Part shown: positions 1-36,874 of the stretch, piece after piece | Numbering within the stretch: position 1 is the first letter of the stretch | Layout of the letters: each line of letters begins with the position of its first letter | Assembly: GCA_023265025.1 (NCBI GenBank) | Contig: JAHFUP010000052.1 | Span: 1 to 36,874 of the forward strand | DNA from: Acidimicrobiia bacterium | Lineage (GTDB): Bacteria; Actinomycetota; Acidimicrobiia; Acidimicrobiales; AC-14 | Direction of reading: 5' to 3' | DNA length: 36,874 nucleotides | Made by a program: the position numbers and the translations under genes | The notes under the pieces: model-generated | Seen by the model: only the letters and a program-made list of their open reading frames with translations | What the model was told of the DNA's origin: nothing | Databases searched by the model: none

Positions 1-694
1 CGCCCTGTGGCCCCGCCGGCCCGGGAGGCCCGCCGGCCCCCGCCGGCCCCGCCGGCCCAAGAGCTCCCGCTTCCCCCGCTGGTCCCGCCGGCCCCGGCTC
101 GCCCGGCGGGCCCTGCGGCCCGGTCGTGCCGGCCCCGCCGGCCCCGTCCACCTCGGCTCCGTCGAAGCGCCACAGCCCCGCCCCGTCCTGGAAGAACGTC
201 CCGCTGTGGCGGTGGCCGGCCGGCGGCAGGAAGAGGCCGGGGTCCTGGGTGACCGTCGGGTCGACGCCGGCCTCGGCGACGACCGTGCCGAGGACGATGA
301 CGTCCCCACCCGCCGGCGGTTCGCCGGCCACCACCTCCACCGTCGTGTCCGCGAAGATCAGCGTCGGCCGGTCACCCACCCGGGCTGCGGCCAGGTCGTG
401 GCTCGACGCCCGCAGCAGCACGGTGAACGGCCCGACGGCCGGCGCCGGCGGGATCGTGACCGGGGCGGCGGCGTCGACCCGCACCGGGCTCCCGTCGCCG
501 GTGAAGGCGAACCCAGGGGACAGGGTGACGGTGCCACCCTCGACCGACAGGCGCAGGCCGGCGCCCACCCGGCCGACGCCGAGGACCCGCCGGAGATCCT
601 CGATGGCGACCAGGGCGGCGTCCTGGGCGTGGTTGAGATGTTCCGCCGTGACGCGGAGCCCGTCGACGAACGATGCCTTCGGCGGACGGGTCAC
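1..694 (-). CDS. Collagen-like tail-fibre protein of the injection system (3' end outside window)
   Basis: Open reading frame from GTG at 694 to the window edge, at least 231 codons. Residues 1 to about 185 form a non-collagen head that starts VTRPPKASFVDG, a head type often seen on tail-associated fibre proteins. From about residue 186 it becomes a Gly-X-Y repeat (GPQGPPGEPGPAG and similar) that is still running at the edge. The start overlaps the stop of the preceding 21-codon ORF (GTGA), and AGGGACG lies just upstream. As the last visible gene of the tail operon it probably forms a trimeric fibre or spacer, perhaps for receptor contact. The function is inferred from the repeat and the position. 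The repeat-rich DNA gives long false ORFs in the other frames. Confidence 0.72.
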   Translation of the reverse strand, partial: MTRPPKASFVDGLRVTAEHLNHAQDAALVAIEDLRRVLGVGRVGAGLRLSVEGGTVTLSPGFAFTGDGSPVRVDAAAPVTIPPAPAVGPFTVLLRASSHDLAAARVGDRPTLIFADTTVEVVAGEPPAGGDVIVLGTVVAEAGVDPTVTQDPGLFLPPAGHRHSGTFFQDGAGLWRFDGAEVDGAGGAGTTGPQGPPGEPGPAGPAGEAGALGPAGPAGAGGPPGPAGPQG

Positions 695-756
695 CGTTCC
701 GCGTCCCTGAGAGCGACAAAAACGTGCAGATCCTGCGCACAGAACGGCCCGGTCAC
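691..756 (-). CDS. 21-residue ORF linking two tail genes by double GTGA overlaps
   Basis: GTG at 756 overlaps the TGA of the 542-residue gene (GTGA). The ORF encodes 21 residues beginning VTGPFCAQDLH and ends in a TGA at 691 that overlaps the GTG of the collagen-like gene (again GTGA). The peptide matches no family I recognise. It may be a true micro-protein, a leader that carries ribosomes from one gene to the next, or a chance ORF. The double exact overlap favours a role in translational coupling. Confidence 0.35.
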   Translation of the reverse strand: MTGPFCAQDLHVFVALRDAER

Positions 757-2381
757 GCGGACACCTCGGTATAGGCCACGACCATGGATGAGAGCGTGAG
801 CCGGCAGGGCGCGCCGACGACCAACCGGAGCGGAACCGCGCCGGCGACGATGCCGCCGCCGGCGGCGGTGATCGGGGGGTCGGCGCCGAGCCGCAGCCCG
901 ACGCCGTCGGGGGTGGGCGTGAAGACCGCCGGCCCCGCGCTCCCGGGCAACGCGGCCTCGACGAGGGGGATCGGGGCGGTGCGGGGCGCGGAGCCGACGA
1001 CCCGCAGGGCGCCGGCCGTCGCCGGCAGGCCGGCGGGCAGCGACAGCGGCTTGACCCGGCCGTTCGGCGTCCGCCGCATGAGCACCGCGCGGGCCGGCGC
1101 ATCCTCGGCCGCCTCGGCGAGGAGCCAGCTCACCCGGCCCTGCTGGACCTGGATTTCGGCCCACAGCGGCGTGTCGGGCTTGAGCGGGAGCGCGGTGCGG
1201 GTCAGCACGCTGACCCATGCGCCGGCGTCGTCGGCCGGCACCGTGGTCGGCTCGAGCGTGCCGCCCTTCACCGGCGCGCCGGGCAGGCCGCCGGCGTCGG
1301 CGAGGATTACGCCCCCGATGGTGGCGCCACCGGGCTCGACGAGGAGATGGGCCCGGAGCCCCTCGAGGGCGGCCAGCCGCTGGAGATGGGCCGCCGGCAA
1401 TGCGACGAGGACGGGGTGGCCGGCGTCGAGGAGCAGGCGGTCGCGGGTGTCCACGCCGCCGCCACCCACCACCGGCACGACGGGCGCGGTGGGCGGCAGG
1501 ACCCGGCGCTCGACCGGGTCGGCCCGCACCGAGCCCTCCAGCCGGGCGATCGACCAGCCCGAGGCGTCGGCTGGCAGGGGCAGCGGCACGACGACGACGC
1601 CCTCCTCCGGGACCTCGACGACGTGGTCGGCGCCGTCGGCGAAGGCCACGGTGTGGGTGCGGAGGAACGAGACGTGCGGCGTGGCCGAGAGCTGTCCCGG
1701 CACCCGGCTGCGGAGGACGACGGGGACCTCGGAGGCGCCGGCGTCGACCGCGGCCTGGAGGTCGGCCCGGATGTCGACCGTCTCCTCGAACCCCGCCGGC
1801 GCCGCCCCGGCCCGCGACCACGACCGCCGGCCGCCGACGAGAAGCTCCAGGTCGGCGGGCGGCGTCGAGGTGATGACCGCCCCGCCCGTCGCCAGCTCGT
1901 CCGGGCCCGTGGTCTCGTCGAGCGTCACGAGGAGGCGCTCGGTCTGCACCTCCTGGAACGTCTGGACGTTGCCGCTGCCGTCGCTCACGCTCTCGCCGGC
2001 GAACGCGGTCCCCAGCCAGACGCGCACGTCGGTGATCGACGTGCCGGCCGGGGCCCGGAGGGCGGAGACGGTCCGCATCCCTCCGAAGTCCACGACCAGC
2101 TGCGTCGACCGCCCGGCCGGGTCGCCACTGGCGGCCCGCACCGAGGCCACGTCGTCGATGGTCGTCGAGCCGGCGGCCTCCGCGGCGACGGAGACGGTGC
2201 CCTCGATCACGACCGCGCCGGCGCCCAGGGGCACGACCACCTGGAGCTCCGACGACGCCTCGCTGGTCACGGGGGCGAAGGTGATGTAGGCGGCCGCGTA
2301 GTAGGCCTCGTTGGTCACCACCAGGTTGTTGCCGAGGATCTCGGCGCCGAGGAAGCCGCCGGCCGTTCCCGAGATCGCCAT
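753..2381 (-). CDS. 542-residue unknown structural protein of the tail operon
   Basis: ATG at 2381 shares one base with the stop of the upstream PASTA-like gene (TGATG). The protein is rich in Val, Ala, Gly, Thr and Pro, with alternating hydrophobic segments that suggest stacked beta-sandwich domains. It has no signal peptide, membrane segment or catalytic motif that I recognise. It starts MAISGTAGGFLGAEILGNN. The position after the baseplate genes and before the collagen-like fibre is where tail fibres and fibre adaptors lie in contractile systems, so a fibre, adaptor or surface-binding role is likely, but this rests on position only. Clearly coding: long, uninterrupted and tightly coupled on both sides. 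Confidence 0.75.
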   Translation of the reverse strand: MAISGTAGGFLGAEILGNNLVVTNEAYYAAAYITFAPVTSEASSELQVVVPLGAGAVVIEGTVSVAAEAAGSTTIDDVASVRAASGDPAGRSTQLVVDFGGMRTVSALRAPAGTSITDVRVWLGTAFAGESVSDGSGNVQTFQEVQTERLLVTLDETTGPDELATGGAVITSTPPADLELLVGGRRSWSRAGAAPAGFEETVDIRADLQAAVDAGASEVPVVLRSRVPGQLSATPHVSFLRTHTVAFADGADHVVEVPEEGVVVVPLPLPADASGWSIARLEGSVRADPVERRVLPPTAPVVPVVGGGGVDTRDRLLLDAGHPVLVALPAAHLQRLAALEGLRAHLLVEPGGATIGGVILADAGGLPGAPVKGGTLEPTTVPADDAGAWVSVLTRTALPLKPDTPLWAEIQVQQGRVSWLLAEAAEDAPARAVLMRRTPNGRVKPLSLPAGLPATAGALRVVGSAPRTAPIPLVEAALPGSAGPAVFTPTPDGVGLRLGADPPITAAGGGIVAGAVPLRLVVGAPCRLTLSSMVVAYTEVSA

Positions 2382-2971
2382 CAGCTCACGAACAGGTAGC
2401 CGGCCTGCAGGCCCGTGTACGCGGCGGCCAGGTCGAGCCCGGGCACGTTCGAGAGCTCGACGCCGCTCTGGGCCAGCGCGTTGGTGACCGTCGCCCGCTC
2501 GGCCTCGGTGAGGTCGGTGACGACGGGCTTCCTGCGGATGATCTCCTTGACGGTCGGTTGGGCCTCGATGAGCTGCTGGCCGATGTCGCCGATCGTCCGC
2601 ACCTTGAACGCCTCGTGGATGCCCGGGATGATGCGGCCCGGGAGGTCGCCCGGCCTGGCGAGCACCAGATCGACGGCCGTGCCCCGCGGCACCGCCGTGC
2701 CCGGGGCCACGCTCTGCGACACGACCTTGGTGGCTACTGGCGTGAGGCGGTCGAGCACCGAGTCGACGATGCGGGCGTCGATGGCGACGGCGGGCAGCAT
2801 GCTCCCGGCCCTGGCCACCTCGGCGGCCACCGACGAGGGGCGGATCTCGACGAACACCGTGCTCGACCGCGGCGGGGGCGCCAGGGCCGCTTCGGCGCCC
2901 GCGATGCGGACGGCGCTGCCCGTCAGTGAGGTCTCCTCGACAGCCTGTTTGCGTGAACCCTTGAGCGGCAT
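2381..2971 (-). CDS. PASTA-like baseplate-associated protein
   Basis: 196 residues, start MPLKGSRKQAV. Around residues 82-110 lies a segment with the closing half of a PASTA domain (SVAPGTAVPRGTAVDLVLA), matching the usual PxxGxxVxxGxxVxLxV pattern. The C-terminal part (LTEAERATVTNALAQSGV) again looks like a small alpha/beta unit. PASTA domains are best known from Ser/Thr kinases and penicillin-binding proteins, where they bind cell-wall fragments. The gene sits ten bases after another PASTA-like gene in the tail operon. A role in engaging the target envelope or packing on the baseplate is inferred. No signal peptide, as expected for a cytoplasmically assembled particle. Confidence 0.7.
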   Translation of the reverse strand: MPLKGSRKQAVEETSLTGSAVRIAGAEAALAPPPRSSTVFVEIRPSSVAAEVARAGSMLPAVAIDARIVDSVLDRLTPVATKVVSQSVAPGTAVPRGTAVDLVLARPGDLPGRIIPGIHEAFKVRTIGDIGQQLIEAQPTVKEIIRRKPVVTDLTEAERATVTNALAQSGVELSNVPGLDLAAAYTGLQAGYLFVS

Positions 2972-2980
2972 CTGCGCCTC

Positions 2981-3700
2981 CTAGGTGGTGCGGACGGAAA
3001 CCTTGCCGAGCCGGAGCCCGAGCTGCTCCAGCACGCGGGCGGCCTCGGCCTGGGTCAGCCCGGCCAGGCTCGGGACGGTGATGACGGGCTCCTCGGCGAT
3101 GGCGGCGGCGACCACGAGCTGCACCCGGCCGGTCGTCGGGTCGGTGACGTCGCCGGCCATCGGCAGCTGGGCCAGCACCGGCGAGTTCTGGTACTCGACC
3201 GGCACGCGGACGCTGCTGATCTCGTGGCCGAGGGTGTCGATCATGAGGCCGGGCTCGAGGTTGGCCTCTCGCATCCGGCGCAGGGCGTCGCTCAGGCCGA
3301 GGCCGAACAGGTCGGGCACGACGGCGCCGGCCGGCGTGAGGCCCACGGTCACCTCGATGTCGGTCGGGACGGTGGCGGGGACGACGGCCGGCTGGAACCC
3401 CGGCGCCCGCACGTGGACCTGCCAGCTGCCCGCCGACACGCCGGTGATCAGGTAGCTGGTGGCCGCCCCGAACAGGGGCAGCGACATCACGGGCTGGCCG
3501 CCGCCGTCGGGCACGGCCACCACGGTGGCGTCACGGACGACCTCCCCGCCGGCGCGGACGTTGACCGCAAGGTGGCCGGTGCCCAGAGCCAGCACGGCGT
3601 CGTACAGCGCGAGCAGCCCGTCGACGATGGCGTTCCAGCCCTGGGCCGCGACCGGCCCACCGGGGCTCACATGGGGCAGGGGTGGCTTCTCGAGGGCCAT
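2981..3700 (-). CDS. PASTA-domain tail-tip protein
   Basis: 239 residues from ATG 3700, chosen because GGAGG lies six bases upstream; longer frames lack this. Residues about 10-40 form a short helical head. Residues about 44-115 look like a carboxypeptidase-regulatory or PEGA-type beta-sandwich (ITGVSAGSWQVHVRAPGF). Two PASTA-like units follow, from about residue 127 (VVPDLFGLGLSDALRRM) and about 205 (ITVPSLAGLTQAEAARVL), each with the VPxLxGLxxxxA opening. The second unit is cut short at the C terminus. It follows the gpI-position gene by 14 bases. A cell-wall binding fibre or adaptor of the injection system is the best guess; the domain call is fairly safe, the role is inferred. Confidence 0.78.
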   Translation of the reverse strand: MALEKPPLPHVSPGGPVAAQGWNAIVDGLLALYDAVLALGTGHLAVNVRAGGEVVRDATVVAVPDGGGQPVMSLPLFGAATSYLITGVSAGSWQVHVRAPGFQPAVVPATVPTDIEVTVGLTPAGAVVPDLFGLGLSDALRRMREANLEPGLMIDTLGHEISSVRVPVEYQNSPVLAQLPMAGDVTDPTTGRVQLVVAAAIAEEPVITVPSLAGLTQAEAARVLEQLGLRLGKVSVRTT

Positions 3701-3714
3701 GCGAATCCTCCGGT

Positions 3715-5130
3715 TCAGGGTGACGGCGGGGGCTGCGCAGTGCCGCCCGGCCAGGTTGAGGTGCCGGACACGACCACGCCCAGCGCCTCGTCGGTGTCGA
3801 TGGGGCGAAGGTGGCCGGCGCCGAGGATCCACCGCGGGTCGGCGTACTCGACGGTGACGTGCACGCCGGCGGCGCGGTGGCGGTCGAGGAGGACGCGGGC
3901 CCGCTCCCGAACCGGCGTCTCCTCCGGGCCGTCGAGGTCGGCCATGGTCAGCGGCAGCCAGACGCGCACGGCGAACGGCTCGCGCTCGTCCCACTCAAAG
4001 CCGATCTCGAACGCCGGCCCGCCGGCCGGGTCAGGAGCGAAGACGGTCTCGTCGAAGTACCCGGCCAGGTTGCGGGGCGCGGCGACCGCGTCGCGGCCGG
4101 CGAAGGTGGCGGCGCCGACGAACACCGCCCACCGGGACTCGCCGGCCGCCAGCACCAGCGGCTCGACGAGGGGCTGGGTGTGCGGGAGCGACGGGGACGG
4201 GTCGAACGCGTCGGCGATGGGCTCGGTCACCGCGAACCGGGCGGCGCGGTCCGGCTCGGTGTCCGTGTCGCCGGCCCAGACGAAGTCCTTGGCGTGGGTC
4301 TGGTCGGCGTCGGCGAACACCGCGCCCCGGAACCGCCACGCCCGCCCGGCGACGGACGAGGCCGACAGCGTGACCCGGCCGTCGCGCTCGAAGCGCAGCT
4401 CCTCGCCGGCCGGCACGGTGACCTCGGCGGTGATCCCCTCGCCCTGGTCGACGTCGACGACCATCGGTCGCAGGCACCGGTCCTCGACGCCACGGACGAC
4501 GACGCTGACCGGCGCAGCCTCGAACCCGCTGCGCACGATCCGGAACCGCTCGCCGTGCCGGCGGGGCACCGGCGTGACGTCGCGCAGCCGGAACGGGTTC
4601 TCCTCCAGCGCCAGCAGGGCGTTGGCGGGCCCGGGCGGGTCGGCGGCCGGCACCCGGTCCGTGCACGTGGCGACGTGCCACCACCGGTCCTCGCTGTGGG
4701 CCACCCGGTCGACCGTCATCCCGAGGTAGGCGGCAGTCGCGGCCAGCAGCCCCGCCGGCGTGCCGTTCCCTGCGGTGTGCACTTCGATGAGGTCGCCGAG
4801 CGTCGTCCGCACCAGGTCGACCCACTGCCCGAACGCGGCGGCGGGGTCGGTGGGAACGGCCGACTCCGCCCACCGTTGGCGGAGGAGGGCCAGGCTGTTG
4901 ACCGTCAGCCCGTGCAGGCCGGCCAGCCGGACCAGGTCGATCTCGGTGCGGGCGTCGGCCAAGCGGTGGGCGCGCCGGATGTCGCCGGCCTGGACGGTCT
5001 GGGTGTCGAGCGGGTCGGCCAGGGCGGTGGCGACGGCGCCGATCGCCTTGCCCGGTGCGGCCAGCTCCAGGTGCTGGGGGAAACGGCCGAGGACGAGCGC
5101 GGCCCGCGTCGAGGGAGGCGCCGGGCTCAT
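3715..5130 (-). CDS. Large baseplate protein in the gpI/Afp12 position
   Basis: 471 residues from ATG 5130, which overlaps the gpJ stop (ATGA). The first 170 residues are helical with regularly spaced Leu, Ala and Arg and resemble the tail-completion (gpI-like) regions that follow gpJ. The rest is beta-rich, with many charged, Trp-containing strands (EIGFEWDEREPFAVRVWLPL) and no catalytic motif that I recognise. In P2, Mu and Afp-type systems the gene after gpJ encodes the partner that closes the baseplate wedge, so that role is assigned by position. It is much longer than P2 gpI (about 180 residues), which fits an Afp12-like expanded version. Confidence 0.7.
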   Translation of the reverse strand: MSPAPPSTRAALVLGRFPQHLELAAPGKAIGAVATALADPLDTQTVQAGDIRRAHRLADARTEIDLVRLAGLHGLTVNSLALLRQRWAESAVPTDPAAAFGQWVDLVRTTLGDLIEVHTAGNGTPAGLLAATAAYLGMTVDRVAHSEDRWWHVATCTDRVPAADPPGPANALLALEENPFRLRDVTPVPRRHGERFRIVRSGFEAAPVSVVVRGVEDRCLRPMVVDVDQGEGITAEVTVPAGEELRFERDGRVTLSASSVAGRAWRFRGAVFADADQTHAKDFVWAGDTDTEPDRAARFAVTEPIADAFDPSPSLPHTQPLVEPLVLAAGESRWAVFVGAATFAGRDAVAAPRNLAGYFDETVFAPDPAGGPAFEIGFEWDEREPFAVRVWLPLTMADLDGPEETPVRERARVLLDRHRAAGVHVTVEYADPRWILGAGHLRPIDTDEALGVVVSGTSTWPGGTAQPPPSP

Positions 5131-6899
5131 GCCTGCTCCTCCTCGGTGACGATCACCGAGCGGATCCACGGCACCTGATCGGCGGCCGGGTTGATCTCCC
5201 GGTCGGGGCTCAGGATGCGCAGGCCCTCGTCGACGAACTCGGCGGTGTAGCCGATGCGCTCGACCGCGTAGGTGTCGGTACCCAACAGCGCGCCGAGGAG
5301 GGTCGCAGGTGTGATCGGGCCGGTCATCGTCGGGAGCAGCGCCGCCAGGCGGGACATGATGTCGGTGCGGACCGTGTCGAGGGCCGACTGCGCCTCGGCG
5401 CCGGCCAGGAGCCCCAGCCGCTCCACCACCACGGTGATGTCGAGGGCGATGAGCGCGCCGCGGAGGGTGACGTCGAGGTCGGCGGGCGCCAGCCGGGGCC
5501 GGGTGCCCGGGCGGGGCGAGAGGTTCTGGCGGCCGGTCGCCGGCGTGCCGGCCGGGAAGAGGTCGACGACGACGTCGTGGACCCCCTCCACGGCCATGAC
5601 CGCCGCCACCAGTTGGTTGTAGACGACCTGGGCGCCCACGCCCAGGCTCCCCAGGTAGGCGTTGACGGCCGCGGCGACGGCGGCGACGAGGTCGGTCTTC
5701 TGGTCGCCGGTGAGGTCGGCGTCGGCCGGCGTGACCGCGGCGGCGACGGCGACGTTCCAGAAGATGCCGTCGACGGTGCCCGAGGGTGCCGGGGGGCCGT
5801 CGGCGTTGCCGCCGCCGGGGCCGACCGGCACGGCCGGCGTCGCCGGCACGACCAGGTTGTGGACCACGCGGATCCCCGCCGGGCGGTGCTCCTCGATGAG
5901 CTGGGCCGCTCGCCGCGACCGGCTCTCGTCGAGCTCGGCGGCCACCGTGATCTTCACCACGCCGGGAAAGGCAACATGGTCCTCGACGACCTGCACGTCC
6001 TGCTCACGAATGCCCTCCACCCCGAGGAGGGCGCCGACGATGGCGCCGGCGGTGGAGCGCCCGGCCGCCTCCAGTGCCCGCCGGGTGCGCGACCGCAGGG
6101 CGTCGTCGGTCTCGGCCTCGCCCCGGAACGTCATGGGGTCGGGGTTGGCGACGCGGGTGACGCCCAGGATCGGCCGGTGGACGACGGTGAGGGTGCCGGC
6201 GGCGGCAACGCCGGCGTCGCCCGCCACCTCGGCCCGCACTGGGACCGCCACCGAACTGGTGCCGGCCCGCAGCTTGCGGGTGTCGGTGGTGACGACGGTG
6301 ACGGCGGGCACATCGCCGGTCGAGATGCGGGTGCCGGCCTCGATGGTCACGTCGCCGGCGGCCGGCGTCGACCGGGCGAACACCACCTCGCCGGTGGCGA
6401 ACAGCTGGGTCCTGCGCTCGACGCCGAGGAGGGCGGCCACCTGCTCGAGGTCGCGTCCGGTGGCGGTGGCGAGGAAGGCGCCGTCGTAGATCGCTTCGAG
6501 CTGGCGGGAGAGGACGGCGAAGTCGACGGCGAACGACTCGGCCAGCGTCCGCAGCACACTGCCCGGGTTGCGATCGGTGAGGCGGGGCGGCGCCTGCGGG
6601 TCGGGCGTGCGCTCGTAGGAGACGTAGAACGTCGTGCCGGGGTCGGGCCTGGTGGCCGGCGGGGCGGCGAAGGTGAGCCTGGCCGCGGACACGGTGAAGT
6701 CGAGGCCGCTCAGGAAGCGGGCGGCGAGGTCGCCGGCGATCCCGTGGGCCCGCACCGTCGCCGGCACCGCGTCGTCGTGGCCGAGGTCGTAGGCGTCCTG
6801 GCCGGGGAGGAAGCGGTACGCCTCACGCACGACGCCGCCGGTGAGGGCGCTGACCAGGTCGTCGACGAAGACCCCGAACGGTTCGGCCCGGAACGTCAC
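5127..6899 (-). CDS. Baseplate protein J (gpJ/gp47 family)
   Basis: 590 residues, start MTFRAEPFGVFVDD, overlapping the gp25-like gene by four bases. Family signs are the segment around residues 115-150 (SFAVDFAVLSRQLEAIYDG, then GRDLEQVAALLGV), the beta module with TIEAGTRIST, and DDALRSRTRRALE near residue 260, all typical of baseplate_J proteins. Afp11/gpJ-type proteins form the wedge around the central spike and trigger sheath contraction. The C-terminal third repeats the module seen in the middle (TDLVAAVAAAVNAYLG), as in the larger J proteins of extracellular injection systems. Confidence 0.93.
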   Translation of the reverse strand: MTFRAEPFGVFVDDLVSALTGGVVREAYRFLPGQDAYDLGHDDAVPATVRAHGIAGDLAARFLSGLDFTVSAARLTFAAPPATRPDPGTTFYVSYERTPDPQAPPRLTDRNPGSVLRTLAESFAVDFAVLSRQLEAIYDGAFLATATGRDLEQVAALLGVERRTQLFATGEVVFARSTPAAGDVTIEAGTRISTGDVPAVTVVTTDTRKLRAGTSSVAVPVRAEVAGDAGVAAAGTLTVVHRPILGVTRVANPDPMTFRGEAETDDALRSRTRRALEAAGRSTAGAIVGALLGVEGIREQDVQVVEDHVAFPGVVKITVAAELDESRSRRAAQLIEEHRPAGIRVVHNLVVPATPAVPVGPGGGNADGPPAPSGTVDGIFWNVAVAAAVTPADADLTGDQKTDLVAAVAAAVNAYLGSLGVGAQVVYNQLVAAVMAVEGVHDVVVDLFPAGTPATGRQNLSPRPGTRPRLAPADLDVTLRGALIALDITVVVERLGLLAGAEAQSALDTVRTDIMSRLAALLPTMTGPITPATLLGALLGTDTYAVERIGYTAEFVDEGLRILSPDREINPAADQVPWIRSVIVTEEEQA

Positions 6900-7393
6900 T
6901 CGGGCGCCTCCACGGCCAGGGAGAACGGGACGACGAGGTTGCGCGGCGTCGCCACGCCGTTCAACCGCACGGTGATCTCGATGCGCACCAGGTCACGCGG
7001 CGGCGCGTGACCGGCGGAGACCTGGCAGTCGAGGACCTTCTCGATGCGCGGCTCCTGGGCCAGGCACTCGAGCACGTGGCGCTTGATGAGGTTCCGTACC
7101 CGTTCGGTGTTGGGCTGGCCGATGAGCTCGTAGTGGCGCGACCCGTACTCGGGATGGCCGAGCAAGGCCAACTCGCCACGCCGGGTCTTCAGGCGGTTGA
7201 CGAGGAGCTGGTCGGCGGCGGAGATGCCGGCGACGACGCCGACGTCGGTCGTGAGCGGCAACCGGCCGGACGACTGGGCGACATCGAGGTCGGCGTCCTC
7301 CCACCAGCCGGACGGGCCGGGGTAGTCGAGGGCGATGTCGGTGCCGAGCAGGCGCATCACCCGGTCGATCTCGGCGCCGGTGCGGCGGGTCAC
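6896..7393 (-). CDS. gp25-like baseplate wedge protein
   Basis: 165 residues from a GTG that overlaps the stop of the PAAR-like gene. The core matches the GPW_gp25 family: an N-terminal beta strand, a segment that sets up ring assembly (LLVNRLKTRRGELALLGHPEYGS), the helix RVRNLIKRHVLECL, and a final strand ending in NLVVPFSLAVE. T4 gp25 and Afp9 start sheath polymerisation by offering a strand to the first sheath ring. The first 50 residues extend the family core and include an Asp/Trp-rich stretch of unknown role. Confidence 0.9.
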   Translation of the reverse strand: MTRRTGAEIDRVMRLLGTDIALDYPGPSGWWEDADLDVAQSSGRLPLTTDVGVVAGISAADQLLVNRLKTRRGELALLGHPEYGSRHYELIGQPNTERVRNLIKRHVLECLAQEPRIEKVLDCQVSAGHAPPRDLVRIEITVRLNGVATPRNLVVPFSLAVEAPE

Positions 7394-7725
7394 GGCGAGC
7401 TCATGTCGTTCACAAAGCCCGCGGCCGGCGGGCCGAGCACGAGCAGGACGCCGGGGCCGGACGGGATCTGGTCGCCCATCCGGACGAGGGCCTGGCCGTC
7501 GATGTCGACACCCGTCGACGCGCCGGCCGTGCCGATCGGGATCGTGTACGGCGCGCCGCTCACCGAGTTGACCATCGTGCAGATCGAGCCGGAGACGGCC
7601 AGGGGCAGGCCTGCCGCGGTCGCCGTCGCCTGGGGCACGACGGTGATGAACCCGGAGTCGGGCGCCCCGGCCGCGCCCGGCGTGACGAGCACCGCACAGC
7701 CGATGGTCACGGGCGGTCCGGGCAT
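7390..7725 (-). CDS. PAAR-like spike tip protein
   Basis: 111 residues starting directly after the spike gene's TAG. It opens MPGPPVTIGC and has Gly/Pro-rich short strands, a central SGAPYTIPIG turn and a late MGDQIPSGPG segment, a pattern close to PAAR-type tips that sharpen the VgrG/gpV needle. The His and Cys metal ligands of classical PAAR domains are not obvious. Assignment rests on size, composition and the hub-spike-PAAR-gp25 gene order shared with Afp and T6SS-type systems. Confidence 0.68.
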   Translation of the reverse strand: MPGPPVTIGCAVLVTPGAAGAPDSGFITVVPQATATAAGLPLAVSGSICTMVNSVSGAPYTIPIGTAGASTGVDIDGQALVRMGDQIPSGPGVLLVLGPPAAGFVNDMSSP

Positions 7726-8397
7726 CTAGCTGGCGCTGAAGCTCGTGACGCCGGCGATCTTGGTCGTGGCGCCCTTGACGGTGGTGGACGACGCGCTCGA
7801 CACCGTGGTCGAGCCCATGGCGTCGAGCGTGGCACTGCCCTGGGCCGAGAGCTCCAGGTCGCCCAGGGCCGACAGTTTGATGTTGCCCTGCGACGTGAGC
7901 TCGATGTCGCCGCCGGCGTCGATGACGACTTTGCCGCCGGACTCCACGGTGATCGACGTCCCGCCCATGGCGATGGTGACGGCGGCGTCGGTGACCGTGA
8001 CGGTGTTGCCGTTCGGGAGGATGATCTCGGCCCGCCGGTCACCGCCGTCGTCGGGGACCTCGTAGACGACCTCGTCGGCGGCCGCCTTCGGGGGGTGCTG
8101 CTGGTCGTCGTGGAGCACGCCGAGCACGACCGCGCCGTTGACGTCGCCCTCCAGGAAACCGAGCACGACCAGGTCGGCGACACGGGGCACCGCCGAGACG
8201 CCGATGCGACCCACCAGCACGGGCACCCGCTGGAGCTCCAGGTCGCTGCCGGCCACCCGGACGTTGACCTCGAGGTTCCGCTTCCCGCTGCCGTCCTCGT
8301 TGGTGGTGACGGCGGTGACGACGCCCAGGCTGAGCGGGCGCACGCCGGTCAGCTCGTCCCGCACGATGGCCTGCAGGACGCTCACGATGGCGGTCAT
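7726..8397 (-). CDS. Spike protein (gpV/gp5-type, OB-fold plus beta-helix)
   Basis: 223 residues from ATG 8397, overlapping the hub gene stop (ATGA). Residues about 15-105 form an OB-like barrel with the family marks GVVTAVTTNEDGSGKRNLEV, RVPVLVG and VADLVVLGFLEGDVNGAVVLG. From about residue 122 the chain becomes short repeated strands rich in Gly, Ser, Thr and Asp (IELTSQGNIKLSALGDLELS), the signature of a trimeric beta-helix needle as in T4 gp5, P2 gpV and VgrG. No lysozyme or effector domain is attached. Confidence 0.92.
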   Translation of the reverse strand: MTAIVSVLQAIVRDELTGVRPLSLGVVTAVTTNEDGSGKRNLEVNVRVAGSDLELQRVPVLVGRIGVSAVPRVADLVVLGFLEGDVNGAVVLGVLHDDQQHPPKAAADEVVYEVPDDGGDRRAEIILPNGNTVTVTDAAVTIAMGGTSITVESGGKVVIDAGGDIELTSQGNIKLSALGDLELSAQGSATLDAMGSTTVSSASSTTVKGATTKIAGVTSFSAS

Positions 8398-9344
8398 GCG
8401 GCCTCCAGGGCGAGGGCGGTCCGGTAGCCGGCGCGGTCGAGAACGTGGGTGGCCGAGACGATCCGGTAGGTGTCGTCGGCCCGCCTGGTGTCGACCAGCT
8501 CGACCAGGTCGCCGGCTCGCAGCTCGGCGTCGCCCATGCAGGTGATCCACCCGCCGGCCGCGGCACGGTGCGTGGTCGCGGCGATGCCGTCGCCCCAGGC
8601 CCGGGCCGAAGACTTGTCCCGGATGGCGGGGTTGAGCAGGCTGCGCCCGCCGGCGTCGGGCTCATGGCCGAGGAGGTGCCAGCTGTCCCCGTCGCCGGCG
8701 GCGGCTACGGCGGCGGTCACCGCGGCCGGCGCCGGCGCCTGGCGCCCGCCGACGGCCCAGTCGAGGAGCTCGGCGCCGGCGCGCAGCGTATGGTCGGCGG
8801 CACCGGTGCGGACCTTGCGGAACCGGAGCCCGCCGGCGGGCGCGGCCACCACCTCCGAGCCCGTCAGCCGGGCGAGGGCGAGGAGGTGTCGCCACACGGG
8901 CTGGCGGTCATCGGCGTGGAAGATCGCCAACTCCACGCCGCCGTCGGCCTGGTCGACGTCGACCTCGGCCGCGGCCGCCAGGTCGCGCACGATCTGGTCG
9001 ACGCCCTGGCGGACGTACGACCGGCCGACCGCCGTCCGCGAGCAGCCGATGGTGGCGGCCAGGCCTTCGAGCACCGTGCCCCACGGGCGGTGCCAGGCGC
9101 CGGTGACGACGCCGGTCAGCAGCTGGCCGGCGCCGGCGCCGGCGTCGCCCATCCGGTCGATGGCGACGGCGAGCTCGGCGCCGGGCTCGGTGTCCAGGAG
9201 GGGCGACAGCGGGCCGAGCGTGAGGCGGACGCGGTCGTGGGCCGGCGCAGCCCGCAGCTCCACGGTGACCGCGGAGGCAGCGGCCTCGGGGCCGGTGAGG
9301 GCGCGTCCGTCGACCGTCACCGTCACCGCCGGCCGGCCGATCAT
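8394..9344 (-). CDS. Baseplate hub protein, gpD / phage late control D family
   Basis: 316 residues from ATG 9344, chosen because it overlaps the previous stop exactly (ATGA); the open frame upstream of it is low-complexity shadow. Marks are the N-terminal strand pair VTVTVDGRALTG, the conserved RVRLTLGP strand, YVRQGVDQIVRDLA in the middle and a C-terminal barrel with GDLVELVDTRRADDTYRIVS. gpD and gp27 form the hub that holds the spike trimer; in T6SS this part is fused to the spike as VgrG, but here hub and spike are separate genes, as in Mu and P2. Confidence 0.88.
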   Translation of the reverse strand: MIGRPAVTVTVDGRALTGPEAAASAVTVELRAAPAHDRVRLTLGPLSPLLDTEPGAELAVAIDRMGDAGAGAGQLLTGVVTGAWHRPWGTVLEGLAATIGCSRTAVGRSYVRQGVDQIVRDLAAAAEVDVDQADGGVELAIFHADDRQPVWRHLLALARLTGSEVVAAPAGGLRFRKVRTGAADHTLRAGAELLDWAVGGRQAPAPAAVTAAVAAAGDGDSWHLLGHEPDAGGRSLLNPAIRDKSSARAWGDGIAATTHRAAAGGWITCMGDAELRAGDLVELVDTRRADDTYRIVSATHVLDRAGYRTALALEAA

Positions 9345-10393
9345 CGGCGCACCTCGATGCCGTGGCTGGCCGCCTCGCTGATCAGCACCTGCTCGAGGGC
9401 GGCGGTGAAACGGTCGAGCACGAGCAGCGGGTCGTCGTCGCCGGCGCCGGCGTCGGCCGGCCGCGGGCTCATCGGCCGCACCGGCTGGAGGCCGGCGCCG
9501 CCCGGCTCGGCAACGTCGTCGTCGCCGCTCGTAGGCCCGGTGGCGGCCGCTTCCCACCACTCGGCGAGACCGGCGAGGCCACGGGGTGCCGGCACTGGCG
9601 GAGCGGCGGCGGCGCGGCGCGCGCCGGCCGGCGTGGCGGGCTCCGGTGCGGCCGGCCCGGCGGGGCGCGGCGCCGGCCAGCCTGCCGGCATGGCGGGGGC
9701 GACCGGCCCGCCCGGCACGTCCGAAGCGGGCGCGGGGCCCGCGGCGGGGTCCGCGGTGATGTCGTACGCCCCAGCCGCCGGCGCCGGTTGACGCGGCCGG
9801 CCGGCGGGGGCCGGCGAGGTGTGGGCGGCCGGCGCCGCCACGGCCGGCGCCGGCGGGACGGGCAGGTGCGCCGCCTTGCGCGCCGCCGGCGAGATTTCGA
9901 GACGGGATCCCTGCGTCACCGGGGCGACGGGGGGTGCCGGCGGTATGGCGCCGGCCGGGCCCCGTCGAGCTGGGTTCGGGGCGGCGTGAGGGCCGCGAGG
10001 CGCGTCGCCGGCCGAGGTCGCCGGCCGGGTCGCCGGCACCGCCACCGCCGCCGGCCAGGCCGGCGAGGGCGCGACCGGGCGCGCCAAAGGCGCCTGGTGC
10101 GCCGGCCGCGGCACCCGAACCGACGCTCGCCCCGGAGAGCCAACGCCGGCCGCCGGCCGGGGCATCAACAGTGCCGGGGCAGGGTGCGGCGGTGTGCCGG
10201 CCGCGGCGGCCGCAGCCGAGCCGTCGCGGCCGAGCACGGCCAGCAGGAGCTCATCGACGGGCGGGTCGGCGGCCAGCCGCGCCGCCCGCCCTTCCGCCAA
10301 CGCCGCGAACACACCACCCGCGTCGAGCAGCGCGACTGGCAGGTGGCCCAGCCGGGCCAGGCGGGCGGCGGCGGCTCCGACCGGCGTGCTCAC
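9341..10393 (-). CDS. Pro/Ala-rich protein between tube and hub genes
   Basis: 350 residues from GTG 10393 with GGGAGGGTGGAG upstream. Residues 1-55 form a short ordered head (LARLGHLPVALLDAGGVF). Residues about 60-290 are a long Pro/Ala-rich disordered tract with many PAP and PAGP runs. The last 35 residues are helical (LLVLDRFTAALEQVLISEA). In phage tails this slot often holds the tape measure or a LysM baseplate protein. Here it has neither a long coiled coil nor a visible LysM motif. The ordered ends joined by a flexible tract could tether two parts of the particle or fill the tube; function unknown. The real protein ends match the operon junctions well. Confidence 0.72.
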   Translation of the reverse strand: MSTPVGAAAARLARLGHLPVALLDAGGVFAALAEGRAARLAADPPVDELLLAVLGRDGSAAAAAAGTPPHPAPALLMPRPAAGVGSPGRASVRVPRPAHQAPLARPVAPSPAWPAAVAVPATRPATSAGDAPRGPHAAPNPARRGPAGAIPPAPPVAPVTQGSRLEISPAARKAAHLPVPPAPAVAAPAAHTSPAPAGRPRQPAPAAGAYDITADPAAGPAPASDVPGGPVAPAMPAGWPAPRPAGPAAPEPATPAGARRAAAAPPVPAPRGLAGLAEWWEAAATGPTSGDDDVAEPGGAGLQPVRPMSPRPADAGAGDDDPLLVLDRFTAALEQVLISEAASHGIEVRR

Positions 10394-10438
10394 TGCTCCA
10401 CCCTCCCTGCGGGAGCGTGGACCAGTGATTGCTTGTCG

Positions 10439-10459
10439 GACCGGCCTCCCGGGCCGGTC
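10439..10459 (-). terminator. Perfect 8-bp hairpin at the end of the tube module
   Basis: Arms at 10439-10446 (GACCGGCC) and 10452-10459 (GGCCGGTC) form a perfect stem with a five-base loop, starting inside the stop codon of the small gene that follows the tube. No T-run follows in either direction, so it may be a partial terminator, an RNA-stability hairpin or a translational brake between the sheath/tube genes and the baseplate genes. Confidence 0.4.
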
Positions 10460-10961
10460 ACCCGGCGTCCCCGTGGCCGTTCACCGGCGTCTCGCCCCGG
10501 CCGGCCATCTCGAGGTAGAGGATGACCTGGCCGACGGTCAGTGCCGCGCACTCGTCGGGTGTCCAGCCGAATCGCCGGCTCAGCTCGAAGCACGCCCGGG
10601 CCATCGGCTCCCGCACCGTGTCGGCCAGCGCGTCCGCACCCATGGCCAGGCCGCTGATGCGGTTGACCTCGGCCAGCAGGAACTCGACCAGGCCGGTGTG
10701 CATCCGCTGCACCTGGTCGACCGTCACCGCCGGCTGCACCAGCGCCTGCTGCACCATGAGCACGCTCGTGAGCGTCCCGTCCTCACGGGCCGCCCGGTGG
10801 ATGCGCATGACGTCGGCCAGCACCAGCGGCCGGAGGACGACCTCGCCGCCGCCCTCGGCCCGTGCCGGGTCGAGCACCTCGGCCGGCAGGGCGACGCGAT
10901 GGGTGACCGTCCCTCCGAGGAGGAGGTCGTCGACGGAGAGGGTTGGGCCTGCCAAGCTCAC
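10458..10961 (-). CDS. Small tail protein after the tube, assembly-chaperone position
   Basis: 167 residues from GTG 10961, which overlaps the tube stop (GTGA); the ATG of the longer frame at 11048 would lie deep inside the tube gene. The N-terminal third has strands (VSLAGPTLSVDDLLLGGTV), then helical segments rich in Leu and Glu (TGLVEFLLAEVNRISGL, RACFELSRRFGWTPDECAA). Tail chaperones and Afp6-like proteins lie just after tube genes, so an assembly or tube-baseplate adaptor role is likely. I do not recognise a named family. Confidence 0.68.
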   Translation of the reverse strand: MSLAGPTLSVDDLLLGGTVTHRVALPAEVLDPARAEGGGEVVLRPLVLADVMRIHRAAREDGTLTSVLMVQQALVQPAVTVDQVQRMHTGLVEFLLAEVNRISGLAMGADALADTVREPMARACFELSRRFGWTPDECAALTVGQVILYLEMAGRGETPVNGHGDAG

Positions 10962-11461
10962 GTGCTGGTGTCGTCGGCGCTGATCCAGAGGGCCCGGAAC
11001 CCGACGGACTCGAGTACGAAGTCGTCCTCGGGCATGGTGAAGCTCCAACCGTCGAGCTTGACCCCGTGGACGGTGACCGTGGCCGAGTTGCCCGGGAAGC
11101 CGGCGTTCTCCATGCGCAGGCTGAGGTTGAACGTCGGGCTGACGAACGCGCCGGCTGGGCGGCTGCCGCCGGCGCCCTCCCCCAGCATCAGCTTCAACAA
11201 CGCCCCGTTGACATGGGCCCGACCGATGGCGCCCTTGATGTTGACGTTCCCCGGACGCAGCTCGGTGGCGTAGCGCTGCCCCAGCTCGTGGAAAGGCTTC
11301 ATCTCGGACGCGACCTCCACGGTCACGCCGGTGGCCCGCCCGATCGGCGTCAGCCCGTAGGTGTCGTTCACCGCCCCCGCGGCGTCGCCTTCGGGCGTCC
11401 CCGTCTCGACGGCCAGGCTGATGGCGCCGTCCATCCCGGTGAACACGTGCGTATTCGGCAT
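10958..11461 (-). CDS. Tail tube protein
   Basis: 167 residues, start MPNTHVFTGMDGAISLAVE, with AGGAGCT six bases upstream. Strand-rich protein with a central helix (MKPFHELGQRYATELRPGN) and C-terminal SFTMPEDDFVLESVGFRAL, the pattern of T4 gp19/Hcp-like tubes of contractile systems. It follows the sheath gene by 39 bases. Stacked hexamers form the inner tube that is driven out on sheath contraction. Confidence 0.9.
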   Translation of the reverse strand: MPNTHVFTGMDGAISLAVETGTPEGDAAGAVNDTYGLTPIGRATGVTVEVASEMKPFHELGQRYATELRPGNVNIKGAIGRAHVNGALLKLMLGEGAGGSRPAGAFVSPTFNLSLRMENAGFPGNSATVTVHGVKLDGWSFTMPEDDFVLESVGFRALWISADDTST

Positions 11462-11500
11462 TGCAGCTCCTTTCGTGCGTGAGTACCGGCCGGACCGCCT

Positions 11501-12937
11501 CTACTGCAGCGTCATCGTCACCCGGATGAAGTCGATCGAGAACGTGGGCAGCAACGTCATCGCCACCGCGGCGATGCCGTTGATTTCCTGCGACCGGGTA
11601 GCGCTGACGTCGAGCTCGTAGGCGGTGAGCATCTCGTCCTGCACCATCTGGGACAGGAACCCGTCGAGGGTGGCTTTGAGCGCGGCCCGTACCCGCGCGT
11701 TGTTGAGCTTGCCGATGTAGGGGTCGGCGCCCATGCGCACCCCGGTCTTGGCGTAGTCGACCGTGCGGCGGACGCTGATCTGCTTGAACGCGCCGGTGTC
11801 GGTGGTGATGCCCTTGACGATCTGGTGGCCCAGCTTCCGGCGGACGAGCAGGACGCGGTTCTGGAGCAGGTTCTTCAGCGCGGTCGACGTATAGGTGACG
11901 TCGAGCTCGGCGATCGGCAGCGTCTGGTTGGTGAGGCTGATGTGAGGGGCCAGGGCGGACAGGCGCCCAGCCACCAGGGCGGCGGTGTAGGCCGGCGGCA
12001 GGGGGGTGAGCGCGTTGAGCCCCGCCTCCTGCACCTTGATGCCGGGCGCTACCAGCACCACGCGTTTGTCGGCCACGTTCTGCGTGTCCGCCAGCACGCC
12101 GGTCACGTCGGTGGCGGTGCCCGACGCCCGGGCGCCCAGGACGGCGATGCGCTCGTGGCCGTCGTTCTCGGTCCGCTCGACGTGGGTCAGCAGGGGGGCC
12201 GCGGCCCGGTCGGCGCCCACGCCGGCCACCAGCACGATGTTGACCGGCTGGTTCTCGAGCAGGCCGAGGCCGCCGGCGATCTGGGCGCCGGTGACGTTGG
12301 GGAGCGACGTGCCGCCCGTGAGCCTGATGTGGGGGTCGGATGTGGCGGCCAGGTTGGCGTTGGCCGCGGCGGGGTTGGCGTCGGGGTCGCCGGCGGTCAC
12401 GAGTTGCGACGTGGCCAGGGCGGCTCGGAGTGCGCCCACGTTGGCGCCCTCGAAGGACTCGCGGACGTTGGCGCCGTAGGAGACGATCAGCCGGAACCGG
12501 GACGTCGCGTCGGTGCCCTGGTCGACGACCTTGACCACGAGGTCGTTCCCCCAGCTTCCGGGGGTGGACGCCGTGAGCTTGAACGCGGTGGTGGTCGGCG
12601 ATGCCGGCACGTTGGCCGTTGCCGCCACCGGATCGCCGTTGGCGATGCGGACCGCGAACACGCTGCGCGCCCCGCCCGCGAAAGCTTGCTCAAGCGCCCG
12701 GGTGAGCGTGAGGGGCGTGGCGGCCTCGGCCGGGGTGCCGAAGCGGTCGGCCGGGCCGAAGATGTCGACGACCTCGGACAGGCTGCCGAGCGGGACGACG
12801 GTGTTGAGGGGTCCCCGGGCCGCAGTGCCGACGATGCCGATGTTGCCGGTCGAGATGCCCCCGACCCCGATCAGCCCCTCGGCGCGGACCTCGATGTAGG
12901 TCCCGGGGATGACCATCTCCGCGATTGCTTCGCTCAC
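11501..12937 (-). CDS. Contractile tail sheath protein
   Basis: 478 residues from GTG 12937 behind an AGAAGGGA element. The N terminus (VIPGTYIEVRAEG, then GNIGIVGTAARGP) is the common sheath handshake region, and the C terminus (QEINGIAAVAMTLLPTFSI, then DFIRVTMTLQ) is the second handshake strand of the phage_tail_sheath family. The middle (HVERTENDGHERIAVLGAR) fits the domain exposed on the outside of the sheath. This gene defines the locus as a contractile particle. The size is normal for compact sheaths of Afp type. Only one sheath gene is present, whereas Afp carries three. Confidence 0.96.
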   Translation of the reverse strand: MSEAIAEMVIPGTYIEVRAEGLIGVGGISTGNIGIVGTAARGPLNTVVPLGSLSEVVDIFGPADRFGTPAEAATPLTLTRALEQAFAGGARSVFAVRIANGDPVAATANVPASPTTTAFKLTASTPGSWGNDLVVKVVDQGTDATSRFRLIVSYGANVRESFEGANVGALRAALATSQLVTAGDPDANPAAANANLAATSDPHIRLTGGTSLPNVTGAQIAGGLGLLENQPVNIVLVAGVGADRAAAPLLTHVERTENDGHERIAVLGARASGTATDVTGVLADTQNVADKRVVLVAPGIKVQEAGLNALTPLPPAYTAALVAGRLSALAPHISLTNQTLPIAELDVTYTSTALKNLLQNRVLLVRRKLGHQIVKGITTDTGAFKQISVRRTVDYAKTGVRMGADPYIGKLNNARVRAALKATLDGFLSQMVQDEMLTAYELDVSATRSQEINGIAAVAMTLLPTFSIDFIRVTMTLQ

Positions 12938-12964
12938 GGCTCAGTCCCTTCTCTGGTTGGTCCG

Positions 12965-13834
12965 TCAGTCGGTGACGGTGAAGGCTTCGGTGACAGCGGG
13001 ATCGGGTGTGGCGTCGATGGTGCCGGCGACCTCGACGCGGCGGATGGGCCCGCCGGCGGTCGAGATCACGGGGTCAGTGCGTTCGAAGGAGAAGCGGTAG
13101 CGCAGCACGCGGCTGCGCGTGGTCGCCGGCAGACCCAGGCCGAAGAGGGCGACGGTGACCGGACCCAGTCCGAGCGGTTCGACCCGTCGGAGCCCGGTGC
13201 CCACCGGGATGGGAACGCGGGTGAGGGCGTCGTCCACCGAGGCGGACAGGTCGGCGGTGGCGGCCGACGAGGCGGCGTAGACCTCGACGGCCACCTCGCC
13301 CTGGTGCCGCTCGGTCCGCACCTCCCACGCCCCGACGAAGTAGCCGAGGGCGAGCGTCCCCGACGCCGGCAGCGGGTCGCCGAACCGCAGCGTGCCCTCC
13401 TGCGGGTCGACCTGCACCTGCGTCGGTCCGGCCGGCGGGCCGGCCACCGGTGTGAACGTGATCGGCCCCAGCCGTACGAGGAGGTCGCCGGCGGCGAACG
13501 GCTGGTCGCCGACGCCGTCGGCCCGCACGACCGAGCCGTGGGGCAGATGCACGAGCCGGCGGTCGGGGGAGAGCAGCCCGACGTCCTCGCCCGGTAGGTG
13601 GAGCACAGGGTCGGTCAGGTCGAGCGACGTGTCCACCCGCAGCGCCCCCGTCATCAGCGACGCCGGCGTCCGGCCGAGGGCGGGAAGGGGCTGCTCGGCG
13701 CTCAGGATGCTGATGGCCACCGCCGGCAGGTCGGCCCCGCCGGTGGGCTGCGTGCCGCCCGCGGCCGGCGCCGGCGGCGGGAGGGTGGCGGTCAGGTGGT
13801 TGGCGAAGGCGTCGACGACGGCGGTCAGCCCCAT
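12965..13834 (-). CDS. Unknown tail-operon protein upstream of the sheath
   Basis: 289 residues; its ATG overlaps the stop of the preceding gene (TGATG). The N-terminal segment (MGLTAVVDAFANHLTATLP) is helical, followed by an extended strand-rich body with LPHGSVVRADGVG and a C-terminal strand set (VTVALFGLGLPATTRSRVLRY). No family recognised. A gene before the sheath often encodes a tail terminator (Afp16/Pvc16 type), which is the most likely role by position. The composition is that of the neighbouring structural genes. Confidence 0.62.
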   Translation of the reverse strand: MGLTAVVDAFANHLTATLPPPAPAAGGTQPTGGADLPAVAISILSAEQPLPALGRTPASLMTGALRVDTSLDLTDPVLHLPGEDVGLLSPDRRLVHLPHGSVVRADGVGDQPFAAGDLLVRLGPITFTPVAGPPAGPTQVQVDPQEGTLRFGDPLPASGTLALGYFVGAWEVRTERHQGEVAVEVYAASSAATADLSASVDDALTRVPIPVGTGLRRVEPLGLGPVTVALFGLGLPATTRSRVLRYRFSFERTDPVISTAGGPIRRVEVAGTIDATPDPAVTEAFTVTD

Positions 13835-14424
13835 CAGGCGAAGACATCCCGGAGCTGGCCCAGCATGCCGTCGAGCGGGGCGGTGGCCGACTTGGCCGCG
13901 TCGAGGGCGCTGCGCAGCGGCGGCGTCGGGTCGCCGATGCTGGGGATGTCGCCCAGCAGGTTGGGCAGGTCGAGCCCGGCCAGGCCGAGGTCGGCGAGCG
14001 CGTCGAGCATGCCGTCGAGGCCGGCGCCCAGGTCGTCGATGGGCGTGGGCGGCGCCGGCGGCTCGACATACTGGCGCAGCCGTATGCGGTAGCGGAACGA
14101 CCCGGCCGACTGGTTGACCTCTTCGACGTCGAGCGCCTCGACGAGCACCTGCTCGAGCTCGGTGGCCGTCGTGATGTCGGCGACGAAGCTGACGGGGTCG
14201 CCGGCGAGGAACAGGGCCCGGAGGTCGGCGAGGAACTGGTCACGGGCCTCGTCGCCCTGGAGCGACCCGACGATCTCGACCACCAGGCTGTCCCGCCCGA
14301 GGTCCTGATGGAGGTCGCCGGCCAGGCCCGGGACGGCGAAGCGGGCCAGCCGGCGCCCTTCGGTGGTGGCGATCCGCTCGATCCGGGGGACCTCCCAGTC
14401 GCCGATCATCGGCCGGACGATCAC
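13834..14424 (-). CDS. DNA-circularisation-N-like baseplate protein (Mu gpN-like)
   Basis: 196 residues from GTG 14424; a second possible start is ATG 14409. The first 130 residues (GRRLARFAVPGLAGDLHQDLG, VEIVGSLQGDEAR, FRYRIRLRQYVEP) match the N-terminal fold of Mu gpN-type proteins: a promoter-near strand set, a GD-rich turn and a strand ending in an aromatic YRIRL. The C-terminal third (SALDAAKSATAPLDGMLGQL) is helical. gpN-like proteins join the hub or tail tip in Mu-type tails. This is the first gene of the tail operon in the window. No strong Shine-Dalgarno element is visible, so the start is the least certain part. Confidence 0.72.
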   Translation of the reverse strand: MIVRPMIGDWEVPRIERIATTEGRRLARFAVPGLAGDLHQDLGRDSLVVEIVGSLQGDEARDQFLADLRALFLAGDPVSFVADITTATELEQVLVEALDVEEVNQSAGSFRYRIRLRQYVEPPAPPTPIDDLGAGLDGMLDALADLGLAGLDLPNLLGDIPSIGDPTPPLRSALDAAKSATAPLDGMLGQLRDVFA

Positions 14425-14475
14425 CCGCCGGCGCCCACGCGCGTCACCCGCCGAGGCGAACGCGCGGTGCGGCCC

Positions 14476-15254
14476 CTACGGCCGAGGTCTTCGTCGCCCA
14501 TTCGCCTCCTCGCCACGGTCCCGGCCGCCTGCGGGGCACAGTACCCCCGCGCCGGAAGGCATGCCATCGAACACCAGTGCCCTCCACTCGACGAGGGGCA
14601 AGGCGATGAAGAACGCTGCGTCGAGATCGAGCGCGGCGTTGGGCCGGCGGTCCGCCAGGCGGCGGCACCCCCAAATCGTCTCCTCAGTCCGCCTCGACAG
14701 AGGCCATCCGCCCGAGAATCGGACCGTAGCGCGGCCTGAGAAGTTGCCGAGGAGCTCCCAGTAGCGCTGCATACCGTGGTCGATGCTCCACGCGGCGAGC
14801 CATTGTGCTCCATCGCCTGCTCGCGCCGGTCCAGCGCCAGGGCGTAGGAGGTATCGGTGGCGAGCCGGGCGTGGGTCTGCGTCGCCTCGCTTTCGACGCC
14901 TTGGGCAATCGCGGCGAGTGCGGGCGTAGTTGCGCCCTCGCCCGATCGCCGCGGGAACCACTCGCCGTCCGGCTCGGATGCGACGAGCTGCACGATCCCT
15001 GATCGGAGAGCCGCCTCGAGGTCCTCCCGCACGTGCTCGGGCGTTTCCAGCGAAGTGACTTGCACGCGTCGCGGCACCAGCACGCCGAGCATCCAGCCGC
15101 TCAGTGCGCAACGGGTCGAAGCAAGAAGGTCGAACGCGTCAGACCTCTCTTCATCCGTGGGAACCGGCAACGCTTCGCCGCCCGGCAGGGAGATGCGGCT
15201 CATCCGGTCGGGATCAAGCGAGGGCGGCGGTCCCAGGCGCGACGTGATCAACAC
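14476..15254 (-). pseudogene. Frameshifted ORF, unknown protein
   Basis: Protein-like reading continues in one frame from about 15248 (GTG; LITSRLGPPP) to about 14810, then in another frame to 14476 (YWELLGNFSGRATVRFSGG and ALPLVEWRALVFDG). The crossing near 14805-14815 fits loss of a single base within the segment coding for AMEHN/AQWLAAW. Both halves have sensible amino acid composition, and neither alone forms a complete protein. GC content is lower than in the flanks. No family recognised. A sequencing error could also explain the shift. Confidence 0.5.
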
Positions 15255-15435
15255 CCGAAGACCGCTTCATAGCGCCGGAGTCGGTGCCGGTGAGCGTCAC
15301 GAGCGTCAAGACCAGCCGGATCCGGAGATCCGACACCTCGCGGGCGTGTTCCTGCACCATGTCGAGGGCGTCGAGGATCAGCAACCGCAAGTTCTCGTCT
15401 GCGAAGAAGAGAGCAAATCGGATGTAGCGACGGGC
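15214..15435 (-). pseudogene. Partial ORF in decayed stretch
   Basis: Open frame of 73 codons with helical, natural-looking sequence (IRFALFFADENLRLLILDAL) but no early ATG or GTG; the first plausible ATG would leave only about 48 residues. It ends at TGA 15214, just overlapping the start of the next broken ORF. Probably the 3' end of a lost gene, or part of the same one. No family recognised. Confidence 0.3.
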
Positions 15436-15755
15436 CTATTGCTCGGGCGCGCCACGCCGAGTAGCCGCTCAATGTCGCGACCTTGCAGTCCCACTGGGTT
15501 CGAACCCGTGCTCGCACGCGGAATGTCCTGGCCTGCGTTGCGACACAAGCGCAGAAGCGCTGGGCGAGACTCAGAAGGGAGAGTCAGGTTTGGTTCATTC
15601 GCTCGGCCTCGCCGGCGTGCTCATTCGACAGGCCATCGGCGTGTCGAGGACCGAAGTACAGACGCTTCCATGGCGGCTTGGCGCTGGCAGCGAAGGGATG
15701 GAGATCGGCCGAATCCCGCGCTCCACCAAGCAGTCACGGCCGACGGGCCGAGGTG
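15436..15755. other. Stretch without a supported gene
   Basis: No ORF here has good composition. The stretch holds an isolated palindromic GGTTCGAACC at about 15496-15505 that recalls a tRNA T-loop, but no cloverleaf can be built round it. GC content is lower than the tail operon, in keeping with old or foreign DNA. Confidence 0.5.
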
Positions 15756-15781
15756 CGGCGCCGACGTGAATGTCGGCGCCG
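15756..15781 (-). terminator. Terminator hairpin of the small basic protein gene
   Basis: Perfect 10-base arms CGGCGCCGAC (15756-15765) and GTCGGCGCCG (15772-15781) with a six-base loop, five bases after the stop codon at 15787 on the minus strand. No T-run follows, as is common in high-GC actinobacteria. Confidence 0.65.
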
Positions 15782-15786
15782 ACGCG

Positions 15787-15996
15787 CTACTTCTTAAAGG
15801 TCTTGATGATCTTCCCGGAGGCGTCGGACCTGTAGACCATCACCTTGCGCTTGCCCTTTTCGTAGTAGGGCAGTTCGGTGACCAGGTAGCCGCCGCTGCC
15901 GGCATAGGACTGCCAGGGTGTTCCCGGCTGCGAGGCCGACGGGGGTACGGACTGCTGCTGAGGAGCTGCTTCCTTGCGCTTTCGACCGAGTGCCAT
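15787..15996 (-). CDS. Small basic hypothetical protein
   Basis: 69 residues from ATG 15996 (a start at 16005 would add MPA). Lys/Arg-rich N terminus (MALGRKRKEAAPQQQ), a Ser/Pro linker, then a strand-rich C-terminal half (YLVTELPYYEKGKRKVMVYR) ending in KTFKK. The charge suggests binding to nucleic acid or ribosomes, but I recognise no family. A clean hairpin just after its stop supports it as a real transcription unit. It is divergent from the helicase gene. Confidence 0.6.
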   Translation of the reverse strand: MALGRKRKEAAPQQQSVPPSASQPGTPWQSYAGSGGYLVTELPYYEKGKRKVMVYRSDASGKIIKTFKK

Positions 15997-16259
15997 GGCT
16001 GGCATTGTGGCCGTCGGCGCAATACTCCGTCAAGGGTGGGCGCCGGGTTCGGCCGGCGCCTCGAACCGACTGCACCGTGCACCTGGTCGTGATGGTCGGG
16101 TACTCGGCCGAGCTTCCACCCGCCGGCCCGTGCCTCGCGGGCGTGAGAAACTGGCGCCCGGACCAAGCCAGGCGACGTGTGCGCCGGCCCGAGTCCCGAG
16201 TCGCCACGATCCCCGTGCCGCTTGAGTGCCGGACCGTGCCGGTAGGAGCTCCCAACGAA

Positions 16260-17945
16260 ATGACGTCCATTGACGAACCGCCGCCCGCCATTGACGACGC
16301 AGTCTCCTTCGCCGACCTCGGCCTGCGCCCCGAGCTGCTCGGTGTCCTCGCCGGCCTCGGCTACGAGGAGCCGACGCCGATCCAGCGCGAGGCCATCCCG
16401 CAGCTGATCGAAGGTCGCGACCTGCTCGGCCAGGCCGCCACCGGCACGGGCAAGACGGCGGCCTTCGCCCTCCCGCTGCTCCAGCGCCTCACCGCCGGCA
16501 GCCGGCCGAAGCACCCGACCGCCCTGGTCCTGGTGCCAACCCGCGAGCTGGCCGTACAGGTGTCGGAGGCCGTCCACCGCTACGGCCGCGACCTCGGCGC
16601 CCGGGTCCTGCCCATCTACGGCGGGCAGCCGATCGGCCGGCAGCTCGCCGCGCTCGACCGGGGCGTCGACGTGGTGGTGGCCACGCCCGGCCGGGCCCTC
16701 GACCACATGGGGCGGGGCACGCTGCCTCTCGACCGCCTGGAGGTCGTGGTTCTCGACGAGGCCGACGAGATGCTCGACATGGGCTTCGCCGAGGACATCG
16801 AGGCCATCCTCTCCTCGACGCCGCCGGGCCGCCAGACGGTGCTGTTCTCTGCCACCATGCCGGCCCGCATCGACGGCATCGCCCGCCGGCACCTGCGAAA
16901 CCCGGTCCGCATCCACATGGGCCGGTCGCAGGTCGACGCCGGCCAGGCGCCGCTCGTCCGCCAGGTCGCCTACGTCGTCCCCCGGGCGTTCAAGATGGCC
17001 ACCCTCGGCCGCATCCTCGACGTCGAGTCGCCGACCGCCGCCCTCGTCTTCTGCCGGACCCGTGACGAGGTCGATCAGATCGCCGGCACGCTGAACGGCC
17101 GGGGTTACCGCGCCGAGGCGCTCCACGGCGGCATGACCCAGGAGCAGCGCGACCGGGTGATGGGCCGCCTGCGGGCCGGCACCGCTGACCTCCTGATCGC
17201 CACCGATGTCGCCGCCCGCGGTCTCGACGTCGAGCACCTCACCCACGTCGTCAACTACGAGGTGCCCTCCGCCCCCGACTCGTACGTCCACCGCATCGGG
17301 CGCGTCGGCCGGGCCGGGCGGGAGGGGGTCGCCATCACCCTGGTCGAGCCCCGCGAGCACCGGATGCTCAAGACGATCGAGCGGGTGACCAGGCAGCGGA
17401 TCACCGTCGAGAAGGTGCCGACGGTCGCCGACCTCCGCTCCCGCCGGCTGGAGCTGACCAGGGCCGCGCTGGAGGAGTCGATCCTCGAGGACGAGCTCGA
17501 GGGGTTCCGGGTGGTCGTCGAGTCGCTGGCCGACAAGTTCGACGTGATGCTGGTCGCGCTGGCCGCGGTCAAGCTCGCCCACGAGGCGTCGGGTGTGGTG
17601 GCGGACGACGACGAGATCCCTCAGATCACGGCAGGCACGGACCGTCCGGCACGGCCCGCCGGCGCCGCCCGCCCGCCGCGCCCGGCCCGCGGCCCCAGCG
17701 CCGGCATGACCAAGCTGTTCGTGGGTGCCGGCCGCAGCGCCGGCATCCGCCCGCAGGACATCGTCGGCGCCATTGCCGGCGAGACCCGCCTCGGCGGTCG
17801 CGACATCGGCGCCATCGAGATCGCCGACCGCTTCACCCTCGTCGAGGTGCCGGAGGCCGCCGCGGACGAGGTGGTGGCGGCCCTCAAGGCCAGCACGGTC
17901 AAGGGGAAGAAGGCGACGATCCGCCGGGCTCACGAGGACCGCTGA
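16260..17945 (+). CDS. deaD: DEAD-box ATP-dependent RNA helicase, DeaD/CsdA type
   Basis: 561 residues from ATG 16260; upstream frame lacks coding character and GGAG lies at 16244. Motifs in order: Q motif (FADLGLRPELLGVLAGLGY and TPIQ), Walker A AATGTGKTAAF, PTRELAVQ, DEAD in VVLDEADEMLDMGF, SAT, then ALVFCRTRDEVDQ, ATDVAARGLD and HRIGRVGRAGREG. After a Pro/Ala-rich linker (about residues 455-480) the last 80 residues form a DbpA-type RNA-binding domain (MTKLFVGAGRSAGIRPQDI). It unwinds RNA duplexes in ribosome assembly and cold adaptation. Single-gene unit with no sign of damage. Confidence 0.96.
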   Translation: MTSIDEPPPAIDDAVSFADLGLRPELLGVLAGLGYEEPTPIQREAIPQLIEGRDLLGQAATGTGKTAAFALPLLQRLTAGSRPKHPTALVLVPTRELAVQVSEAVHRYGRDLGARVLPIYGGQPIGRQLAALDRGVDVVVATPGRALDHMGRGTLPLDRLEVVVLDEADEMLDMGFAEDIEAILSSTPPGRQTVLFSATMPARIDGIARRHLRNPVRIHMGRSQVDAGQAPLVRQVAYVVPRAFKMATLGRILDVESPTAALVFCRTRDEVDQIAGTLNGRGYRAEALHGGMTQEQRDRVMGRLRAGTADLLIATDVAARGLDVEHLTHVVNYEVPSAPDSYVHRIGRVGRAGREGVAITLVEPREHRMLKTIERVTRQRITVEKVPTVADLRSRRLELTRAALEESILEDELEGFRVVVESLADKFDVMLVALAAVKLAHEASGVVADDDEIPQITAGTDRPARPAGAARPPRPARGPSAGMTKLFVGAGRSAGIRPQDIVGAIAGETRLGGRDIGAIEIADRFTLVEVPEAAADEVVAALKASTVKGKKATIRRAHEDR

Positions 17946-18039
17946 TGGGTCAGGTGACGGAACGCCGGTGGCGATCAACTGGGCGGCTTCGAGTCGTCGA
18001 CCGAGAAGCGATACCGGCTCGCGCCTTCCCGTGCGATAG

Positions 18040-18390
18040 GTGGATTCGGTGAATTCGGTCGTCCGCGTCTGGGACATGGGGGGCAGGCTCGTCGGGACCA
18101 TCGATGCCGATCGGAGAGTGCTGCCTGCACGCGGCGACTTCGCAGGGACCGTGGTCGCCACGGTCGACGGCATCGACGTATGGATCGGCGGGTGTATCTT
18201 CGGATGGGTCGACGGCGACAAGATCATGTACATGCGCCCAGGGATGGGAGCGCCGATCCAGGCTGGAAGGGTCGACGGCACCAAGATCTACTCCCGGAAC
18301 GGGCTTGGCGACGAGAGGCTGATCGGGACTACCTCAACGTCCGATCCTCCTGCGGCCGCGGCTGCACTCATAGCCCTGAAGTGGGCGTAG
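18040..18390 (+). CDS. Small beta-repeat hypothetical protein
   Basis: 116 residues from GTG 18040 (GTG 18049 also possible). It shows repeated short strands of the pattern RLVGTIDADRRVL, VDGDKIMYMRPGM and VDGTKIYSRNGLGDERLIG, which suggests a small beta-propeller or beta-roll-like protein. Slightly lower GC than its neighbours. No signal peptide. Function unknown; a good hairpin follows the stop. Confidence 0.6.
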   Translation: MDSVNSVVRVWDMGGRLVGTIDADRRVLPARGDFAGTVVATVDGIDVWIGGCIFGWVDGDKIMYMRPGMGAPIQAGRVDGTKIYSRNGLGDERLIGTTSTSDPPAAAAALIALKWA

Positions 18391-18403
18391 ACGACTCGTA
18401 GCC

Positions 18404-18426
18404 CTCGCCCTCGGTCGGCGGGCGAG
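18404..18426 (+). terminator. Terminator-like hairpin
   Basis: Arms CTCGCCC (18404-18410) and GGGCGAG (18420-18426) with a nine-base loop, 13 bases after the stop of the small beta-repeat gene. No T-run; assigned from position and stem strength. Confidence 0.5.
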
Positions 18427-18479
18427 CCGGGTACCGGGGCCGGGCCAGGTGTGAGGGCAAAGCTGCGCAGCGACGACCA

Positions 18480-19142
18480 TCAATCATCTGGGCCGCCGGG
18501 CGCCTCGTATCGGGCCGCCCGGTCCTCGGCCTGCCGGACGGAGTGCTCCATGGCAACGGGATCGGCGGCCGCGTCACGGGGCCGTTCGGGCCACGTCTCG
18601 ATCGTCTCGCCCGCCCATTCCGCCCACCGGTCGAGGCACTCCAGGAAGTCGTCCAGGAAGCGCCCGACGAGCATGTTCACCGCCGCCCGCTCGGGATAGA
18701 GGCCCCGCCCCTCCAGGTAGCTCCGCCCGACCTCGACGTTGACCAGCGTCCGCTCGTGGGCCCACGCCCGGGTGTCGAGCAGCGTCCGCCGGATGTCGTC
18801 GGTGGTGCCGTTGTCGGCGAAGAACACCTTCATCAGCTGCTCGAACTCGAGCACCGGCCCCTGGCCGGGCGCGGCCACCCACGCGGCAAGGGCCCGCCGG
18901 CCCTTGGGCGTGATGCTGTAGACGGTGCGCCGGCGGCGGCCGACGGCGCCCTCGGCCGCCGCGGCCAGCCCCCGGTCGACCAGCTTCCGCGGCTCCTCGT
19001 AGACCTTGCTCCGCGCTCGGGGCCAGAAGCGGCTGAGGGTGCGGTCCATCTGCTGGGCCAGCTCGTAGGTCGTCGAGGGCCGCACCGCCAGGAGCCCGAG
19101 CAGGGCGTAGGACGTGGACGTGAGGTCGGCGGCTGTTGACAT
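18480..19142 (-). CDS. PadR-family transcriptional regulator
   Basis: 220 residues, ATG 19142 with AAGGGGA upstream. N-terminal winged helix with the family signs SYALLGLLAVRPSTTYELAQ, SKVYEEPRKLVDRGL, and the wing RRTVYSITPKGRRALAAW. The C-terminal half is the long helical dimerisation domain of PadR subfamily s2 (Vir_act_alpha_C). PadR proteins repress a neighbouring gene until a ligand binds. It is divergent from the methyltransferase and the 65-base gap holds two interleaved inverted repeats, one covering its own ribosome binding site, so it probably controls both genes. Confidence 0.92.
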   Translation of the reverse strand: MSTAADLTSTSYALLGLLAVRPSTTYELAQQMDRTLSRFWPRARSKVYEEPRKLVDRGLAAAAEGAVGRRRRTVYSITPKGRRALAAWVAAPGQGPVLEFEQLMKVFFADNGTTDDIRRTLLDTRAWAHERTLVNVEVGRSYLEGRGLYPERAAVNMLVGRFLDDFLECLDRWAEWAGETIETWPERPRDAAADPVAMEHSVRQAEDRAARYEAPGGPDD

Positions 19143-19146
19143 GACG

Positions 19147-19192
19147 GTCCCCTTGGGAGTATCAACGTCGTACCAAGGGGACTATACGACGT
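19147..19192. promoter_or_regulatory. Interleaved inverted repeats between padR and methyltransferase genes
   Basis: Repeat 1: GTCCCCTTGG (19147-19156) and CCAAGGGGAC (19173-19182), perfect 10-base arms. Repeat 2: ACGTCGTA (19165-19172) and TACGACGT (19185-19192), perfect 8-base arms. Each straddles part of the other. The left arm of repeat 1 overlaps the Shine-Dalgarno element of the padR gene. Likely PadR operator(s), or alternative hairpins in the short leader. Confidence 0.65.
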
Positions 19193-19210
19193 CCCGGGGA
19201 GGAGCTGGTG

Positions 19211-20050
19211 ATGGCGACGCTGCTGGCCAACGTGCGCATGGCCGAGGCCTGGGACGGCGACGAAGGCGCGGACTGGGCCCGGGACTGGGAGCGCTACGAC
19301 CGGTCGGTGCGGGGCTACCACCGCCTGCTCCTCGACGCCGCCGCGATCCAGAGGGGCGACCGGGTGCTCGACGTCGGGTGTGGCAACGGCGAGACGACGA
19401 GGGACGCGGCCCGGGCCGGTGACCGGGCGCTCGGCGTCGACCTGTCGTCGCTCATGATCGAGCGGGGCCGGTCCCTGGCCGCCGCCGAGGGCCTGACGAA
19501 CGCCACGTTCGAGCAGGCCGACGCCCAGGTGCACCCCTTCGAGCCGGCGGCCTACGACGTCGCCGTCAGCCGCTTCGGCGCCATGTTCTTCGCCGACGCC
19601 GAGGCTGCCTTCATCAACATCGCCGCCGCACTCCGCCCGGGTGGTCGCCTGGTGATGGCGGCGTGGCGCGGCGTCGGCGACAACGAATGGCTTCAGTGCG
19701 TGTTCGCCGCCCTCGCCCAGGGCCGGGACCTCCCCGTGCCCCCGGCCGGCGCCCCGGGCCCCTTCGGCCTCGCCGACCCCGACCGGGTCCGGGCCGTCCT
19801 GGAGTCGGCCGGCTTCGACGGCGTCGAGCTGGAGCGGCTCGACCAGCCGCTCTGGCTCGGGACCGACGGAGACGACGCCTATGGCTTCTTCAAGGGCACG
19901 GGCATCGTCAGGGGGATGACCAAGGACCTCGACGACGTACAGCGCACCGAGGCTCTCGACGCCCTGCGCGCGACGATGGTCGACCACGACGGCGCCGGCG
20001 GCGTCGAGTTCCGATCCGGCGCCTGGCTGACCACCGCCACTCGGCGGTAG
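19211..20050 (+). CDS. Class I SAM-dependent methyltransferase
   Basis: 279 residues from ATG 19211, with GGGAGGAG upstream; a GTG one codon earlier is also possible. Motif I is VLDVGCGNGETTRDAA (about residues 53-68), motif II region LGVDLSSLMIERGR, then FEQADAQVHPF and ALRPGGRLVMAAW. Methyltransf_25/11-type fold; the substrate cannot be told. Control by the divergent PadR regulator suggests a role in stress or metabolite detoxification. It ends in TAG next to the stop of the convergent UPF0016 gene. Confidence 0.88.
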   Translation: MATLLANVRMAEAWDGDEGADWARDWERYDRSVRGYHRLLLDAAAIQRGDRVLDVGCGNGETTRDAARAGDRALGVDLSSLMIERGRSLAAAEGLTNATFEQADAQVHPFEPAAYDVAVSRFGAMFFADAEAAFINIAAALRPGGRLVMAAWRGVGDNEWLQCVFAALAQGRDLPVPPAGAPGPFGLADPDRVRAVLESAGFDGVELERLDQPLWLGTDGDDAYGFFKGTGIVRGMTKDLDDVQRTEALDALRATMVDHDGAGGVEFRSGAWLTTATRR

Positions 20051-20614
20051 CTACACGGCGCTGACGATCAGGATGGCGCCGAAGACGAAGAACGCCAGGG
20101 CGGCGCCGATCTTGATAGTGCGCTCCGGCAGGCGGCTGCCCAGCGCGCCGCCGGCGACGATGGCCAGGGCGTCCGCCGCCACCATGCCGAGGGTGGAGCC
20201 GGCCCACGTGCCCCACGCACCCTCGGTCGTGGCCAGGGTGATGGTGGCCAGCATCGTCTTGTCGCCCAGCTCGGCCAGGAAGAACGCCACGCTGGCCGCC
20301 ACCACCGCGGACCGGTTCGACCCTTCCGCCTTGGCCTCCTCCTCCTCGGACAGCGTGTCGCCTCGGAGCGTCCAGGCCCCGAACCCCAGGAACGCCACGC
20401 CGGCCACGATGGAGATGGCCGTCGTGGGCAGGGCGGCGCCGACGGTCACCCCGACGATGACCGACACGGCGTGGACGACGGCGGTGGCGACGGTGATGCC
20501 GGCCAGCACCGGCAGCGCCCGGTAACGGGCGGCGAAGGCCAGGGCCATCAGCTGGCTCTTGTCGCCCAGCTCGGCGACGAAGATGACGCCGAAGCTCAGG
20601 AGCAGCGCATGCAT
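20051..20614 (-). CDS. UPF0016 / GDT1-TMEM165 family cation transporter
   Basis: 187 residues with six hydrophobic segments in two inverted repeats, each carrying the E-x-G-D-(KR)-(TS) signature: ELGDKS at about residues 15-20 and ELGDKT at about 113-118. An acidic loop (LSEEEEAKAEG) joins the halves. The family exports Mn2+ or exchanges Ca2+/Mn2+ for protons in bacteria, yeast and mitochondria/Golgi. No Mn-sensing riboswitch is seen in the 48-base gap upstream. Confidence 0.94.
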   Translation of the reverse strand: MHALLLSFGVIFVAELGDKSQLMALAFAARYRALPVLAGITVATAVVHAVSVIVGVTVGAALPTTAISIVAGVAFLGFGAWTLRGDTLSEEEEAKAEGSNRSAVVAASVAFFLAELGDKTMLATITLATTEGAWGTWAGSTLGMVAADALAIVAGGALGSRLPERTIKIGAALAFFVFGAILIVSAV

Positions 20615-20662
20615 GGGAGGGGCGGCCGCAGCCTACCGGCGGCGCCGGACATACCCTGAGGA

Positions 20663-21199
20663 ATGCGAAGGCGCCGGCACTGGCCTCGCGTGGTGGTCGG
20701 CGTCCTGCTGTGCGCCGTCCTGGTGGCCGACGGCGCGGCACTGGTCCTGGCTGGTCTGACGTCACCTTTGCGGCCTCCGGTCGGCGCGGCCGGCGTCGGC
20801 GAGGGGCCGCGGCCGGTCGTGCTCCTCGCCAGCATCGAGAGCACCGGCGTCGGCTTCGCCCGCCTCATCGCCACGCTCCAGGCCGGCGGCACGCCCGTCC
20901 TGGATTTCGACCCCGCCCGTCCGGGCTCGCAGGCGTTCACGTTCAGACCCACGTCGGGGGACCAGCACATTCCCGACGTCGCCGCGTCGATGATGCAGCC
21001 GGCGATCAGGGCCGCGCTGGCCGGCGGCGGGTACGACCCCGACCGCCAGCACGTCGACGTGGTCGCCCACTCCGTCGGCGGGCTCCTCGTCCGGTTCCTC
21101 GTCGAGCGGCCCGGCGGCGCCGACCGGATTCCGGGTCCGCCATCGGGGTACGGGAGACTGGCAAGGTTGTCCCACATGGCCCGAGGAGCGCCCCTGTGA
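20663..21199 (+). CDS. Truncated lipase-like alpha/beta hydrolase ORF
   Basis: 178 residues with a basic start and hydrophobic segment (VVVGVLLCAVLVADGAALVL) as signal anchor. The body reads like the front half of a lipase/PGAP1-type hydrolase, with PRPVVLLASIESTG and the nucleophile elbow VVAHSVGGLLVRFL (GHSxG class) near residue 138. Thirty residues later it ends, so the acid and histidine of the triad are missing. The end overlaps the GTG of phoH (GTGA). Probably a remnant, kept because it sits in front of phoH or used only as a coupled leader. Confidence 0.6.
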   Translation: MRRRRHWPRVVVGVLLCAVLVADGAALVLAGLTSPLRPPVGAAGVGEGPRPVVLLASIESTGVGFARLIATLQAGGTPVLDFDPARPGSQAFTFRPTSGDQHIPDVAASMMQPAIRAALAGGGYDPDRQHVDVVAHSVGGLLVRFLVERPGGADRIPGPPSGYGRLARLSHMARGAPL

Positions 21200-22590
21200 C
21201 GTCGCCCGCCCCCACCGTTCCCGCCGCACCTTCCCGGGATGCGCCGGCGGCGGAGACCAAGATCGTGGTGCTCGACACGTCGGTGCTGGTCGCCGACCCG
21301 GGCGCGGTCCACGAGTTCGACGGCTGCGCGGTGAAGGTGCCGCTGACCGTCGTCGAGGAGCTGGACGGCCTGAAGACCCGCACCGACACAGTCGGCCAGA
21401 CGGCGCGTGAGGCGCTGCGCCGGATCGAGGCCATGCGGGTGTCCGCCGGCGGCTCCCTGGTCGAGCCGCTCACCCTGCCCCACGGCGGCACGCTGGCCGT
21501 CGTCCTGAACGGCGTCAACAACAAGCTCCTGGCCGAGCACTACCTCGATCCCGCCAACCCCGACAACCGGATCATCGGTACCGCGCTGGGCCTCCAGCAC
21601 CGGGGGACAACGGTCGAGGTCGTGTCCAACGACGCCGCGCTGCGCATCAAGGCGGCCCACGTGGGCCTGGCCGCCAAGGAGTACGTGCCGGTGCCGGCGT
21701 ACGGCCGGGAGGGCGACACCGCCGGCTGGCTGACCGTCGAGGGGGTCGACAGCGCCCTCATCGACCGGCTGTTCGACGAGAAGAAGCTCGACGCGGGCGA
21801 GCTCGACCCGTCCGTCGTCCTCTACGAAAACGAGTTCGCCGTGCTGCGGGCCGGTAAGCAGTCGGCCCTGGCCCGCCGGCGGGGCGACCAGCTCCACCTG
21901 CTGCGCCAGAACCAGGACGCGTTCGACCTCAAGCCTCGCAACATCGAGCAGCGGCTGGCGCTCGACCTGCTGCTCGACCCAGCCGTCAGCGTCGTCGCCC
22001 TCGACGGCCCCGCCGGCACCGGGAAGACCCTGCTGGCCATCGCCGCCGGCCTCGAGCAGGTGTGGAACCATCCGTCCACCCGGCGCTACGAGCGGATGGC
22101 GATCTACCGCCCGCTGGTCGCCGTCGGCCGCCAGGAGGTCGGCTACCTGCCGGGCACCCTCGAGGAGAAGCTGGATCCGTGGATGGGCGCCATCCACGAC
22201 GCGGTGGTCGCCATGAGCGACGGCCGGCGCAAGGGGGCGGCGGACGAGATCATCACCCAGATCACCGCCGAGGGCCGGCTCACGATGGAGTCGGTGACCC
22301 ACCTGCGGGGTCGGTCGCTGCACGGCCAGTGGATCCTGCTCGACGAGGCCCAGAACCTCGAGCCCAGCCTGGCCAAGACCGTGCTGACCCGGGCCGCCGA
22401 GGGCACCAAGGTGGTGTTCACCGGCGACACGAGTCAGATCGACGCCCCGTTCCTGTCGGCCCACAACAACGCCATGTCGGTGCTCACCGCCGCCCTCGGT
22501 CGGGGGAGGGGCGGGTCGCTGTTCGGGCACATCCGGCTCTCCCAGGGCGAGCGCAGCCCGCTCGCCACCCTGGCCGCTGCGCTGCTCTAG
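21196..22590 (+). CDS. PIN-PhoH family ATPase/ribonuclease
   Basis: 464 residues from GTG 21196, with GAGGAG seven bases upstream. Residues about 20-150 form a PIN domain (VVLDTSVLVADPG, VVEELDGLK, VVSNDAALRIKA). Residues about 245-464 form the PhoH P-loop part: Walker A LDGPAGTGKTLLAIAAG, RPLVAVGRQEVGYLPG, Walker B WILLDEAQN and TGDTSQID. YlaK/PhoH2-type proteins couple ATP-driven RNA unwinding to PIN cleavage. The catalytic acidic residues of the PIN domain appear to be present (D of LDTS and EE/ND motifs). Confidence 0.95.
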   Translation: MTSPAPTVPAAPSRDAPAAETKIVVLDTSVLVADPGAVHEFDGCAVKVPLTVVEELDGLKTRTDTVGQTAREALRRIEAMRVSAGGSLVEPLTLPHGGTLAVVLNGVNNKLLAEHYLDPANPDNRIIGTALGLQHRGTTVEVVSNDAALRIKAAHVGLAAKEYVPVPAYGREGDTAGWLTVEGVDSALIDRLFDEKKLDAGELDPSVVLYENEFAVLRAGKQSALARRRGDQLHLLRQNQDAFDLKPRNIEQRLALDLLLDPAVSVVALDGPAGTGKTLLAIAAGLEQVWNHPSTRRYERMAIYRPLVAVGRQEVGYLPGTLEEKLDPWMGAIHDAVVAMSDGRRKGAADEIITQITAEGRLTMESVTHLRGRSLHGQWILLDEAQNLEPSLAKTVLTRAAEGTKVVFTGDTSQIDAPFLSAHNNAMSVLTAALGRGRGGSLFGHIRLSQGERSPLATLAAALL

Positions 22591-22591
22591 G

Positions 22592-23056
22592 TCAGGCGTC
22601 GCGGACGAGGAAGTCGACGGCCAGCACCACGGGGCCGTCGACGGTCAGGTGGTGGGGCACCCCGGGCGGGATGGGCTGGCGCTCACCGGCGGCCAGCCGC
22701 ACCTCGACCGGCGGGGTCGTCTCCATGGCGAACCCGATCGCCCCCTCGATGACCCGGAGGCAGCCCCAGCGGCCGTCGGCCACGACGTGGTTCCGCCGCA
22801 GCGCGGCCGGCAGGGTGTCCTGGTCGAACGGGCCGGCGGTCCTCGCTACCTCCAGCCCGCCGGGAATCTCGGCCCGGTCACAGAGCGGGCAATCCAGCTC
22901 CGTCTCGACGTGCTCGGCGCGGCCGGCCTCCGTCGTGACCCAAGGCCGGTTCTGGAACGGTGGGCGGTGGCGGATGTGCTGACCGTGCAGGCACGACAGC
23001 TCGGCGACCCACTCGCCCGCGTCGTCTGCGTGAAACCCGGTGATCCGGCGGAGCAT
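22592..23056 (-). CDS. DUF3565-DUF1971 fusion protein
   Basis: 154 residues. The first 65 match the DUF3565 pattern: GFHADDAGEWVAELSCLHGQ, HIRHRPPFQNRPWV, CPLCDRAE; the His/Cys set looks suited to metal binding. The rest is a DUF1971 cupin-like domain related to the TehB/YeaR tellurite-resistance module (DTLPAALRRNHVV, GRWGCLRVIEG, PPGVPHHLTVDG). Elsewhere the two domains are usually separate proteins. A role in oxidative or nitrosative stress is guessed from YeaR. It lies 13 bases after the MEDS gene, so they may be cotranscribed. Confidence 0.82.
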   Translation of the reverse strand: MLRRITGFHADDAGEWVAELSCLHGQHIRHRPPFQNRPWVTTEAGRAEHVETELDCPLCDRAEIPGGLEVARTAGPFDQDTLPAALRRNHVVADGRWGCLRVIEGAIGFAMETTPPVEVRLAAGERQPIPPGVPHHLTVDGPVVLAVDFLVRDA

Positions 23057-23069
23057 CCCGGCTGCCCGT

Positions 23070-24023
23070 TCAGCGCCGGTGCATGTGCAGGCGGGCGACG
23101 GTGCCGGCGGGCGACGTCCGCAGCTGGAGCAGGTCGCAGAGCTGGTTGACCATCCAGAGGCCGCGCCCGCTCTCGCCGTCCGGCGCCGGCCGCATCCGGC
23201 CGACGAGGGGCTGGCGAATCCATCCGCGGTCGCTCACCTCGCACACCACGCCGCCGGGGGTGGTCCAGACCCGGACCGTGCCGGCGCCGCCCCCGTGGAG
23301 CAGGCTGTTGCCGGCCACCTCGGTCACCGCCAACAGGAGGTCCGAGAGCTCGGCACGACCGAGGGCCTCGCCCACCTGTTCGAGAACGAAGTTGCGCACC
23401 GATTCGAGCGAGGGCCCGATGAAGCGCAGCTGGTCGGGGTCACTGGGAGGCTCCGGCAGGACGTCCTCGTCCGGGCCCACCCAGCCGTCGCCCCGGTAGT
23501 CGGTGCTCCGGCCCTCCCCCGGCCCGTACGTGACGAAGCGGTGGCTCTGATGGGCGGCGGCGATCACGTCGGGCCTGAGCGCCGTGGTGTCGTACGGGCA
23601 CAACAGGCGCCAGGGGACGCCGCCGGCAAAGGCGACGTTCAGCAATGCCTCGTGGCGCTGGCACTCGAGCAGCTCATCCGGTGTCCGTTCCGGGTACACC
23701 GGCTCGCCGATGCCCCGCACCTGCCGACCTTCGCCGCTGGCGGCGAGGAACTCGCGCCACGCCGGGATGATCCGGGCCGGGTTGTGGCCCACCGTCGCCA
23801 TGTCGGCGAAGGCGACCCGGCCGGCGCCGGCGCCGAGCGCGGCACGGAGTCGTTCGATCTTCTCGGCGCCCACGACCACCAGCACGGGCTCGTCGGCGCG
23901 CAGCCCGGCCTCGATGAACGGAACCGTGCCTTCGAGGAAGGCGGTGGCGCCGGCGTAGAGGAACGCCTCGTGCCGGAAGGCGACGACCGACTCGCCGGCG
24001 CCTCGGAGCACGACGTCGCTCAC
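23070..24023 (-). CDS. MEDS domain-HATPase anti-sigma-type regulator
   Basis: 317 residues from GTG 24023 (an upstream TTG would add three). N-terminal MEDS sensor domain (FRHEAFLYAGATAFLEG, VGHNPARIIPAWREFL, LLCPYDTTAL) and, from about residue 220, a GHKL ATPase of SpoIIAB/RsbW type (VTEVAGNSLLHGGG, VCEVSDRGWIRQP, GRGLWMVNQLCDLLQL). Such proteins switch sigma-factor or anti-anti-sigma partners in actinobacteria. No partner STAS gene lies nearby. N-box Asn and the G-rich lid are intact, so ATP binding is expected. Confidence 0.9.
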   Translation of the reverse strand: MSDVVLRGAGESVVAFRHEAFLYAGATAFLEGTVPFIEAGLRADEPVLVVVGAEKIERLRAALGAGAGRVAFADMATVGHNPARIIPAWREFLAASGEGRQVRGIGEPVYPERTPDELLECQRHEALLNVAFAGGVPWRLLCPYDTTALRPDVIAAAHQSHRFVTYGPGEGRSTDYRGDGWVGPDEDVLPEPPSDPDQLRFIGPSLESVRNFVLEQVGEALGRAELSDLLLAVTEVAGNSLLHGGGAGTVRVWTTPGGVVCEVSDRGWIRQPLVGRMRPAPDGESGRGLWMVNQLCDLLQLRTSPAGTVARLHMHRR

Positions 24024-24133
24024 GGTTGGCAATCCACGCCAGTCATGCGGTCGCTACTCTACGCGTTCCCCGGAGGGCGCCGATCACGCACGGTGGCGTG
24101 CGCGATGGTCGCCATCAGGGGTAGACCGGGCGC

Positions 24134-24991
24134 ATGGCGCCCAACCCTCTTCCGGCGATCTTCTTCGGGCACGGCAGTCCCATGAACGCGCTGGCGCGCA
24201 ACCGCTACACAGAGGCGTGGCGGGCCTTCGGCGCTGCGGTCGGCACGCCCCGCGCCATCCTCATGGTCTCCGCCCACTGGTACATCAACGCCACCGCGGT
24301 CACGGCCATGTCCGAGCCCCGCACCATCCACGACTTCTACGGATTTCCGAAGGAGCTGTTCGCCGTCGACTACCCGGCGCCAGGCAGCCCCGAGCTGGCC
24401 CAGGAGGTGGCCGAGGTGGTGAAGCCCGTCTGGGTCGGCGCCGACCACGACAGCTGGGGTCTGGATCACGGGACGTGGTCGGTCCTGCGCCACGCCTTTC
24501 CGGACGCCCGCATCCCTGTCGTCCAGCTTGCCATCAACGCCATGAAACCGTTTGAGTACCACCTCGACCTCGGCGCCCGGCTGGCGCCACTCCGGGAGCG
24601 GGGCGTGCTCATCGCGGCCAGCGGGAACGTGGTCCACAACCTCGGCGGGATCGACCCCCGGATGGCCGAGCGGAGCTTCGACTGGGCCCGCCGCTTCGGC
24701 GAGGCGGCCAGGGGGCTGCTCGCCGATGAACCGGGGACGGTCGCCGGCCTCGAGCATCATCCCGACTACGACGCCGCCGCGCCGACGCCCGACCACTTCA
24801 TCCCGCTGCTCTACCTGGGCGGTGTGGCCGCAGCCGCCGGCCGCCCCGCCGAGGTGCTGATCGACGGGTACGCCTACGGGTCCCTGTCGATGGCGTCCTA
24901 CGCCGTGGACCTGCCCTGCCCGGCGGCCGGCGACGGCGCCGGCCCGCCGGCGCCGCTCCCGGACATGCCGGCGGACGACACCAACATGTAG
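24134..24991 (+). CDS. 4,5-DOPA dioxygenase extradiol-like enzyme (YgiD family)
   Basis: 285 residues, full length for the family. Marks: FFGHGSPMNAL at the N terminus (His13), MVSAHWY, TIHDFYGFP, the YPAPGSPELA strand, SWGLDHGTWSVLRHAFP, SGNVVHNLG and HFIPLLYLGG. These carry the metal-binding and active-site histidines of the LigB fold. The enzyme opens catechol rings such as DOPA. The last 25 residues are a Pro/Gly-rich tail. No pigment-biosynthesis genes are adjacent, so the natural substrate is open. Confidence 0.93.
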   Translation: MAPNPLPAIFFGHGSPMNALARNRYTEAWRAFGAAVGTPRAILMVSAHWYINATAVTAMSEPRTIHDFYGFPKELFAVDYPAPGSPELAQEVAEVVKPVWVGADHDSWGLDHGTWSVLRHAFPDARIPVVQLAINAMKPFEYHLDLGARLAPLRERGVLIAASGNVVHNLGGIDPRMAERSFDWARRFGEAARGLLADEPGTVAGLEHHPDYDAAAPTPDHFIPLLYLGGVAAAAGRPAEVLIDGYAYGSLSMASYAVDLPCPAAGDGAGPPAPLPDMPADDTNM

Positions 24992-25029
24992 GTACTCCCC
25001 AGGGTGTAGGCGGCACGCATCCTGAGGCC

Positions 25030-25296
25030 GATGCCGGATCGCGGGCCCTCCGGTACCTCGCCGCGGTCAAGGTCGTCGCCGCCGGTGATGCGCTGCTGGC
25101 GCCCAGCGTCACCCGCCGGCTGATCGAGGAGTTCGCCCAACGGCCCGAGGCGGCGCCGGCGTCGCCCGCGCTTGACGCCCTCACCGAGCGGGAGCGGGAG
25201 GTGCTCGCCCTCGTCGGCCGGGGGCTGGCCAAGATCGACGCCGAGCTGGCCCGGATCGGGTGCGTTTCTCGGGACGCGGCCCGAAACCCCCGCTGA
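25030..25296 (+). pseudogene. Remnant of a NarL/LuxR-type response regulator
   Basis: The frame reads LAAVKVVAAGDALLAPSV, RRLIEEFAQRP, then LTEREREVLALVGRGLAK, which is the linker and first two helices of a NarL-family HTH domain. The usual NAEIAxxL-TVKTHV recognition helix is replaced by IDAELARIGCVSRDAARN and a stop. The receiver domain with its phosphorylated Asp is missing, and no start is visible. A decayed gene, truncated at both ends. Confidence 0.75.
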
Positions 25297-25342
25297 CCGG
25301 ACGCGCCGCCGGTGAGGGATATCGGGCGGTACGATCTGGGGG

Positions 25343-25711
25343 ATGGGTTCCGCCACGATCCGGCGTCTCGCCTTGGTGGCGGCCGTGGTGCTGCTGGCGC
25401 CGCTCTGGTGCCGGCCGTCGGTTGTGGTGCGGGCCGTGCAAGTGCCCGGCTCGATGGTCGTGGGCCTCGCCTCCGACGGTGCCCCGGCGGCGCCGGCCAT
25501 CCGCCGGCAGGCGGCCGGGGCGTGGTCGATCGTGGGCTTGCGGACCGACCTGGGCCGGCGCCTGCTGTCGGTGGGCGTCGTGGCCCTCCTGTCGCTGCTC
25601 GTGGTCGGGCCCTGGTCCGTTCTGGAGAGCCGGCGGTCGGCTCCATCCCCGCTGGCCCGCCGCCGGCACGCAATCGCCCTCCGGGCTCCTCCCCTTCCCT
25701 CCTGCGTCTGA
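25343..25711 (+). CDS. Small membrane protein, unknown
   Basis: 122 residues from ATG 25343, opening with a basic stretch and a hydrophobic segment (LALVAAVVLLAPLW) and a second one at about residues 75-92 (LLSVGVVALLSLLVVGPW). The N and C termini are both predicted inside. The Arg-rich C-terminal tail has a final Cys. It ends 86 bases before the RCK channel gene on the same strand, so the two may be cotranscribed. No family recognised. Confidence 0.6.
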   Translation: MGSATIRRLALVAAVVLLAPLWCRPSVVVRAVQVPGSMVVGLASDGAPAAPAIRRQAAGAWSIVGLRTDLGRRLLSVGVVALLSLLVVGPWSVLESRRSAPSPLARRRHAIALRAPPLPSCV

Positions 25712-25797
25712 CAGTCACAACGGCGAGCGCGCCGCTGGGCGCGTGCAGGGGAGTGCAGCCGTCCACCATCACCTGGTTCGCAGGAGGGAATTGTCTT

Positions 25798-27756
25798 ATG
25801 TCCACACGCCGCTCGTTCCGGAGGCGTCTTCGCTACAAGTTCGACACGATCCTGGCCCGGGGCACCGTCGCAGTCATCCTGTGGCTGGGCCTGATCACCG
25901 CCGCCGTGGTGGTGGTCACCGGCACCCTGCTCTCGGTCCTCGAGATCGCCGTCCATGGTCACCAGGTCGGGATCATCGAGGGCATCTGGCAGAACATGCT
26001 TCGCAGCTTCGAGCCGGCGGCCATGGAGGCGGACAGAGGCTGGCCCCTCCGGCTCCAGTCGCTGTTCATCGTCGTCTTCGGCATCTTCGTCGTGAGCTCC
26101 CTCATCGGGCTCATCGCCAGCGGCATCGAGCGACGGGTCGAGGAGATGCGCAAAGGCCGCAGCGAAGTTTTGGAGGACGGCCACGTCCTCATTCTCGGCT
26201 GGTCGGAGAAGATCTTCCCCGTCATCCACGAGCTGATCCTCGCCCACAAGGGCCAGCGCGACAGCGTCATCGTCGTCATGGCCGATCACGACAAGATCGA
26301 GATGGAGGACGAGATCCGAGCCCGCGTCCACCACATCGGTCACACCCGGATCGTCTGTCGGAGCGGGGATCCGTCGAGCCCTGCGGACCTGGCGCTGGTC
26401 AGCCCGTACGAGAGCCGGTCGGTGATCGCGCTGGGCAACAACCACCTGGACGGCGATGCCCAGGTCATCCGCTCCGTGCTGGCTCTCATGGACGACGACC
26501 GGTTCTCCGACCTGCGCATCGTCGCCGACTGCGCCCTCCCCGAGAACGCCGATGCGCTGCGGGAGGCCACCGGCGGCCACGCCATCGCCATCGCCTCATC
26601 CGACCTCATCGCCCGGGTCACGGCGCAGGCGTGCCGCAACACCGGTCTCGGCACCGTGTTCGAGGAGATCCTGGACTTCGGGGACGTGGACGTGTGTTTC
26701 CACGACGACCCGCGTCTCGCCGGCCGCCGGTTCGACGACCTCGTCTCCTCCTACGAGCGGGGCTCCGTCATCGGTGTGCGGTACCCCGACGGCGTGGTGG
26801 ACCTGAACCCGCCCGACGACCACGTCATGGCCGCCGGCCACTCGGTGGTGCTGGTGACCGACGGGGTCGAGCGCGTCGTTCTGCAGCCGGCGCCGGTGGA
26901 GCCGGACCTGCAGTCACCGACGGTGGCGGCCACGAGTGCGGCCACCTGCACCAACCTCCTCCTCGTCGGCTGGAACCCGCTGGCGCCCCGCATCCTGTAC
27001 GAGCTCGACAAGTGGGCCATGCCCGGGTCGAGGATCCGGGTCCTGATCGACGGGACCCTCGTCAGTGAGGAGGAGGTGGCCGTCCCGGGTCTCCGGAACC
27101 TCCAGTTGTCGGTGACGACGACCTTCACTTCGTCACCCCATAAGGTCGCCGAGCTGTGCTTCTCCGAGGACTTCGAGCGGGTCGTCGTGCTGTGCTACCG
27201 CAGCGGCCTCACCGCCGAGGAGGCCGACGCCAGGGCCCTCATGACCCTCCTGCAGCTGCGCCAGTTCCGCCAGGAGTACCCCGAGCGCGGCGATCGCATG
27301 AGCATCCTCACCGAGGTCCTCGACATCCGTGACGTCAAGCTGGCCAAGGTCGCCGGCGCCGAGGACTTCATCGTCAGCGAGCGGATCACCGCGCTGATGC
27401 TGGCCCAGCTGGCGGAGGTGCCCGACCGGGAGAAGGTCTTCGCCGACCTCTTCGAGACGTGGGGCTCGGAGGTTTGCATGCGCCCCGTCTCCGATTACGC
27501 CCGCCCGCAGCCCGGCACGCCCTTCGGGGCCTACGTCGCCGGCGCCCACCGGCGCGGCCACCTGGTGATTGGCTACCGGACGACCGGCCTCCGGGGCAGG
27601 GAGCTGGCGTCGGCGATCCACCTCGACCCGCCGAAGTCGGCGCCGGTCGACCTGAAGCCCGACGACCGGCTGATCATCGTCCTGAGCCGGGGGAACGACC
27701 CGGCGCTCGCCGGTGCCGCCGCCACGCCGGCCTACGAAGGGACGGCCGCCGGCTGA
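25798..27756 (+). CDS. CASTOR/POLLUX-like RCK-domain ion channel
   Basis: 652 residues from ATG 25798 with CAGGAGGGA upstream; the longer frame upstream belongs to no protein. TM1 about residues 22-48 (AVILWLGLITAAVVVVTGTL), a pore-like loop with WQNMLRSFEPAAM, TM2 about 83-108 (LFIVVFGIFVVSSLIGLIA), then a basic linker and two tandem nucleotide-binding RCK units starting GHVLILGWSEKIFPVIHEL (about 126) and TNLLLVGWNPLAPRIL (about 384). This is the architecture of the plant CASTOR/POLLUX/SYM8 nuclear channels and their bacterial relatives (K+ or Ca2+). A cation channel gated by a cytoplasmic ring is expected. Confidence 0.88.
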   Translation: MSTRRSFRRRLRYKFDTILARGTVAVILWLGLITAAVVVVTGTLLSVLEIAVHGHQVGIIEGIWQNMLRSFEPAAMEADRGWPLRLQSLFIVVFGIFVVSSLIGLIASGIERRVEEMRKGRSEVLEDGHVLILGWSEKIFPVIHELILAHKGQRDSVIVVMADHDKIEMEDEIRARVHHIGHTRIVCRSGDPSSPADLALVSPYESRSVIALGNNHLDGDAQVIRSVLALMDDDRFSDLRIVADCALPENADALREATGGHAIAIASSDLIARVTAQACRNTGLGTVFEEILDFGDVDVCFHDDPRLAGRRFDDLVSSYERGSVIGVRYPDGVVDLNPPDDHVMAAGHSVVLVTDGVERVVLQPAPVEPDLQSPTVAATSAATCTNLLLVGWNPLAPRILYELDKWAMPGSRIRVLIDGTLVSEEEVAVPGLRNLQLSVTTTFTSSPHKVAELCFSEDFERVVVLCYRSGLTAEEADARALMTLLQLRQFRQEYPERGDRMSILTEVLDIRDVKLAKVAGAEDFIVSERITALMLAQLAEVPDREKVFADLFETWGSEVCMRPVSDYARPQPGTPFGAYVAGAHRRGHLVIGYRTTGLRGRELASAIHLDPPKSAPVDLKPDDRLIIVLSRGNDPALAGAAATPAYEGTAAG

Positions 27757-27762
27757 CCTGGG

Positions 27763-28110
27763 TTACGCGCCGCCCAGGCGTGCAGCGTTGACCCGCTCGA
27801 CCCGTCCCAGGTTCCGGTGGGCGAACACCGCCTGGGCGGCGAGGGCGAGGACCACGCCGACCATCACGGGGTGGATCTGCATGGCGACGCCCATGGCGAG
27901 GATCAGTCCGGGCACGAACCACACCCAGAACAGGCGGGCCCAGATGCGGCTCTGCTGGAAGCGGGCGTAGGCAACCGCGATCCGGGCGTCCCCTGGGTCG
28001 GCGACCGGCATGCCGAGCCGGACCAGCCGGCGCAGGTGCGATCGCCGGCGCCGGGGCAGCGCAACCCACGCCTGGACGAACTCGGTCTGGTTGGGGATGT
28101 CGAAGGCCAC
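27763..28110 (-). CDS. Small membrane protein, unknown
   Basis: 115 residues from GTG 28110. A basic N-terminal half (WVALPRRRRSHLRRLVRL) is followed by two membrane segments (LFWVWFVPGLILAMGVAM and VMVGVVLALAAQAVFA). It converges with the channel gene, the stops being only six bases apart, and is divergent from the antiporter fusion. No family recognised. Confidence 0.65.
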   Translation of the reverse strand: MAFDIPNQTEFVQAWVALPRRRRSHLRRLVRLGMPVADPGDARIAVAYARFQQSRIWARLFWVWFVPGLILAMGVAMQIHPVMVGVVLALAAQAVFAHRNLGRVERVNAARLGGA

Positions 28111-28219
28111 CGGGCGATTGTGACAGCCCCTCGGCCCGCACGATACCGACCGGCGCCGGTGTAACACGACGTTCATCATTCGAGAACATCGGTGACACAG
28201 CGCCGCAATACGGTCATCG

Positions 28220-30997
28220 ATGACGATGAGCGTCACCAAGGTTCTCCTCGACATACTCGTCGTCCTCCTCGCGGCGAAGGCGGCCGCCGAGGTCGCGGAG
28301 CGGCTGAAGGTGCCGGCCGTGGTCGGGGAGATCCTCGCCGGCATCCTCATCGGCCCTTCGCTCCTCGGGCTGGTCCACGGCGACGACGTGCTGCGGGTCC
28401 TCGGCGAGCTGGGCGTGATCCTCTTGCTGCTCGAAGTCGGCATGGAGATGGACCTTCGGCAGATGGCCGCGGTCGGCCGGGCGTCGCTCGCGGTGGCGAC
28501 CGTGGGCGTCGTCGTCCCCTTCACCGGCGGGTACGCGGTGGCCTCCGCGCTCGGGCTGCACGGCAACGAGGTGCTGTTCGTGTCCGCGGCGCTGACCGCC
28601 ACGAGCGTCGGCATCACCGCACGGGTCTTCGGCGACCTCCGGGCCCTCGCCTCGGTCGAGGCCCGGACCGTCCTCGGCGCGGCGGTGGCCGACGACGTGA
28701 TGGGCCTGGTGATCCTCACCGTCGTGGTCCGCATCGCCTCGGAGGGGAGCGTGTCGGCCCTGGCCGTGGCCGGGATCGTCCTCGTGGCGGTGGCCTTCCT
28801 GACCGTCACGGCGGCCTTGGGCGTGCGGGTCGCACCGCCGAGCTTCGCCTTCGTGGCCCGGGCCAGTCGCTCCAGCGGGACCCTCGTCGCCGTGGCGCTG
28901 GCCTTCACCCTGGCGGTCGCCGAACTGGCCAGCGCGGCGAAGCTGGCGCCGATCGTGGGCGCGTTCGTCGCCGGCATCGCGGTGGGCCGGAGTCCGGCCG
29001 CCGACCGCATCCGGCGCGAGCTCACGCCGGTCGGCCACCTGCTGATCCCGGTGTTCTTCCTCCAGATCGGCCTCGACGCGAACATTCGTGAGTTCGGCCA
29101 CCCGAAGGTGCTCGGGATGGCCGCCGTCCTCCTGGCCGTGGGCATCGCGGGCAAGCTGGCCGCGGCGGCCGGCATGTGGGGGGCGCCGGGCGACAAGTTG
29201 CTCGTCGGCATCGGGATGATCCCGCGTGGTGAGGTGGGCCTCATCTTCGCCACGATCGGGCTCCGTGAGGGCGTCCTCGGCCCCGACATCTACGCCGCCC
29301 TGCTCCTCGTGGTGCTGGCCAGCACGCTGATGACCCCGCCGATCCTGAAGTGGCGCCTCATGAAGCTCCGGGCCGCGGTGCCGGCGCCAGGACCGGTCGT
29401 CCCCCGGCCCGAAGGCGGATGGCTGGTGAGAACGCCCGGCGCCGGCGGGGGGACGGTGGAGCTGGCCGCGGAGCCGCCGCCGGGACTGGCCCTGCCGGTG
29501 GCGTTCGAGGCCGCGCTCGCCTGCCGGCAGGACCAGCCCGGGCCGGCGCTTCTCGGCTGGCTCGGCCGGCTGCCCGAGGGCCCGCTGCGCTGGGACCGCA
29601 CCGCCCGCGACCGCTTCTTCGAGCTGCTCTCCTCGGCCGGCCCGCGGTCCTGGCGCTTCCTGTCGGTCACCGGCGTGCTCGATCGGGCGTTCCCGGAGCT
29701 GGGCGAGGCGATCCACCGCCGCCAGACCGACCCCCATGAGCTCGACCCCGCGGGCGCGCTGCGCTGGCCCCGCCTCGACCGGGCCCAACACCTGCCCGGC
29801 GTCTCCAAGCTGAAGAACCCCGAGCGCCTCTTTCTCGCCGCGGTCATCCTGGACGCCAGTGACGGCGATCCTTCGGCTGTCGCCGTGGCCCGCCGGATCG
29901 TGCAGCGTCTGGATCTGGGCGCCGCCGCCGAGCAGGCGGTGGCCGGGCTCGTCGCCGACGCCGAGCTTCTGCCCGCAGCCGTGCGCCGGGCCGACAGCCT
30001 CACCGAGGAGGCCGTCCTCCAGCTGGCCGTCCACCTGCGCTCGGTCGAGCAGGCCGCCGCCCTGTTCCTGCTCGCGGCCACGGGCGACGAGCTGCGGCCG
30101 TGGGAACAGCAACGCCTGGCTGAGCTGGAGGCACGTGTCCGCGTCGTGCTGGCCCACCCCGAGCTGACGGGACGGACCGCGGCCAACGCAGTCGAGCAGC
30201 GTCGGAACGAGGCCGGTCGCCTGACCACCGACCCGGCGGTCCGGGACAGGATCGCCGCGGCGCCGCGGGCCTACGTGCTGGCGACCGTGCCGTCTGACCT
30301 CGCCCGCCAGGCCACCTTGTGCGAACCGGCCCCGCGTGGTGATCAGGTGCGGGTGGCCGTGAAACCCCTCGGCGACGGGCGCTGGCGGGTCGACGTCGTC
30401 GCCCGTGACCGGATCGGATTGCTGGCCGCCGACACCCACGCCCTGGGCGAGCGGGGACTCGACGTGCTGGAGGCCACCGTGGCGACGTGGGGGGACGGTT
30501 GCGCCCTGGCGTCGTTCGTGACGGCGGCGGACACAGTGCCGGATCCGGCAGGGATCGAGGAGGGGGTGCGGCGCAGCATCCAGGCACGGCCGCCCGGTGA
30601 ACCGCTGCCCGACGCGGTGGTGTCCTTCGACGGCCAGGCCTCGCCCTGGCACACCGTCTGCCGGGTGGAGGCGCCCGACCGCCGAGGCCTCTTGCAGGCG
30701 GTGACCGCGGCCTTGGCCGCCGCCGGCGCGTCGGTCCACTCGGCTCGCGTCGCCACCGCCGGCGGGCGGGCCGCCGACGTGTTCGAGCTCACCGATCGCA
30801 ACGGCGAGAAGGTCGGTCCGGATGTCGAGGAGGCCTTCCGGCGCATCCTGGACGCCGGCGCGCCGGCGCCGAAACGCCGGCGGATGGGGTGGCCGGGGAC
30901 CCGTGGACAGTCGCGGAACGAGGCGATGTCAAGGGGGACGACGGAAGACATCAACACGCAACAATCCGGTGATCGTCCGGAAATGCCTGCCTCCTAG
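28220..30997 (+). CDS. CPA2 cation/proton antiporter fused to GlnD-like HD and two ACT domains
   Basis: 925 residues. Residues 1-385: about twelve membrane segments of CPA2 type, with VPAVVGEILAGILIGPSLLG, TATSVGITARVFGDL, the ion-binding pair D158-D159 (VADDVMGL) and PRGEVGLIFATIGL. Residues about 420-655: a region that follows the HD part of GlnD (VTGVLDRAFPELGEAIHRRQ, DPHELD), but where GlnD has HDIGKG this protein has LDASDGD at 544-550, and the later His pair is lost, so hydrolysis is unlikely. Residues about 720-770 and 810-866: two ACT domains (RDRIGLLAADTHALGERGLD; APDRRGLLQAVTAALAAAGA). GlnD ACT domains bind glutamine. The nucleotidyltransferase part is absent. An amtB follows 42 bases later. 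Inferred: an antiporter governed by glutamine or nitrogen status. Confidence 0.9.
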   Translation: MTMSVTKVLLDILVVLLAAKAAAEVAERLKVPAVVGEILAGILIGPSLLGLVHGDDVLRVLGELGVILLLLEVGMEMDLRQMAAVGRASLAVATVGVVVPFTGGYAVASALGLHGNEVLFVSAALTATSVGITARVFGDLRALASVEARTVLGAAVADDVMGLVILTVVVRIASEGSVSALAVAGIVLVAVAFLTVTAALGVRVAPPSFAFVARASRSSGTLVAVALAFTLAVAELASAAKLAPIVGAFVAGIAVGRSPAADRIRRELTPVGHLLIPVFFLQIGLDANIREFGHPKVLGMAAVLLAVGIAGKLAAAAGMWGAPGDKLLVGIGMIPRGEVGLIFATIGLREGVLGPDIYAALLLVVLASTLMTPPILKWRLMKLRAAVPAPGPVVPRPEGGWLVRTPGAGGGTVELAAEPPPGLALPVAFEAALACRQDQPGPALLGWLGRLPEGPLRWDRTARDRFFELLSSAGPRSWRFLSVTGVLDRAFPELGEAIHRRQTDPHELDPAGALRWPRLDRAQHLPGVSKLKNPERLFLAAVILDASDGDPSAVAVARRIVQRLDLGAAAEQAVAGLVADAELLPAAVRRADSLTEEAVLQLAVHLRSVEQAAALFLLAATGDELRPWEQQRLAELEARVRVVLAHPELTGRTAANAVEQRRNEAGRLTTDPAVRDRIAAAPRAYVLATVPSDLARQATLCEPAPRGDQVRVAVKPLGDGRWRVDVVARDRIGLLAADTHALGERGLDVLEATVATWGDGCALASFVTAADTVPDPAGIEEGVRRSIQARPPGEPLPDAVVSFDGQASPWHTVCRVEAPDRRGLLQAVTAALAAAGASVHSARVATAGGRAADVFELTDRNGEKVGPDVEEAFRRILDAGAPAPKRRRMGWPGTRGQSRNEAMSRGTTEDINTQQSGDRPEMPAS

Positions 30998-31039
30998 CTT
31001 CCTTCTCGAGACTGGACAACCTTTCGAGGAGGGACTTTG

Positions 31040-32611
31040 GTGCGTCAGAAACGACTAAGAGCCGCGGTCGCGCTTGCGTGCGTCGCCGGCACTCTCTGGC
31101 TCACCGCCGGGATGGCCTTGGCCAGTCCGACGGATGCCGGTGGGATCACAGGCGACGAGCTGACCCATGGCGAGATCAGCCTGAACCTGCTGTGGATTGT
31201 GATCGGCGCGGTGCTGGTGATCTTCATGCAGGCGGGCTTCGCGCTCGTCGAGACCGGCTTCTGCCGGGCCAAGCACGCGGCCCACGTCGTCTCCACGAAC
31301 TTTGCCATCTTCGGCATCGGATTTGTCGCTTTCTTCGCCGTCGGCTTCGCCTTCATGTTCGGAGGCTTCAGCTTCCCGGGCGTGTTCGGCATGGACGAAG
31401 CCGTCGGCGGTGCGCTCGTCGGCTCCGGGAACGCCGTGTTCCTGTGGAAGGGCGGCTTCTTCCTCGGCGGGGGCGCCTACGACGTCAGTGTCCTCGCGTT
31501 CTTCCTCTACATGGTGGCCTTCATGGACACGACGGCCACGATCCCGACAGGCGCCATGGCCGAGCGGTGGAAGTGGAAGGCGTTCGTCCAGTGGGGCCTC
31601 TTCTGCGGCGCCATCTACTACCCGCTGTTCGGCGCCTGGACCTGGGGTGGCGGATGGCTCGCTCGCCTCGGCGCCAGCATGGACTGGGGTCACGGCTACG
31701 TCGACTTCGCCGGCTCCGGCGTCGTCCACATGATGGGTGGTGTGGCCGGCCTCGCCGGTGCACTGGTGCTGGGTCCCCGCATCGGCAAGTTCGGGCCGGA
31801 CGGCAAGCCCCGTCCCATGCCGGGCCACCACATTCCGATGGCCATGCTCGGTACGTTCATCCTGCTGTTCGGCTGGTTCGGCTTCAACGCCGCATCGACG
31901 TTCGGCGCCACCGACAACCGGTTCGCGGTGGTGGCTGCCAATACCGCCATCGCCGGCGCCTTCGGGGCGGTGATCTCGATGGTGTGGGTGCAGTTCCGGT
32001 CGTCGGACAAGAAGCCCGACCCGGGCATGATGTGCAACGGCATGCTGTGCGGCCTGGTGGCCATCACCGCGCCGTGCGCCTTCGTGCAGCCCTGGGCCGC
32101 GGCGGTCATCGGCTGTCTCGCCGGCGTGCTGGTCGTCGAGGGAGTGTGGTTCATCGAGAAGCGCGGCATCGACGACCCGGTCGGGGCCATCTCGGTCCAC
32201 GGTATGGGCGGGGCCTTCGGCGTGCTGTGCGTCGGCATCTTCTCCGACGGCAGCTACGGCGGCGACTGGAACCTCACCGGCTCGGACACCACCAACATCC
32301 ACGGCATCCTCTACGGGGGTGACGGCGCCGGCCAGCTGATGTCCCAGATCGCCGGCGTCCTTACGATCGGCATCGTGATGTTCGGCATCGCGTACGCCTT
32401 CTTCAAGATCCAGGACAAGCTGATGAAGGGTGGCATCCGGCCCTCGGCCGAGATCGAGCTCGAAGGCATGGACCTGCCCGAGATGGGCGTCCTGGCCTAC
32501 CCCTCCTTCTACGGCTCCAACCAGCACGTGGAGGTCGGTGGCAAGAACGGCTCCGACGTCCACACGCCGATGGGAGCGCCCATCGCCGTGGGCCAGGAGA
32601 AGTCACGCTGA
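31040..32611 (+). CDS. amtB: Ammonium transporter AmtB
   Basis: 523 residues from GTG 31040, six bases after GAGGAGGG; a TTG three bases earlier is too close to it. Signal peptide (VALACVAGTLWLTAGMALA) followed by eleven membrane segments. Family marks: ALVETGFCRAKHAAHV, DTTATIPTGAMAERW, and the twin pore histidines H230 (GVVHMMGG) and H387 (SVHGMGGAF). A cytoplasmic C-terminal tail of about 60 residues is longer than usual. No glnK or full glnD follows, unlike the common actinobacterial amtB-glnK-glnD order; instead the GlnD-like fusion is upstream. Confidence 0.96.
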   Translation: MRQKRLRAAVALACVAGTLWLTAGMALASPTDAGGITGDELTHGEISLNLLWIVIGAVLVIFMQAGFALVETGFCRAKHAAHVVSTNFAIFGIGFVAFFAVGFAFMFGGFSFPGVFGMDEAVGGALVGSGNAVFLWKGGFFLGGGAYDVSVLAFFLYMVAFMDTTATIPTGAMAERWKWKAFVQWGLFCGAIYYPLFGAWTWGGGWLARLGASMDWGHGYVDFAGSGVVHMMGGVAGLAGALVLGPRIGKFGPDGKPRPMPGHHIPMAMLGTFILLFGWFGFNAASTFGATDNRFAVVAANTAIAGAFGAVISMVWVQFRSSDKKPDPGMMCNGMLCGLVAITAPCAFVQPWAAAVIGCLAGVLVVEGVWFIEKRGIDDPVGAISVHGMGGAFGVLCVGIFSDGSYGGDWNLTGSDTTNIHGILYGGDGAGQLMSQIAGVLTIGIVMFGIAYAFFKIQDKLMKGGIRPSAEIELEGMDLPEMGVLAYPSFYGSNQHVEVGGKNGSDVHTPMGAPIAVGQEKSR

Positions 32612-32641
32612 CGCCGGCGCACTGAGCGGCTCATCCAAACA

Positions 32642-32681
32642 GGACCGCCCGGTCCGGCACCTCTGCCGGGCCGGGCGGTTC
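32642..32681. terminator. Bidirectional terminator between amtB and nhaA
   Basis: Long GC-rich hairpin: arm from 32642 to 32658 pairs with 32665-32681 (GACCGCCCGG with CCGGGCGGTTC at the base, GTCCGGC inside), loop of about six bases. It lies 30 bases after the amtB stop and 5 bases after the nhaA stop on the other strand, so it can serve both converging genes. Confidence 0.8.
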
Positions 32682-32686
32682 TGCGT

Positions 32687-33988
32687 TCACCGGGCCCGTG
32701 ACGTCCACCACAACGCCGTTCCGCCAACCGTGGCGGCGACGAGGGACGCGGCGAGCACGCCGAGCCGGGCCGAGTCCTGCAGCGGGCCGGCGTCGAAGGC
32801 CAGCTCGGCGACGAAGAGCGACACGGTGAAGCCGATGCCCGCCACCGCCGCGGTGGCCACCACCATCCCCCACGTGGAGTTCTCGGGGAGGCGGGCGACG
32901 CCGAGGCGGTGGCCCAGCCAGGCGGCGCCGGCGATGCCGGCGGTCTTGCCGAGCACCAGGCCCAGCATGACCCCGGCGGTGACGGCGACGGCGCCGGGCG
33001 CGTCGAAGGCGTCGCGCCTGAGCGTGACGCCGGCGTTGGCCAGCGCGAACACCGGCACGACGAGGAAGCTGGTCCAGGGGTGCAGGGCGTGGGCGATCCG
33101 CTCCGCCGGCGACACCGCGTGCTGTGCGAGGCGGGTCATCGTCACCAGCTCGGCCGCCGTCGGCTCGTCCGCCAGGTCGGCGGCCCAGCCTCGGGCCACC
33201 GTGGCCGGCACGAAGTTGACCGTCGGGGTGAGCAGCCCGAGCACCACGCCGGCGATGGTGGCGTGCACTCCGGAGACGAACGTCGCCAGCCACAGGGCGG
33301 CACCGAGCACGACGTAGGGGACCGTCCACACGACACCGGCGCGGTTCACGGCCAGGATGGCGAGGACGACAAGGGCGGCGAGGCCGAGGAACCCGGGGCG
33401 CAGGCCCGACGAATAGAACGCGCCGATGACGATGATCGCCCCGATGTCGTCGACGATCGCCAGCGTCAGCAGGAACAGCTTGAGCGCCGCCGGCACGCCA
33501 CGCCCGAGCACGGCGACCACGCCGACGGCGAAGGCGATGTCCGTTGCCATGGGGATGCCCCAGCCCCTCGCGCCCTCGCCGCCGGCGGTGACGGCGAGGT
33601 AGACAGCCGCCGGGACGACCATCCCGCCGACGGCGGCGATGGCCGGCATGGCCGCCGCCCTGGGGTCCCGGAGGCTCCCGTGGACCAGCTCCTGCTTGAT
33701 CTCGAGGCCGACGACGAAGAAGAAGACGGCCATGAGGGCGTCGTTGACCCAGTGCTGGAGGTCCTCACGCAGGACGTAGCGTCCGAAGCCCACGCTGACC
33801 TCTGTGTGCCAGAGGGCCTGGTAGCCGGCACTCCACGGCGAGTTGGCCCACACGAACGCGACGACCGCGGCGACGAGGAGGACGATCCCGCCGGCCGCCT
33901 CTGTGTCCAGGAACCGCTGGACGGACGTGGGCAGCCTGCGTCCGGGCAGGGCGGCTGCGGCCTGGTGGCGATCGGCGTGAGTGGGCAC
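32687..33988 (-). CDS. nhaA: Na+/H+ antiporter NhaA
   Basis: 433 residues from GTG 33988, with CAGGAG eight bases upstream (a longer frame starts at 34060). Family marks: FLDTEAAGGIVLLVAAVVAFVWAN, FFFVVGLEIKQELVHGSLRD, GIPMATDIAFAVGVVAVLG, LTLAIVDDIGAIIVIG with the paired Asp residues, and GIGFTVSLFVAELAF. It expels Na+ or Li+ in exchange for two protons. It follows the NAD-kinase-like gene by about 95 bases and may form its own unit. Confidence 0.96.
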   Translation of the reverse strand: MPTHADRHQAAAALPGRRLPTSVQRFLDTEAAGGIVLLVAAVVAFVWANSPWSAGYQALWHTEVSVGFGRYVLREDLQHWVNDALMAVFFFVVGLEIKQELVHGSLRDPRAAAMPAIAAVGGMVVPAAVYLAVTAGGEGARGWGIPMATDIAFAVGVVAVLGRGVPAALKLFLLTLAIVDDIGAIIVIGAFYSSGLRPGFLGLAALVVLAILAVNRAGVVWTVPYVVLGAALWLATFVSGVHATIAGVVLGLLTPTVNFVPATVARGWAADLADEPTAAELVTMTRLAQHAVSPAERIAHALHPWTSFLVVPVFALANAGVTLRRDAFDAPGAVAVTAGVMLGLVLGKTAGIAGAAWLGHRLGVARLPENSTWGMVVATAAVAGIGFTVSLFVAELAFDAGPLQDSARLGVLAASLVAATVGGTALWWTSRAR

Positions 33989-34083
33989 CGGGATGGACTC
34001 CTGGCGTTGGCGAACACGGTTCAGTTCGCCGACCAGGCTTCCCGGCACTCCACCACCCATGTGTGGCTTCCCCAGTCTGACAG

Positions 34084-34980
34084 CTACAGCAGGCGGAGGC
34101 GGCGAGCCGACAGCCCGACGGTGAGCCGCTGGCCCCAGGTCAGCGAGACGGCGTCACTCTCGATCCCGTCACCGAAGAGGACCAAGCGGTCCGACTCGGC
34201 GACGATGGCCAGCTGCATGTCGCCGGCAAGCACGCCCTCGGTGTGGTCGGTGCCCGTCGCCGGCGACGGCCACGCCTCGCGGACGAACCAGCACAGGGCT
34301 GCGTCGGTTGGGCGGGGGAGCGGCAATGCGCTGTGGCGCTCGAGCCAGGCCGAACGGCACCAGCCCGTGGCACCGGTGCCGGTCCCTACTAGGAGCCCGG
34401 ACGACGACTGGCGCTCACGGATGCCCTCGCCGAGCTCGATGCGGTAGCGCGCCGACTGGTGGCCGGGGTCGCCGACGTAGACCTCGTTCAGAGCCAGGAG
34501 CTGCTGGCCGTCGTCGGTGCGGGCCTCGACCATGGACCGCAGCTCGGCGTGCCGGTCGACGTCCGCCGAGGCGGCGACGTGGAGCAGGTCGCCGGCGTCG
34601 GTCGCCCCGTGACGCACGAGCACGCCGGCGTTGCGACCCGGCTCCGGGTCGACCCCGATGACGGGCTGGCCGTCGAGGTACTTGGCCACGTTGGCCACCA
34701 GGCCGTCCTGGCCCACGACCACGACGATGTCCTCGGGGCCGAAGAGGAACCGGTCGAGGTCGCTCCGGCCGACCTGGCCCCGGCGCCAGTCGGCCGGGAT
34801 GGCGGCTCCCACGGTGGCGACCGCGCCGTGCATCGCGTGGTGGCGGGCCTCGACCTCGTCGAGGCTGCGCTCGCGGGAGCGTAGGAAGAACGCGGCCTGC
34901 TGGCGGGTGCCGTGGCGGGCGACGAGCCCGTCGAGCTCAGTCGGCCGAGTCACGACCACGACCCGGGGGGCGACGGCCAC
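34084..34980 (-). CDS. NAD kinase family protein with altered GGDG motif
   Basis: 298 residues from GTG 34980, three bases after the SPFH stop. The fold is that of ATP-NAD kinases: [10 protein letters not shown] start, [36 protein letters not shown], the conserved NE in [11 protein letters not shown] and [17 protein letters not shown]. The usual GGDGT phosphate loop reads GQDGL, so activity or substrate may differ. The length and the missing second kinase feature resemble orphan family members. Cotranscribed with the SPFH gene under an NrtR-type operator, which links it to NAD metabolism. Confidence 0.82.
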
Positions 34981-34983
34981 CGT

Positions 34984-35979
34984 TCACCGTCCCAGCCCGA
35001 GCCGGGCCAGCACGGGAATCAGCAGGTCGGGGGTGATGCTCAGGTTGGCGATGGAGGGCAGGTTGGCGGCCAGGTCGCGGGCGGCCAGGGCCAGCAGGAC
35101 AGCGGTGTCGACGTCGCGGTAGGCGGCCAACTTGGCGACCTCGATGGCGGCATCGGCATTCCCCACGAGCGTCGTGGTGTCGGCCTGGCCGGCGGCCACG
35201 ATGCGCTGGTGGTCGGCCTGGGCCTCGGCCTGGATGCGGCCGGCGGCGGCCTGCTCCTCGGCCCGCCGCCGCTCGTTCTGGCCCCGCTGGGCGACCAGCT
35301 GCTCCTCCTGGCGGGCCAGCTCGATCTTCTGCAGCTCGTTCTCGGCGATGGCCCGCTCCCGGTGCACGGCGTCGGCCCGGCGCTCGTAGGTCGCCCGGTC
35401 GGCGTCCTGCTGCACGGCCTCGCGCGTCGGCGTCTGGAGGGCGCGCTCGACCTCCGGCTCGGCCCGCAGGGCGACGACACGAACGTCGAGGATGCCGATG
35501 CCGGTCTCCACCAGGCGAGCGTCGCCGGCGAGCCCCTCGTCGATCCGCTGGCGAACGGTGGTCAGGCCCTCGGCCAGGGCTTGGCGCAGCGGCATGTGGG
35601 CCAGCAGGTCGAGGGCGTGCTGCTGGGCCAGCTCGGTGAGGAGCCCGCCGAGCTGGTCGAGGGGGCTCGCCGTCCATCGGCCGGCCTCGGGGTCGATGCC
35701 GAAGTCGATGCGGGTCGCCGCCACCGCAGGGTTCACGACCCGGTAGGTGACCGTCGCCTGGACGGTGACGTCCTGGAAGTCGAGGGTCCGCCCGTGAAAG
35801 AGGAGCGGCTGCTCGCGGTCGTCGACCGGGACCTCGCTGAGGGCGGCGGTCAGCGGCCTGGACCAGAAGGAGACGCCGGTCCCTTCGCGTACGACCCTCC
35901 CCTTCCGCTGGTACCGGATGTACGCGGTGGGCTGGGACCGGAGGTGGCGGAGGAACACGGATCGGTGGATGTCTGCCAT
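34984..35979 (-). CDS. SPFH (band 7) domain protein
   Basis: 331 residues, ATG 35979 with AGAGGAG upstream. The first 190 residues form the SPFH domain (LRSQPTAYIRYQRKGRVV, VTVQATVTYRVVNPAVAAT, RLVETGIGILDVRVVALR). Residues about 195-275 are a charged coiled coil (RERAIAENELQKIELARQEE). No N-terminal membrane anchor is obvious. Family members scaffold membrane microdomains. Placed at the head of an operon with the NAD-kinase-like gene, directly behind an NrtR-type operator. Confidence 0.86.
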   Translation of the reverse strand: MADIHRSVFLRHLRSQPTAYIRYQRKGRVVREGTGVSFWSRPLTAALSEVPVDDREQPLLFHGRTLDFQDVTVQATVTYRVVNPAVAATRIDFGIDPEAGRWTASPLDQLGGLLTELAQQHALDLLAHMPLRQALAEGLTTVRQRIDEGLAGDARLVETGIGILDVRVVALRAEPEVERALQTPTREAVQQDADRATYERRADAVHRERAIAENELQKIELARQEEQLVAQRGQNERRRAEEQAAAGRIQAEAQADHQRIVAAGQADTTTLVGNADAAIEVAKLAAYRDVDTAVLLALAARDLAANLPSIANLSITPDLLIPVLARLGLGR

Positions 35980-35994
35980 GGGTTTGGCTCCTCT

Positions 35995-36014
35995 GTCGTC
36001 AACTAGACGATAAC
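35995..36014. promoter_or_regulatory. Imperfect second NrtR-like box
   Basis: GTCGTC (35995-36000) and GACGATAAC (36006-36014) with a five-base spacer; the inner five bases of each arm pair exactly and the right arm resembles that of the main box. It lies just upstream of the SPFH start. Confidence 0.5.
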
Positions 36015-36022
36015 TGGCCCTG

Positions 36023-36049
36023 GTGTAATCGTCAAGATGACGATTACAC
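36023..36049. promoter_or_regulatory. NrtR-type operator
   Basis: Perfect inverted repeat: GTGTAATCGTC (36023-36033), spacer AAGAT, GACGATTACAC (36039-36049). This resembles the palindromic boxes recorded for NrtR regulators (GTNATNGTC-N5-GACNATNAC). It lies between the divergent SPFH and Nudix genes, eight bases before the Nudix start, so the Nudix protein very likely controls both directions. Confidence 0.85.
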
Positions 36050-36056
36050 TGGCGAC

Positions 36057-36743
36057 GTGCCGTCGTTCCCCACGTACGCGGTGACCGTCGACCTCGTCGT
36101 GCTGACCGTGCGCGACGGCGCGCTGGCCGCCCTGCTGGTCCGCCGGGCCGCCGCGCCCTATCGCGGCCGGTGGGCCCTACCCGGCGGGTTCGTCCTTCCC
36201 GATGAGGACCTGGCCGGCGCCGCCGCCCGCGAGCTGGCGGAGGAGACCGGGCTCGTCCCCGATGCCGTCCACCTGGAGCAGTTGCGGACCTACGGTGCTC
36301 CGAAGCGTGACCCCCGGGGCCGCGTGGTGACCGTCGCCTATCTCGCCCTTCTGCCGGACCTGCCGGCGCCGGTCGCCGGCACCGACGCGGCCGCCGCCCG
36401 CTGGTGGCCGGTGGAGGGCGTGCTGGGCGAGAGCGTACGGCTGGCCTTCGACCATGAGCGCATCGTGGGTGACGGCGTCGAGCGGGCCCGGGCCAAGCTG
36501 GAGTACACGCCGCTCGGCGCGGCGTTCTGCCCGGCCGAGTTCACGATCGCCGAGCTCCGGCAGATCTACGAAGCGGTCTGGGGGACGACGCTCGACCCTC
36601 GGAACTTCCACCGCAAGGTGACGGGAACACCGGGCTTCGTCGTGGAGACGGCCGGCTCGACGACGCGGAACGGGGGTCGCCCGGCGCGGCTCTACCGGCG
36701 GGGCGAGGCCACGCTCCTGCACCCGGCCATGCTGCGACCCTGA
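36057..36743 (+). CDS. nrtR: NrtR-type Nudix regulator
   Basis: 228 residues from GTG 36057. Residues 1-140 form a Nudix domain (VTVDLVVLTVRDGALAALLV, WALPGGF) with an intact Nudix box at residues 44-66 (G-x5-E-x7-REL-x-EETGL). Residues about 150-225 form a winged helix (LGAAFCPAEFTIAELRQIYE, NFHRKVTGTPGF) as in NrtR. NrtR proteins sense ADP-ribose or related NAD breakdown products and repress NAD genes by binding 21-bp palindromes. The intact box leaves enzymatic activity possible, unlike some family members that have lost it. Confidence 0.93.
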   Translation: MPSFPTYAVTVDLVVLTVRDGALAALLVRRAAAPYRGRWALPGGFVLPDEDLAGAAARELAEETGLVPDAVHLEQLRTYGAPKRDPRGRVVTVAYLALLPDLPAPVAGTDAAAARWWPVEGVLGESVRLAFDHERIVGDGVERARAKLEYTPLGAAFCPAEFTIAELRQIYEAVWGTTLDPRNFHRKVTGTPGFVVETAGSTTRNGGRPARLYRRGEATLLHPAMLRP

Positions 36744-36874
36744 TGAGAACTAGTCCTAAAACAAGCGCATACGGCCGGGCGACCACCGCCGGCGCCCTGC
36801 GGCCCGGTGTTGGACGGTCCGCCCGGCGGGATGGGCCGCTATTGCTTGGTCTGGCGGACGCGTTGAGGCCTCCG
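36744..36874. other. Terminal stretch without a supported gene
   Basis: No coding frame with good composition and no clear terminator. The DNA is GC-rich; CCGGGC and GCCCGG form a weak widely spaced repeat only. Confidence 0.5.

Follow-up and report, generated by a model that had tools for sequence, protein, structure and literature searches.

A CPA2 antiporter fused to a GlnD-derived pseudo-HD and ACT module recurs beside an ammonium transporter in Acidimicrobiia and related bacteria

The window, meaning the whole stretch of DNA analysed here, covers 36,874 nt from an Acidimicrobiia bacterium (GCA_023265025.1, contig JAHFUP010000052.1, positions 1-36,874). On its forward strand lies one open reading frame with an ATG start (28220..30997) that encodes a 925-residue antiporter/pseudo-GlnD fusion. 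Residues 1-385 form a NapA-type CPA2 antiporter domain (28220..29374, +; PF00999 and the NapA structure 4bwz), in which D158-D159 are encoded at 28691-28696 (+) and K312 at 29153-29155 (+). A GlnD-derived central/HD region, here called the pseudo-HD, occupies aa 421-700 (29480..30319, +) and was assigned from TIGR01693, hhalign, a motif tally and the 3wfq fold. Two ACT domains follow at about aa 708-790 (30341..30589, +) and about aa 798-885 (30611..30874, +), each with a DRxGLL loop, which contains G733 in the first and G823 in the second. The first is defined by PF01842, the strands and helices of the structure model, a tally of the loop glycine and shared alignment columns, and the second by PF01842 at aa 812-877 together with the model, the glycine tally and shared columns.

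Downstream on the same strand is the second amt of the genome, whose product is an ammonium transporter from a divergent Amt subfamily (31037..32611, +; PF00909). The distance of 42 bases given in the earlier note applies if the gene begins at the GTG at 31040, and is 39 nt with the TTG start at 31037. PF00909 matches the Amt at E 3.6e-102 (342.5 bits, cut-off 23.2), and its TIGR00836 score of 336.6 bits falls slightly below the cut-off of 343.3. Two of its histidines, which we take to be the twin-His pair, have counterparts in the other Amt of the genome, encoded on contig C60. Such a twin-His motif of Amt is named in PMC9040831. The absence of glnK and glnD held for the window, within which neither was seen, but not for the genome, where contig C60 carries the only glnK, the other amt and a true glnD together. 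The fusion as a replacement for a lost nitrogen system is thereby excluded and, because this normal amt-glnK-glnD cluster is present elsewhere in the genome, it constitutes an added system.

The antiporter half is closely related to NapA of Thermus thermophilus. PF00999 matches aa 18-378 (E 2.9e-63), the NapA chain 4bwz matches the domain at E 7e-61, and Foldseek pairs the antiporter model with 5bz2 at a TMt of 0.88. D158, D159 and K312 align with NapA D156, D157 and K305, so the aspartate pair is indeed intact. This electrogenic signature, Asp-Asp in TM5 and Lys in TM10, is kept in 44/44 scorable antiporter rows, which take in two doubtful members (L037 and L133), and the unwound helix, with positions assigned by mapping through NapA, reads A-T-S followed by V in 43 rows and by I in one. 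The combination of D-D-K with A-T-S-V has been tied to electrogenic, Na+-type CPA2s, whereas K+-type CPA2s carry a threonine at the fourth unwound-helix position (PMC6181914). KefC lies well behind the Na+/H+ antiporter NapA among solved relatives, the NCBIfam KefC and KefB scores of the fusion (61.1 and 54.5) compare with cut-offs of 752 and 804, and no TrkA_N/RCK family was found among the Pfam matches of the protein at E up to 1.

This motif, which marks electrogenic, Na+-type CPA2 antiporters, favours Na+ as the predicted ion over ammonium, which the earlier note had allowed as a transported species. The neighbouring amt could be taken to mean that the protein instead exchanges NH4+ (or K+) for H+ as an ammonium safety valve at high glutamine, but given the Na+-type transport site and the proximity to NapA we consider this quite unlikely. 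The unwound-helix rule of PMC6181914 says nothing on NH4+ itself.

At the level of sequence profiles, the C-terminal half is demonstrably derived from GlnD, and the assignment to GlnD over some other family was right. Positions 371-843 of the TIGR01693 UTase_glnD profile match aa 455-875 (E 3.4e-32), with a score of 111.6 against a cut-off of 519.4 for the complete enzyme family profile. In hhalign, the family profile (11 rows) aligns with the GlnD of the sister genome (L054) over 419 columns (probability 99.1, E 6.2e-19), and the aligned stretch, residues 330-790 of that GlnD, is colinear with the C-terminal half of the fusion. The nucleotidyltransferase is missing, as previously noted: the family is alignable to GlnD only from GlnD residue 330 onward, and no GlnD_UR_UTase or other nucleotidyltransferase family is among the Pfam matches at E up to 1.

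The region described earlier as HD-like, followed by two ACT domains, is thus GlnD-derived and matches PF01842 in two stretches, but it has lost the HD catalytic residues. Six HD-site positions (H, H, H, D, H, D), which we take to be the metal ligands for uridylyl removal, are invariant in 12/12 true GlnDs; in the same order, they are retained in 0, 2, 1, 34, 2 and 1 of 48 family rows (45 fusions plus L155, a free-standing relative, and the doubtful L037 and L133). By this tally, an active HD hydrolase in the fusion is excluded. The ACT loop glycine, in contrast to the catalytic residues, is a glycine in 37/41 and 39/41 of the rows that have the ACT pair (40 fusions and L155). An enzyme-derived regulator would be expected to show this combination of a dead catalytic site and a retained ligand loop.

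A Foldseek search of solved structures with the model of the C-terminal part returned no match below E 0.001. With VIA-align, the helical half pairs with the A-adding enzyme (3wfq; Z 17.6, rmsd 4.2, 232 aligned), a Z that needs caution because the region is mostly helical, and the rest pairs with ACT-containing enzymes at Z 7-12. All models are monomers, and domain placement in the full-length model is unreliable because its pTM is 0.48. The nearest sequence kin found for the ACT pair are the ACT domains of GlnD, which are held to be glutamine sensors (PMC3173338), and glutamine is likely the ligand of the fusion.

Could the GlnD part be a structural remnant that serves folding or dimerisation and senses nothing? 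The dead HD site would fit, as would the ACT pair being missing at three separate places in the tree and evolving faster than the antiporter: measured against the sister genome, dN/dS is 0.08 for the antiporter, 0.22 for the pseudo-HD and 0.29 for the ACT pair. However, all three parts are under purifying selection, the ACT pair at 0.29 included, and conservation of the loop glycines and of D-R-x-G extends across the family, even to members from outside the class, so we regard a mere remnant as very unlikely. In three of the 45 loci (L112, L113 and L114), none of the reading frames of the locus DNA encodes an ACT pair, and for this reason sensing may be dispensable in some hosts.

The fusion is an old, conserved family of 45 unique loci. 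It is a single ORF in related genomes also, and chance or an assembly artefact is excluded by its presence in many further assemblies. In a sampled survey of the window's own phylum, it was present in 31/395 genomes of the class and 5/396 of the phylum, and a pattern scan of genome contigs gave 17 loci. On plasmids, partial matches to the fusion protein occur in 276 records, not one of which has a single stretch covering 80% of it. The count started from an initial listing of 45 loci, in which L094 and L098 duplicate L038 and L030; with the window, L153, L154 and L133 added, it comes to 47, and without L037 and L133 to 45. These two were left out because the ~200-residue extension behind their antiporter is not matched by the window's HD region (for L037 against the family profile, probability 6.1, E 0.0061). 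The tree has 57 rows, L037 and L133 included; left out of it were two sequences that are too short, L035 and L104, as well as L088, whose contig begins within the gene. L104 has a broken frame with its HD and ACT parts in another frame, contig ends truncate L035 and L108, and on one side of L095 the flank is no longer than 0.6 kb. The match G062 and the second G452 match were assigned as true GlnDs by score alone.

The adjacency to amt recurs well beyond the window. In 30/45 loci (32/47 with the doubtful L037 and L133), the fusion and an Amt are no more than about 610 bp apart, L032 being scored on a 124-residue Amt fragment at a contig end. Among these loci are those of the two members that branch earliest, both of which come from outside the class. 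The same Amt clade is found in 21/31 genomes with the fusion versus 23/364 others, a comparison that ignores shared ancestry. That the clade is often present where the fusion is not weighs against the gating model given below. Among 20 loci of this Amt clade from fusion-less genomes, 12 have a glnK match, and two (L129, which stands outside the count, and L133) have a similar antiporter beside or near the Amt in which no recognisable GlnD part was found.

Several Amt-linked loci also carry glnK or glnD, and this bears on a different role for the pseudo-HD, namely as a docking site for PII (GlnK) at the membrane near Amt that would tie the antiporter to GlnK-Amt, control running in either direction, and leave the ACT pair an optional modifier. 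PII is the natural partner of GlnD (PMC3173338). Ten loci (L033, L034, L036, L096, L097, L103, L105-L107 and L109) have amt and glnK beside the fusion, with glnK in between in five, and L114 consists of an antiporter and pseudo-HD adjoining amt without an ACT pair. Nevertheless, L114 is the one ACT-less member of three to adjoin amt, and many loci, the window included, have no glnK in the stretch examined, and we regard PII docking as unlikely.

A second group of neighbourhoods raises the question of the ligand. Nine loci of one clade (L091-L093, L095, L100-L102, L104 and L112) lie near leucine-biosynthesis genes and not amt, the neighbours being leuC/leuD/leuB/ilvE/leuA/cimA-like, with families confirmed in three of the nine. 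On this account another amino acid might be the ligand of the same design, a branched-chain one or some other, and the ACT folds nearest to the model do include threonine- and isoleucine-regulated enzymes. We nonetheless judge this fairly improbable: the nearest sequence kin are in GlnD, most loci adjoin amt, the leucine genes are at least 0.6 kb from the fusion and often on the opposite strand, and no ACT column separates amt-linked from leucine-linked members at a strict threshold. A simple glutamine model leaves the ACT-less members (3/45) and the leucine-linked loci (9/45) unexplained.

The fusion has the fold and transport-site residues of NapA (4bwz, 5bz2; 38% identity in the fold alignment), but the solved NapA chains (384-394 residues) comprise the transport domain only, whereas the fusion has about 540 more residues. 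With bifunctional GlnD (PII uridylyltransferase/uridylyl-removing enzyme) it has the central/HD region and ACT pair in common, but it lacks the nucleotidyltransferase, has lost the HD-site residues and is joined to a membrane protein. KefC, the glutathione-regulated K+/H+ exchanger (8bxg, 8by2), is likewise a CPA2 protein under a small cytosolic ligand, as we infer for the fusion, but is K+-type. Kef-type antiporters carry a C-terminal RCK/KTN nucleotide-binding domain, for which the fusion gave no Pfam match. PtsN is linked to nitrogen through PTS-Ntr. The YcgO K+/H+ antiporter, inhibited by PtsN, is also a bacterial antiporter with a nitrogen-linked regulator; unlike the fusion, it belongs to CPA1, has a separate regulator protein and contains no GlnD part (PMC11808508). 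The sperm Na+/H+ exchanger SLC9C1 similarly joins an exchanger to sensory domains from another protein class, but it is eukaryotic and uses voltage-sensing and cyclic-nucleotide domains where the fusion has ACT domains (PMC10620091). No description of an antiporter/GlnD fusion was found in the open-licence PMC literature among the matches listed, and passages of a review from 2023 that covers Amts in prokaryotes (PMC10433425) make no mention of operon, glnD or fused.

The GlnD origin of the C-terminal half, the absence of the nucleotidyltransferase and the recurrence of amt as a neighbour make a sensor carried on the transporter the natural reading. An electrogenic NapA-type antiporter, predicted to move Na+ out and H+ in, would be governed by an amino acid, most likely glutamine, bound at the two ACT domains, and the dead HD region would pass the signal from the ACT pair to the transport domain. 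In GlnD, the HD region sits between sensor and catalytic output. A change in nitrogen state would then adjust antiport and Amt together, the putative purpose being to balance the load of protons and charge that comes with taking up and assimilating ammonium, with gene position as the tie to ammonium uptake. What we infer are the ligand, the ion, this purpose, and that transport is gated and in which direction. That the antiporter is set by a cytosolic pseudo-GlnD module, with glutamine the likely ligand and Na+ the predicted ion, is in our view evenly balanced, and the protein is best read as a Na+/H+ antiporter regulated by a pseudo-GlnD part, with an amino acid, probably glutamine, as the putative gating ligand.

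Bacterial nitrogen signalling, as taught, runs from glutamine to GlnD, PII and its targets. Here a GlnD-derived sensor is apparently wired directly into a cation/proton exchanger and the enzymatic step is skipped, which suggests that glutamine or another amino acid may act as a direct switch of ion exchange. The stronger form, a glutamine-gated Na+/H+ antiporter in which a PII-cascade sensor, freed from its enzyme and without catalysis, controls membrane energetics and bypasses PII, we put forward tentatively, as a possibility that we rate somewhat below even. If the reading holds, the fusion would also offer an ACT and pseudo-HD module for structural work: when the PDB was queried with the sequence of a single actinobacterial GlnD, no related chain came up at E up to 0.01. 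If the proposed gating is true, the output of a GlnD-type ACT pair would be readable as ion flux, a second nitrogen-control output that bypasses PII would operate beside the ammonium transporter, and a single polypeptide would link nitrogen status to the balance of sodium, protons and charge.

The fusion gene (28220-30997, + strand) encodes 925 residues in which a Na+/H+ exchanger domain (PF00999, residues 18-378, E 2.9e-63) is joined to a GlnD-derived region, with positions 371-843 of the 850 in the GlnD model TIGR01693 aligning to residues 455-875 (E 3.4e-32) and two ACT stretches (PF01842) lying at the C-terminus. These matches agree with the earlier note, which read the protein as a CPA2 antiporter joined to the C-terminal half of GlnD with two ACT domains. 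The protein scores 111.6 bits on TIGR01693, below its cut-off of 519.4, and is by sequence a NapA-type antiporter and not a GlnD. When 11 family members were made into a profile, it aligned with the sister genome's true GlnD over 419 columns (GlnD 330-790, probability 99.1, E 6.2e-19). The Amt gene, its start preceded by GAGGAGG, begins 39 nt (TTG start) or 42 nt (GTG start) downstream; the latter is the distance first reported for amtB.

Among PDB entries, NapA is the closest relative of the antiporter by profile (E 1.9e-95), with KefC far behind (1.8e-15). Fusion residues D158, D159 and K312 align with NapA D156, D157 and K305, the aspartate pair being intact as the earlier note had claimed. 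All 44 scorable rows (42 fusions plus the doubtful members L037 and L133) carry D, D and K at the transport site, and their unwound helix reads A-T-S and then V in 43 rows or I in one. In the excerpted text of PMC6181914, electrogenic exchange is linked to an aspartate at motif position 6 and a lysine at position 8, while at CPA2 position 4 a non-polar residue goes with Na+ selectivity and a threonine with K+. Because D/D/K and the non-polar V/I fit this rule, with positions transferred through the NapA alignment and not through E. coli NhaA, the fusion would on that rule, a phylogenetic correlation, be a Na+-type electrogenic antiporter.

Structure prediction gave a confident model for residues 401-887 (mean pLDDT 88.4, pTM 0.69); the whole-protein prediction has a mean pLDDT of 79.3 and pTM of 0.48. 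In the C-terminal model, the first 249 residues have a fold similar to that of the A-adding enzyme 3wfq over enzyme residues 133-448 (Z 17.6, rmsd 4.2, 232 aligned), a match that leaves out the first 132 residues of that enzyme, which carry its nucleotidyltransferase head. The remainder resembles ACT-containing enzymes, among them aspartokinase (3l76, Z 11.8) and, at Z 11.3, the large glutamate dehydrogenase 9hv0. Foldseek alone gave no match under E 0.001 between this model and solved structures. Six positions invariant in 12/12 true GlnDs (H, H, H, D, H, D) are kept in 0, 2, 1, 34, 2 and 1 of 48 fusion-side rows (45 fusions, L037, L133 and L155, a free-standing relative). An ACT pair is present in 41 rows (40 fusions and L155); among these, the ACT 1 loop glycine is kept in 37 and replaced by A in 4, and the ACT 2 loop glycine is kept in 39. 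According to excerpts of PMC3173338, this loop glycine matches the site where E. coli PGDH binds serine, and GlnD ACT domains are cited as glutamine sensors. Compared with the sister genome, the antiporter has a dN/dS of 0.08, the pseudo-HD region (GlnD-type, with most HD-site residues lost) 0.22, the ACT pair 0.29, the linker 0.39 and the tail 0.54. The transport site and ACT loops appear to be retained by selection and the catalytic residues let go, a pattern expected of an allosteric regulator. Some loci run counter to a simple glutamine-gating model. In L112, L113 and L114 a search of every reading frame of the DNA fetched found no ACT pair; these loci occupy three separate tree places, and only L114 adjoins Amt. 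The C-terminal extensions of L037 and L133, antiporters beside Amt, can hardly be tied to GlnD; that of L037 reaches an hhalign probability of 6.1 against the family profile.

The nearest named relative, an Acidimicrobiia MAG, has a protein 77% identical to the fusion. Across 395 sampled genomes of the class, including the window's own, the C-terminal profile matched 37 at E <= 1e-40: 31 with the fusion and six taken as true GlnDs, five of which were fetched and inspected (G062 was not). With E <= 1e-60 as the threshold, seven of 396 genomes sampled from the phylum matched: five carry fusions (two of them outside the class, in family f96), one carries L155 and one a true GlnD. In a 57-row tree, the 44 fusion-labelled rows, among them L037 and L133 with a very long branch, group together and separately from the 12 true GlnDs (support 100), which argues for a single old fusion event, mostly inherited. 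L155 branches first, followed by the two f96 members. L155 itself (7530-8942, G468) is a 470-residue protein with a pseudo-HD-like part and ACT pair, just outside the fusions, and perhaps resembles the module before it joined the antiporter. L036, titled Acidobacteria bacterium, carries a fusion that the tree places among the actinobacterial ones; either the MAG is misnamed or a transfer took place. A double ACT part like that of GlnD also occurs in separate proteins of L028 (1378-2280, adjoining the antiporter fusion), L051 (2493-4016, behind what by eye resembles an alpha/beta hydrolase), L052 (5084-6046) and L055 (9140-9892).

An Amt gene recurrently neighbours this architecture, a point raised by the earlier note: Amt lies within about 35-610 bp of the fusion, on either side and either strand, in 30 of 45 unique fusion loci, five of which have glnK in between (L034, L103, L106, L107, L109). 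More broadly, glnK is nearby in L033, L034, L036, L096, L097, L103 and L105-L109, and a true glnD in L033, L090, L096 and L105. The fetched stretches of the other 15 hold no Amt (L035, L044, L089, L091-L093, L095, L100-L102, L104, L108, L110, L112, L113). Because the early-branching f96 members are Amt-linked, the linkage looks ancestral and later lost. This Amt clade (at least 60% identity) occurs in 21/31 genomes with the fusion versus 23/364 without (Fisher p 1.3e-15, uncorrected for kinship). The same Amt clade often occurs where the fusion is missing, again at odds with the simple model: among 20 loci of this kind that were fetched, 12 show a glnK match, and a similar antiporter lies near two (L129, L133). 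A stand-alone winged-helix gene of 86-106 residues (Trans_reg_C, just above cut-off), possibly a dedicated regulator, directly precedes the fusion (L034 5702-5962; L090 9112-9432) or, with no fusion found, Amt (L118 5558-5830).

Close to nine Amt-less loci (L091-L093, L095, L100-L102, L104, L112) are genes that, judged by their opening residues, look like leuC, leuD, leuB, ilvE, leuA or cimA; in L092, L095 and L100 Pfam bears this out with matches to Aconitase, Aconitase_C, Aminotran_4, Iso_dh and LeuA_dimer. Eight of the nine fall within one ten-row part of the tree, together with Amt-linked L096 and unlinked L089; L104 is absent from the tree.

Upstream of the fusion, a large protein (25312-27756, +) combines a Castor/Pollux-type ion channel middle domain with a weak RCK-like match in the domain search, and a 76% identical copy also precedes the fusion in L027. 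Downstream, family matches identify an NhaA Na+/H+ antiporter (32687-34060, -) convergent with amt. Since L027 has an NhaA gene in the corresponding position (71% identity), the fusion spot gathers ion transporters. A GDT1-type divalent cation/proton antiporter (20051-20614, -) lies ~8 kb from the fusion. Further away, a phage-tail-like gene run (753-14424, -) includes Pfam matches to baseplate J (5127-6899), sheath initiator/gp25 (6896-7393) and tail sheath (11501-12937), interspersed with unassigned genes, and may encode a contractile injection system or a tail-like particle. An SPFH/Band_7 gene with one unassigned neighbour, then an NrtR-type NUDIX regulator, occupy 34084-36743.

Regulated exchangers have precedents: KefC, controlled by the small ligand glutathione (titles of 8bxg and 8by2); SLC9C1, with voltage-sensing and cyclic-nucleotide domains (excerpt of PMC10620091); and YcgO, reportedly inhibited by unphosphorylated PtsN (excerpt of PMC11808508). 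None of these uses the GlnD-derived sensor present in the fusion, and among the open-licence PMC papers listed, no title or abstract opening describes an antiporter–GlnD fusion. The fusion probably works like a ligand-gated exchanger. The sensory half of GlnD would have moved onto a transporter and the enzyme been lost; a ligand binding the ACT pair would then act on the antiporter by relay through the pseudo-HD region. The leading candidate ligand is glutamine, since the ACT pair comes from GlnD and the gene often accompanies amt and sometimes glnK or glnD; the sequence fits either opening or shutting by glutamine. A further point against the simple model is that the window's genome carries its own amt-glnK-glnD cluster, which means that overall control of nitrogen does not have to rest on the fusion. 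Ammonium uptake and assimilation burden the cell with charge and protons, a load that such an electrogenic exchanger could partly offset.
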